Source of the DNA: Telopea speciosissima
Lineage: Eukaryota; Streptophyta; Magnoliopsida; Proteales; Proteaceae
Length of the DNA: 64,000 bases
Reading direction: 5' to 3'
Assembly: GCF_018873765.1 (NCBI RefSeq)
Contig: NC_057925.1
Coordinates: 45,291,010 to 45,355,009, forward strand
Shown: one piece after another, positions 1 to 64,000 of the stretch
How the letters are laid out: every line of letters begins with the position of its first letter
Numbering within the stretch: the stretch's first letter is position 1
Translations under genes and position numbers: made by a program
The notes under the pieces: generated by a model
What the model saw: only the letters and a program-made list of their open reading frames with translations
What the model was told of the DNA's origin: nothing
Database searches by the model: none

Positions 1-280
1 CCTACCCACATGACCATTCTGCTATGCTTTTGCAATATGGTGTATAAGTATGTAGCCAAACTCAGTACAAAAGCAGCGTATCAAGCTATGACACAGTCAG
101 TAAAGTTTCAAGTAAATACCTCGTTGTCTGTTGAATGGTCAATTATGATTAATTTAGTGCTTAAAACAATCATAGACTGAGATTGAAATCCTTATCTAAC
201 TGATGAAATACTTTTTATGTTCATTTGTTCATTTTACTTGTACTATATTAGGCCAATGATAATCAAGTCATTCTTTGCAG

Positions 281-3200
281 GATTTTGTGTTTCCAGATTT
301 TTATTCACTTGTTCACATGGGAGTACTTGGTGAACTGGCCTTCTTTGCAGAGGTACCTTTCTAAATTAGTGAAGTGTTCTGAGGTTTAAGTTTTTATCTT
401 GCTGGAAATAGCACCCCATGAAATGTGTCTGGAGAAAATGTTTGGAAAAATGAATATATATTTAGGGAAGAAGAATGCTGCCCGGTCGTGACGCGCAGGG
501 GCATCAACCAGTGGGGGGATTTTTCATTTTGTAGGGGGCAGGGCGGTCATTTCAGGGGGAGCTGTGTCTGGGCGCAGGGGCCACGTGACCAGGCAGCATT
601 CTTTTTCCCAAATATTTATTATCATTATTTTACCTTGTATGTTTTCCTCTCTCACGACATATTAGATATTGAAATTGACGTCCAAATCATAGTTATAAAT
701 AGTACAAGTAAATAAATTCAGACAGTGCAAGCAATAACTGAATCGTCAAAATGCTGCAGCGACTACATTGACTTTTTGTAGTTCACATTCACCTGAACCC
801 AAACCAAGCTAGTCCATCAAGACACATTTAATGTTCGGCCATCATTCTACGGCCGCTTTGTCCATAATGTCGAGGGTAGGACCGTCTCCAATCCACCCCT
901 TCTAAGACCCTGCAGAATTGGGATTTGCACAAGGTTATGGCCCTTTTATGGCTCTAGGTGGTGAGTGCTCCTCGGAAATTGTCTTTTGATCGTTCGATCA
1001 TAAATAAGTTATGGAACTCTTGGGAAATAGATATATGCAAGTGAAATTGATTAGAAGCATTCCAATCTCCAAAAGAAAAAGTTTGGATGGGGGGGAGGGA
1101 GAGAAAATATCGATCCTCCTTACAACTAGAATACACCCAATAAACCCACACAGTGTTAGGTTGGCCTACAAGAGAAGCAAGGATAAATCTCTGAAGAGAA
1201 CTTTTACCTGCGAAGTAGTTATTTCGAACTCTTACTATTCTTAGAAAAACAAATCTTACCTCTTTTAGTAGATCATAAATTACTGTTTTTATGTATTGGT
1301 TTTCATTTTTGGTAAGAAAATGTCAGGTGTTACTGTTTCTAGTAAGTTACTATTTTTAGTAAGAATTAAATTTGTTTAGATTTTGTTATTCTTAGGCTAC
1401 TAGGAAACTTCCTATAGAGCCCTATTTGCTTTAAAAAAAATTAGACAGTTAAATATTGCAAGACCATTGATTTAAGCAGTTATTGGCTTTGATTAAGTAA
1501 AATTGTGTCATAAAGATTTTTGCTCTCTTCCTGTTTCATAGTGTTGGGTGGCCATAGTGATTCTCTTTTGCTGATTCTACAAGCTGATAGTTTACCAAGA
1601 TAGTGGCAAAGGGAGACCCATGTGGAGGAACCATCGATGTTCTATCCCCCTCCCTCCACACACAAGGATAAGGATCTAGCTCCATTACTGTTTATTATAA
1701 ATCACTTGTTTTACTCTTGGTTGGAATCATTGGCCTCGATTGCTGCAAATTCATGACTACTCTCCAAAATCCTTATGCTTATCATTGAAGAGATATATCC
1801 TGACACTATATTACTAAATCTTTGGGCTCTTTGAATAATCAAAACCAAAACAACAAATCTCAGAGAATGACTTTGGTTTTAATACTCACAGAAGACAGTC
1901 AACAGAAACATGTTTTTGAGGAAAAATATTTTAGGTCAATTGATTCCTCATTCATAAATGAAAATCTTACCCCTATAGCAATATAAAGCTCTTCAATAAC
2001 TTATAGTAGAAAAATTAATGTTCTCAAATTTACTTTTTTCTTATGCGGTTATGGCTCTTTATGACATTTTCTAAAATAATCTATGACTAGCAAAATTTAA
2101 ACAAATTGAATACTTGTTAAATTGTAAAATTGGTGTACCAACATAGTAAGGTGATTTTTAAATTTTTTTTTTTTTGGGGGTGGGGTATGGGGTACAAGTA
2201 GCCTGTGAGTTATTTTAGTATTAAACCTCATGTTAATTAAAGAGTATTAAGATTTACGAAAACTAATAAATTTAGACATAGGCCCACCTCTTCTGTTGTG
2301 CAAATTTTAGTTTCTATTGTCATTGTACAGAAGCCCTTATCTATTTGCGCTTATCATGGACAATGTAACCAAGGGCATTCAAGACTAGGTCCAATGGTGT
2401 ATGCTCTTCGTCGATGATATCGTTTTGGTAGACGAGACAAAAGAAGGGATTAACTCTAAGTTAGAGCTTTGGAGGTCAACCTTGGAAACAAGAGGCTTTA
2501 AGATCAGTAGAACGAAGACGGAGTACATGATGTGTAATTTTAGTAACACTACGATGGATAATGACATGGTGCGAATTGGGGAAAGAGAGATACTGCAAAG
2601 TGACTATTTTAGATATCTGGGGTCAAACGTAAATAAAGAAGGTGATATAGAGGATGATGTTTCACATAGAATTAAAGTGGGATGGATGAAGTGGAGAGGT
2701 GCATCCGGAGTGCTATGTGACTGATGTATTCCTGTAAAGCTTAAAGGAAAGTTCTATAGGATTGTTATGCGACCGGTTATGATGTATGGGGCAGAATATT
2801 GGGCAGTTAAGAAGCGTCATATTGGTAAGCTATGTGTAGCAGAGATGAGGATGTTAAGATGGATGTCTAGAAAAACAAGAAAGGATAAAGTACGAAATGA
2901 ACGTATTAGAGCGGACTTGGGGGTTGCCCCGATCAATGACAAGATCCAAGAGAGTCGTTTATGGTGGTATGGTCATATTCAACGAAGGCCTATGGACGTC
3001 CCAGTAAGGAGGACTGATATGATTCCGCTTGAAGGAACTAAAAGGGTGGAGCAGGCCTTAAATGACCATAGGAGACGTTGTGAGGAAGGACATGCTTAGC
3101 GTAGGGTATTTTTGTCTATTTTTATGTGTTTTCTCCCTTTGCCGATTCTTATTAGGTATTCCTAATTAGAATCGGCAAGGGTAGCTTTCCTAATTCTAGT

Positions 3201-6200
3201 TTGAGTGATTGTAACTCTTTGAATATAAATAAAGGAGCTTGGTGATCTGGATTAATCACTCAAGCATTCAGTTCTAAGGCTATTTACATGGTATCAAAGC
3301 CAACTCTGATCTAGAAGAGCAGCTTTCTCAATTTTTAGGTTTTCTGTTCTCCACCCTTCTCAGTTTCTGGTTTTCTTCTTCTCTACCACTCTCAGTCTCT
3401 CTCTCTCTCATTCAGCGCAGAAACTATGAGGTGATCTAATACAGATTTAGCTGCTGCCCTCAATGTCACCTCATTGAAGATCAAAGACAATTGGTGTGAT
3501 GAGAATCTGCCGTAGGTTTCCTCCAACCTTGGGGATCGAGCTGCTAGTTCAACTCAAGCTTGATTTCTGTTATTTTTTGGAGATTGATTCCTGCCATTAT
3601 TGGTCTACACCCTTCCCTGATTGAAGACTGCAGCTTTGAATCAACACCAATTCAGATTTAACCCTGCGATTTCTCTGCATTTAGGTTTTTTCCTAAATTT
3701 TCCTAAATTTAGGGTTTTTTATTGGCTCATCAGAAGGAGCTAATTTTTTGAGGATAACTTCCCTACTACTAGAGGGAAACTCGACCTCAGTTTCAGCTTG
3801 TTCTGACTGCTGAAAATTCTGCAATCTCAAAACCAAGGACTCTACTCGATTCTGGTAACTGCCCTGCTAGGGTTTTTCATTTACTCATCAGAAGTTGCTG
3901 ATTTTTTGAGGACTTGCTACATACTACCTGAAGAGAATTCGATCCAAGTTTGAGCCTATTCTGACGGTTCAATTTGTGGGAATTTCAAAACCCGTGTCTT
4001 CTACACTTTCAACATCATGCCTGATCTTACTTCAGCTGACTCAGATGGATCTACTCGTACAGAGTACCTTCCTTTTGCTTTTCCTACTAAACTAGATGGG
4101 ACTAATTACTTGATGTGGTCAAGGTCTACTTACCTCACCATTGCTGGCCGTGGCTACACAGGATACCTTACAGGCAGTCTTCCCAAACCTGTTGAAGAAG
4201 GACCTACCCTGGCTCGATGGTTATCTCATTACTCTATGGTAGTGTCATATCTTATTCATTCTATGCATTCTTCCATTGCACCTGGTTATCTTCTCCTAGA
4301 CACTGCTGTCCAGATATGGAAGGCTGCAAAGAATACCTATTCCCAGGTTGGGAATGATGCTTAGGTATATGAATTAAGAAAAAAAATTCATGATACTAAA
4401 CAAAATGAGTTGATAGTCTCTCAATACTATGCTGAACTCCGAAAGTGCGGGCAAGAACTTGACCATTACTCTGATTATCAGCCCACTAATGCTATTGATT
4501 TTGCTGCATATAGGAAACATGTTGATAAAATTAGGGTTTATGATTTTTTGGCTATCCTTAATGTTGAATATGATCCGATTAGAGTTCAGATTCTTAGCAA
4601 GGATCTTTTCCCTACTCTGGAAGAATCCTATGCATTAGTCCACATTGAAGAACGACGTCGTGCAGCTATGCTCCATACTACACCTCCATATCGGTCAGCT
4701 CTAAACACTGGGACTGCTTCGAATCCTCCTATTGCTGAAACTTCTAAATCTTATAAGGCAACCATCAAATGTGAACATTGTGGTAAGTTATGGCACACTA
4801 CGGCCACATGTTGGAAGGTGCATGGTAAACCAGCCGACTTTGAAGCTAAGCGTGCTGCTCGTGGGAAATCGAAAAACACAGCCAATCATACTGAGGCTGT
4901 CACTATTATCCTACTAGTCTACTACTGACACTGGACTATCCAAGGAGGAACTTCAGGCTTTCTGGCGTATGTTACAGGCTTCTGCTACTTCTACTACATC
5001 AACTCCTGCCAGTTCTTCCACCACTCCAGGTTCAAATTTTGCCCACACAGGTATTTCTTTTGCTGGTCATTGTGCATCGGTAGTCTCTTCTCCCTGGATC
5101 ATAGACTTCAGTGCCACTGATCATATGACTAGATCTTCCAGCCTATTTCATCGGTATTCTCCTACTTCTAGTAAAGATAAAGTCCGAGTGGTTGATGGTT
5201 CTCTCTCTTCAGTCTCTGGGAAAGGATCTATCAGTTGCTCTCCTTCTCTAACTTTATCCTCTGTTTTACATATACCTAAATTTACCACTAATCTTCTATC
5301 CATCAGTAGTCTTACCCGTGACTTAAATTGCAAAGTAACTTTTTTCTCTTCACATTGTGTTTTTCAGGATCTGGCAACAGGGGCGACGATTGGATGTGGT
5401 AAGATGCATGGTGGATTATACCTACTTGATAATGGGAGTCCTACTTCACCATCACCATTTCCTTCTCCTATTCATCAAAGCTCATTAGTCTCTTTTGAAC
5501 ATCAACAATGGCATAAACGACTAGGTCATCCCCCTTTAGGGACTTTATCTTTTTTAATTCCAGCATTAGTTAAATAATGTAATAAGGACGAATTTTTTTG
5601 TGAGGCCTGTGTTTTGGCCAAACAACATCGTTCCACTTATTCTATTTCTAATAAAAGAAGTTCTTCTCCTTTTAATCTTGTTCATTCTGATGTATGGGGA
5701 CCTAGCCGAAACCCTCTCTGGCCATCGTTGGTTTGTTTCTTTTATTGACTGTTATTCTAGGAGTACATGGGTCTATTTAATGCATAACAAAAGTGATGTC
5801 TTCTCTTGTTTTCAAAAATTTCATAAGATGGTTCAGACCCAATACAATGTCACTCTCAAGATATTGAGGAGTGACAATGGCAAAGAATATATGGATGGTC
5901 GGTTCTAACAGTACCTTGCTACCTATGGAATACTCCATCAGACCAGTTGTGTCGATACCCCAGCCCAAAATGGTGTGGCTGAAAGGAAAAACTGTCACCT
6001 CCTTGAGGTGGTTCGGGCTAGTATGTTTGCCCATTCTGTTCCTTCCCAATATTGGGGAGATGTTGTCCTTATTGCAGCCTATCTCATTAGTAGGCTGCCT
6101 ACTCGAGTCCTTTACTCCCAAACCCCTGCTACTTTATTACAGGGCTCTTCCTCCTTTGTCGTTCCCCCAAAAGTTGTTGGTTGTGTATGTTATGCTAGGG

Positions 6201-9200
6201 ATACCCGATCCCCAAGCAAACTTGAACCTCGTGGCATTCTCTGTATTTTCTTGGGATATTCTCCATCCCAAAAGGATTATAAATGTTACCATCCCCCCAC
6301 CCGTTCAGTATGGATGTTATCTTTTATGAGGCTCTCTCCTATTATCAATCTACACCTCTTTAGGGGGAGGATTTCAGTGAAGATGTGTTGGTTGAGCTTC
6401 CTGTACAGAACCAGCCGAATATTGACCCCACCCCTCTTGACCCTCTGGCTCCTCCCATACCTCCTAATGAAGACAGAGAGGATTTTCCACAAGTGGAGAA
6501 CTTAGATGCCTAAAATCCTATGGTTGAAAATCCCATTTAGGGAGAGTTGACTCCTGTCCAACAAACTATTAGGGAATTTCAGAAGAGAATCAATGACTCT
6601 AACATCAAAACCTACCACAGAGGATATTCCAAAAACAAGCAGCTTCCATCCACTACAGCACCAGTACCAATCCAGTTGCCGGCTTTGGAACCAGATCATT
6701 CTCCTGGTAACATCTCTTCTCCCCCTTCTCCTGACTTACCTATTGCTCATCGCAAAGGTATTCGGGCTTGCACACAACATCCTATTTCTCATGTAGTCTC
6801 TTATGATTCCCTTTCTCCATCCTTTCGTACATTTGTCTCTTCTCTTTCTTTTGTTCGTATTCCCCAGAATTGGCAGGAAGTTTTTACAGATGGAAAGTGG
6901 AAGGCAGCAATGATGGAAGAAATGAAAGCCTTACAAAAGAATGATACGCGGGAACTTCTGGTTCTTCCTCTAGGAAAGAAACCAGTTGGATGTAAGTGGG
7001 TGTTTGTGGTGAAACAGAAGGTAGATGGTACTGTGGATCGATACAAAGAACGATTGGTGGCAAAGGGATTTACTCAGACTTATGGGATCGACTACCAACC
7101 TACCAGGAGACTTTCGCACTGGTTGCAAAGCTGAACACTATCAGAGTACTACTATCTTGTGCAGTAAATTTGGGATGGGAATTGCAACAGTTAAATGTGA
7201 AGAATGCCTTCCTCCATGGAGAGCTTAAAGAGGAAGTGTATATGGATATTCCACCGGGTTTCTCACGTGATAAAACTAGTAGCAAAGTCTGTAAATTGAA
7301 GCTTGCTTTATACGGGCTGAAGCAGTCACCTCGTGCATGGTTTGGACGATTTCACAAGGCTATGGTTTCTGTGGGTTATAAGCAAAGTAATGTTGATCAT
7401 ACTCTGTTTATAAAAAGGAATGGTGAAAAAATAACCATTCTCATAGTCTATGTGGATGACATTATGGTCACCGAGAATGAGAATAATGAGATCAGCAAGT
7501 TGAAGACTTACCTTGGCCAAGAATTTGAAATAAAAGATCTAGGAAACCTAAAGTACTTTCTAGGGATAGAAGTTGCTCGATCTTCTAAGGGCATATTTCT
7601 TTCTCAAAGGAAGTACATCCTAAATTTGTTGATAGAGATTGGATTGCTAGGATGTCATCCTTCTGATACACTTATGGAAGCTACTACACGACTTAAAGAA
7701 AAGGAAGGTGCACCGGTTGACAAAGGTCGTTATCAGAGATTGGTCGGCAAGCTTATTTATCTATCTCATACACGACCAGATATAGCAGTCGCTGTAAGTA
7801 TGGTAAGTCAGTTCATGCATGATGCTCACTCTTCTCACATGGATGCTGTTCTCCGAATCCTCCGGTATTTGAAATCAGTCCTAGGAAAAGGAATCCTTTT
7901 GTCTCCGAATGGCCATCTTCGTGTTGAAGCATATACTGATGCAGATTGGGCTGGATCCTCTGATAGGAAGTCCATCTCCGGTATTGCTCATTTGTTGGTG
8001 GAAACTTTGTTACATGGCGTAGTAAAAGCAGAACGTAGTGGTAAGGTCTAGTGCTGAAGCAAAATTTCGTGCTATGGCACACAGTACTTGTGAATTGTTA
8101 TGGCTCAAAGGCTTGTTGCAAGATCTTGGTACTCCAGTCCGTCTTCCCATGATGTTGTATTGTGACAACAAGGTTGTAATCAGCATTGCTCTCAATCCTG
8201 TTCAGCATGATCGTACCAAGCATGTGGAGGTTGATAGACACTTTATCAAAGAGAAGTTGGAAGAAGGGTTGGTCTGTGTCCCTTTTGTGAAGTCTGCTGA
8301 CCAACTAGCTGATGTGTTCACTAAGGGATTAAGTGGGAAAGCTTTTCATCCTATTCTTGTCAACTTTGGCATGGTTGATATTTATGCTCCAACTTGAGGG
8401 GGAGTGTTAGAATAAGTAGTTCTACCCAATAAGGGTATTTTTGTCTATTTTTATGATTTTCTCCCTTAGCCGATTCTTATTAGGTATTCCTAATTAGAAT
8501 TGGCAAGGGTAGCTTTCCTAATTCTAGTCTGAGTGATTGTAACTCTTTGAATATAAATAAAGGAGCTTGGTGATCCAGATTAATCACTCAAGCATTCAGT
8601 TCTAAGGCTGTTTACATGTACCAAGTATGACCTCGAAGAGAGCCTATTAGAGGGCAAGGATACATGTAGCAGACCCCATTTAGCTGAGAATCTCCTAACG
8701 TGCTGGGTTGTGCCTCTTTCCTCTTACTATCTTTCATCTTTCACTTTTCATCCTTTTTTCTTTTATTAATTTTCCATCTTCATTTGTCATTTTTCCATTT
8801 TTGCATCTTTCATCTCTGTCTCCATCCCTCTTTTACCACCTCTTCTTTCTCTTTTTGGTTAGAACTCAGTTTTTCCTATTTTATTTTATTTGGATCCATG
8901 TAGCCGACCCCATTAAGTTGGGATAAGGCTAAGTTTGTTGTTGTTATATTGTCATTGTACAGAAGATTGGTTTGCCTCCTATTACGTCAGAAATGGACAA
9001 ATAAGATTTCTTAGAACCTCCTTCCATCACTTCAAAAAGAATATTCTATTAAAAGAGAGAAGGGAATATATATAGAAAAGAAGGAGCACCAAGGGAAGGG
9101 GAGATAAACAGGAAAAGCTGAATCTGTGTAAAAGTAATCCTTTGACATCCCATGCTTGGCAAATTCAACCTTGAATTCATTGATCTTGGCATCAGATAAA

Positions 9201-10139
9201 TTGTAAGTAGGTACTTTATTGAGATTTGAGGCCAATCTTTGAAGAGGATAGTATTGGGATATGTTTAAAACATGGTCAACATTTTGATTGATGCATCATT
9301 CTAAGTTGTCATTCAAAATGTAATTCATATATACTGTACTGAATTACAAAGTTCTGCAACTGATTAAGAGCTTTTGAACATGTGTAATATATTGTAGGTA
9401 TTTTTAGCACGTGGACTTCAGCTTGAAAAAACTAGCAAAGTTGCAAACATCCAGTACATTGAGGTATTCTTGCTTATGCTTCTATTTCATATAATATGCA
9501 AAAAGGAAATACTATTGCCTTTTACTTTTAGAGGGAAACAAGGTTCATGTGTGTCATACTCCATCTTTCATCTTCAAATCTTTCCTTTTTATTTGGGAAT
9601 ATTTGTCTTGGTATATTAAGAATAGAAAAGGACATGGATGAGGAGCATGCTCATAGCATGTACAGGAATGACCAAAGATACAAAAAGATGCACTAGCCCT
9701 CAGAATCCCTGATATTGCATCTTATAATCGACTAGTTTGGGGTGGAGTCAGCCCATTTTACATTCCTAATGGATGCCTAAAAGGGCTATTGTTTTTAATG
9801 CTTTCTGAATCCTGAGACTTAGGAGTCCCCAAATATTTTCCGATTTATTTCTTTCTACTGCAACCAATGCACCATAGATGGGCTGCACCCACAATCTCTC
9901 TCTCTCTTGTTCTATTTTTCGATTTGGTTTCACTTGCATGTTGCCTTCGTTTGTTACTGCATTCTTCTCAATTAGATGTATGACAGTTATTTTCTGTGTT
10001 GTAGCCCTTCCTATCACAGATGTGGAGCATTGGTTTACCAAGTGTAGCTCTGTCTTTTGGTAGAATTGCTGGATGTTTGCTCATCGTGGTTTCAGTATGT
10101 AGCACAGTGTTCTTTGGACCTGAGAAAGAGGTGGAATGA
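281..10139 (+). CDS. EamA-like (DMT superfamily) transporter, last three exons
   Basis: Three phase-0 exons at 281-352, 9398-9463 and 10005-10139 (TGA) splice to 90 residues. Each internal boundary has AG before and GT after. The exons read VFPDFYSLVHMGVLGELAFF, then VFLARGLQLEKTSKVANIQY, then SFGRIAGCLLIVVSVCSTVF with the end GPEKEVE. This matches, from memory, the C-terminal end of plant EamA/DMT transporters: the motif LARGLQLEKTSKVA, followed by a last membrane helix (IAGCLLIVVSVCSTVFF) and a short charged tail. These proteins are ten-helix integral membrane carriers; the substrate cannot be told from this piece. The start and upstream exons lie before the window; I see no convincing exon in 1-280. 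The intron 353-9397 is about 9 kb because of an RTE LINE with a nested Copia element. Splice sites and frames remain intact, so the gene looks functional. The exact subfamily is inference. Confidence 0.75.
465..609. mobile_element. Foldback MITE, GGGAAA family (copy A)
   Basis: The ends are imperfect inverted repeats of about 30 bp: gggaagaagaatgctgcccg on the left, and the right end read in reverse as gggaaaaagaatgctgcctg. The body is G-rich and contains the phrase gcggtcatttca, which recurs in sister copies in this window. There is no coding capacity. It lies in the big intron of the EamA-like gene. The superfamily is unknown to me. Confidence 0.6.
610..2314. other. Intron sequence, no gene seen
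   Basis: AT-rich intron sequence of the EamA-like gene. Short open frames on both strands show no recognisable domain. A homopolymer run (T11 then G5) lies near 2161-2180. I see nothing else I can support. Confidence 0.5.
2315..2333. repeat. Target-site duplication, left copy, of the RTE LINE
   Basis: The 19 bases here are repeated exactly at 8947-8965. They bracket the LINE and show that the Copia element arrived later, inside it. Confidence 0.85.
3103..3288 (+). repeat. Copia left LTR (outer end missing)
   Basis: Matches 8431-8616 at about 96% by eye. It contains a TATA-like tataaataaagg and an internal inverted repeat, gccgattc ... gaatcggc. Confidence 0.85.
8405..8616 (+). repeat. Copia right LTR, 212 bp
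   Basis: Begins TGTTAGAA directly after the polypurine tract and ends TTTACA, the TG...CA form. It is the partner of the left LTR at 3103-3288. Confidence 0.9.
8684..8946 (+). repeat. 3' tail of the RTE LINE with a repeated terminal motif
   Basis: A pyrimidine-rich tract (about 8715-8880) lies between two copies of the motif catgtagc(c/a)gaccccatt, at about 8664 and 8898. The tail ends in gttgttgtt. The second copy matches the usual 3' end of plant RTE elements; the first spans the end of the coding frame. Confidence 0.6.
8966..9397. other. Intron sequence with an antisense coding-like stretch
   Basis: On the minus strand, about 9236 down to 9110, an open frame reads ASNLNKVPTYNLSDAKINEF and continues KVEFAKHGMSKDYFYTDSA. 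Its composition looks like real soluble protein rather than a chance frame, but I do not recognise the family. It could be a fragment of another gene captured in this intron. Nothing else is visible here. Confidence 0.3.
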
Positions 10140-11870
10140 AGGATGGCCTACTTTGGTTTTGTTTAGAGGCAAGTTCCCTTTTCTCTACACCTGTTCTTTT
10201 CTATCAACTTCTGTTTCCTTACACAATTTAAAGCAGGATAGTACCCTAGTATACACTGATGGCACAAGTCTCATCAAGAAGATTTTTCTTGTTCTCTCTT
10301 GTAAAGGTAAATGCACTTACTCTGTTTTGGTTTTATGTCGTGAAAGCAATTCCTAGTGAACAATAATACTAGTAAACCAACTTCTAAAATTAAGAAGATT
10401 AGTAACCCCTTTTTTCTTGCCTGGTACGAAGCCCTAATTAAGCTGAAATTACTGAGACAATAGTTAGGAAATACTATGAAGGCAATTTTGTAGAATATAT
10501 TGTCTGCTTGAAAAAGCCCTTGGTCTCCTTACAGATTAAGGTGAAGTTATGGATAAGCTGAACTTATAGAGACAATAGTTAGGAAATAATACTATATAAG
10601 AGGCAATTTTGTAGAATATATTGTCTGCTTGAAAGAAGCTCTCGGTCTCCTGATAGATTAAGGTGAAGTTACGGAGAGAAGTATTATCTATGATTATAAG
10701 AGGCCATTTGGAGGGATATCTTATTGTTTCTACTTTGCAAACACGTCACTTTTATGTAGAATGTCAAACTAATTAAGACAGAAGTCAAACCCATCTTGGA
10801 AAAGTTATCCTTTATCATTGTGTATAACAGTCAATTAATGTTTTAATAACTTGATCATTTTCCTATTTTCTCTCTGTTGATAGGTAAGTGGTTTTTGCTT
10901 GAGATGTCTCTGGCTTCCAAACTTAACAGCAAAGTTTTTTGGCCAATGTGAATTGGTGTTTGGAACCTCTGGTGGTGTTTGGATCTCCAACACTTGAGTT
11001 TTAGTCATGACTGGAATGTGCCAAGGATGGAAACCAAGCACAGTTGTTGGTTGATGGGACTGGGCCCAAGTTACATCTCACAGTATAAGACAGTTCAATG
11101 CCATTTTTAAGTCTCTGGAGATCGACTGATGATCGTGCATTTGATTACCCGGTTATGTTGGAAGATCATTCGGGCACTTACAATCTTTAGACAACTGTGA
11201 GTTTCTGCCATTTTGAAAAATCAGTATCTTTTAAGTGTATGTTGATGAAAGCACATGATCAAGGAAAAATTACGAGATGACCGAGGAAATCATGCACATT
11301 CTGCATGTATTGAAAGCCATATAAAGTTATGCATTTCCTTAACATGAATTAACCCTCACCAAATGGTTGCTTTCTTAGGTCCCAACTTTCCAGTTCCTAA
11401 TTTCTTTTTCTTCTGGCATGATTACTGTATAAATTGTTGAAACACATCTTAGATTGGTGATAATGAATTGCATGATCTTAACCATTCAGCATGATTAAAT
11501 GATCCTCCTTATGCTTTTGTTATTCAAAATTTGAGAGAGATCCATGCCAAAGAACCAGAGGATCCTTAGAAGTTTTTCTTCACTTGGGTCATGTTGTCGA
11601 GATTTAATAAATCCTCCATCCGTAGCTGTTAATTTTCTACGTTCAAGTTTTGTTTCCTTGCTTTTAAGCAAAACAAATACATGCACAATTAGATTGAGGC
11701 TATGGTGCTATACCATAGTTCGACAACTTATTTCTGTATGCCATTTTAGTTAGACTAAATGATAATTTCGCTGAAACAATTCATTTTTTGCCAAATTGTT
11801 TCGGTTGGTCATTTCGGTGAGCAATCGGCCATATTAGGTTCTTGAACTTCAGGAAAACCTTGTTTTAGCT
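10140..11870. other. 3' flank of the EamA-like gene; no further gene seen
   Basis: Contains the 3' untranslated region of the transporter gene, whose end I cannot place, and a local tandem duplication (separate entry). The remainder is AT-rich with short chance frames only. Confidence 0.5.
10438..10672. repeat. Two-copy tandem duplication, about 115 bp units
   Basis: The unit from 10438 (aagctgaaattactgagaca) is repeated from about 10555 (aagctgaacttatagagaca) with about 85-90% identity, including the shared phrase gcaattttgtagaatatatt. Non-coding. Confidence 0.75.
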
Positions 11871-11878
11871 TATATAAA

Positions 11879-13642
11879 TGAAAAGGGTTTTTTACAATTA
11901 CCACCCCAAAATCTTTACTATCTACTATTATTTCCCTCAAAAAACTTTCAAACAACTGTTACCCCCCTCTGATGAATACTAATCACTAACTGACCCCACT
12001 GTTATATTTCCGTAACGGTGGGGGTTAGTCGTGACAGTGTGCCGTTGTCATGAATTTTCAAGGATCAAAATGCCCCTTTGGGTTGGTAATTGTAAAAACA
12101 AAAAAAAAAAAAACGCCCATCATCGTGCTTCTCCTTCTCCTTCTTCTTCTTCTTCTTCCTCCTCTACAACCCCAAAATGTGGCTGCCATCAAACCAAAAT
12201 AAAAAACATTGGATGGAATGAAACCACGCCGCGAAGTCTCTCCACCTGTAAAAGGATCATCAGTAAACATCTAATCCCGCAAGCTTCTCCTGAAAAAATT
12301 TTGAATCGTAAACCCTAAATTTGTTATGAACATAAAAATCCTAAATTACCACTGTTCTGACTGCTGCCTGAGAAGAAGAACATTTAAAATCCTCCCTCCA
12401 ATGAGCAAACTCTCTTATTTATTTCCCCCTGTATCCCTTTCTTTACTTTATGATTTCTTCGTGACGCCATGGATGGATGTACACTTGTACAGTGTTAATA
12501 TCGTAAAAGAGAAGGAAAGGGTTTTCGTATTTTGTTTGTTTATTATCAATTTTTGCCTTTTGATTTCAATTATACTTTTTCATGAATTATTTCCCCATTT
12601 TTAGGAAGGATAATAATCTATTCAACTTGAATCAGATACCCCACCAATGTGTGCCATTTAATCTTTCACTTTTAAATTTGAAAGTTAGAAAAAAAATACA
12701 CAATTAGAAAGATAAGATTATTCGATGAAAGATTCTGGGATTCGGGGAGTGAAGGAAGGGTGAAGGAAGCTTTTGTCATTCAAAATAAAAAATGGATGAT
12801 CGATGGATTTGGACTTTTGGAGCAACAGATATTCCTGTAATGGCGATATGGTGTGAAATAATTAAGGGGGGAAGATGAGACATGAAAGGGAACTTATTCT
12901 AAAATGCTGTTGGGTAGTGGATAATGCTTTCAGGTCTCCATTAATGGGTGCATCCAAAGACATTGAAAGGGATAGAGATGAGTGAGCTAGCATATATTAT
13001 GGGATTCTGCTCCTCTCTCTTTTCTCCTCTTCATGCTAATAATAGCTGGATCCATTAACGTGGTGGGTGCTTAAATTTTGCTGCTATTTCTTAATTTTGA
13101 TGTCTCTCAGATTATTAATGAGTGTTTCAGGCGACACAATAACCAAGAAGTGAAAACTGGGATGAATTCCACCAGAGAATATACAAGGAATCACTGCAAA
13201 ATCAGACTCTTAAGCTTGCTTTGGAAGAACCCAGCTGAAGGAAAGGAGATTTATTCTACTCATATCCCCCTCACCAGAGAGAGAGAGAGAGAGAGAGAGA
13301 AAGAAGAGACTTCGCGGCGTGGTTTCATTCCATCCAAGGTTTTTGATTTTGGCATGATGACAGCCACATTTTGGGGTTGCAGAGGGAGAAAGGAGGAGGA
13401 CGGTGATGGTTTTTTTTTTTTTTTTTTTCAATTACCACCCCAAAAGGGTATTTTGGTCCTAGAAAATTCATGACAACGGTACACTGTCACGACTAACTCT
13501 CACCGTTACAGAAATGTAACGGTGGGGATCAATTAGTGATTAGTATTCATCAGAGGGGGGTAACAGTTGTTTGAAAGTTTTTGGGGGAGGGGTAATAATA
13601 GATAGTAAAGATTTTGGGGTGGTAATTGTAAAAAACCCTAAA
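11879..13642. mobile_element. MULE-like non-autonomous element with very long TIRs
   Basis: The outer arms 11885-12254 and about 13309-13638 are reverse complements over some 330-370 bp. The core of the ends is gggttttttacaattaccac on both sides. Flanks carry tatataaa at 11871-11878 and 13643-13650, a probable 8-9 bp target duplication. The arms contain pyrimidine/purine tracts (cttcttctt, gagagaga) and the phrase gtcgtgacagtgtgccgttg. No transposase is seen; the middle (about 12255-13308) has only short frames. Long TIRs with an 8-9 bp duplication suggest Mutator-like elements; the superfamily call is inference. Confidence 0.65.
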
Positions 13643-13856
13643 TATATAAACACTCATATTGCAAAAAAAAAGAGTCACTCAAAGAGGGGGTTTGGACCCT
13701 TGGTTGGCAGTATTCCCCGAACCCTATTGTATACATTGTGTAATATTGTCTATTCTACACATTGTTTTAATACTAACAAACAGAACAAGGCAAGTAAAAC
13801 AAATAAATTATGCACCATGAATGAAGAAACATAATATTCATTAATTATAAAATGAG

Positions 13857-14036
13857 AAAAAGAATGTTGCTTGGTCGTGTGGCTCTTGTGCTTAGACATA
13901 GGAGGAGCATGTGAAATTACAGCCTAGTCATTATTGAAATAAAAAATTTCATCTATGTTGATGCCCCTACGTGTGCTCTCATTGGCCCCTCGTGTTGGTG
14001 TAGGGGCTACACGATCAAGCAGTGATATCTTGCCCT
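13857..14036. mobile_element. Foldback MITE, GGGAAA family (copy B)
   Basis: The left end gagaaaaagaatgttgcttg is imperfectly complementary to the right end, ...gatcaagcagtgatatcttg, then ccc. The internal phrases gatgcccctacgtg and tgtaggggctacac are shared with the copy at 55345-55525. Non-coding. Confidence 0.5.
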
Positions 14037-15434
14037 TATGAAATAGTCTAAGTATATGATAAGTATGGTGATACGTGATAAGACCCAACTCCCAAGTCCC
14101 AACAATAAATGGTAAGTGTGGTGTTACATAAGTACAAAGTGGATCCCCGGAGATGGCTAATATCTATAACTATGACGTGGAGGATCAAGCCTACTCATGG
14201 ACCGATAGTGTTGACATGCATATTTCTCCAACTTTATGACGAATACAGGCCATGTGATAGTGTGCCAGAAGAAATGCTTGAAGTCCTTCAGAGTTGTCTT
14301 GTAAATGTCCTTAGCTACATACTCGATGTAACTTTTCAAAGGGTATATTAGTCATCATACTATGAAGAACCAGTCATTGACCCATTGACTAGATGTTTTA
14401 GCCATCATGTATGACTGGCAGGTGGGCAGACGGGCAGGCTGGGTACGAGAAGAGGTCACCCACAAAAAGCGATCCAATCTATGATTGTAAGTGTCATACT
14501 CAATGTATTTTGCATTTTTTTTCTTTTTTGATGCATCCACAGATTTCAAGAATACTGTCATCCTATCACAACAAACCATATGGTTGATAATGGACTTTCT
14601 CGTAACCCCAATCCATCCATCTCACATGATCATCATTCCATAGTTCTCCCACATCCCCTTCAGGCAATCTACATACTGCTAAAGCCCATGGTTTTATCGG
14701 CCCAAATACACATTCATCACCTCATGTGCAATGGGCCCCTTGACTCCTAGCCCAACCTCAGCTACATATCCATGAGTTCTCAAATAAATGCTCCTAGGGT
14801 TACTCTTCTAGTTGTTTAAGGACTCCTCTGTGTTATTGTATGAGGTAATAAGGAGTACGTTAAGAAGAAACAAGAAAAAGAATTGCAGTGCAGGAATAAA
14901 ACTTATTGAGGCATTTTACAATAAGTTTAGAAGTGTTTTGGAATTTACTGAAACCCTTGTTCATCATCCACGCGCAAGCCATCGTCATCAAAATCGTCAA
15001 TCGGGATCAAAATGAAAATTGGATTTCCTCGAAAACTGATTTGGGTACTTCGCTTGTGCTGAGTGCAGAAAGACATTCTTAATGCAGATTTCAAACAAAC
15101 TTGCCCTTGTTTGTTCTGAATATCTCCAGCTGTTGTTTGTAAGCATTTTCGTGGAGCTTAGCATAATGAAGAGAATCAACATGGAAGAATTTTCTATTAG
15201 CTCGTACAATACAACGTCAATTGATCTTATGGCTTTGCAAAAACTTAATACTTTTGCTATTATTTATCACAATCAGTCTATCATGAATCCAGAGGGTGAA
15301 AGATGAGGCCACCATGGAAACAATCATTTATGCATTTACAACCCAACATTAGAAGACAATAACATCTGCTTCACCAAAACGAGTTCAATAAAGGTTATTT
15401 AACTCTTTTGCTGTTTTAAGGGTCCATGTATAGG
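14037..15434. other. Intergenic, no gene supported
   Basis: Short frames on both strands (for example around 14109-14580) show no domain I know. A small open minus frame near 14360-14560 could be a decayed transposon piece, but I cannot support that. Otherwise nothing is seen. Confidence 0.4.
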
Positions 15435-16131
15435 GTTTCGACTCCTCTACTTCCAAAGATGGTACTTCCATCCTACTTCTGTGCACTCTTAATGTGCCAC
15501 GTGGCCTGACAACCATCCAACGGTCAAAAATGCAAAAATTCAAATTAAAGTGAAAAACACCTGAGATGTGTTTGAACCACCTTAAACTCAAAACCAAATC
15601 CACCCGACCGGTTCAAACACATCAAACCAACCTCTTTCACTCACTCTCACTTCTCCTCTTCTTCCACCAAGCTCCCTTCTCCTCTTCTTCCACCGAAAAT
15701 AGCATACATTTCTTCCACCAAGCTGCCGGACTTGGCACCGAAAATAGCTTACATTCCTCTTCTTCCACCATGCTCCCTTCTCCTGTTTTGGGTTTGGGTT
15801 GGGGTTGGGGTTGGGTTTACCAAAACAGGAGAAGGGAGCATGGTGGAAGAAGAGGAATGTAAGCTAATTCCGGTGCCAAGTCTGGCAGCTATTTTCGGTG
15901 GAAGAAGAGGAGAAGTGAGAGTGAGTGAAAGGGGGTTGGTTTGATGTGTTTGAACCAGTCGGGTGGGTTTGGTTTTGGATTGAAGGTGGTTCAAACACAT
16001 CTCTGGTGTTTTTCACTCTAATTTGAATTTTTGCATTTTTGACCGTTGGATGGTTGTTAGGCTACGTGGCACACTAAGAGTGCATGGAAGTAGGATGGAA
16101 GTACCATCTTTGGAAGTAGAGGAGTCGAATC
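15435..16131. mobile_element. Long palindromic foldback element, about 0.7 kb
   Basis: The left arm 15437-15791 and right arm 15820-16129 are near-perfect reverse complements. The outer ends are ttcgactcctctacttcc and its complement; the inner ends are cctgttttgg and ccaaaacagg. They leave a 28-base loop of GGGTTGGGG type at 15792-15819. Two frames on opposite strands both start MCLNHL and share most residues, which is a by-product of the palindrome, not two genes. The left arm carries an extra internal duplication of a cttcttccacc stretch. No clear target duplication was found. Confidence 0.8.
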
Positions 16132-16678
16132 TCTTCGGAATAACAGATCACCTCAGTGGGTCTAACCAATGTTTTGAAAATCAGAATCGAATCCGAAATT
16201 GTGTTGAATTGCTTCCTTAGCAAGTTCTCACTTGAGTGTTTTATATTGATTACATTATAAGGACATTTGTTAAAAGAATCCAACGGCCAGACAAGTACTA
16301 CAGTTATTGGATTGGTTCATAGGATCAAGAAAAAGAAGAATCTTATTGCTAACAATTGCAGGATTTTTTCCCCTAGATATCTTTGAATTCCGATTAAAAA
16401 GCTCATGATCTGATTATATTTCCAAAAAATGGCAAATTGATCTAGTTCATGTCCCCTTATTGCAAATCACCCAATTCCAAATTAACAATGGCACTGCCTA
16501 ACTGAAAACATCAATACAGTTGGCAGGGTCACAGTAAAAGACTGATTAGTTCACCAATAAATTTTAAGTAGGAGAGGAGGGGTGAGAGGGGAAGAAAAAA
16601 GAAAAAAGAAAAAAGAGAAAAAAGAAAAGAGAAGAGAGAAAAGAGAAGAGAGAGAGAGAGAGTGGCAAAGAGTCTTAC
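16132..16678. other. Intergenic with a purine-rich (GA/GAAAA) tract
   Basis: No gene is seen. A low-complexity purine run occupies about 16570-16663, ending in a GA dinucleotide repeat. Confidence 0.6.
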
Positions 16679-16686
16679 TTGGTGAG

Positions 16687-16962
16687 TAGGGATGTAAATG
16701 AATAGTCGAAATCCGTTTCTGTATCCGTGTCCGTATCTATTTAGCACTATCTGAATCCGTCCGAAAACTAAACAGATACGGATACGGATAAACTATAGCT
16801 ATTCGAAAAGCTATATTTACATGTAAACGGATAAAATATCCAATCCGTATCCGTGTACGTATCCGTTTAGTACTATCCAAATTCGTCCAAAAGCTAATTG
16901 GATGCGGATACGGATACGGATATAGCACTATCTGAGCCGAATCCGACCAGTTTACATCCCTA
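16687..16962. mobile_element. hAT-like MITE
   Basis: The terminal inverted repeat TAGGGATGTAAA is found at both ends. Flanks ttggtgag (16679-16686) and ttggcgag (16963-16970) form an 8-bp target duplication with one mismatch, as expected of hAT elements. The inside is built from many iterations, in both orientations, of a cggatacggat / atccgtatccg motif. Non-coding. Confidence 0.8.
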
Positions 16963-17069
16963 TTGGCGAGCGAAGAAAAAAACCAAAAATTTGAAAAACC
17001 CCCAAGGATGGATTCTTCTCTGTTCCCTTCAGTCAAACTATTCGACAAGTGTCAGCTAAAGAGACAAGG

Positions 17070-17346
17070 AAAGAGTAACATTTTTTTCGATAAAAAGAAA
17101 TTTATTGACGAAGGAGCAAAGTTCCAAAAGAGTCGGCATACAACAAGAGGGGATGTATTAAATTCCTTTGCAGTACTGATGGGACGGCGGTAAACATCCA
17201 ATGGCACAGCAAAGCCTATGTGTGCCATCCAAGGAGAGATAGAAAGGGGAGGGAAAAACCAAAAGTTGGAATCTTGTGGAGTAGACAGCAAATGACGCAA
17301 GTGAATCCGCCACTGCATTTCCTTCCTTCAGGAAAGGGTAACCTCA
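17070..17346 (-). pseudogene. LINE (L1-type) RNase H tail fragment
   Basis: On the minus strand from about 17345, one frame reads FLKEGNAVADSLASFAVYST and then QLLVFPSPFYLSLD. EGNxVADSLA is the end of the RNase H (RVT_3) domain in plant L1 ORF2. Only this C-terminal piece is present. It lies upstream of the GDSL gene. Confidence 0.6.
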
Positions 17347-17662
17347 CATTATCGCACAAAGACAAAGTTGAGGCAGTACAGAGTACACACGATTGCTGGG
17401 TTTCCTATCTCTTCTCCCTCCCCTTATTGTTTGTTGTTCTTTCTTGGTTCTAACATCTACCTTATCTCTCAGACTGGCTCTAAGTAAATAGTCAATCAAA
17501 ATAGTGTGAAGGAGACTCTGGATAAGAGACATATGAACACTGAGAGACGGGCGTTGTGGAAGACTGACTGAGGACTGAAGGGTATAGGTTCTTGGCTTCT
17601 TGCTTAGAGAGTAGAGACAGTACTAGAGAGAGCAATCATAAACTTGACTGAGAAACAAGGTT

Positions 17663-20600
17663 ATGGCTTTGGGGTGGTTTGGAATTAGGAGGGTAATCTG
17701 GGGCTGCCCTTGCCCTTTATTTGGGTTGTTGGTTTTGGGGTTGATGGGCATGGGAAGAGTAGCTGTAGTGGAGAGTTTAAACCTATCATCGTCATCCACT
17801 TCCAAGTTCTCGAGCTGCGAATTCCCAGCGATCTACAACTTCGGGGACTCCAACTCAGATACCGGCGCTAGATCCGCGGCGTTCGATGCGATCCCTCCCC
17901 CCAACGGCGAGACCTTCTTTGGCAAGCCCTCCGGCAGGTCCTGCGATGGCCGTCTCATTATCGATTTCATTGGTGAGCACAGGCCCAACCTCAGTCCCTG
18001 ATTCTTCATTTCATGCCTGAAATTCTAATTTTTTATTTTTTAATGATCGATTCCACTAACTTATCTACTCATCATCGCCACATTCCTGATTCATTAACTC
18101 TACCCAATAGTCTACCACATTCACATTGCGTATTTGCGCTAATCCGTCCAGATCAGGAAGAAATGAGATTAAAATAAATAAATTAAGAGTTTCTACTATG
18201 GTACAATCACCGTATCCGCAATTAATAGCAGACACTGTTGGTCATTAAAAAAAAGAAGAAGAAGAAGAAGAAGGAAGAACCTCTAAGACGAACCTCTGAA
18301 ATCTATATTTTTTTGTATCTTTTTAAGGTTCCAATCCAAAGTGAATCAATTCTCCTCTAATTTAATTATATTTGTTGCTAATGCAAAACTAAAACAAAAA
18401 ATTTGATGTGCAGCGGAGGAATTGGGATTACCGTATTTGAGCGCGTACCTGGACTCAATTGGAACCAGTTTCAGGAAGGGGGCGAACTTCGCCGCAGGAG
18501 GGGCGTCCATTCGCCAAGGAGGTTACAGTCCCTTCCATCTCGATATCCAGATCTCTCAATTTCAACAATTCAAAGCACGCTCTCTGCAACAACTCGCTGC
18601 TGGTAATTTTAATCTCTTATTCACCTCTTTCAACTTTATCTGGTAATCAAAATCCTCTTATTTCACTTGTAAAATCTGCAATAAAGGGAAAAGCGCAGCT
18701 TGCAAGAACAATCTACCGAGACCAGAGGATTTCTCCAAGGCTTTGTACACATTCGATATCGGCCAGAACGATCTCTCCTACGGGTTTCAACACACGTCAG
18801 AAGATCAAGTTCGAGCTTCAGTTCCTGATATTCTCGATCAATTCTCTTCGGCCATTCAGGTACAGAGTGCGTTGGGCTTACGTTCACGTACGGCTTACAG
18901 CCGTCAAGATGGAATCCATGCCATGGGACCCACATGAGGTGGATTCCATCTTTACGGCTGTGAACCGTTCTAGTACGCTCACGTACGTGAACCTGAGCTG
19001 GACTCGTTATTAATTAATTTTAGGATAAATTTCATGGACACCCCCTTTAAGTATGCAAAATGTCACAGACATGCAAAACTTGGGCAAAATATCAACCTTC
19101 CCCCTGATGTTAAGCTCAATTAGCACTCAAAGTTAAAATATCCATTTTACCCCCACTCTGTTCTTCTTCACCATCGTCGATCCAGTGAAAGGTCAGATTC
19201 TTGTGCAGTTCTGTAACTCCGAAGCTCCCACGGTGGAATTTGTAACCCCAGCGCCCAAACTAGGGGTGCCAATAAGCGACGCCGTAAAGTAATCGGAGAT
19301 CCATGGATCTCTTCTTCGACAAGTCTATCACTGTAATTTTTCTGTTTATTCTTCGTCTTCTTCTCTGCTTTTGCTTCTTCTCCTCTACTTCTTCAAAACC
19401 CAGCCAAATCCCTCTTTTCACTTAGCCGAGGCCCTTTTTCCATTGCTCGATTGACACAAATCATTGATGTAGCTGATAATTAACCCAAAAAAAAAAAAAA
19501 AAAAAAAACAAAAACAAAAGAGACACGTAGAGATCTATTTCCAACACAAATGAACTATTGCACCAACAAATAGAAATTATAGTCCTCAACATGGTTGAAA
19601 ACGGGGTTATTTTATTTTTTTGTTTAGACTAAATATTCAGTTCTTATACCCATAAAACAATTTTACACCCACTCCAAACAAGAAGACCATGAACTGAAAC
19701 AAAAAAACTGCAAAAATGGATGATTCAATTGTCGGACATTAGTTCCGCATTACAGCAGAGAATATAAGTCTTTGTCCTGCTGTTTAGAATTGTAGAGACC
19801 TGATAAACCCAAAATCACACCAATCAATCAGAGGTCGCCATGTGTCCCCGGCCCAAGGAGGTAGACCAAGGCCGGGCCAGCGAAAGACCAACTGTGGACG
19901 CGAACCACACGGCCCTCTATGGGTGCGGCCCAAACAACCACCCTCCACGGACCTGGACAAGGATACTACCATCGTCCCCAATAAGAGGTACACCGCCACC
20001 TGGACTCTGTACCACCGTCATAGACAAGACTTCTATCACCTTCAGGACTCTACACCATCCTCCATCAATCACATAATCCAAGACGGACACAAACACTTTA
20101 CATTTATCTATTGGAAACACCATTCCTATCAGGACACTACCTCCCCGTAGAGAAGCAACCAACCATGGAAGACCCTCGACACTCCGAGACTCTATCTACT
20201 AAGGGGATTATTCGCCATCAACTAGGACTCTTCGCATCGCCGTACTCCATTATAAAAAGGAAGGTATGTTACTCCATCAGGCATCTTGAATTCTATTCAC
20301 TCATCTGTTTGCTCAGAGAGATCTAACTTAGGCATCGGAGAGTCCTAGGCCGGAACCACACCAGTTCTCCTTTGTCACCCAGGGTCTTTTGCAGGTTACG
20401 GCACTCGAAGGAAGGACCATCGGACGATTTTCTGACGCAACAAGACCCACCATTCGATTTGATTCTACCAGATGTTCAGCTATTTGTCTTTGACCTTTCA
20501 ATAATAAAGGTAAATAGCTTTGTCCTCTTATCTCACAGGTCTTTTTACTTCAAGCAATAGAAATTCCTTCTCTTGATTCTCACACTGGAGGCCTAGACCT

Positions 20601-21953
20601 CAAACAGAGGACATCGAATTTCCAATACAAAACCTATTTGAAGAAATTCATGAAAGGCTGAGGCGACTTAAAAGCTTAACAACGACCAGATGTTGTAAAC
20701 CAAATGGAATAATTAGAAGCTCCTTATACCTTTATTTCTCTTCCCAGAAACAAAGAAAAGGAACGAAAGCGCTTACGAAATATCCATGTGGACATTGCAT
20801 TCCCTTGAGAAAAAACCGTTGTTCTCTATTTGAACTTTCAAAGCACCATAAGAGAAATCAGGGCTCTTAGGGTTTCTTGTCTGAGGATTAACCATCGAAT
20901 CCAACGTGAGAGGCGGCATACAGTAGAGGCAACAACCACCCTCACCTGATGGGCTTGCAGAAGAAGAACGCTTCTTTCTATATAGCTTCTTCCTGACATT
21001 CCTGAAGAGAGAGACGACCAACAGAGAAGCTTCTTCAGAACTAGTTCAGATGTTCAAGGTTGTGTTGTTGGCCATTACCAGTAACTTTGTCGGAGAAGAT
21101 GAAGGCGCCGTTGAGATCCAACTAGGGTTCAGAGAGTTTGATCGCGAAAGGGAAAGAGAGTTCGACCAATTTTAACTTTGGGTTGACCCTGTGGTAAGGG
21201 TAACTTTATCATTATAAAAAAATTAACAGAGACTTAACTGCAGAGACCTAACAGAGTGGACTAAGTTGATATATATTCATAAAATAAGGGCAGTCTTTGA
21301 TATTTTTTCAAAGTTTGGGGTGTCCGTGACATATCAAATACTTATAGGGGGTGTCCGTGAAATTTGCCCTTAATTTTATAATTTATGTAGCCATTAGTAC
21401 AATAATTAATTACATGTTGGGACTGTAGCGACTTTATGAGGAAGGGGCGAGGACATTTTGGGTACATAATACGGGGCCGGTGGGCTGTTTGCCTTACGCC
21501 GTTATATATTACCCAAACAAGGACGGTTCGCATCTGGACCAGAACGGGTGTGTACGGACCCAAAACGAGGTGGCCCAGGACTTCAACCGGCAGCTTTTGG
21601 ACCGGATCACACTACTCAGGACTCAGTTCCCGCTAGCGGTTTTCACATACGTCGACGTGTATTACGCGAAATATGATCTCATCACCAATGCCATGAATCA
21701 AGGTTTCGTGGACCCACTTAAGTTTTGTTGTGGAAGCTATTACGGCTATCATGTGGATTGTGGGAAGAAGGCAGTGATCAACGGGACCGTCTACGGAAAT
21801 GCTTGTGAGAACCCTAGTAGTTACGTTAGTTGGGATGGGATCCATTACTCTCAGGAAGCCAATCGTCGTGTTGCAATCCGCATCTTTAATGGTTCCTTGT
21901 CCCACCCACCCATTCCTATCACTAAAGCCTGTCACGCTTCCTCGTCTTCATAA
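17663..21953 (+). CDS. GDSL esterase/lipase, four exons
   Basis: Exons 17663-17972, 18414-18602, 18687-18859 and 21429-21953 splice in frame to 398 residues with GT-AG introns throughout. The product is a secreted SGNH/GDSL acyl hydrolase of the plant ENOD8/At5g14450-like group; the substrate is unknown. A hydrophobic N-terminus (residues 14-37) fits a signal peptide. Block I FGDSNSDTG carries the catalytic Ser63. Block II is GANFAAGGAS with the oxyanion Gly126. Block III GQND carries Asn194. Block V DGIHYS carries Asp360 and His363. Length and the four-block order are normal for plant GDSL proteins. The chosen ATG gives the signal peptide; no other in-frame ATG before Ser63 does so as well. 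Intron 3 (18860-21428) is enlarged by a MITE and a MULE-like element that contains a solo LTR, yet all catalytic residues and splice sites are intact. No TATA box is obvious. Confidence 0.92.
18876..18998. mobile_element. Small foldback MITE in GDSL intron 3
   Basis: The left arm (gcttacgttcacgtac ... cagccgtcaagatggaatcc) is complementary to the right arm (ggattccatctttacggctg ... gtacgtgaacctgagc). About 120 bp, non-coding, just inside the intron donor. Confidence 0.65.
19023..21369. mobile_element. MULE-like element in GDSL intron 3
   Basis: An exact 9-bp target duplication, ttaatttta, lies at 19014-19022 and 21370-21378. The ends are inverted repeats of about 80-90 bp: ggataaatttcatggacacc on the left, and gggcaaatttcacggacacc on the right read in reverse. 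A 9-bp duplication with long TIRs is the Mutator signature. No transposase is visible. The interior holds gene-like GC-richer stretches (19150-19440, 20770-21180) that could be captured host sequence, plus a solo LTR. It accounts for most of the 2.57-kb intron. Confidence 0.8.
19801..20442. mobile_element. Solo LTR (probably Ty3/gypsy) inside the MULE-like element
   Basis: Begins TGATAAACCC and ends GACGCAACA (TG...CA). It is flanked on both sides by AGACC (19796-19800 and 20443-20447), a 5-bp target duplication. It is 642 bp, with a TATA-like tataaaaagg near 20252 and a downstream gcatcggagagtcc...ggccgg phrase resembling gypsy (Tat-type) LTRs I know. No internal region is present, so it arose by LTR-LTR recombination. 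Confidence 0.75.
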
Positions 21954-22453
21954 ATCATAACCCCATCGCCTCATCTCTCTCAAATAATGTCTCAAAACTC
22001 TCAAATCTTATTTGAATTTTGTAAGCTAAGTAGTGTAGTGAATAGTGATGGGACACGTACACATTCAGCCACGTGGCAGATCTGATGATTGAGCTGGGTT
22101 GGATGTAATTCAATTTGTGTTTGCTATGAACGTATAGCGAGAGTTTTTTCCCACGCCACATCAATGGCGGTGCAAGATGGTATCATTCACATAGGTCTTT
22201 ACGGTCAAGAGAGGAAAAATAAATAATAATTAAAAGGAAGCTGGTTGGGCATGTCACTAACTTTCAATTTGTATTTGGTATAAACGTATAGGCAAGGGGT
22301 CCTTTTTCAAAGTAGGAAGAGAGAGGATGACACATGCTAAGCGAGATATCGGGTTAGCCTTAACATATACACTCACAATTTTTAATTACAACACTTTCAA
22401 AATTAAGATGGCCCAACTGAATTTCAAACAAGACTTGAAGACAACCCCATGGC
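21954..22453. other. 3' flank of the GDSL gene
   Basis: AT-rich, with no gene. The 3' untranslated region of the GDSL gene should lie here; no single polyadenylation signal stands out. Confidence 0.5.
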
Positions 22454-22559
22454 CATGTGAAAGGATTCTTATCGCCCCCAGTACTAGGGGCGGTCCAGTG
22501 CCCATTGTGCGATTGGGCACTGCCCATGTGTGCACAGTAGGGGGCGATAATTTTCCATG
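22454..22559. mobile_element. Tiny palindromic element
   Basis: catgtgaaaggattcttatcgccccc is answered at the other end by the complement of acatggaaaattatcgcccc. An inner inverted pair, agtgccca ... tgggcact, forms a second stem. About 105 bp, non-coding. Confidence 0.55.
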
Positions 22560-22585
22560 TAACCTCCTCATTCTTTGGTATAAAC

Positions 22586-23077
22586 CTACTTAACTCCTCC
22601 GAACTTGTCCAGACTTCGATCTGTTGGCTTGAATCCCAATTGCCATCTTGTGTTGAGTCCTTGAAGCATACTCCTTGCCTTTGCTTCAATTTCTTGTCCT
22701 ATAAAACCATTGTCCAGCCCCACAAACATAAACTGGTCTTGATAGGTAACAATTGCTTCCCATCCAATTTCAAAAGAATTTCTATCAAAACTTCTAGCAC
22801 AAATCAAAAGAGGATGACCTTTGGTAGGTATACATTTGGAACCAAATAAGTCTTTAAGAATTGATAAAGAGGGAAAAGGTACATCAGAAGTTGGCAAGGC
22901 GGATGTTACATAAGTCACTATCCACTGAGATATATTTGACATAATCTGCATAGGATTAGGTTTCAGCTTTATTGAAGTGTACCTGGTTTTTATGAATCCA
23001 CACAAAATAATAGGTGATAGTGATAGGGAAGAATCGTTAAAGATCGAAATGCAAAGAGTTATCTCAAAAAAACCCAA
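22586..23077 (-). pseudogene. LINE RNase H-like (RVT_3) fragment
   Basis: A minus-strand frame reads RNSFEIGWEAIVTYQDQFMF and then GQEIEAKARSMLQGL. This resembles the middle of an RVT_3 RNase H domain, where an acidic residue sits in the E(A)EAxALLxGL helix. There is no reverse transcriptase nearby, and the usual first Asp region is poorly kept. It ends close to the tRNA gene. The call is tentative. Confidence 0.4.
23066..23072 (-). terminator. Pol III terminator of tRNA-Leu
   Basis: A run of seven T on the minus strand starts 11 bases after the tRNA 3' end, the normal Pol III stop signal. Confidence 0.8.
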
Positions 23078-23082
23078 TTTTA

Positions 23083-23083
<1 letters not shown>

Positions 23084-23163
<80 letters not shown>
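23084..23163 (-). tRNA. tRNA-Leu (UAG)
   Basis: Reading the minus strand: acceptor GACAGTT pairs with AGCTGTC with discriminator A. The D-arm is GGCCGAGTGGTCTAAGGC. The anticodon stem CCAGA/TCTGG encloses loop TTTAGGC, giving anticodon TAG. A class II variable arm TCCGAAAGGGC follows, then the T-arm with GTTCAAATC. It is 80 nt without an intron and without encoded CCA, as in nuclear genes. Internal A box (TGGCCGAGTGG) and B box (GGTTCAAATCC) are intact, so it is likely transcribed by Pol III. Confidence 0.95.
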
Positions 23164-24585
23164 GTTGAATATTGATAGAGATAACCATTAATATATTTAT
23201 TACATAAAGAACTACTGTTCCAATCCAATAAGAAAGTACTTATTGGATTAAGATTGGACTTCCACGATCTCTGGTTTGACAGTAAGCTTTGTTTTTGTTG
23301 TTTTTCTTCTTTTCTTTCATTCTCTCTTACCGTAATTTCAGAGTTCCTATTTCTTCATCATCAATTGCTCCATCTGGAACAGGCTATAACTTTTCTCCGA
23401 GACTTTTCCATGGAGCTGCTAATGTTTACTACAGGTTTTAGAAATTTTACATGACCTTCCTTCCTCACTCTTATATTTATAAGAAGAATTACCATGGCCT
23501 TCCTTTCACTGTTTCTTTCCTTACAACTTATTTGCTTCTTCCAGGATATGTTGATTTCCCATAAAAGAAAACTTGGAAGGCTTCTCATGAATTGAGTTCA
23601 TGATAACATTCAAAGTATTCTTAGTTTCTAACTCCCTGATCTTGTCTTTGTTACCAGAGTTCAACAACGGCAAGTCATTTGCTCATAATATTACCTTTTT
23701 TTCTTTAAGATATATGGCTACTTTTTATGAATTCTAGTTGGAAATATATCACCCAAATCAGACATGAAAATACATGTAACAAACGGTTTAGATTACTTAT
23801 CTGTTTTGTAGACAAACCAAGGTTGATGTTAGCAACTCAAGCACCAAATATAACGTCACGAATTGAAAATTATGTTGAGAAACTTAAAGGGTTGAGTCGT
23901 GGCAATGGACACTTTCCTTAAGACTGTAGACGCCCCCCTATGGTGCAAGTCTGATTCTTGTGAATTAGCCTCCAAGATAAAATAACCATTGGCCCCTCCA
24001 GTAGTCGTTGCACTCGCTTATAGGGCCCTGTCGAGGCACATTCGGGTTGTGCTTAGTCAATAACAGAAATGGAATAACAAGACCTTTCAAAGTAATAAAA
24101 AAACTATAAAGAAAACTTGAGAGAAATTGAGTATAAGAGAGAGTGTGTAACAACAGTTGTACATCTCATACAAGTGTCCAAAAACATCCTCTGTATATAG
24201 AGGAGACGGACCCCTTGGAGACACCCTTCCCAAGGGATATGTCCCTTCAAGAGACGCAATGCAAACATGTCAACATCGGTCAAAACCAATCAACGTCAAA
24301 CATAACCAGAAACATACAGAGGTATTTTGGAACTTCATTTTATAAAATACAACAATTTCTTTTTTGAGATTTCAGGTCCACTGTCTAACTCTCTTAGAGC
24401 TCTCTTGTCCATTTGGAAAGCTTAAAAGAGGATCTTATCCCGAGGTGGATGTAGAATTGTTTCCATTTAGCGGTGCCCCATGCCATGTCCTGGCTCTATG
24501 GGAGAAGGAAACTCTCCTATAGACGATCTTGTGATCTTCAAACACTTTGGGGACTCCTTGCTTATTGGGGGTCTAATTTGTCCCC
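23164..24585. other. Intergenic; possible LTR remnant on the minus strand
   Basis: No gene is seen. The part 23873-24440, read on the minus strand, has a TATA-like ctctatatacagagg near 24190-24205 and an end resembling an LTR (..tttctcaaca). I found no partner LTR or target duplication, so the LTR idea is weak. Confidence 0.35.
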
Positions 24586-24946
24586 GTTGGGGACGAATGT
24601 GCAACCACGAGGAAGAACCCAACCAAACAATCACACACAACGCAATAAATTTACCGTGATTCGGCAAAATTGCCTACATCCACTTGAGAGAACTAGAGAT
24701 TTTTCAAATCTTCCTGAAATACTCTCTACACTTTCCACCTCACAAAGTGCTCCCCTTTGTGATTTGCTTATGACCAGGGTTTTCCACACAGAAAAAATAT
24801 ATAGGGAACCCTAAAACCCTAACCCAACACAATTATAATTTTACTCTGTATATCTAATTGACCTAAAACCCGTCTCAATTACAAATTCAGACCCAATTAC
24901 AATTATGTGGACCATTATAGATTACAAGGCATACATAACACCAACA
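24586..24946 (-). repeat. Copia LTR (3' LTR of the minus-strand remnant)
   Basis: Starts TGTTGGTGTTATG after the tract ccaaggtggaaat and ends near ..cattcgtccccaac. It contains a TATA-like tatatattttttc stretch on its strand. Confidence 0.65.
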
Positions 24947-26640
24947 ATTTCCACCTTGGCTTCAATTCTACAAGCCACCCTGAAGAAAACCGGTATTGAT
25001 GTCATAGTTGCAAACTCCGCCACTATCTTTGTCTATCCACCATACCCGGAACAGGAATGGCCCACATCCCCACCTGGGTTATTCTTGCATGTCTGTCATA
25101 CCCAAATCGGCATAGCCCAAATCCCCACCCAGGGTGTCTCATACAGCTCACTACCGTCGCACGCTGACGTGGCTCCACCTCTCCTACCACTACTGCACGC
25201 TCCGAGAGAGCACCGCCACTCACCCAATCTGAAGTGAAAGCCACTCATTTCTTTCCAGACTTGCACCTGTTCATCGCTTGAACCATTTGCAGTTTTTGTC
25301 CTCCACCCTTACCTATTACCTGAGTTCCAACAATAGGTTCAACTATTTTAACACTTCTTGCAAGCTTGTGAAAATTCTCTAATCATTTGTCCCTGCAGCA
25401 CAACCATGGCCCCTCTTGAAACCCTGAGAACTACATCTTCAGATGAGCATCTGAAACCTATCGAATCCAATGTTCCCAGTGTTATCAGATTCATCCTTAG
25501 ATCTGGCACCTACCTCACCTCAGTCAAAGTTTGCACAACCCCATCAAACATGCGAATTCGTATAGTCCCAATCCCGACAACCTTGATTTTTGCATTATTT
25601 GTCATTTTAACAGTACCACTTTCACATGCATGATATGTAGCAAATTGATCCCTAACTGAACACACATGAAATGAACAACCAAAATCTAAAATCAAATCTG
25701 AGAATTTTGTACTTGATGACATAATGAAATAAACATCTCCATCGTCACTTCCACATTATCAACAGTGGATGATTTACCTTCCTTCTCCTTCTCTTTTCTA
25801 TCCTCCTTACACCTTGGACAATTCTTCTTTATATGAAATTCCTCCTCGCAATAATAACATGTTATTTTTCGACCTTTAGACTTTGAGCAGCCCTTCTACT
25901 TGTCGAACTCCTCCAATCTGTCACTTGATCTGCCTCTACTATAACCATCACATGCAACCATGGCACTACCCTCCTCTAACGCCCCCTCGCCACTATTTTT
26001 CCATCATGTCTCATTCATTAGCAAAGCATCAATAACCTCATCAAGTTTGAGAGAATTTTTACCAAACAGTAGTGTAGTTACAATGTGATCAAATGAAGGA
26101 GGTAGTGATGCCAATAGAAGAAGTGTCTCGTCATCCTTTTCAATTTGTACATCAAGAGCCAACAATTCCTTCAATATTTTAGTGAACTCTTCCAAATGTA
26201 CCTCAAACTTCGCTTCCTCTAATAACTAAAAACCATATAACTGTTTCTTAAAAAATAACTGACTTGTCAATGACTTAGATTAGGACTTGCTCTTTAGTTT
26301 TGCCCAGACTTCATCTGGATCCACCAACCCAATGACCCCAAGAAGAGTTTTATCTACAAGATACAACTGGATCGTACTGTTTGGCAAATCCCTAAACTCT
26401 TGCCATTCATCGTCCTTCATCTTCTCTGGTTTTTCTGATTTCTTCCTAAGAGCCTTAACTATCCCCTCCCACGTAAGAATATTCTTCACCCATTGTTGCC
26501 ACAGAGTAAATACAATCTTTCTCTCATCGCCATGGCTTGAACAGATGTCATACATCGACCTCTCCCATGACATATGCTGATGCTCAACTAAAATTGATAG
26601 CCGCCACCATGCCCAGAGTTCCTTCCCTATTGCATTTGTT
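24586..26640 (-). mobile_element. Ty1/Copia remnant, heavily deleted
   Basis: On the minus strand from about 26573: a gag-like region (WVKNILTWEG, DEVWAKL), CCHC zinc knuckle (near 25830), protease region (CSFHVCSVRD, MFDGVVQTL, near 25530-25680). It then passes directly to a polypurine tract at 24947-24959 and an LTR at 24586-24946 that begins TGTTGGTGTTATG. Integrase, reverse transcriptase and RNase H are absent and no second LTR is seen. The order and sequence fit Copia (Tork/Angela-like). It is an old, broken fossil. Confidence 0.75.
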
Positions 26641-26878
26641 TTGGTACTAGTTATAATTTATTGTTATTCACCATTTTGCAAGTTAATTTTAAAATGGAAA
26701 ATCCTTCCCTTGTAACTTAGAGAAGGATGAATATTTTCAATAGGTCAATATGATCTATCCGTAAAACAAAAATGCTGACCTCATAAAAGTGTGGTGTCAC
26801 AGTGAAATTAAATGTCATGCAAAATTATATTTAGTTTTCCCCTAGTTTGAATTGGGCTCCTCTGTAGTGTGGGGATAC

Positions 26879-29800
26879 TGTTACACCCGCACCCCAATTA
26901 CACCCTTATGTCCCTGGGAAGTTTAGACCTTTACCAAGGGCAATGCCATGGTGGCACCAACCAACACCTGTAACCTCAGACTTAAAACATTATTATAAGG
27001 GACCCCTTGGAGCCCTGGAAGTGTGGGTCAAAACCCCACAATTTTTCTTGAAGTTTGGGCCCTGACAGCAGCATCGGAGTCATGAATGGACTCACTCGTA
27101 CTGAATCCGCTCGAGGATTCGCCCATGCTGTTACTTGCCCTTTTGGTTATTTTTCTGTGGGACCCACATACCATTGTCCCGGACACTATAATTTGACCAT
27201 TGGACCATGTGGACCCCAGCCCTTACCCTTAGTTGGGTGAGTGGGCCATGAAAGTAGGGCCCACAAGGCCTAACTTAAGTGAAAAATGGGTTTTATACAC
27301 CCTACCCTAAACCAAACAAGCCTTAGAGGACAATTAAGTCCTATGGACTTGGGCTCAACCCCAAACAAGGCCCAACTAATTAATTGGACCCAATGGTTAT
27401 GACATGGACCAAACATGGCCTAAGACCTAACCCAAAACCCATTTAAACGTAAGGACAAACTACATTCTAGGGACCCCTAACGAAACATAACCTAAGGCCC
27501 CTTCTACCCCTTAAAGATAAGAGGATCCCCTTTATTCCCTTATCTCTCCCCCTCCCAAGCAAATCGTGGAGAAGAAGAGACAAGAGAAGAAGGAGGAGGA
27601 GGAAGGAAAGGGAAAAAGTAGAAGTGGGATAGGAATGAGAGGGGAAGGGAAGAAGAGGGAAGCCATGCCAAGATGGTTGGCTGCCCCACATCTCCTTCTC
27701 TTGCTGTCCGGACGAAGGGAGAAGAAGAAAGTGAAGGAGAAGAGATGGAAAGGAAGGGAGGAGAGCAAGGGGGCTCACCTAGCCTTGGATCTTGCCTCTC
27801 CATTGGAGTTCCTCACCAAGGTAAGACTCCAAGTTTGATACCTCTCTTTCTCCATTTTCTTTTTATGTTTTGGTTGATTCCTTAAGCTTGGACTGACCTA
27901 GAGTTCCATTTGGGACTCAAGGTGGAGCTCAATCCCTAGTTGGAGCTCTAATGGAGCTGACCTAGACCTGGTTTGAACTCCCATGAGCAGCATTTGCAGC
28001 CATTGCTACTAAGTTTTGGTTTTGAACCTTGAAACCCAACCCTTGGACCAATTTGAGACCAATCCTTGTTGGATCTTGGATCCATGAGGTCAAGCCTAGG
28101 TTTTGGTGACCCTAGGAAGGTTTAGACACCCCTCCTATGTCCTTGAGAACTTGGGGCAGTCCAAGCTTCAAGCTGGAGCAAAAGCCCTTTGAAATCTCAG
28201 ACTGGATTATTGGAGGACAAACGATCGGATCCACCAATCATGGTACCGTCCGTCAGTCCATCTAGTACAAACCCTACGAAATGACCTAAACGGATGAACA
28301 AATGGACTCAAGTCTGTTGCATCCGCCCAAGGCCAGTTGCTCTCGGGTATGTCTCAGGAATCGAACGGATGCAGGGGCGGACTCAAGAAGCACATCCGCC
28401 CGTTGATCCGCTCCCTTTTTTGTGTGCCTCTGGTGTCGAACAAATGCATGATCGAATCTAAGTAAGATGTTCTGCTTGTGGGTCCACTCGCTCTATTTTT
28501 ACCTTTTAGCCTGAACGGAATCAGGGGCTGATCCACCTCTGTTGAAACCGTCCGTGAGTCTGCTCGTGTTGTCTTGATTGAAACTTGATTTTAATCTTGG
28601 GGGCCTAGTATGGGACCCTTCTATACATGCTTTAATGATTTCTTTTGTATGTTTAGGCTGGTGTACCGGTGAGATTCATGTGAACCACGCCGGATGACAC
28701 CTGATGCCCAGGGAGATTCATGCCAATCACGTCGGGCTACACCCGAGTTTGGTGAGTGGGTTCTGGGTGACTTTGTTGAGCTTGAAAATTATATATATTT
28801 GGCAATATTAAGCATGCTATTGTATATTTATATGCATCATGTGCATTTGCATTGAATATCTTAATTGTGTACTGTTGTGAATGTGATAGCATGCTCACCA
28901 TTGTATCGGGCTACAGTGTCGGGTGTGCTGGTGTCGGAACCTCAATTTATTTAATTATGAAAACTGCTATATGCCATCCTGATCTATATGTGACGTGCTG
29001 TGCTGGTACCCTGGTACTAGATGGAATGGGACGTTAAAGCACCTGGAATACCTCTCGGGACGATAGGATCTGCATATAGTATATCTGTGGCTAGGATGCT
29101 TGCTCCCTTATGCTATGACCCTTGCCAACAGGGGTTTATGTGTTGGATAGTTAGAGCACCTGATGGCTGTGGAGGCGGGAGAGGTCAGGTCAGGGGTAGT
29201 GATGGCTATCGGGGTCTGCCACTAGGTGGTCATGATGGCTTCTACCGGCGTAGATCCCCTCATGATAATTGAGGTTTCACTGGGGCGATAGGATAAGTGA
29301 CCCTCAGTGTCTCACGAGTTATCATAGTAGCATATACTTGACCGATAGAATTATGTGTGTTAGGTGGAAAATGAATCTAACATTAGCATGCATCATTCTG
29401 CTTGATATTGATTGTGTGATGTATGCGCATTCCCCATTGCTCTCTCACTAGCTAGTGTAGCTAACCCCGTTGTACAACCTTTTTTAGTTTATATGTAGAT
29501 AACCTCTTGATGAGCATCATTGGATGCGAATCAAGTGGAGCCGGTGACTGTGACTTGGATGTAGATGTACACTCAAGAGTGTGGCGTCCTTGGGATAATT
29601 AATTATTATTTAATTTTTGTATTCATTCTACAATCATGTATAAACTGTGTGTTTAATTATTAGGAGAGATTGAATGGTTATGAACATTGTTATTGTACTA
29701 TGTGTTATCATTAGAGAACCGATGCTCTATAATTTTGTATGTTTTAATTTAATTTCGCTTCCGCTAACTCTGTAATTGGAACAATTAATTCCATTTGGTA

Positions 29801-29952
29801 CGTTCCTTTCTATCATCATATTATGGTGACAGGGCGGACTGTGGCTCGGGACACTGTATCTGTGATCCTGGTAGGTATTGGGATGTCGTGTGATTATCTC
29901 AGTCACCTCCTAGTGTGGCAAAATATCTTACATCGGAACGGAGGGCGTGATA
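26879..29952 (+). repeat. Left LTR, 3.07 kb
   Basis: Direct repeat of 34733-37808. It contains a purine-rich block (about 27560-27770), which yields spurious Lys/Glu-rich frames, and a cluster of aacggat/atccgcc motifs (about 28200-28560). Confidence 0.9.
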
Positions 29953-30301
29953 GAGTGGTATTAGAGCGATGATGCTCTGCACCGACCACAGTTTGGGCGT
30001 AACCTCTTGATTTACTCTTCACAAATTAGGTCCTGAATTAAAAATCTCAAGAACATAAATCATTGTGTGCAGACATAGGCAGGAAACTAATTGGAGTGAA
30101 AACAAGAACCTAGAAGATAATAGGCAACATGAAGATTAGTACTTGAAACTTAGACTGTGGGATATAAATATGTAATTATTTGTTGTGTGTTAACTGGTTA
30201 AAGATTGGGTCACTATAAGTGATTGTCCCTGATATACAATGAATTAAATACAACCAACCCACAATTATGAGCAATGATCTAAAAGAGGGAATTAAACAAA
30301 A

Positions 30302-30346
<45 letters not shown>
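30302..30346. repeat. (TA)n microsatellite
   Basis: About 20 TA units in the interior of the long-LTR element. Confidence 0.9.
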
Positions 30347-30348
<2 letters not shown>

Positions 30349-30849
30349 CTAAACATAACCATTCCTATGATTCCAAATTCTTCCTGAAGGCAATTATATC
30401 CTTCACAATTTGACACCTGTGATTTTATCCTGTTTAACCCAGATTTTTGAATCCAACCATGAATGTATCGAATTTCTATTTGGGCATATTTGTGCCCTCT
30501 CTAACTTAAAACACCAGATTCCACCTATCTGATCCAAACGCCTGATGGTAACCACACAAGATTAATATATACATCTATTAATTTTAAAGGTTTTCAGATT
30601 GTTCACACTGTCAGATCAAAGGAGGAAAAGAGAAATGCAAGAAACTAAAGGCGAAGCAAAATGAAAATAGTTCCATAAACTACCCATCAAGGGTAAGAGA
30701 CAAAAAAGACTGCTAAAATAACTTCAGAGAAATGCTGGAGGAGAACTGGGTTAGTCATCTACACCGTCACCACCACCGCGACTAAGAAAGGCATTGATGT
30801 CATCTACTCCTCGCTCTATGGCCGCAAGATGCCAAGCTTGGGCATTGAG

Positions 30850-31909
30850 TTACTTCCTGACTCCATCGAAGCCATCCACCACCCTCACGCTCAGCCGCTT
30901 GATGGCCATCGACATGTCACTTCCTTCCCTTGGTGTATCTGAAGGCCCTGTTGCAAATGGTCCAGAACCCCTGAGCTCGGGATCGCTATCACTATCATCC
31001 CCCTCATCATCCCTGACCCCTCTACCCTCCCTGTACTGAACTTGCTCCCCTATACTATCATGAATATGGTACAAGTTCATCTTTTGCAGTGCACCGAATC
31101 CAATAGGCCCCTCAGTGCTTGATTCTTTGGGCTTATGGTCCAGATCGACCTCGAAGCATAAGAAGACCAAAGTGAGCAACCGACCATAGGGCAGAGTGTG
31201 GTTGCGGGCAAGATTCATTACAGCGCGGGCTATGTGCTTCATGATCACATATGGAAGGCAAATAGGCTGGCCAGTGTATAGAGAGTGAGCTAGGACTACG
31301 GACATCAAAGAAGGATGTGTGCCGTGTGCTCTAGGGGGAGCCAAATTTGTCTTGGCAATAAAGATGAGAACTTATTGAGAAGGAGGAAATTTGGAGAGGT
31401 CTTCATTCTCCTCGTATTTATTATTTGTCAGAACCTTGAATAACTTCTTACTCTCCTCTGAGTGCAGGCATTTGTCTGGGTGACTTCCTAGAGAATAGTA
31501 AACCCTTTTTCCCTTTGCTGAGACATCAAGGATAATTCCCAACTCCTTTGTAGTAAAGCTAATGGCAACCCCTTTTACAAGTGAAGTCAGCCTGAGGTCA
31601 TCATCGTCCCCCTCGGTCAACAATAGATTAGAGTAAAACTCTTGGACTAAGGTAGGGTAATAAAACTCGGGCAGGAATTAGCATATTGCTCCACTCCAAT
31701 CTTTCGAACCTAGCACCCACTTTGTATGCCAACAGCTCCTCCATTGTCATATCCCTTTCCACGAGAATCCTTCTGTTAAAGAGGTGCTCCCGAAAAATTC
31801 CCTCGGTCCTCTCAGGAGTGAATTGATGTACATTGTAGGTAGTGGAGATGGTAGGCACAATGGCAGTGTTCCTTTTCCTTTTAGGAGCTATAGAGTCACC
31901 TACACACAT
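30850..31909 (-). other. Antisense coding-like region in the LTR element (putative plant transposon protein type)
   Basis: The minus strand encodes MTMEELLAYKVGARFERLEW, LRLTSLVKGVAISFTTKELG, LPYVIMKHIARAVMNLARNH and LPYGRLLTLVFLCFEVDL, followed by an acidic tail. This resembles the domain often labelled putative plant transposon protein, found in many plant repeats and of unknown function. It runs opposite to the LTR transcription sense. The front follows a possible splice acceptor (tgtgtag) near 31900, with possible upstream antisense exons toward 32790; that is inference. The region is broken in a few places and I treat it as a fossil. Confidence 0.6.
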
Positions 31910-32929
31910 AAGGCATCATCAAAAGAAATAGCAAGGGTAAGCCAAATGGGAAAGATAGCATATGACGGGCAGTTAGAATTAGGGAAGTGAAATGCTTAAG
32001 TAATAAGGGAATGGTTTGACAGGAAGACTATACATGATGATGAAAGTAAAAAAGAAATAACTATGAATGTATTATATGACATGGATATTATTGGAGATGT
32101 GTTAGGAATAAAAGGGGAAAAACAAGATAAATTCGCACACAGAGTTATGTGAGTTCCTTTAGTGTGTGGGAGTGAAGAAGTGAGGTTGGTGTAAACAATG
32201 TGTACTTCTAGCTTTCTTATATATCCCAACTAATGTCAAACAAGCAAGTGATCGGATGAAGTACCCCAACAAGAGACAAGAATTAACTTACTTGAAGAGA
32301 AAGGGAATGAATACCTGGGACTTATTAGAAATAAGAATAAAAGTATATACTTGAGGATAAGACAATGGAATAGTATCTTTAGATGCATACAATGGATTAA
32401 ACATGGACTTGACGGGTTTTCCCAAAGCATGAAGGGATTAAAGAGTTTATCCAATCAAGCCTAGGACTAACTCAAGTCATTTAACTAAACATAGTAAGCA
32501 ATCTCTACAATGCTTATAAAGGATGCAAAGAGCAAGTAAGAAGCCGCTCCTATAGTGTCATTGATTAATAGAGCATAATTTAAATCCAAAAGCCTTAGCC
32601 CAGATCGATTTTGGCATGGACTTGGTATATATGGCCATGAAAATGTAAACAAAATCAAGGCATGATCATACTTGGAATGATTCATCACAAATTCAAGCAG
32701 AAAAGTAGGAGAAGATGAAGAGACACAAGTAAAATCTTACAGTGAGAAGAAAGGAGAAAGGAAAGGAAATAAGAGAAAAGAAATCTTACCCTAATTAAGT
32801 GGGGATCTTTGAGGCTTGAAGTTGCAAGAGATCCACTCAAGGAAGCCCTGTAGTGCCCTTCTCCCTCCCTGCGGTTATGTTTTCTTTTGGAGCCAAATGA
32901 GTTTTGAAGTTCACGGTTCTGTTTTTGTT

Positions 32930-33240
32930 AAAATTCTGCGAACGGACGAACAAACGGATCCACGATCGTGACTCCGATCATTAATCCGCCCCGCATAAGA
33001 TTTGAAAATTGTCATTTTAAAATTGACCGGATCAACGAACGGATCCACCGCTATGAGTTTGTCTGTAGATCCGTTTGATTCATATTCTCTCGGTCGTTTA
33101 AAATTCTGAGGACAGACAAACGAACGGATTCACGTTCTGCATCCGCCCGTTGTCCGCTCTCCCTGTTTTGTGGAGGGACCACGAACGGAACCAGAGTACT
33201 GATGTCGCTCATGAGTCCGCTCGAATTCTTTTAGGATTTT
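32930..33240. repeat. Cluster of degenerate aacggat / atccgcc motifs
   Basis: Motifs such as gaacggacgaacaaacggat, acgaacggatccaccg, acgaacggattcacg and catccgcccgttgtccgctc recur about every 60-80 bp. The same kind of motif cluster occurs in both LTRs (about 28200-28560 and 36055-36420). Confidence 0.6.
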
Positions 33241-34732
33241 GAGCCCAGATTTTTGGAGACCTTCTGACCACACCCATATGTGTTGATTGTATGCCTATAC
33301 CCTAGATTGGACACCCTGGTTGAGTGACCCAATTGTGGGGGCCACCTAAGTTGAGTCAATACCTTAAACTGACGGGGATTAGAACTTGTACCCGACTGGG
33401 CCAACCAATAAGAAATGGTAGGCATTGATGACCATCGTGACTCCCCTCTTACCTAAAAGGAGGAGAGTTACTCTTGGGAATGAAGACCCTTAAATCCTAT
33501 GACCTGAAGGACCTAAACCTTTATGAATAGGAAGACTAAACCTGTGGGTAGGTATTAAAAAGGAAAGTAATGGGCTGGCTTGGACTGGTTCATTTGAAAG
33601 AGCCATAAAGGCCATGTGTACTGGAGATCATTTATGACACCTCAAATTAGTGACGACTCTATCTGTACTTTGCTTGGTTCATCCCAACCTTATTTAGACT
33701 CATAGAGGGAGTTTTACACCATGAGTTGACTCTCCAGAAGGAACTTAGAAGACCGTACCCGAGGACTTTTGTTCTTGTAGACTGACCTAGATGACAGATA
33801 TATCTATAGGATTATGAATGTAATTCTTGAAGTCTTGCCTATGTCTTGGTGTGATATATATGTATATATATATACCCCTTAGGATCTTGGACTTGTGTGA
33901 CTAGAGTGATTCTCTAGTACTACAAGTATAGTTTTACTTTGGTCTTGATGTGATCACTTAGTTGAGCCCTGACCCTTGGTCACATTGATCACTGGGTAGT
34001 AATTAACGAATTCGCCAACGATGGGGTAAATTAATTAACATGATTTGACTTAGACCGAAATCATAGAAGGTTGTCTGGCTCTCGAAGGAGAACCATAATG
34101 GATTTTTCCCCTGTGGAATAACTGTGTGATAGGTTTAAAGACCTTGAAGGTTGAAACTGAAGGATATAACAGGACCTTCTCCAATGACAGATATGAATGG
34201 GGTAATGGATCACCAAATGCGTTCCCTCCGTACGGGGAGTGAACAATAGGAGATTCCATCAATATTCCAAATCATTCTAAAGTTGGGTAAGGTAATGAGA
34301 TAACCAAAAGTGAAAGCATCCCAGATGTGAACCCTATGTCGGGGACTGGACAGGTTAAGTCTGTAACCTAAGTCCGACCAGAATAGTGTTTTACACACTA
34401 AACTAAGCCACCTAGAGCAGAAAGTCCCCTAGATTCTCTAGATCAAGTGATGCCCCTCTAACCTACTGGTATACTACGACCACCGGCTCTAAAATCAATT
34501 GAAGCCAGGGTTATTGTGGATCACACCCCTGCGGTAATGTGACCCTTTAAGGAAAAAAGAAATGGTGAGATCTAACTTGCTGTGTCATATAGGCACTGGC
34601 TCACCTTGACCCGACCTCTTGACTCAGCCCATGTACTGGGTAAAGGGAAGTGTTGTCGTTCAACAAAGCCTCACCCCGGGGATCGGGATTGCCTCAAATT
34701 TTGGGGATAAAATTTTAATAAGGTTGGGGGGA

Positions 34733-37700
34733 TGTTACACCCGCACCCCAATTATACCCCTATGCCCCGGGGCAGTTCAGACCTTTACCAAGGGCAATGC
34801 CATGGTGGCACCAGCCAACACTTGTAACCTCAGACTTAAAACATTATTACAAGGAGCTCCTTGGAGCCCTGGAAATGTGGGTCAAAAATCCCGTAATTTT
34901 CCTTGAAGTTTGGGCCTTGACAGCAGCACCGGAGTCACGAACGGACTCACTCGTACTGAATCCGCTCGAGGATCCGCCCATGCTGTTACTTGCTCTTTTG
35001 ATAATTTTCCTATGGGACCCACATACCCGTGTCCTGGACACTATAATTTGACCATTGGACCATGTGGACACCAGCCCTTAACCTTAGTTGGGTGAGTGGG
35101 CCATGAAAGTAAGGCCCACAAGGCCTAACTTAAGTGAATAATGGGTTTTATACACCCTACCCTAAACCAAACAAGCCTTAGAGGACAATTAAGTCCTATG
35201 GACTTGGGCTCAACCCCAAACAAGGCCCAACTAATTAATTGGACCCAATGGTTATGACATGGACCAAACATGGCCTAAGACCTAACCTAAAATCCATTTA
35301 AGCCTAAGGACAAAACTACATTCTAGGGACCCCTAACGAAACATAACCTAAGGCCCCTTCTACCCCTTAAAGATAAGAGGATCCCCTTTATTCCCTTATC
35401 TCTCCCCCTCCCAAGCAAATCATGGAGGAGAAGAGACAAGAGAAGAAGGAGGAGGAGGAAGGAAAGGGAAGAAGTAGAAGTGGGAGAGGAATGAGAGGGG
35501 AAGGGAAGAAGAGGGAAGCCATGCTAAGGTGGCTGGCTGCCCCCACATCTCCTTCTCTTGCTGTCTGGACGAAGGGAGAAGAAGAAGGTGAAGGAGAAGA
35601 GATGGAAAAGAAGGGAGGAGAGCAAGGGGGCTCACCTAGCCTTGGATCTTGCCTCTCCATTGGAGCTCCTCACCAAGGTAAGACTCCAAGTTTGATACCT
35701 CTCTTTCTCCATTTTTATTTTATGTTTTGGTTGATTCCTTGAGCTTGGATTGACCTAGAGTTCCATTTGGGACTCAAGGTGGAGCTCGATCCCTAGTTGG
35801 AGCTCTAATGGAGCTGACCTAGACTTGGTTTGAGCTCCCATAAGCAGCATTTGCAGCCATTATTGCTAAATTTTGGTTTTGAACCTTGAAACCCAACCCT
35901 TGGACCAATTTGAGACCAATCCTTGTTGGATCTTGGATCCATGAGGTCAAGCCTAGGTTTTGGTGGCCTTAGGAAGGCTTAGACACCCCTCCTATGTCCT
36001 TGAGAACTTGGGGTACTCCAAGCTTCAAGCTGGAGCAAAAGCCCTTTGAAATCTCGGACTGGATTGCCGGCGGATGAACAATTGGATCCACCAATCGTGG
36101 TACCATCTGTCAATCCGCCCAGTACAAACCCTGCGAAATGACCTGAACAGATGAACGAACGGACTCAAGTCTGTTGCATTCGTCCGAGGCCAGTTGCTCT
36201 CGGGTATGTCTCAGGAATCGAACGGATGCAGGGGTGGACTCAAGAAGCACATCTGCCCGTTGATCCACTCCTTTTTTGGTGTGCCTCTGGTGTTAAACAG
36301 ATGCACGATTGGATCTAAGTAAGATGTTCCGCTCGAGGGTCTGCTCACTCTGTTTTTACCTCTTGGCCTGAATGGAGTCAGGGGCAGATCCACCTCTGTT
36401 GAAACCGTCTGTGACTCCGCTTGTGCTGTCTTGGTTAAAACTTGATTTTAATCTTGGGGGCCTAGCATGGGACCCTTCTATACATGCTTTAATGATTTCT
36501 TTTGTATGTTTAGGCTGGTGCACCGGTGAGATTCATGTGAACCACGCCGGATGACACCCGATGCCCGGGGAGATTCATGCCAATCACGTTGGGCTACACC
36601 CGAGTTCGGTGAGTGGGTTCTGGGTGACTTTGTTGGGCTTAAAAATTATATATATTTGGTAATATTAAGCATGTTATTATATATTTATAAGCATCGTGCG
36701 CATTTGCATTGAATATCTTAATTGTGTACTGTTGTGAATGTGATAGCATGCTCACCATTGTATCGGGCTACGGTGTCGGGCGTGCCGCTGTCGGAACCTC
36801 AATTTATTTAATTATGAAAACTGCTATATGCCATCCTGATCTATATGTGTCGTGCCGTGCTGGTACCCGGGTACTAAATGGAATGGGATGTTGAAGCACC
36901 CGAAATACCTCTCAGGACAAAAGGACCTGCATATAGTATATCTGTGGCTAGGATGCTTGCTCCCTTATGCTACGACCCTTGCCAACAGGGGTTTATGTGT
37001 TGGATAGTCGGAGCACCTGATAGCTGTGGAGGCAGGAGAGGCCAGGTCAGGGGTAGTAATGGCTATCGGGGTCTACCACTGGGTTATCATAATGGCTTCT
37101 ACCGGCGTAGGTCCCCTCGTGATAATTGAGGTTTCACTAGGGCGATAGGATAAGTGACCCTCAGTGTCTCCCGAGTTATCATAGTAGCATATACTTGACC
37201 AATAGAATTGTGTGTGTTAGGTGGAAAATGAATCTAACATTAGCATGCATCATTCTGCTTGATATTGATTGTGTGATGTATGCGCATTCCCCATTGCTCT
37301 CTCACTAGCTAGTGTAGCTAACCCCGTTGTACAACCCTTTTTAGTTTATATGCAGATAACATCTTGACGAGCACCGTTGGATGCGAATCAAGTGGGTTCG
37401 GTGACTGTGACTTGGATGTAGATGTACACCCAAGCGTGTGGCGCCCTTGGAGCAATTAATTATTATTGAATTTCTGTATTTATTCCACAATCATGTATAA
37501 ATTGTGTGTTAATTATTAGGAGAGATTGAATGGTTACGAACATTGTTATTGTACTATGTGTTATCATTAGAGAACCGATGCTCTATAATTTCGCATGTTT
37601 TAATTTAATTTCGCTTTCGCTAATTCTATGATTAGAACGATTAATTTCATTTGGTACGTTCCTTTCTGTCATCATATTTTGGTGACAGGGCGGACTGTGG

Positions 37701-37808
37701 CTCGAGACACTGTATCTATGATCCTGATAGGTATTGGGATGATGCGTGATTTTCCCAGTCACCCCCTAGTGTGGCAAAATATCTTACATCGGGACGGGGG
37801 GCGTGATA
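34733..37808 (+). repeat. Right LTR, 3.08 kb
   Basis: Direct repeat of the left LTR, placed directly after the polypurine tract and followed by the target duplication GATAC. Confidence 0.9.
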
Positions 37809-38051
37809 GATACGGTGGAAGATGTCTAGCGCACCACCGGAGCTCGACACATCTCCGAGGTACCCTTCAGATGGCTCGGATTGATGCGCACATCTGACGA
37901 TGACTGAGTAGGAAATAATTCTCTCCATCGCATGTGCAGTACGATCAGACGTGTGCATCCATCCAAGCTGTCTCAAGGGCACCTCGGCCACGTATCGAGC
38001 TCCGATGGTGGGCCAAACATCTTCTAGCGCACCCCCACACTGCAGAAGAGC
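37809..38051. mobile_element. Palindromic MITE split by the long-LTR element
   Basis: The left arm (gatgtctagcgcaccaccgg, agctcgacac) is complementary to the right arm (gtatcgagctccgatggtgg ... catcttctagcgcaccccca). The outermost left end, gggctcctctgtagtgtggg, lies at 26856-26875, on the other side of the LTR element. It matches the complement of the right end ccccacactgcagaagagcc. The MITE was therefore the insertion target. Confidence 0.7.
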
Positions 38052-38518
38052 CGGATCCCCCGAGTTTTTGAGGCCCTAATTAATCCCATCTGACATGTTC
38101 AAACTTCAACTACCCCCTATGAACCTACTTTGAGGTGGTTTACCTGTTGTTAGCAACCCTTATGGAAAATTCTTCAAATTAAGATGACACAAATGATGAT
38201 TTAATGTATCTATCTCTCATCTCTTTTTTTAAAAAAAATTAAATTTTTTTCTTGTCTTTTATTTGACTTCCAAACATAGCCTAAAAGAGAGAATAGAGAA
38301 GTGATGAGAAAGCTTTGAAACCCAAATTCCTAACACTGCCTTTACAAACTTAAGTTAACACTTCATTATTTAGAGTAACCATATGAGGCAGCAATTTTGC
38401 TTCTGGGATAGATAGGACATGATTAGACAAGCCACAAACATGTGCCCTTATGTATTGGCCCTTTTCATAGTCCATGTCATGGTCTTTGCTCCTTTGTCAT
38501 AATCCTTGATTACTTTTA
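38052..38518. other. Intergenic, no feature seen
   Basis: AT-rich sequence without a supported gene or repeat. Confidence 0.5.
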
Positions 38519-38832
38519 GGGTCATTTATTTGATGGTAACTTAGGTGGGGTGGGAATGTACTGACCTGGCATTTCAAAATCCCACCCCAATCTTGTTTGG
38601 TAACTTGGGGTGGTGAACTTACAAAAGCTCAGGGAACAACATTACATGCTTTGTCTGCTGTCACGACATTTGAAAATCCCACTCCTATCCTATCCAAAGT
38701 CTCACTAAACTGATAGGACTTTGGTTGCTGTTCGTGGGAAAAGTAAAAATCTCTCCCTTGATCTCCAACCCACTACACTGTGGGTCCCAGTCCCACTTCC
38801 CACCCCATCCTCATCGTCAAACAAACAACCCC
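38519..38832. mobile_element. Tourist-like (PIF/Harbinger) MITE
   Basis: The ends gggtcatttatttgatg and, in reverse, ggggttgtttgtttgacg are inverted repeats. TTA flanks it on each side (38516-38518 and 38833-38835), the usual TTA target duplication. 314 bp, non-coding. Confidence 0.75.
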
Positions 38833-39140
38833 TTAAGGAATTTTCTTTGCCACCTGGTAAATTTCGATTATGTTGAAAATTGACATGTCAGCATGAGACC
38901 TTAGGATACGTCTATCGATACATAAAATTTGGGCTTTATTTCTCATACTATATTTTAGATTAGAATCTCGGAATGTTATCTTTTCTCCTCCATTGATAAT
39001 GGTGGACCTCTATGAAGTAATTGGACCATTGTTAAGTTCCATTAATTTGGTTAAGAAAAGAAGAGAGAGTTCCCTCTAATGCTCATGAGGAGTTTCAAGC
39101 GAAGGAGGGGTGTAGAATAAGAAACTCCATCACTATTAAC
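38833..39140. other. Intergenic, no feature seen
   Basis: No supported gene. Confidence 0.4.
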
Positions 39141-39311
39141 TCTTCTCAGGTTCCCTGTCCGGTCAGGTTCGTAGGTTCCTCTCATAGGGGATCGAAAATG
39201 ACGACCTCACCCCCTGCCCGAACACACTACCCGAGTGGGGTGAGATCGTCATTTTCGCCCTCCCTATGACAGGAACCTACGAACCTGACCGGGGAGGAAC
39301 CTGAGAGGAGA
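39141..39311. mobile_element. Palindromic MITE with TCATTTTCG core
   Basis: Arms of about 70 bp (caggttcgtaggttcctctc, gatcgaaaatgacgacctca) are mirrored by tgagatcgtcattttcgccc and acaggaacctacgaacctga. They surround a loop of about 25 bases. Non-coding. Confidence 0.8.
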
Positions 39312-40842
39312 AAAATTCCAAATAGTGGGGGTATATATTTAGGACTTTTTTTTAAAGAGGTTGCCATAGTATTTCGGATGCATGGGAGTATGCAGTTTCA
39401 ACCCATACACTGCCATCGTGGGAATCCTCTCCCCAAAAGAAAAGAAAAGAAAAGAAACTAGGGGATATTTCCAAGGTTTGTCAAGATAATTGCATCTCAA
39501 AAAGATCTTTGCTTTTGACCAATTTGACCATGAAGAATCTAAACTTTTCCAAATTTTCTTATAAATATATTTCCTTATCGTCATTATAATTATTATCTGT
39601 TTATGGGGAACAGCCGGATATGTGTACTTTTGGGATATTCTTATCAGTGACCCTTTAATTTTCAAGGAAAGGAAAAAGAGAAAGGGCAATTTCAGACAAA
39701 AAAAAAAACATAGGTGGATTCTTTCATTCATGTGGTCTTGATCGAGTTAACCCGTTCCAGTCACCTCTTCCTTCTTTTGACCTTAATTTGTCTTGGTCGC
39801 CTTCATTCTTCACTCTCCAACACACACAGACACAGACACAGACACAGAGACAAATGTGTTTGAGGAGGTCCCCTGAGAGAGAAGGGAGAAAAGAGTTGAC
39901 TGGTGAGGTAAGATGGTGAAGTTGACTTCTTCTATTCAATTTTATAGTTTGACATTTTGATGTGTGGATCTCTCTCACTAGAGTTTGTGACTGACGGAGG
40001 AAGAAAGGGTTAATTGTGGGGGACAGGAGGAGCAGAGACCATAATTGGTGGTGGAAATGTGGAACGGAATCCTCATCCACAAACACACACGCACACACAA
40101 AAACAACACAGGGAGAGGTTCTCTCTATCCTAATATTAATTACTTGCTTTCTTTCGGTCTTTCCTTCTTTCTGGATATGGAAATGAACATCTTTCAAAGT
40201 TCAGAAATTCCCCAAGTCATCAAGAGCTCGAATATACTGTCATGACCCAGTCACTTACAAGTCAAAGGTCAAAAGCAAAAAAGTCTTTTGCTGCCCTTTT
40301 CTTACTTTGTTTCTTTGTTTGTTTTTAAACCTAGTCAAAACTCCAAAGCCCTCTCCATGATATAAGAATATCATCAGATAGACACAGAGGGGCCATTAGA
40401 TGAAACATGGAAAAATTCGTAAACAGAAAGCAAGAACGGGACAAATCTGATTTTTAACACAAGCTTGCGACAACGAACAAGTTTACAACCTTATCTGCAG
40501 AATGCATTTTACTTTTGCCGAAAGTGTAGTAAAGGGTTGGTTTTTTACCCATCCAAATGAACCAAGTGGGGGAATGTGTATGAGTGTGGGAGAAGAGACT
40601 GATTTTTTTTCTTTCTTGGGTAAATTATACGTCACCCCCTGGTTTTTAAACGAAACTTAGATCATCCCTTGGTTTTAAATTCTTAAACTACCCTTGACCA
40701 ATGTTGAAGATGAAGGAATGATAGTATTGTAAATTTAATTCTAAGTCATTTCCTCCTCCTCGCAGTTATATAATGCATTGATCCCAAAACCCTTCATCGG
40801 GTATTAAATGCTTTCCACTTGGCCTACGGTCTTACCCATGCA
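39312..40842. other. Intergenic; CA-rich repeat and a lone TIR-like end
   Basis: A cacaga/acaca microsatellite lies at 39823-39853 and related CA-rich sequence at 40080-40100; the frames here are chance products. At about 40618-40690 there is a gggtaaattatacgtcaccc-type sequence like the end of a long-TIR element, but I find no opposite end. Confidence 0.45.
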
Positions 40843-41388
40843 TAGGGGTGTCAAGCAGTTGGTTTAATTGGCTTGAACTGGTTTTGGGCATGGTAATAGG
40901 TCAAATTGAAACCAAATCATCAAGCTGAAGCTCGGTTTTTGTTCGTCTTTTATTTGGGTTGGTTTAACTGACTCTTATCAAGCTGTTGTTTGTTCGATTT
41001 CGGTTTTTCATACTTATGCATTTTTTTGTTTAAATAAAAAAAGGTTCTCTAAACCGCAGGGTTAGGGTTCACTAGCATATATGAGTCTCTCTCTTCTCCT
41101 GGATGAAATGACCTTGCTACACTTCAATATATGATATCATTTTATCGCATCTCATTGATGTGTTCCCCCATACCGCTTGCGTAGAGAACCCTCTCCCTTA
41201 AAATACTAAAAATAATGTCTTTTTTGTATTTTTTAAATCAGTTTTTGGATTGGGTTTGGTTTCTATCAATTTCATAACACCAAAACTGAATCCACACCGG
41301 TAAGGCTTGGTCCAGACTGGTCTGGGCTGAACCGTTGTCGGTTTCGATTGGTATGACCATATCAGGCTGAAAAATTGACACCCATACC
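40843..41388. mobile_element. hAT-like MITE with a nested MITE
   Basis: The ends taggggtgtcaa and (reverse) tatgggtgtcaa are inverted repeats, close to the ends of the 44520-45290 element. The inside repeats ggtttggtt-type motifs. No clean 8-bp duplication is seen. A second element occupies 41044-41213. Confidence 0.55.
41044..41213. mobile_element. Foldback MITE, GGTTCTCT subfamily (copy 1)
   Basis: Ends ggttctctaaaccgcag and gcttgcgtagagaaccctct are inverted. The body (aaatgaccttgctac, cacatctcattg-like) matches 56432-56594. Nested in the hAT-like MITE. Confidence 0.6.
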
Positions 41389-41990
41389 CTCGGTAATGCA
41401 AAGGCATGTCATTGGGCCCTAGTTTGGTCTAACCTGGTAGGCTAAGATTAAGGGTTTTGGTTTTTTTGGGAGAAAGTACTCTCTCCGGGCCTATACCAAC
41501 ACTCCTGGCCATGAGTCTATCTCTCTCTTCCTCATATGAAAAGGCACCTCTACCCCTTTTGTTTTTAAGTGAAAGATGGAAGTTCATGAGAAGTTCATGC
41601 CCACCCATCTACTATTGATGATCATTATGTATAGCTTACTCACTCTGGGGCCAAACCCAGTCCAATCTACGCCACGGCTCAGGTGCCTGTAGGGCCATGT
41701 CTCAGTTACTACCAATTTCCAACAATAGCTGTCTTCTTGCTGCAACCAACGGATAGTGGATATAGGGGAGAGAGAGAGAGAAGCTGGAGCAATATTCTGG
41801 TTGTTGTGTGGACCCCACAAAAGAATATGGATTGCTACGAATGTTCAATGTTAAGGTTACATTGACTTGATCTTAGGCATCTATTGCATATGCAGAAGAC
41901 TCCAAAGACCACTATAACCCTAATTCCTTTTTCCTGAGAATCATTTGATTACTAACCTTCAACTTTGAACAATTTTCTTCATCCTACGTT
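41389..41990. other. Upstream region of the exonuclease-domain gene
   Basis: No coding feature is seen. It includes a possible start of another GGGAGA-type foldback repeat at about 41469 and the promoter region of the gene at 42134. Confidence 0.4.
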
Positions 41991-41998
41991 TATAAATA
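41991..41998 (+). promoter_or_regulatory. Probable TATA box
   Basis: tataaata lies 143 bases upstream of the ATG at 42134 and is followed by a CT-rich leader (about 42030-42075), as in many plant promoters. No start site is proven. Confidence 0.55.
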
Positions 41999-42133
41999 CC
42001 TTTCAATACTACTCCAACCCTTCATCCTCAACTCCTCTCTTCCTCCTTCCTTGTCTCCTTTTTCGTATCTCTCTTTTGTACATCAACAATAACATTTATC
42101 TTTTTTTTGGGTAAGTGAACAACAACATTTATC

Positions 42134-42178
42134 ATGGACAGCAGAACTGAGTCTTCAGAGACTCTAAGGTATATAAAT

Positions 42179-42215
<37 letters not shown>

Positions 42216-44104
42216 GGAATATTGATTCTCATAATGACTATCTATCATCACCAGGAACAAGTGTGCCGCATGCTTCAGGCAATTTAATAGAAAGGAGCAC
42301 CTAGTGGAACACATGAGGATTTCATATCACTCAGTTCATGAGCCCATGTGTGGTATCTGTGGAAAGCATTGCAGGTCTTTTGAATCACTTAGGGAACATC
42401 TAATAGGTGAGCATCAAACATCAACCTTAACACTTACTAGTTTCCACCACCATTAACATCTATTTCATCAAACATCTAATAGGTGTGCATCAAACATCAA
42501 CCTTGGGCATGTCTATCTCTTTTACAGGTCCATTGCCAAAGGTGGAATGTGCAAAGATATTCAGTATTCGAGGGTGCAACCTATGCTTAACTATTCTTGA
42601 GAGCTCCAATGCTCTTAGGTATCACCGAGGGCGATGCCAGTTCTCGCGTGCAAGCCCTGCAGTAAGCTAATCAACAAGATTTTAATTGCATATCCATTCT
42701 TGAATTGGGTCAAGTACTAATGTATTAGATAGTAATCTTTGTTTTTTTTTTGGTAGGGATTGATCTCTAGAATGTCTAACTTGGGAATACAAGATGATCT
42801 AAGAATTGACAATGGAAGAACAAGAGGGCCACAGGTAGTTGCATTTGCTTGCAGAATGGTTGGTGGTGGCAGTGATGGCTCATCAGATCTTTGTGCCAGG
42901 GTTTGCCTTGTTGATGAAGATGAAAATATCATCTTCCATTCTTATGTCAAACCTCAGTTTCAGATCACAAACTATAGGTAACTAACTAAGATCACTCAAT
43001 ATAAATGTGGTTCTAATTATATTCTTTCTTCATGACTATATATCATTGAAATGTGACAAATTAAATGCATTTTCAGATATGAAATGACTGGCATAAGACC
43101 AGAATACTTAAGGGATGCAATGCCAATAAAGCAAGTACAGAGGAAGATTCAGGACTTTTTGTGCAATGGTGAACCAATATGGACAATCCGATCCAGAAGA
43201 GGAAGAGCAAGGATTCTTGTAGGCCATGGTTTGGATCATGATCTAGAGTGTTTAGGAGTGGAGTACCCACCACATATGATCAGGTATCTATCTATCTATC
43301 TATATATATATGCCCCTATTGAGGTAATAATCTCGCATACTATCAAGTATAAGAGCCACAAGAGGCCACCCCACTTTGAACCAATTGGTTTTAAGATGAA
43401 AGCTTAATATGGTATCAAAGAGGGTACTTTAGCCCTCCGTCAATGATGGGCCCTGCTCCACCCATGGAGACAGAGCCCAGAAGAGGCCTGCACGTAAGGA
43501 GAAGTATTGAGGTAATAATTCCACATCAGTTGTGGGTGCTCCGACCATCAAGTATAAGAGTCACATGAGGCCACCCCACTTTAAACCAATTGGCTTTAAG
43601 ATGGAAGCTTAATAACCCCCTTACAAGAAGGGCAGTTAAATTACAAACCCAGGTTAAGAATCAACTCTATCTCATTTTTGGTGGATCATATGACCCAGGG
43701 ACACAGCTATGTACCCTCCATTAATGAAAACAAGCAAGCTTAGCAACTCACTCAAGTATCTGACAGAAGCTTATCTTGGGTAAGAGCTACAACCCCATAT
43801 AAGAAACTTCGATTTTTCATTGCAAGAGAATACTTACTAAAGCTCTAATTTTTCCTTTGATAGGTATGACATTCAGACAGGGATACAAGACCCTTATGAT
43901 GATTGTGTAGCTACAATGAGGCTTTATATGAGAATGAGGTCCCAAGTTCATCCCATAGAGGACTATCCCTTAGCTACTGATGCCCCGAATTGCAACAATT
44001 TTTCACTTTCAAGACAAAATGAGCTTGAAAGAATGACACCAGATGCACTGCTGGGTATCTCAAGATCTGATTACTATTGCTGGTGCTTGGACTCCGGGAA
44101 TTAG
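42134..44104 (+). CDS. C2H2 zinc-finger / DEDD exonuclease-domain protein, seven exons
   Basis: Exons 42134-42168, 42255-42406, 42528-42661, 42757-42977, 43077-43283, 43699-43779 and 43864-44104 join in frame to 356 residues, all GT-AG. The N-terminus has a C2H2 finger (C15, C18, H31, H37). A second zinc-binding unit has C44, C47 and H60, and a C2HC finger has C79, C82, H95 and C99. Residues about 133-310 form an RNase T/REX4-like exonuclease domain: PQVVAFACRMVGGG, VGHGLDHDLECL, IQDPYDDCVATMRLY. It resembles the plant exonuclease-family protein group of Arabidopsis At3g27970 (from memory). The motif I acidic pair (D-x-E) reads A138-C139-R140, so hydrolysis may be lost and the role may be RNA or DNA binding. 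Intron 1 has a CT repeat, intron 5 a TRIM. The start gives a compact N-terminus like the homologues. Confidence 0.92.
42181..42213. repeat. (CT)n microsatellite in intron 1
   Basis: About 16 CT units between exons 1 and 2 of the exonuclease-domain gene. Confidence 0.95.
42395..42504 (+). repeat. Duplicated splice-donor segment
   Basis: 42395-42428 and 42471-42504 are 34-bp direct repeats with a single difference. Each holds the last 12 bases of exon 2 (aacatctaatag) followed by gtgagcatc or gtgtgcatc. The first copy keeps the consensus donor GTGAG; the second lies within intron 2. Confidence 0.85.
43317..43614 (+). mobile_element. TRIM (miniature LTR element) in intron 5
   Basis: Direct repeats at about 43320-43409 and 43508-43614 both start tgaggtaataat and end aagcttaata. 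The first is directly followed by the primer-binding site tggtatcaaag (43410), and a purine run (taaggagaag) precedes the second. No coding capacity. Total about 300 bp. Flanking cccc may be a remnant target duplication. Mobilisation needs a larger LTR element. Confidence 0.75.
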
Positions 44105-44519
44105 AGTACCAGAACCATGAATTCATCTGGCTCACCTTCAGAGGTTTATTCTCTAGCTATATGGAAAATATGGATAGACATTTAAATAAATCTGATGCTT
44201 GCTATAAAATAGAACAATAAATGATGAAATATCTAATCCATGTTGATTAGATACTAGAGATTTACTATTTATGTTTTTGAATAGCCCTACTGTTGTTGCT
44301 CTAATGTTATATGTAGTTTTCAATGTATATTTAACTAAATTTATAGTTGCAGTGATCATCAGTATTAAATAAAGTTCCAATGTTACAATCATACCGTTGA
44401 TTCAGGTCATCCATGGGTGAAATCTGTAGCTGAGAACTATTAAGATATATCAATCAACAAATATTAAAATTTCAATATTATTTTTTACTAATAAAATATA
44501 GGAATTATGTGGTCAACGG
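44105..44519. other. 3' flank of the exonuclease-domain gene
   Basis: AT-rich 3' untranslated and intergenic sequence. Possible polyadenylation signals (aataaa-like) near 44215 and 44368. No other gene. Confidence 0.5.
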
Positions 44520-45290
44520 TAAGGGTGTCAATTTGGGATCAGAACCGGGAACCGTCCCGCTAAACCCAATACCAGACCATCCCATTAATAAACGGGATGG
44601 TACTGGGATCCGATTTTGGTACCGAATAATAAATGGGACGGGATAGTTCTGGGACAGGATTCCCAATGGGACCAGTACCAAAATACCGGTTAGGTACTAG
44701 ATGGGACCAGAACTATCAGTACCCTTTCAAAGAGTATATTTCATGTTCTTTCGGTGAAGTTTTATGACTGGAGTTTGATGTATTTGTGACATTTTCTCTT
44801 ATAGAGGTTTCAGCTAATAGACCTTCAGTTTCTATTTCTATAAATTTGTTTTGTGATAGCACTAAAACTGTATATGGACTTGTTTATTTCATCATTTTTA
44901 ATTCTTAATTGTCGTTTTGAGAAGCTTATGTTTGATCTAAAGAAGTAAAACCATAAAATTCAATTCACCATGATTTCGTTTTCTAAATTACTTTCAAAAG
45001 TAAGGAATGCCTTAGCTAGATTTCATAATAGTGAAATGATCTTCAATACTACTAATTAAACCATCTCATTAGAAAACATTAAAGTTCTTCTCCCTTTTTC
45101 TACCAGGCTTAGAACCATTTAGGAATCGGTACCATCTCGTCCCATCCCGTTGATAATAGGGATTGGAATCTTCGTTTGGTCCTGCTAACTAAATGGGACG
45201 GTACTGGGACTGGCACCTTTGAATTGATACTGGCCGATACCGGTACAGACCCGTCCCGAATACCAGGAACTATCCCATTTGACACCCTTA
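44520..45290. mobile_element. hAT-like non-autonomous element, 771 bp
   Basis: Terminal repeats taagggtgtcaatttggga and (reverse) taagggtgtcaaatggga. Flanks gtcaacgg (44512-44519) and gtcaacga (45291-45298) give an 8-bp target duplication with one mismatch. Subterminal regions carry many gggacgg / ccgtccc motifs in both orientations (typical of hAT transposase-binding regions). The middle is AT-rich and non-coding. Confidence 0.8.
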
Positions 45291-45304
45291 GTCAACGATT
45301 AAGT

Positions 45305-45420
45305 CTTAGGAAACGACCTCTCTGAGAAACAGGGGTAAGGCTACGTACATTATGATCCTCCTTTGACCCCGTAGTAGCGGGAGCCTCATGCACTGGATAC
45401 GTCCTATTTTAAAAAAATAT
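45305..45420 (+). mobile_element. Au-like SINE, 3' part
   Basis: The sequence gacctctctgagaaacaggg followed by gtaaggctacgtac and then gaccccgtagtagcgggagc with cactggatacgtcct resembles the 3' half of the plant Au SINE. The Pol III promoter half is absent, so it is a fragment. Confidence 0.55.
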
Positions 45421-45621
45421 ATATATAGAAATTAAGTAAATTGTAGATTTGACAGATATGTACGTGATGAATATAGAGTACATAAACTAGCCAAATTATC
45501 AGCATTGCTCAGGTCTCAAGCTTATAGAAACAGGGGACAATTGATGGAAAATTTATAATAGAGAATAGAAGATTGGAATATAGAAGAAAAAACAATTTAA
45601 TGGGGAGAAGGGTGGAATAGT

Positions 45622-45633
45622 GAAATGAATGAT

Positions 45634-45667
<34 letters not shown>

Positions 45668-45690
45668 CGGGTAGAAGAAATGGATGATAG
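45622..45690 (-). repeat. Minimal poly(A) retroposon with target duplication
   Basis: Direct repeats gaaatgaatgatag (45622-45635) and gaaatggatgatag (45677-45690) flank a 41-bp insert of 31 T plus cgggtagaa. Read on the minus strand this is a short stub followed by a poly(A) tail, as left by extreme 5' truncation of a LINE- or SINE-driven insertion. Confidence 0.6.
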
Positions 45691-46906
45691 ATTGACAACC
45701 TTGGGCCCCAAGTGGAGCCTTAGCTTTCCTCAAATTCTCATAAGTTAACATGCATTTGATGGTGAGAGGAGATAGTTATTTATGCCATCATCTTAACCGC
45801 CATTACAACAAATGACTTTTAACTCTAGAAACCTTAGATTATTCTATACCCATGGCTCTTCTGAGTCTTCCTGTATCTCTCTCTCAAGCAAGAATTTTAG
45901 AATGGAACAAACTCTTAGTATTATTTTCACCCATTACGGAAATTAAGGGGAGGTATCCAACCGCACCACAACCATTGTAAAATTTAAAATGGTTATGGCC
46001 ATGTGGCAAACAAAGGCCAAATCAGACAACATACTTATCCCCCCCAAACTTCCCATCGAATTACTTTTTACTTCTTGAATTTCATTTTCTGTTCTAATTG
46101 AAATTCTAGTTTGCTAGTCTTACTCAAATTATGTTTTAACTTCAAGTTTTGATTTTCTCTATTAATTATTCGGGTTATAATTTGTTGCTTTACAAATTGA
46201 TTGAAGTTTTAATCTATTTCTCCTCTAAAATCTTCTATTAATTAATTCTGCAAGTATGAGACCTCATAGCTACTTGCAGTAAATTTTTTCTTTCATAACT
46301 TAAAATCCTACCAATTTTGGAGGTCTACTCCCCTTGCTAGAGTGACATTAAGTTTAAGTTACAAACCCATTAATTATTTTGATCCGGTCTATTCATTTTT
46401 ATTAAGGGTTCCTAATTCTGGTAAAGTTTCTTCTTCCCTACGATCCGGTCTATATTTTTCTTCTCTCTCTCTGTCTCTCTTTTTGCATTTAGTGCTCTGT
46501 TTTGAATCAGTAAATTGACCTATGTATATTTGTTTGATAGCTTAATGTCAACGATGGAAGAAGAAAGACTATGACTGAGCAAACACCAAGAGATACTAAA
46601 TATTGTAACATGAACAATATGACTGCCTCAAAAAAATTTAATCGAATTTGTATTAAAAGCTTTAGGAAGTTATTTCATAAGTCATGACTCTGAGTTGTTA
46701 TGTCTCCAGTGAAAGTTTACTTTGTTCGAAATATCAAGAGGAAATGCATTCAGAAAATAATGTAACTACATTCAAAAAATCATAGGGTTGCTTAATTAAT
46801 TGGGGTATCAACTACACTAAATGATTGTGAACAATACTTTAACATTAGCCATATGTGGAACCTTTTATGAAATATACATATTGGGAGAATAAACTTCCTT
46901 TATTTA
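45691..46906. other. Intergenic, no feature seen
   Basis: AT-rich sequence without a supported gene or repeat. Confidence 0.5.
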
Positions 46907-47220
46907 TGTAATAGTATCAGCACCTTGGAGGACCAGAAGAGATAAAGAGAAAGTGATGGAGAGAAGAGGAAGATGATGAGAACCAACGAATAAGGGAAGA
47001 AAATTGCACAATAGATTGTACAGTTCTAAAATCTCAATCCATGAACCTTTATATATAAAGTGAAATAAAATTACAATAGGAATAAAAGATTTACTTAGTT
47101 AAGCCTAAAGCATAAATATAATAGGAAACTAAGAAGAACCTAATCTAAACTACATAACCCCACGGCATGGAGGTCCATGAACATCAATGGACCTCCAACC
47201 GAAATACATGTACTATGACA
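46907..47220 (-). repeat. Copia 3' LTR, 314 bp
   Basis: TG...CA ends, adjacent polypurine tract, and a TATA-like tttatatataaagg near 47050 on the minus strand. No partner LTR in the window. Confidence 0.65.
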
Positions 47221-48240
47221 CTCCCCCTCAAGCTAAATATATATATCTCCCATAACCAACTTGGAACAATCATCAAGAAACGCAAGTCGAAACAGTGCCT
47301 TCATAAACATATTACCAAGTTGATCGTCAGTGTTGACAAAAGGAGTTGAAATGATCCTTAGTGTAACTATATTTCTCATATAAAGTGACAATAAACCCCA
47401 ATATGCCTAGTCTTCAGATAAAAAAACACAAATTGCTAATAAATAAAATGTAGCTTGATTATCACAATACATCTTCATTGGTTAATGAGCAATAAACTCC
47501 AATTCTAGGAAAGACTTCAACCACATCAACTCAGCTGCTATATCAGCCATAGTCTTTACTCAACCTAAGCACTTAATCTAGCCACAATAGTATGCTTCTT
47601 ACTTATCCAAGAAACAAGATCATCACCAACAACTGTACAATATCTAATGGTCGATTGACAATTGTTGACAGCTTCAACCCAATCAGCATCAAAATATCCC
47701 ACAACATCAGTGTGATCATGACGACGATAAATGAGACATTTTCCAGGAACACCTTTAAGATCTCAGAATGCAATAAACAACATCCCAACGAGCATGTTTA
47801 GGACTCTTCATAAATTCACTGATGACTCCAAACGTCAAAGGAAATATCCAAACGAATGACAGTCAGATAAATAAGCTTACCAACAAGTCTTATGTAATGA
47901 TGTTTATCTTCAGAGGCTTTTCCATTACTCACCCGAAATTTTAGATTTGGATCCATAGGATTCTCAACAAGATTACATCCGCACATACCAATTACAGATA
48001 GAAGGTCCAAAACATCAACAAACAACCAACTACCCAAAAAATACCTGAGTACTCATAGGTCCTTCATCTAAAATCCAAATGCAGATATGCCTTGACCTCT
48101 TCAATACTAAAAGAGCCATTATCTGAAATATGATATCGTAAACATACACAACAAAGATCACAACCTTGCCCCCTGATAACGTACAAACACAAAATGATCA
48201 AATTTCCTATGGAGGATCTTGGCCCGTTGTAGTAATCCTA
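46907..48240 (-). mobile_element. Ty1/Copia fragment: reverse transcriptase/RNase H end plus 3' LTR
   Basis: On the minus strand, traces of the reverse transcriptase region (near 48160) are followed by YIRLVGKLIYLTVIRLDISF (about 47870) and RNase H-like sequence. A polypurine tract (agcttgagggggag, ending at 47221) comes next, and then the LTR (47220-46907) that begins TGTCATAGTAC and ends CTATTACA. The 5' half is missing. Broken in many places; old. Confidence 0.75.
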
Positions 48241-48261
48241 CTTTCTACATTAAAAAAAAAT

Positions 48262-48440
48262 ACAAGAAATGTTTACAGCCCAGGCCAAGACACAGAGGGT
48301 AGCAAAATGATCGTCCCAACCCCATGAAAAGCAAAAAATGACCGCCCACATGATGCTTATGTGCATGATCCCATTGTCCCCCTGTCCTCCATACACGTAC
48401 AGGGGCCAAGCTCCCCCCCCCCCCACCCCCCACAAGAAAC
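48262..48440. mobile_element. Foldback-family relative (copy C), poorly preserved
   Basis: The phrases aagacacagagggtagcaaa, atgatcgtcccaacccc and gtgcatgatcccattg are shared in order with 55345-55525. The ends are not clearly inverted. A C14-rich run (about 48413-48430) follows. Confidence 0.4.
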
Positions 48441-51132
48441 ATTTACCCTAAAAAATATATTTGGAGAGGCTAGATTGGTGTTACAGGAAGTGTTTAGGAC
48501 TTGCCAGCCCGAGGAATTTTGCAAAACTTGAACGAGCATTGATGGGAGTAACTGGAGATTTGGGTTGATAGGTTGCAATTGGAGACATGGTTTATTGGGG
48601 GTATGGTTTGATGAATCGGTATTGGTGGAGTTTGATACTGATTTCTGACCGATCCCGTATAGATGGATCAATGCGGACAAAGGTAAAAATATAATAAGAA
48701 ATTTTTTTCCTCTTTTTTTTTTTTTTCTTTTTTTTTTGGAGAAAAATAGGGTATACTTGACCGATTCTATATCAATATTGATTAGGAACAATACCAGTAC
48801 CAATTACTAAAACCCTGATTTTGGGGAGGGAGCTAGGATGGTCTTGGGAAGCATTTTGTTGTGTGTGGGGTGCATGGAAGTAGGAGCAGCTCAAAAGTAG
48901 AGGATCCAGATCTTCTCTTTATTGCATAACATCTCCAATAGTATCGTTAATGTGGATTTAGTAATTATTGTTAAAGAGACTTTTACTCAGGAACTCATAG
49001 ATTAAAGAGATATTTGCAAAACCAAATATTCCCAACTACATCCCTCCTCAATCCAATAACCAAATTTACCACAGGCTCTTGGACTTGGAACAGGATCCTA
49101 GGTGTGCTCCCTGTTTTCAGGAAAGTAATTTGTTGGCAACATTGGAACTGGAACCAATAGGTCTGATCCTTGAATCCCCTTCTCGTAAGGGAATTCGTTA
49201 CCATCTTCTGTCCAACCAAACCATCTCTATAAGTCTGTTGATGAGTTAATAATCAATAGATCTTGGAATGTCTCCCTCATCTTCTCCCTTCCCCTTCCCC
49301 ATTTTAGTCAAAACCATTCTCAATTCCTTCCTTCAACCACCCTCATGAGGATAAACTCTTCACCATTACATCCAAATCTGGAATTCTATCCACCAAAAGT
49401 ACAGCAGCCTTGCTAGCTACAGATCCTAATACCAATAGACAAAGCAATAAATTATGGAATAGGATCTGAAACTTAAAACTTCATCCCAAATTCAATCTTT
49501 TTTTTTTTGGAAAGTCCTAATCGAAAGACTGTGAACTAAAGATAAAATACAAAAGATGAACTCCACCTTTGTAGTATTTCTTGTATGTCACCGAAGCCAC
49601 CGGAACCATGTGACATATTTTCTTGAGTTTATCAGGAAGAATTTGGGCAAGAGGACCTCTGGGAATTAGAACAAAGCTTTTATAGGGTAACAGAAACTGA
49701 GCAATGCTTAAAAAAAAAACATGCTCTATCCAACTATAATCCTTCAACATATACAAAGATGGGTTAGTGATAGTCTTGTATATGTCATGGAGGAGGATGC
49801 CCATCCATTACAACAGCAAATTTTGCCCCCAATGGAGTTTTACTTCTGGATTTGGAGACTATGAAATCTAACAGTCTAATCACAACTGTTAGTTTTTACC
49901 CCACCTCAAAACAAGGGTGATGGAGATCAATCATTATCTATAATCATGAATTATCTGCATCTTCAATGAACTTTAGAATTGCAGAGAACATAAAAAACAT
50001 AACTCAAAGGACTCAAAGAAGGAATTGAAAGGACACATCTATTGGAATGTAGGAAAATGAAAATTTGGCCAGACTCTGAGGAGTTGAGGAACTGGTTGAC
50101 CAATGCAGATGACTACCCGTGGCAATGGGAACTCTACCGTCTACTCTTCTACATTAAAACTTCTTTCAGTACTTTTCAATCCATAACTTTAATTAAAATC
50201 TAGCACAGCATGCTATAATTTCAACTCTCATCAACTTGTATGACTGACAACATTCCTATTATGTTTTACTTTAAAGTATTCTTATTTCAAAAAAAAATAA
50301 AAAGAGATATTTGAAAAGATGGCTAGGGCTCATAGAAGAGAGGGGGGGGGGTAAACTTGTTCCTTGTTTCTTAATCTAATATTACCTTCTATCCCCCAAA
50401 AAAAAAAAAAAAAAGAAGGTATTCTTTTGTATACTAGCTAGGGATTTCCCCTTATCCACACTATCTTTAGACTTTTTAAAACTCTGCTTTTTAAAGCTAT
50501 CATCCTACTGATATTCAAGTTAAAACTCTCATTAACCTTGGAACAAGATATCCTATCTTTATCCTCCCGTTCCACTCCAACTACTAAACCAAATTTACAC
50601 CTATCACTAAATCTGGTGACACAGGGTAGTCTTTAATTAATAATCAAAATTTGATTTTACAAGAGGCCAAAGCAATACTTGTGTCAGTTGTGTGTTTGTA
50701 CAGGCTATACTCATATTGCAGCAACAGATTGTGGCGATTGCTGTACAGGGGAAAGAGGATTGAAGTAGGTAGCTTTATGTTTTTTTTTAACTGAAATCAA
50801 AGAGCATAACAAGATTGTTCCATCCAAAGACGTGGGAGAAGAGGCTTAGTAATTAATTTTGTTCCAATTATTTGTTTATGGAAAGTACAAACACTGATTG
50901 ATAAGGATCAAAAAAACAGAACACTTGGAGCAAGGTATAGGGGAGTGATAGAAATTATACAAAAACCAATGTATATTCCTTCCTATTTAGCTAAATTCAA
51001 ATTTAGGTTCTCTATAAAAAGATTCCTAAAGCAAAGAGGATGAGGTAAGAAGATGCACCTCAGCATCATGAATTGATTCTTGGGTTTCAATTTGAGGTTG
51101 TGATTCTATTTTGGAAATTTATAGTTGCTTCA
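48441..51132. other. Intergenic; no gene supported
   Basis: Minus-strand frame 49517-49804 (MGILLHDIYKTITNPSLYML...) followed by a T-run at about 49499-49508 could be the 3' end of an old LINE or a gene fragment; I cannot assign it. Homopolymers at 50342-50350 (G) and 50397-50414 (A). Otherwise nothing. Confidence 0.4.
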
Positions 51133-51141
51133 TTTTTTAAT

Positions 51142-52541
51142 GGGTTTTTTACAAATGTTCCCCTACCCCCCCCCCCCCCTCAAGAAAATACCCAATTGTA
51201 CAAATGAATCCTACAACTTATCTAATTGAAAACTCCCCCTACTTACAAAACTGTACAACACTTTAATCTAGTAATCCGTTAATTTGGACCGTTAGACGTT
51301 AGTTTCAGGGAAGCTAATGCCAAAAATACTCTTCTAATAAAAATCCACCAAAATTAAAGAATACAATTATCAAATTGTCCTCATCTTCCCCAAATAGTTT
51401 AGAGTTCGAAATGGAAAATTTTTTCCCCAAATCGATTAAGGTATGAATCCATCTGGCAATCAAGAGATTAAACTAAAGAATTAATTGTGAATTTACTGTT
51501 CCTGTTAAAGTTATCATTGTATTCACTTATTTCCTATGTGCTGAGGGAATGTAGTATACAACGTCCTCATGTTCTAATTACTGATGGAGGGTTTTTTAAA
51601 GCAACATGATCTGGAGGTTGGTTTGCTATCTTGGTTAATAGACTCGCCCCTCTTTTATGTGAGAACAAGGTCCAGGAAGTGCAGTGCTGAAGGATTTACT
51701 CCCTGAAATCGGACCTGGAGAAAACTTCACAGTTCAGGTTTCTTACAAAAATCGAACCTCACAATAAAACAAGCTTTGGGCAGGAGTCTCTAAGGCCTGA
51801 GTCGCCCTAAGATGATAATCTTAAGTCTTCAAAGAAATCTGCTGAGTCTATTCCGGCTTCTTATTTTACCTATCAACAGAATAAGTGTAGACCTCAACCT
51901 CTACAGTCGGCCACCCATACAAGTCTGGGTGGAAGGGAATGGTACAGAGAAGCAACTTAAATGTTACTTTAGCTCGGATTAATGTCCCTCAGCAAACAAT
52001 TCCACTTATGTCTTCGAGCATTGATCTCTCTAAGACCATGGTAGATCCCACCGCTTCTCATCATCTAATTCTGCCTTAGAAGTATCTCATTATGTGCTTA
52101 GGTGGGGCTTTAAGATGAACAGGCAAGCAGAAAAAGACTTCCTAAGCTTCACCGGATATGATCTTAAACAAAATCAAGATATTTTTAATTTGGATTTTCT
52201 GTTATGGGTGGTGGTTGAGTGTTAATGTCAATCTTGGTCATCCAATTTATTGTAGCAGGTAATAAAAAGATTGAAGAAGTTCTTCAAAAACTAGGACGAC
52301 CTCATGATTTGGGGAAAAAAATTTCAACAAAAAAAATGTAATCATTTTATTCTTTAATTTTGCTGGATTTTTACTAAAAAAACATTTTGATCACTAAATT
52401 ACCTGAAACTAAATCTAACATCCCAAATTAAGACTAAACTAAAATGCTACACATTTTTTAAAATATGACTTTGCAATTAAAAATGTTGTAAAGGTACATT
52501 TGGACAAATGGGACTTTAAATAGGGCATTTGTAAAAAACCT
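51142..52541. mobile_element. MULE-like non-autonomous element, 1.4 kb
   Basis: An exact 9-bp target duplication ttttttaat lies at 51133-51141 and 52542-52550. The ends gggttttttacaaatg and (reverse) aggttttttacaaatg start inverted repeats of about 280 bp (also sharing taaaaatccaccaaaattaa versus taaaaatccagcaaaattaa). The same terminal gggttttttacaa occurs in the 11879-13642 element, so the two are one family. The interior 51590-52250 is GC-richer and gene-like without a long frame, perhaps captured sequence. Confidence 0.75.
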
Positions 52542-52550
52542 TTTTTTAAT

Positions 52551-54152
52551 TTAGATGAACTTTTACTTGACAAATCATCTAATCATGTGACAAACAAGTG
52601 ACATTTTTCTTCACCATTTCCACACCTGTAAGTTCTTCTAAGCACACTTAAATTTAAATACCAAAATATAAATTCTAATATTGAATATTTAATTAATCTT
52701 TATTACACCAAACCTTAAATCAACCTGAGTTGATATGACTTTAAACCATTATTTAAACAAACATTTGAAAAAGTAGAAAAAATTTCAGATTTTTCTTTCC
52801 GTTTTCAAAATTGGTTAAACCATGATTTAAGATTAGATTTAGTTACACCAATCAAGATTAATCTAAGGTTTGATTTAACTAAGATTTATTAAAAATTAAA
52901 AACTGAAATTTAAATATTAACCATTAGATCATATACCACATGTAACAAAGAAGGATTAAAAACTTAAGATCAGGAAATGGAGAGAAAAAAACCCGTCCAA
53001 CTGTACAAAGAAGAGAAAACACTGATATTTATTCACAAAACTTAAACTTGTAAAATGAAGAATGGATGACCAAACTTGTGTAAAATCATGTCAACCAGTA
53101 TAAATAAGCCTCAGATAGCCGCTTGTCATCAAGAGGAAAACTTCAGACGGTAATTCCAACATAAAGCAATATCATCATAGGCTTTAATTAGTCAAACTTT
53201 AATAAGAAAAAGGTAACAACACATAACTTGCTTACTTTGATATCTACATACCCACACCAATTAGAAACACAACACACAACTCCTCAAATAAGAAAGAGTA
53301 GGAAAACAAGGAAAGAGTATGTGTGAGAGGATGGACAACAAACGATTTGTAGTTCATGTCAAAATGTATCACACAACTTCAACCCTTGGTCTCACAATTT
53401 CACTTCTCCCGTTTGACACTATATCCTCTATACTCCCACATCTCCACATGGGGTTTCACCGTCCATAGAGTGTGGGTCTCATCAATCAAAATGAATCTCA
53501 CACCCCATAAACAGTAAATCCCAATGCAAAGAATGTTCAAATGTAAGAAAGGAGTTTGATCTCCAATCTCACATCTCATCCACTCTGAGACACTCTCCTT
53601 GTTTTCTCTACATGTGGAATTCCACCGATTATAAAAACTCTTCAGATTTGGTGGAATCCAAAGCATGATCGATAAGATCTCATGCGTAAAGTTAACACAT
53701 TGAGGACGAAAGGATCTAGACTAGTGGTACTCTCAACCCTTCTCATCCGTATTTGACAAACCATGTTCGCCTTAAAAATAATAACTCAATTTGATCTATT
53801 AAACAAAATGTAATCGCAGAAATCGGCTCTGTGGATGAATGGGATATGATCAGATCCACAGATTCCTATCAGCATACGAAACTTGATATTGGTCCAATCA
53901 TAGCATCGCCGGCCATTGCTATGTTTATCATTAACTACCGGCGACGTGGCATCGGACCTTCTTTAACACTTTTCTCCATCTCTAAGAGAAGAAGAGGGGG
54001 AAAAAAAAAAGAAAATAAGCAGGGAAAACAAAAAAATCTATGAAAGAAAAAAGAAAAGGGGAGAAGGAAAACCCTCAGTGACCCGTGTCAAATCAAACAC
54101 ACAGAGCGGAAACCAAACCAAAAATCACAACCAACTAAACCAACGAACCTCA
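52551..54152. other. Intergenic, no feature seen
   Basis: AT-rich; short frames only. No supported gene or element. Confidence 0.45.
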
Positions 54153-54274
54153 CAGTAGAGAGCGAATCGATCCATGAAAAATCGAAACGAACGCAGTAGA
54201 GAGCGAATCGATCCATGAAAAATCGAAACGAACGCAGTAGTGAGCGAATCGATCCATGAAAATCGAAACGAACC
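54153..54274. repeat. 41-bp tandem repeat, three units
   Basis: Units start at 54153, 54194 and 54235: cagtagagagcgaatcgatc followed by catgaaaaatcgaaacgaac. The first two are identical; the third has small differences. Confidence 0.95.
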
Positions 54275-54905
54275 AATAAATGAGATCGTCTATGTTAGGT
54301 TGATTGGGAAGTGTGGAATGGCTGGAAAACCGCTGCTGTTTTGGAGTGTCAGACGGCTCTTCTTATCAATGGGATTGTTTCCTCATTGGGATTCCTTATC
54401 TTCCTCCATTACTCTTCCCCTCTTTCAAGGATAAACCGTTCGTTTCTTCCCCAATCCACCCTAACGTCCACACCTGAAAACCCTAACCCTAACCCACTAA
54501 AAAGGCTGACGCCCTCCCAACAATAGCTCCCAAGCACAGTTCAGAAAAACTGAATCAAAATAACATTGGCTTGACATTGCAAAGGAAGGAAAGCTTTATA
54601 TAGACATGAATCCCTAACGGGTGCCCTAAATCCTAAAACCCTAAATCGCCGCAGTACATCGATTCATCCAGTGCAATTCATGCGACCAAAAACAAAAGGC
54701 GAGTGATCTACCGTTGGATCTGAATATTCCCCTTCGACTTTACTAAAATAAGAGGATATCTAAACCATGTAAAATAGGAGAATTTTCAAACTATCAAGAG
54801 GATCCTACGAATGAGGATTCGCCATGGAATAGATCGAACAGCCAGCAAAGATCAACCGAAAAGGGTCAAACCATCCACAAAAACTAATGTTTATATATTT
54901 TTTTT
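54275..54905. other. Intergenic, no gene supported
   Basis: Contains a short ccctaaccctaaccc telomere-like stretch at about 54480-54495, too short to mean more. Frames here are short and have no known domain. Confidence 0.4.
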
Positions 54906-55093
54906 GGGAAAGAGAACCCTACCCAGCCGTGTGCGGTGCACGGCTCCTACACCTAGAGATAGGGCTGCACAAGATGACCATCGTGCCCTCGGGGATTTCT
55001 GTCTTTCTATGGGGGCACAATAGTCATTTCACACGATCTGTGTCTAGGCGTAGGAGTTGTGCGCTGCACACGACCAAGTAGCGTTCTTTCCCC
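54906..55093. mobile_element. Foldback MITE, GGGAAA family (copy D)
   Basis: Left end gggaaagagaaccctaccca and right end (reverse) gggaaagaacgctacttggt form an inverted repeat of about 36 bp that continues with gccgtgtgcggtgcac / gtcgtgtgcagcgcac. The core is caatagtcatttcac. Confidence 0.7.
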
Positions 55094-55103
55094 AATATGT
55101 TTT

Positions 55104-55290
55104 ATGGGAAAGTGTTTTTTGTTCAGGGAGTGTGGCCCTAAGTTATTGCGCAAGCATGGGGCCAATGGGAACGTGTGAGAAAAATCATCAACAGGAATAG
55201 GATTCTGCCTTTCATGTGGGCGGGGCAATCATGTCATGCCATTATGTGTTTGGACGCAAGAGCAACACTTCGACAAGGTCATTTTTCTCT
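55104..55290. mobile_element. Foldback-family relative (copy E)
   Basis: Starts gggaaagtgttttttgttca a few bases after copy D and contains ggggcaatcatgtca. The right end is only weakly complementary. Tandem arrival of two relatives is notable. Confidence 0.4.
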
Positions 55291-55344
55291 CTCTTTTTTT
55301 CCGTTTATCTCTAGATAAAACCAAAATTCATTTTTTTTTTCTTC

Positions 55345-55525
55345 CGAAAAAAAAACCTTGGAAGGCATGTGGCTTCTACGTCTAGACACAAAGGGGCATG
55401 AAATGACAATCCCGGCCCCATGAATGGTAGATCTCCTGCACAATTGATGATTCCATGCACGCTTCCATTGGCCCTCATGCTGATGTAGGGGCTACGCCAC
55501 ATTGCTTTTCAGGGAATCCTCTCCC
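55345..55525. mobile_element. Foldback-family relative (copy F)
   Basis: Left gcatgtggcttctacgtcta is complementary to the right gtaggggctacgccacattg. The core is gggcatgaaatgacaatccc. The right end is cagggaatcctctccc. Confidence 0.5.
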
Positions 55526-55624
55526 TTTTTTATGTTGATTTTACTTATAATTTACTTTTTACATGGCTTTTTATTAGGGGGAGAAAGAAAAAAGGCCTTT
55601 GGAAAAATAGATATATGAAAAAGG

Positions 55625-55844
55625 ATTTTAATCCTCTCCTCATTTGCTAGCGAGGTGCAATGAGGGGTTGGCTGAATGACACATGAAATATTCTAAATCC
55701 AACTATTGTTAATCAATGACCCAATTTTTTTTTTCTTTCTTTTCTTTAGATCCAACCGTTGGATTTCGAATATTCCACGTGTCATTCAGCCAACCCCTCG
55801 CTACGGCTCACTGGCAAATGAGGGCGTTGGAGAGGATTAAAATG
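55625..55844. mobile_element. Palindromic MITE, about 220 bp
   Basis: attttaatcctctcc ... ggggttggctgaatgacaca is mirrored by gtgtcattcagccaacccc ... ggagaggattaaaat. The short unpaired centre is T-rich (about 55720-55750). Non-coding. Confidence 0.8.
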
Positions 55845-56115
55845 CTATGAAAATACTTACAGGGAGAAATCTGCACACCACACAAATGGGTGTGCTAAAA
55901 AAGGTATCATCGATATAGGGCCCATTTTTTTAGAGTATGTAAGAGAAAATAATAAAATAATCATGTGAGATGAAAAACAGCACGCTAGAGGTGTGACAAT
56001 TTTTTTCCCTATGGAAAAATACTTTCGCCATACCTGCTAACTTTCAAGGATGTGAGTATTGAATTGGCAAATTGATTTGCCTATAAAATTAAGAATCTAG
56101 AAAGTTGTTTTCTAT

Positions 56116-56270
56116 GGGAGAAATAACACCATCTGGTCACGTGGCCTTTGCACCAGAATGGGGGGCAATGAGGTGGTGTGTAGGGCATCCCATAGGAGGG
56201 GCACGGTAGTCATTTTCACCCCCTAGTGTATGGGCGTTGGGAAACTCTACCAAGTAACGTTTATTTTCCC
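56116..56270. mobile_element. Foldback MITE, GGGAAA family (copy G)
   Basis: Left gggagaaataacaccatctg and right (reverse) gggaaaataaacgttacttg are inverted. The core is gcacggtagtcattttcacc. Confidence 0.6.
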
Positions 56271-56431
56271 TAAAATTAATATATTATCCCAATCATATGA
56301 AACACCAGTAAAGAATCTATCAAGGTGGACTAGACTTGGTATAAGACCTAAGCACTTCTCGCTAAACTCGAGCTTGGACTTTAGGCCAAGTGTTCAAGGG
56401 CCCACCAAGCTTCTACATATAACTTTAGGGA

Positions 56432-56594
56432 AAAGGTTCTCTGGGCCGCTTGGGGGCCCACTAGCACCTTTGTGTTTATCTTTCACTTCTTCATATTAAA
56501 TGACCTTGCTACCCTCCAATGTACGATACCATTTTGCCACATCTCATTGGTTTGCTCCTCTATATCGCTTGCTCAGAAAACCCTCTCCCATAAC
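56432..56594. mobile_element. Foldback MITE, GGTTCTCT subfamily (copy 2)
   Basis: gggaaaaggttctctgggcc and gcttgctcagaaaaccctct are inverted. The body aaatgaccttgctacc and cacatctcattgg matches the copy at 41044-41213. Confidence 0.65.
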
Positions 56595-57500
56595 TATATA
56601 TTATCATATTTTTTTAATGGTCTCTCCCCACCAATTTAAGGCCTCTTATGTTTCCACCCGTTTAGGTAAACAGGCCCGTAGGCTAAGGCACAGACACATT
56701 TCTATTCGGTTGGTTGGTTAGCACTCCATTATCGGGCTCAAAGCAATTGGGCTAATCGGGCTTTAAATAGGCTAATTGACTAATTGGGATATAAAAAATC
56801 CGTTAATGGACTATCAGTGGTCTTAAACAGGCTATAACCGGGTAAATGGCTTAAACAGGCTAATCGGGCTATAAATAGTCGATTATTGGTCGATCTCGGT
56901 ATTCGATTGGCCCTAGTCAGGAGACCGCCAAGCCACTAGCTCGTACTACAAATGTCTGATTAGCAATCAATCAGTATTTGAGTCCTACACATTTAGTAGT
57001 CGGTTGAGCTAGTCTTGGGCTTCAACTAGTCGGTTCAGGTCAGGCCTACTAGTAATCATTAAAAATCATACGAGATTCATGCATAATTGCACTGGATTGG
57101 GAAAGGTCTACTCCAAAATTCTTAAGCCCAAACCCTGGGAAAACTTATTCATCTGCTTTAGGGAGAAAAGAATGTTACAATAGGCATGAGGTCCCTTGGG
57201 AAAGAAGACTCACATAGCCTAGACCAAGGAAAAGAAAGAGCACACTTTGCAACATAGTGGACTTTTACATTTTCTAACCTATTTACATCAGCAAAAACGC
57301 AAAATAACTTGATATCCTGAAGGATGGTTGAGATTTATAGTGGTGGTTATAGTTTATTATCACTTAGATAGCATATTAAGTCTTGGCAGACTTGCTTAAC
57401 CATCAATCTTCGAAGTCTTTGGTATTGAGCTGTTTTTCAGGCAAAGTCTAATTGATATGGCCTAGCCAACTATTGTTGAAGTAGGAAACTGATGCTCTGT
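56595..57500. other. Intergenic with gggctaat-type short repeats
   Basis: About 56740-56890 contains repeated gggctaatcgggct / aaacaggcta motifs, like the inside of the hAT-like MITEs; no clear ends were found. The rest shows nothing. Confidence 0.4.
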
Positions 57501-57539
57501 CAACATACACAGGGTTTTTTTTTCATTTTAAAGATTATA

Positions 57540-58070
57540 CCCTCGCCCCATTGCCTTTATCTTAGAAGAGAGGTCGTATCAAAGAGCATAATGCGAAAAC
57601 CGATTAGGAGATTCTCCAATGGTTTAGGATGAGAGTTGAGGCAATGTTAATAAAGAGCTAGAAATAAGGGATAACACTTCCTCAATATTCTTGTTCACTA
57701 AATAGATCCAAAACTTAAAAAGAGGGACAGTTGTCTTAAAGACTCTTACATTTCTAAGTTTTCAAATCTTTCACACCATCATTGCATGTGTTGCAAAGAC
57801 AAGTTTCTTCTATTTTTTTGTTATTGGTGTGGCATTGTTCTCCCATTAAATCACACACTCGTAAAAGGGCCGACTTGGAGTCAGAGCCGGTCTCATTGTG
57901 ACATAATATGCATACCAAACATGTTGAGCTTGGGGGCATTCTAACAAGGTATGCTCTACAGTTTCAATCTCCCATCCACAATAGGGGACAAATGTTAGAA
58001 ATAACCATATGTCTACTTTTCATATTTAGTACTACGAGGCATTTAAGCAGGCTTTCCATAAAAGTGACTA
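57540..58070 (-). pseudogene. Old LINE fragment (zf-RVT region)
   Basis: On the minus strand near 57985-57900 one frame reads CGWEIETVEHTLLECPQAQH and then VWYA. This is the zinc-binding region (zf-RVT; C..C, H, C) that follows the reverse transcriptase in plant L1 ORF2. Surrounding frames are badly decayed. The larger LINE at 58082 and up abuts it. Confidence 0.6.
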
Positions 58071-58122
58071 AATTTGAGGAGTTTTTTTTTTTTTTTTTTT
58101 TTTTTTTGGGTCTGAAAAAAAT

Positions 58123-61100
58123 TTATTGTGAAGACCGGGGAACACTCCTGTCATCTGAGAACAAAGATTCAGATAGACAGGGATCGGAATTGGGCCAAAC
58201 CATCCTCCCCGAAACGGATAGGGCCCTCCTGGCAAAGCGATCTGCTACTGAATTAGTAGTCCTTGGAACATAGTGAAAAGAGCAAATATCTAGATACGAA
58301 ACAATGTGTCTGATGTCATCCATGATCGACAAAACTCTCAAGTCTGGCTGCTTTAGAGGATCCCTAAGGTAACCTACTATGGTCAAGTTATCACTCTCGA
58401 CCATAATAGAGAGGTTACCCTCCGAGATAGCTTCCAAGAGGCCTTCCCTGATGCCGATCGCTTCCCCTATAAGAATATCCTCAAAATGAACTGGATTCGA
58501 GACCGCCAAACTACATCTGCCCAAGTGATCACAAATAAAAAAACCCACACCACTGCGCTTCAACGACTGATCAAAGGAAGCATAGCAATTAAGCTTGTGA
58601 AAACCCGGATCAAGGGGCAGCCAGATGGAACGCTCGCCTTCAACAACCGTCCTGGTAGTGCAAGGCTGAGGTGAGGGGGTTTTGCAGGCCTCCAAAAAAG
58701 AAAAGCACGACCTCTGAGCCATCAAGATTACCTCCTCACCCGACCAGTTCTTGCCATTGAAAATTAAATCATTCCTTGCAGACCACAACTGCCAAAGTAC
58801 AAAGCAGCACAGGGCCATGATATCCTTAAAAGTCTTCTTCCCCTTAGCCGAAACAACTCTCCAATTACTCAAAAAATGATGCAGCCTGCTGTTGCTATTA
58901 TGATCAATTAGAGAATGCATGTCACAGCCACACCAAACGGCTCGAGCGTAAGAGCAGTGGAGAAGAATGTGCTCGATAGATTCCTCCTAAGAAACATATC
59001 TACGACAGTAAGTGTCAATAGGCACTTGTCAAGCATGCAAAGCAGTAGCCGAGGCTAGCCCACCCACGCAAGCCCTCCAAAGGAAGGATCTAACCTTTGG
59101 AGTGGTATGACTCGACCAGATCAATTTCCAGACATCACTAGGGACCTCATCCCAAGAATGAGTCTTAGAAGAAGCGGGCTTCTGAACTTCCTTATCAGCC
59201 AATTGATTTGAGAGAAGATGGTATGCGCTTTTAACCGAGAAGTGGCCATTTTTAGATGCTCCCCAAACCAAGCAGTCGCTCTTAGGAAACAAACTCAGCT
59301 GAATCTTCTCAATAGCCGCCTTGTCAATGGGGTAAAAATATTTACACAGAATGTCCTCCTTCCACCTTCTGTTAGGGTGATCAATCAACTCAGCCACCCT
59401 TTACGAAGGGTTAGCTTCAAGAGGTGGATATTGCACCCGAAAATTGCTCCTTGAAGGGATCCAGTTGTTAGACCAGATTTGAATGTCTGCACCATCCCCA
59501 ATCTTTCAGATCAAACCATCCTTCAATACTTTCCTCCCTTCAATAAGGCTTCTCCACGACCAGGACGAGTTCGACCCCAACTTGGCTGAGAGGAAATCTC
59601 TGTTTGGAAAATAAATCACCTTCAAAAACCTTCCCCAAAGTGAATCGGGCTCCCTCCAAAGTCTCCAAGTCATCCTATAAAGGAGGGCCTTGTTCTGGAG
59701 TCCTGGATCCCGAAATCCCAAGCCACCCCTCTCCTTAGATCTACATAAGCATTGCCACGCAATCCAATGGATTTTCTGCTTATCCGTCCCATCCCCCCAA
59801 AAAATCTTAGCTGCCTCCCTTCGAATCTGAGCATGGTGGGAAGCTGGAAGTTTAAAGTGGGAGTTAGTGTAGTTACCCATTGAAAGGGCCACAGACTTGA
59901 GCATGACCTCCTTCCCTACATGAGAGAGTAATCTATTCTTCCACCCTGAGAAATGCCGCCCCACCTTATCAGCAAGATCCTGAAAGAGGGATGCTTTAGA
60001 GACCCCAAAGTCTGTAGGAAGCCCCAGATACTTAGTAGGACCCTTCATATAGGAAACCTTGAGAATACCGGAGAACCACCTTCTAAACCGCCCTTCTACA
60101 TTTGGACTAAAGGACACAGTGGATTTCTTGAAATTAATAGCTTGGCCGCTAGCTTTACAGCATAAGTCCACACAGTCCTTCAAATTGAAAATCTCATTAA
60201 GCTTCATCTCCGAGAACAGTAAACAATCATCCGTGAAAAGAAGGTGGGACATTGGAGCAGTCCTGTTCCTGACTCTAATTCCCTTGACCAACTCTTGCTG
60301 CTCTGCATTGGCTATGACTGCACTGAGAGCTTGGGAACAAAGAATAAGTAGAGCTGGAGAGATGGGATCACCTTGCCGAATGCCTCTAGTGGGCACCACC
60401 TTACCCCTAACAGCCCCATTGATCACAAGCTTGTAAGAGACAGTGTTGAGACAATTAAGGACCATAGAAACCCATTGAGTGCAGAAACCAAACTTCAAGA
60501 GGATCCTCTCAAGAAACTCCCATTCAACATGGTCATAGGCTTTCTTCATGTCCATCTTCAAGGCCAGGAGTTTCTGCTTCCCTTTCTTTTTATGACTGAT
60601 GTAATTGAACAACTCATGAGCCATGAAGATATTGTCAAAAATAGACCTATTGGGAACAAAAGCCAACTGAGTAGGAGCCACAAGTTGATCAAGAACCACC
60701 TTCAATCTATTAGACATGATTTTGGTGATAACCTTAATCACAATGGGGCAAAGGCTGATGGGCCTGTAATGCTCTGCACAAATAGGGTTAGAGATTTTGG
60801 GAATCAAGCACAGAAGGGTGTCATTACAATCTTGGGGTAACACACCCGTCTCAAAGAAACTACACACAAAGGAGGCAATATCTGGGTGTGTGAAATCCCA
60901 GTATTTCTGAAAGAAAGCTGGGGGGAGTCCATCGGGACCAGGGGCCTTGAGGGGAGCCATAGCGAACAAGGTCGAACGAATCACATCAATAGAAGGAATG
61001 GAACATAAACTAGAGTTCATACTATCACTGACCTACGGATGAATAGTGGAAAGAACTTGATTAAGAGCCACAGGTTCAAGGCTTTCAGAGTCAAAAATGT

Positions 61101-62298
61101 CTTGATAATACTCGATCATAATCTTATAAATATCACTCTCCTCATGTGCCCAACCTCCATCAGGCTTTTTAAGCTTCAGGATTCTGTTCTGGCTTCTATG
61201 TTGGATGGTTGCCATATGAAAAAACTTTGTATTATGGTCAACTTATTGGAGCCAGCTAATTCGAGACTTTTGACGCCAAAGCTCCTCCTCTCTTTCTAGC
61301 TCTTCATTAAGAAGGGAACTGAGAAATTCCTCCTGCTCGTGAAAATTATCCTGGACTGGACCTTCCTGTAAATGTGAGATAGCTGTCTGCAGATCTCTAA
61401 TCTTAATTTGAATGTGACTAAAAACTTCACGATTCCTCCTCTTGAAAACCGACTGGATTACCCCCATTTTGTGAAGAAGAGGGGAAGTAGAAACAGTACT
61501 TGCACTCGTGGACCAAGCCCTTCTAGCAGTTGGCTCACAGTCAGGATGACGAAACCAAGTGGATTCAAACCGAAAGGGTTTCACCCCCTTGAAACGACCT
61601 CCTACTAAATCAATGACAAGGGGGGCATGATCCGAATTCACCGCAGGTTTCACAAGCACTGCCACATTAGGGTAAGCCGTACTCCAAGCATCATTAGCGG
61701 AGGCCCTATCCAGTTTGATCCAAATATTAGAATCACCCTTTCTTTTATTACTCCATGTGTAACAGGGACCATGGGGACCTACATCCTCCAAGCCATAAGT
61801 GTTGAGCATGTGCTTAAAACCATCAATATCTCGTTGGCCTGAACGGTTATCACCATCCTTCTCATGCCATGCTAAGAAGGAATTGAAATCACTAAAGCAA
61901 AGTCACTCCATATGTCTACCCCCTCCAATATGGATCAGACGTTCCCACACTTCCTGCCTTTTAGATTTCAAAGCAACCCCATAAACTGAAGTCATGTAAA
62001 AAGAAGTTCCATTAGCTTGTGTCACCTTAGAATCAATAATATTATGGTCCGAGTATACAATATCCACCATAACTGTATACGACCAGAAAAGAGCGAGGCC
62101 CCTCGAGGCACCCTTCGCATCAACAGAAAAACAAGAATGCATACCAAGACGTCTACGAAGCTGCTCAATCCTTCTATTGCTACATTTTGTCTCAATCAAG
62201 AAAATAATCACTGGTTTTTCTTCCTGGGAGAGATGGATCAGGGAGCGAATTATCGGGTTTCTCCCTAAGTCCTGACAATTCCAGCTTAACAACTTCAT
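58123..62298 (-). pseudogene. LINE ORF2 (endonuclease, reverse transcriptase, RNase H)
   Basis: Starts MKLLSWNCQDLGRNPIIRSL (AP endonuclease; LSWNCQ and IETK motifs). The reverse transcriptase spans about 61020-59900 with KAPGPDGLPPAFF, GIRQGDPISPALL and the catalytic LLFTDDCLLF. Zf-RVT (HILLHC) lies near 58960. RNase H (VESDNLTIVGYL, TNSVADRFARRAL) ends with TAA at 58123. The frame is constant from start to end; no frameshift was found. Seven in-frame stops lie at 61903-61905, 61243-61245, 61033-61035, 59506-59508, 59401-59403, 59029-59031 and 58987-58989. The protein would nick DNA and copy the LINE RNA. This copy cannot. Confidence 0.88.
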
Positions 62299-63898
62299 TG
62301 GCTCCCGTGGGGCTGGATCTTCCCAGCTTCCACGGGTTCCAAACATAAAAAATGCTGTATCTCCTGCATATCATTACTACAAGCACTAACGTCACCTTGC
62401 CCATCCAAAGTGGTGTCCAACCGAGGTCCTTTTTGCTTCTCTGGGCCTAACGTCGCTTCCCTGCCTTGTTCAGACTCCTGAGAATCTGAAACATCCATAA
62501 AGTCCATAGCCGAGTCCAAAGATCCACTATCCATATGGGTTTGGGAGAGGGATGGGAAAGTGGGTCGGTCAAATGGGTAAGCACCAATGGGGGTGTTGGA
62601 GAGATTATGGGGGGGAGGTGGAGGATACTGCGGGGGTTGGTTTCCATGAGTGGATGGTTGATTAAGAGAGATAGCGGAGAGATGGGGGAGTAATGTGGAA
62701 AGCAAATTTGCCACATCAGGGTGCTGTAGAATGGGATTTATGGTCAAAAGCTGTGAAAAGTGGGTGAAAGAATTATTTCCTTGATTGGAAACCGAGATTG
62801 CATGAGACGATGTCTGGGGAGATAAAATAGGGAGGTGTGGTAGTTGGGGATTTGTAACAACCAGTGGAGGATTGTCCGCACGCAAAATCATCGCCGCAGG
62901 AGGTAGGCCAGATGATCCAGCTGACGTATCATGGATTCCCCGATCGAAGCTCAGGCCAGTCGTCGGAGAAGTCATACCGTTGAGAGACAGGGAGGGGGCA
63001 CCCTTGAGGAGTCTGGCATCTGGAGTTGGTGCTCTCAAACTTGGACCATATCGAAACGCAGGAAACTCTGAGCAATTGGCCGCTCTGAGACAACCATGTT
63101 TTGCACAGTGCTTCTGTTCAACATCAAATAATGTGACACACCTTTTGATCTCATGATCAAACAAACCACAGAAATAGCAGAAGTTAGGGAGTCTCTCATA
63201 TTTCACCATGATCGTAGTCTTGTTACTAGATCTGCGTTTGATAGTAACCGAGGGACGTAGTGGTTTAGTTATGTTGATCCTGACTCGTGAACGGACAAAC
63301 CATACCCTTGAGCCAAACTGAGAGCCTTGTACCAGCATCACCTGTGACGGGTTTCCAATCTTCGATGCCAACTGAGACGCAACCTCCAAACTAAATAGCT
63401 CTAATGGCACCTCTTGGATCTGCACCAAAACTCAGTGTACTGAAAATCCCACTCTTGTTCCATGTTCCATCGTTCCAAGATGAGGAGGTTTCCATTAACA
63501 GACCATGGCCCCTCCTCAACTACATTCGCAAGGTCCAACCTGTGTTGAAACTGAAAACGATAGCGATTCCCATGCATGGGAGTAACAGTGACAGGGAACC
63601 TCGGGTTCCAGGCATGCACTAAGGCTTCAGAGACAACTTGTCTCCTATACGGCTTGTAAAACACAATTTGCCCCTCGAGACATTGATCATCGTCGGCATT
63701 CAGTCGCTCTTCGATATCACCCTCCAAGGATAAAATATCATCATCCTCCTCTTCATCTATCGGCGGTACGAGGCGTGGATCCACATAAGGGTTCTCCGTG
63801 GATTGGTCAATTTCTTCAGGGCTCCTCTGAGAAGTATTCTGACCAGTAGCAAGTGCAGTAGAGCCAATCCGCAGAGATGTCGATGGGTTACCATCCAT
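62295..63898 (-). pseudogene. LINE ORF1 (DUF4283 plus CCHC zinc knuckle)
   Basis: Starts MDGNPSTSLRIGSTALATGQ. An acidic segment (DEEEDDDILSLEGDIEER) precedes a DUF4283 domain (GQIVFYKPYRRQVVSEALVH, EEGPWSVNGNLLILERW). A zinc knuckle CYFCGLFDHEIKRC (C-x2-C-x4-H-x4-C) comes near 63180, then a Pro/Ser-rich tail. ORF1 proteins bind the LINE RNA. One frameshift lies near 63420, directly after TEFW: the following residues VQIQEVPLELF are in another frame, consistent with loss of a single base. The stop TGA overlaps the ORF2 start in ATGA. Confidence 0.85.
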
Positions 63899-63937
63899 AC
63901 TGCCGGCAAACACAGTACTAGGGTTTACAGGGAGTAT

Positions 63938-63990
63938 CACGTACAGAGACAGAGAAAACTAAACACGTACAGAGACAGAGAAAAATCTTT
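63938..63990 (-). repeat. 26-bp tandem units in the LINE 5' leader
   Basis: cacgtacagagacagagaaa is present at 63938 and again at 63964 (plus-strand reading), a 26-bp period. It lies just upstream of ORF1, where L1 elements hold their internal promoter. Confidence 0.7.
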
Positions 63991-64000
63991 TGGTTGAAGT

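Follow-up and report, generated by a model that had tools for sequence, protein, structure and literature searches.

What kind of element carries a protein-like region only on the strand opposite to its LTRs? The question is raised by positions 26879-37808 of the window (the whole stretch of 64,000 nucleotides that was analysed, to which all coordinates refer), which an earlier note had described as a complete LTR element without gag-pol and with a coding-like region only in antisense.

Anatomy and relatives of the element

Paired LTRs, a TSD, a PBS and a PPT are all present at 26879-37808, which is confirmed as a whole LTR retrotransposon. The exact 5-bp duplication, GATAC, occurs on both sides as the earlier note had claimed, and its PBS, PPT and LTR pair were likewise recovered:

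26874-26878, no strand: left TSD, GATAC, an exact match to 37809-37813
26879-29952, plus strand: 5' LTR of 3074 bp, starting with TGTTAC and ending with GTGATA, 93.0% identical to 34733-37808
29956-29967, plus strand: tRNA-Met-like PBS, TGGTATTAGAGC, three bases 3' of the 5' LTR
34720-34732, plus strand: imperfect PPT-like stretch, AAGGTTGGGGGGA, purine-rich but not purely purine
34733-37808, plus strand: 3' LTR of 3076 bp, from the LTR-LTR alignment
37809-37813, no strand: right TSD, GATAC, an exact match to the left TSD

The LTRs form a single unbroken alignment in which MAFFT placed 211 mismatches at 3073 aligned sites (180 transitions and 31 transversions) and four 1-base gaps, giving a K2P divergence of 0.073. 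With the substitution rates that we assume, the insertion is presumably about 3-5 million years old. The PBS TGGTATTAGAGC differs at one base from what we take to be the Met-type consensus.

The Telopea speciosissima genome contains many relatives of the LTR, with at least 42 matches listed (40 of 2412 candidates scored). When LTR pairing was read off the match positions, at least five further same-strand pairs were seen among the matches listed, 7009-8290 bp apart as compared to 7854 bp in the element studied. These five pairs start at C1:54834376/54841928, C6:3994326/4002616, C3:49636292/49644027, C11:34336653/34344379 and C11:14806948/14813957, and the two nearest LTR relatives among the matches listed lie on C5. 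The antisense gene described below could be private to this copy.

The interior and its antisense gene

We searched all six frames of the interior (29953-34732; 4.78 kb, or 4780 bp) against Pfam with stops read as X, requesting E values up to 10, of which HMMER discards most above 0.1. No gag, protease, RT, RNase H, integrase or chromodomain was found in any frame of the interior. The sense direction is thus without a recognisable gag-pol, as had been proposed, and the observation that the earlier note itself had named as speaking against its reading, a sense gag-pol in a profile search, was not made in the interior. The only sense-strand match was to MOZART1 (E=0.031, 14.5 bits against a cut-off of 27), which we take to be due to chance.

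On the antisense strand, PF20167 (Transposase_32) was the sole credible domain of the interior (E=1.1e-10), which agrees with the assignment to a class of putative plant transposon proteins made in the earlier note. With stops treated as X, and with the N-terminal part lying in a different frame, the match covers positions 12-176 of the 177 in the model; its 42.2 bits are below the curated gathering cut-off of 45. PF04195 (Transposase_28) was absent from the Pfam matches of the interior in six frames. The pieces of the gene and the segments upstream of it, in the order of their coordinates, are:

30850-31371, minus strand: frame piece of 173 aa, the C-terminal part of PF20167 with an acidic tail (Pfam E=0.017)
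31372-31677, minus strand: frame piece of 101 aa, the N-terminal part of PF20167 (Pfam E=5.8e-07)
31628-31915, minus strand: frame piece of 95 aa, a basic N-terminal part in a frame different from that of the domain, with no Pfam match of its own
31900-32789, minus strand: putative T-rich intron of 890 nt, with GTAAGA at its 5' end and TAG at its 3' end
32790-33240, minus strand: putative 5' leader or promoter side of the gene

The 101-aa and 173-aa pieces share one frame, interrupted at 31372-31374 by an in-frame stop. A frame change occurs near 31675, the frames on either side of it overlapping at 31628-31677. The stop at 30850-30852 that closes the 173-aa piece may be the natural end of the frame. 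The earlier note did not mention that this copy has a broken antisense gene, from which the whole protein is not producible in one frame. There were 2 stops in the 380 codons of the frame, as compared to a mean of 20.6 and a minimum of 11 in 500 single-base shuffles of the other 378 codons, and the frame is therefore not a product of chance. The 95-aa piece has no in-frame ATG from the acceptor-like site to residue 56, and the minus strand between 30757 and 30000 contains neither AATAAA, ATTAAA nor AATATA. A match of the 101-aa piece to TatD_DNase (E=0.12, 12.2 bits against 27) was taken as chance, and the predicted structure of this piece (mean pLDDT 55.5) was too poor for a structure search.

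The earlier note had also suspected an intron, and a candidate with canonical ends was found next to the frame on its upstream side. Between the splice-like sites the minus strand is 41% T and 24% A, with T at 26% in the region of the antisense frame, 24% on the leader side and 30-38% in other non-coding parts of the interior, an apparent bias towards T. The putative leader contains a diverged direct repeat (32928-32989 and 33098-33157) and palindromic modules of the CGGATCC type, which are present in the LTR too. With respect to a possible promoter of the gene, also raised in the earlier note, TATA-like runs were seen only at 33860 and 33874, about 1 kb upstream of the antisense donor site, and a scan of 32700-34000 for bacterial-type promoters, a method not intended for plants, gave results near the shuffle level.

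To relate the damage to the age of the insertion, we took half of the LTR divergence, 0.0366 per site, at which 0.7-1.0 new stops are expected in the antisense frame and two or more have a probability of 0.15-0.26 (three mutation biases, 1500 runs each). The four LTR gaps translate, by a hand calculation, into an expectation of about 0.7 indels in 1.14 kb, as compared to the one frame change observed. The damage fits neutral decay since the insertion of a then-open frame; a period of neutral decay exceeding the age of the LTRs, at up to about 0.15-0.2 per site, may be compatible with it too. The frame was probably open, or near-open, when this copy inserted.

A nested inner element around the antisense gene was rejected, with no pol and no inner LTR-like pair; exact 14-base seeds recovered the outer LTRs only, and a looser search for inner repeats recovered only simple TA repeats and one diverged repeat of 62 columns. 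For two protein pieces, pattern searches of viral contigs gave 5 and 16 matches, none of them confirmed, and there was no exact match to the 19-base LTR start. Rfam gave no match at gathering score in 26000-38500, where four weaker matches to miRNA models seem to come from a palindromic sequence in the right flank and from a low-complexity stretch of the LTR.

Comparison with known elements

Large retrotransposon derivatives (LARDs), such as Sukkula of the Triticeae, are defined by an interior without coding capacity. The element is like them in its long LTRs (3.07 kb; 3074 and 3076 bp), PBS, PPT and TSD and in the absence of any gag-pol domain in six frames, but its interior seems not to be purely non-coding, since it holds the fossil of a PF20167 gene in antisense, a broken frame, together with the intron-like stretch. 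We regard it as a LARD-like element without gag-pol that carries the fossil of an accessory gene in antisense. The LTR start and the Met-type PBS presumably resemble those of Tekay/Del chromoviruses, from which the element differs in that no RT, integrase or chromodomain was detected. A Met-type PBS is not diagnostic of lineage, because tRNA-Met is the commonest PBS, at 39% of the plant elements surveyed (PMC6317226).

A likeness to the Tat/Ogre/Retand type, raised in the earlier note, was not borne out. The element does share an antisense ORF within its interior with Retand, Grande and RIRE2 (aORF-3R). However, the antisense ORFs of the Retand class mostly carry Transposase_28 (PF04195), antisense in 97% of the clusters, and the LTRs and interiors of Retand measure 315-1194 bp and 7380-12869 bp, respectively (PMC11963269), whereas the element has LTRs of about 3075 bp and an interior of 4780 bp, both outside these ranges, and PF20167 instead, with gag-pol not found. 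Some gag-pol domains are missing from 10 of 63 Retand clusters, and the available text of the same source (PMC11963269) reports none without all of them.

In sunflower, the ORF(+) of Athila 14 is reported to contain PF20167; this Athila belongs to a set of active elements with GAG and POL ORFs (PMC11728184). The domain family of this Athila ORF-1-like ORF is the same as that of the element, but the ORF is there marked (+), which in the available text we read as sense, whereas in the element studied it runs opposite to the LTRs and pol was not found. Athila elements are otherwise characterised by their RT phylogeny and by an additional ORF downstream of pol. Antisense accessory ORFs have been described for several plant families, and the one in maize Grande has a promoter of its own and yields a product found in the nucleus (PMC7264820). 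The titles and starts of abstracts searched, mostly of papers outside subscription journals, contained no antisense PF20167 gene in a gag-pol-less element, which is weak evidence of absence.

Origin of the antisense gene

We consider it probable that the element is a non-autonomous LARD-like LTR retrotransposon, mobilised by the proteins of another element and equipped with an independent antisense PF20167 unit that has decayed since. A full-length sense RNA would be driven by the 5' LTR and be packaged and reverse-transcribed in trans by a related autonomous element. The interior would constitute an independent antisense transcription unit with a leader, one intron of about 890 nt and the PF20167 reading frame, and the intron would survive reverse transcription because its splice sites and 3' end, being antisense, are unread on the genomic RNA. 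The frame would have been open at insertion and have decayed neutrally thereafter; its protein may have been a helper of the element or a passenger.

It is very improbable that a once-autonomous Ty3/gypsy element had its gag-pol eroded past recognition after insertion. The 4.78-kb interior is almost long enough for gag-pol, which is no direct support, but no gag-pol was matched in the three sense frames, and with LTRs only 7% diverged a gag-pol that was intact at insertion should still match the profiles strongly. There is a better though still limited chance that the gene is a passenger by accident, in which case a whole or partial PF20167 gene, perhaps derived from an Athila-type element, would have inserted or recombined in reverse into an ordinary gag-pol-deleted element and be found in one or a few copies. 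The occurrence of PF20167 in the sunflower Athila ORF(+) (PMC11728184) and the broken state of the gene in this copy are consistent with such an origin. Against it, Pfam detected no pol around the gene, the two repeat searches recovered no inner LTR-like pair, the intron-like stretch is retained, unlike in a reverse-transcribed copy of an mRNA, and the damage fits the age of the insertion, although a recent capture would fit as well.

We are similarly doubtful that the gene is an accessory gene under selection, in which case sister copies would keep the frame and a nuclear protein would act on the expression or mobility of the element, as proposed for gene23 of Grande and the antisense ORFs of Retand. 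Antisense accessory ORFs in several plant families, with Grande as precedent (PMC7264820), and a frame that was probably near-open at insertion argue for such a role, but the protein family is another one (PF20167, not PF04195) and a non-autonomous element itself lacks the gag-pol that such a protein might regulate. A further reading seems rather unlikely to us: a whole family without gag-pol in which selection maintains just one gene, the antisense PF20167 gene with its intron. Such a family would parasitise other retrotransposons, having dropped the sense genes and kept its own accessory factor, in the one orientation that lets a spliced gene survive reverse transcription.

The function of antisense accessory genes in plant retrotransposons is not known (PMC7264820), and in the available text such genes sit beside at least part of gag-pol. 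An element with only an antisense accessory gene would naturally separate such a gene from gag-pol. Conservation of the antisense frame among the copies would mean that the gene serves the element with no gag-pol in cis, and lack of conservation that it is cargo. The intron-like stretch offers a reason for the antisense orientation, in that splicing during the copying cycle would remove introns lying on the genomic strand. A broken reverse gene in a gutted element may bear on how such elements acquire or retain extra genes.

Structure, age and relatives of the element

The segment at 26879-37808 is one whole LTR retrotransposon. Self-comparison of the window aligned 26879-29954 with 34733-37810 in a single alignment of 3079 columns at 93.0% identity, and the same five bases, GATAC, flank the element on both sides. 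Its landmarks are:

26879-29952, plus strand: 5' LTR
29956-29967, plus strand: Met-type primer binding site, beginning three bases past the 5' LTR
directly adjoining the 3' LTR: purine-rich tract
34733-37808, plus strand: 3' LTR

Alignment of the two LTRs using MAFFT gave 3073 aligned sites with 180 transitions, 31 transversions and four one-base gaps, for a K2P distance of 0.0731. Substitution rates of 1.3e-8 and 7e-9 per site and year would place the insertion about 2.8 and 5.2 million years ago, respectively.

We searched the genome (823 Mb, 1287 contigs) with the first kilobase of the LTR. At least 42 matches were obtained with 40 of the 2412 first-look candidates scored, which makes the copy number a lower bound. 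Two of the listed matches are this element, and the other 40 were 79-90% identical to the query. Judging from the listed positions, ten of these fall into five same-strand pairs, spaced 7552, 8290, 7735, 7726 and 7009 bp apart, as compared to 7854 bp here. The LTR matches and their spacing thus support a mobile family of like-sized elements.

At the right end of the element, 37801-38040 matched Rfam MIR1437 on both strands (62 and 45.4 bits; gathering score 168), marking it as a probable imperfect palindrome; the insertion may have taken place within or next to a small inverted-repeat element. The left flank contains a weak copia-type gag match on the minus strand (26280-26657, PF14223, E=0.026, below cut-off). 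Elsewhere in the window, a Ty1/copia-type element at 3103-8618 has short LTRs that align over 188 columns at 95.7% and coding pieces in several frames, with a match to a reverse transcriptase (PF07727) at E=6.9e-52. A minus-strand LINE-like element lies at 58123-63958; its separate ORFs match a CCHC zinc knuckle at E=1.9e-12, RVT_1 at E=5.7e-31 and the RNase H-like RVT_3 at E=2.4e-17. An inverted repeat pair (11884-12241 and 13305-13639) is 83.9% identical over 360 columns, and 15745-15866, matched by many unrelated miRNA models, mostly on both strands and all below gathering scores, is probably a palindrome. The piece at 21429-21950 (GDSL lipase-like, PF00657, E=2.9e-16) is probably a host-gene exon, a tRNA matches the minus strand at 23084-23163 (61.3 bits versus 29), and snoR77Y, snoR2/U65 and snoU49, all above gathering score, perhaps form one cluster on the minus strand at 53103-54391.

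Coding content of the interior

We searched the 4780-bp interior against Pfam in all six frames, with stops written as X and E values up to 10. The three sense frames yielded 0, 0 and 1 families and no gag-pol; the single match, MOZART1 (E=0.031, 14.5 bits versus a cut-off of 27), was rejected. Given an LTR divergence of only 7%, any gag-pol that was intact when the element inserted ought still to be readily recognisable, and its loss most likely predates the movement of this copy. In the antisense frames (0, 1 and 0 families) the only match was to PF20167, a putative plant transposon protein (E=1.1e-10, model positions 12-176 of 177, 42.2 bits versus a cut-off of 45). The LTRs, target site duplication, primer binding site and six-frame search confirm the earlier note's observation of a whole LTR element without gag-pol and with an antisense coding-like region. 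Large retrotransposon derivatives (LARDs), such as Sukkula, have long LTRs and lack gag-pol. Of the interpretation offered in the earlier note, the LARD-like nature and the antisense PF20167 protein are supported, but not the assignment to the Tat/Retand class. The putative antisense gene has this layout:

32789 (start of GT), minus strand: donor-like site GG/GTAAGA
31900 (end), minus strand: acceptor-like site GTGTAG
31628-31915, minus strand: N-terminal piece, 95 aa
31372-31677, minus strand: domain piece, 101 aa, PF20167 E=5.8e-07
30850-31371, minus strand: domain piece, 173 aa, PF20167 E=0.017

On the minus strand, T makes up 41% and A 24% of the 890 nt between the donor- and acceptor-like sites. 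The reading-frame region has 26% T and 27% A; T accounts for 24% on the leader side, 30% in the far upstream part and 38% downstream of the frame, in a region with a TA repeat. T-rich composition is typical of plant introns and 3' flanks, and the 890-nt stretch is a putative intron antisense to the element. None of the polyadenylation-type hexamers AATAAA, ATTAAA and AATATA occurs between 30757 and 30000 on the minus strand, and within 32900-34100 TATA-like runs are confined to 33860 and 33874; both results weigh against a simple gene model. On the leader side, the two copies of a diverged direct repeat, at 32928-32989 and 33098-33157, are 75.8% identical. Palindromic modules CGGAYTCA...TGNATCCG occur in both LTRs (27088-28410 and 34942-36190) and by the antisense leader (32941-33220). 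In raw counts, where the LTRs count twice, 17 of the 19 window hits to the loose palindrome pattern, some overlapping, and 12 of 17 AACGGA occurrences are inside the element.

Damage to the antisense frame

The N-terminal piece, which had no Pfam match when searched alone, is in a different frame from the domain pieces, the PF20167 domain is interrupted by a stop at 31372-31374, and no in-frame ATG occurs from the acceptor-like site to residue 56 of the 95-aa piece, so that no whole protein can come from one frame in this copy. A second stop at 30850-30852, with 31 open in-frame codons beyond, may be damage or the natural end.

The antisense frame contains 2 stops in 380 codons, compared to a mean of 20.6 and a minimum of 11 in 500 single-base shuffles. 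When mutations were simulated at random, to half of the divergence between the LTRs, 0.7-1.0 new stops arose, with a probability of 0.15-0.26 for two or more and 0.93-0.97 for two or fewer. Neutral decay of an open frame since insertion could thus account for the damage. The frame may also have been decaying about four to five times longer than that, since the probability of two or fewer stops was still 0.18-0.47 at 0.15 and 0.06-0.29 at 0.2 substitutions per site.

Comparison with known elements and a possible mechanism

Antisense accessory ORFs, as reviewed in PMC7264820, lie between pol and the 3' LTR and are of unknown function, with Grande gene23 transcribed from its own promoter. In the Retand data of PMC11963269, antisense ORFs with PF04195 were present in 97% of clusters and 10 of 63 clusters were without some of the usual gag-pol domains, which sets a precedent for antisense ORFs in non-autonomous elements. 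Retand LTRs are 315-1194 bp and the interiors 7380-12869 bp with PF04195 (PMC11963269), in contrast to antisense PF20167 in an interior of 4780 bp here. PF20167 is reported for an ORF(+) of sunflower Athila 14 (PMC11728184), and extra ORFs of plant elements are described as being of highly mixed origins (PMC6317226). Relative to the published elements compared here, the combination differs in that no gag-pol was found at all, PF20167 is antisense and the leader is intron-like.

In the mechanism we propose, an autonomous relative would have supplied the means of copying the sense RNA from the 5' LTR in trans, and the antisense unit, which may itself have been expressed, would have moved with it. 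An intron could survive reverse transcription because the splice sites and 3'-end signals of the antisense unit would be unread on the genomic RNA. The antisense gene may be a cargo or a regulator of the element. Though a single broken copy, the element has a sound anatomy and is a useful natural experiment.
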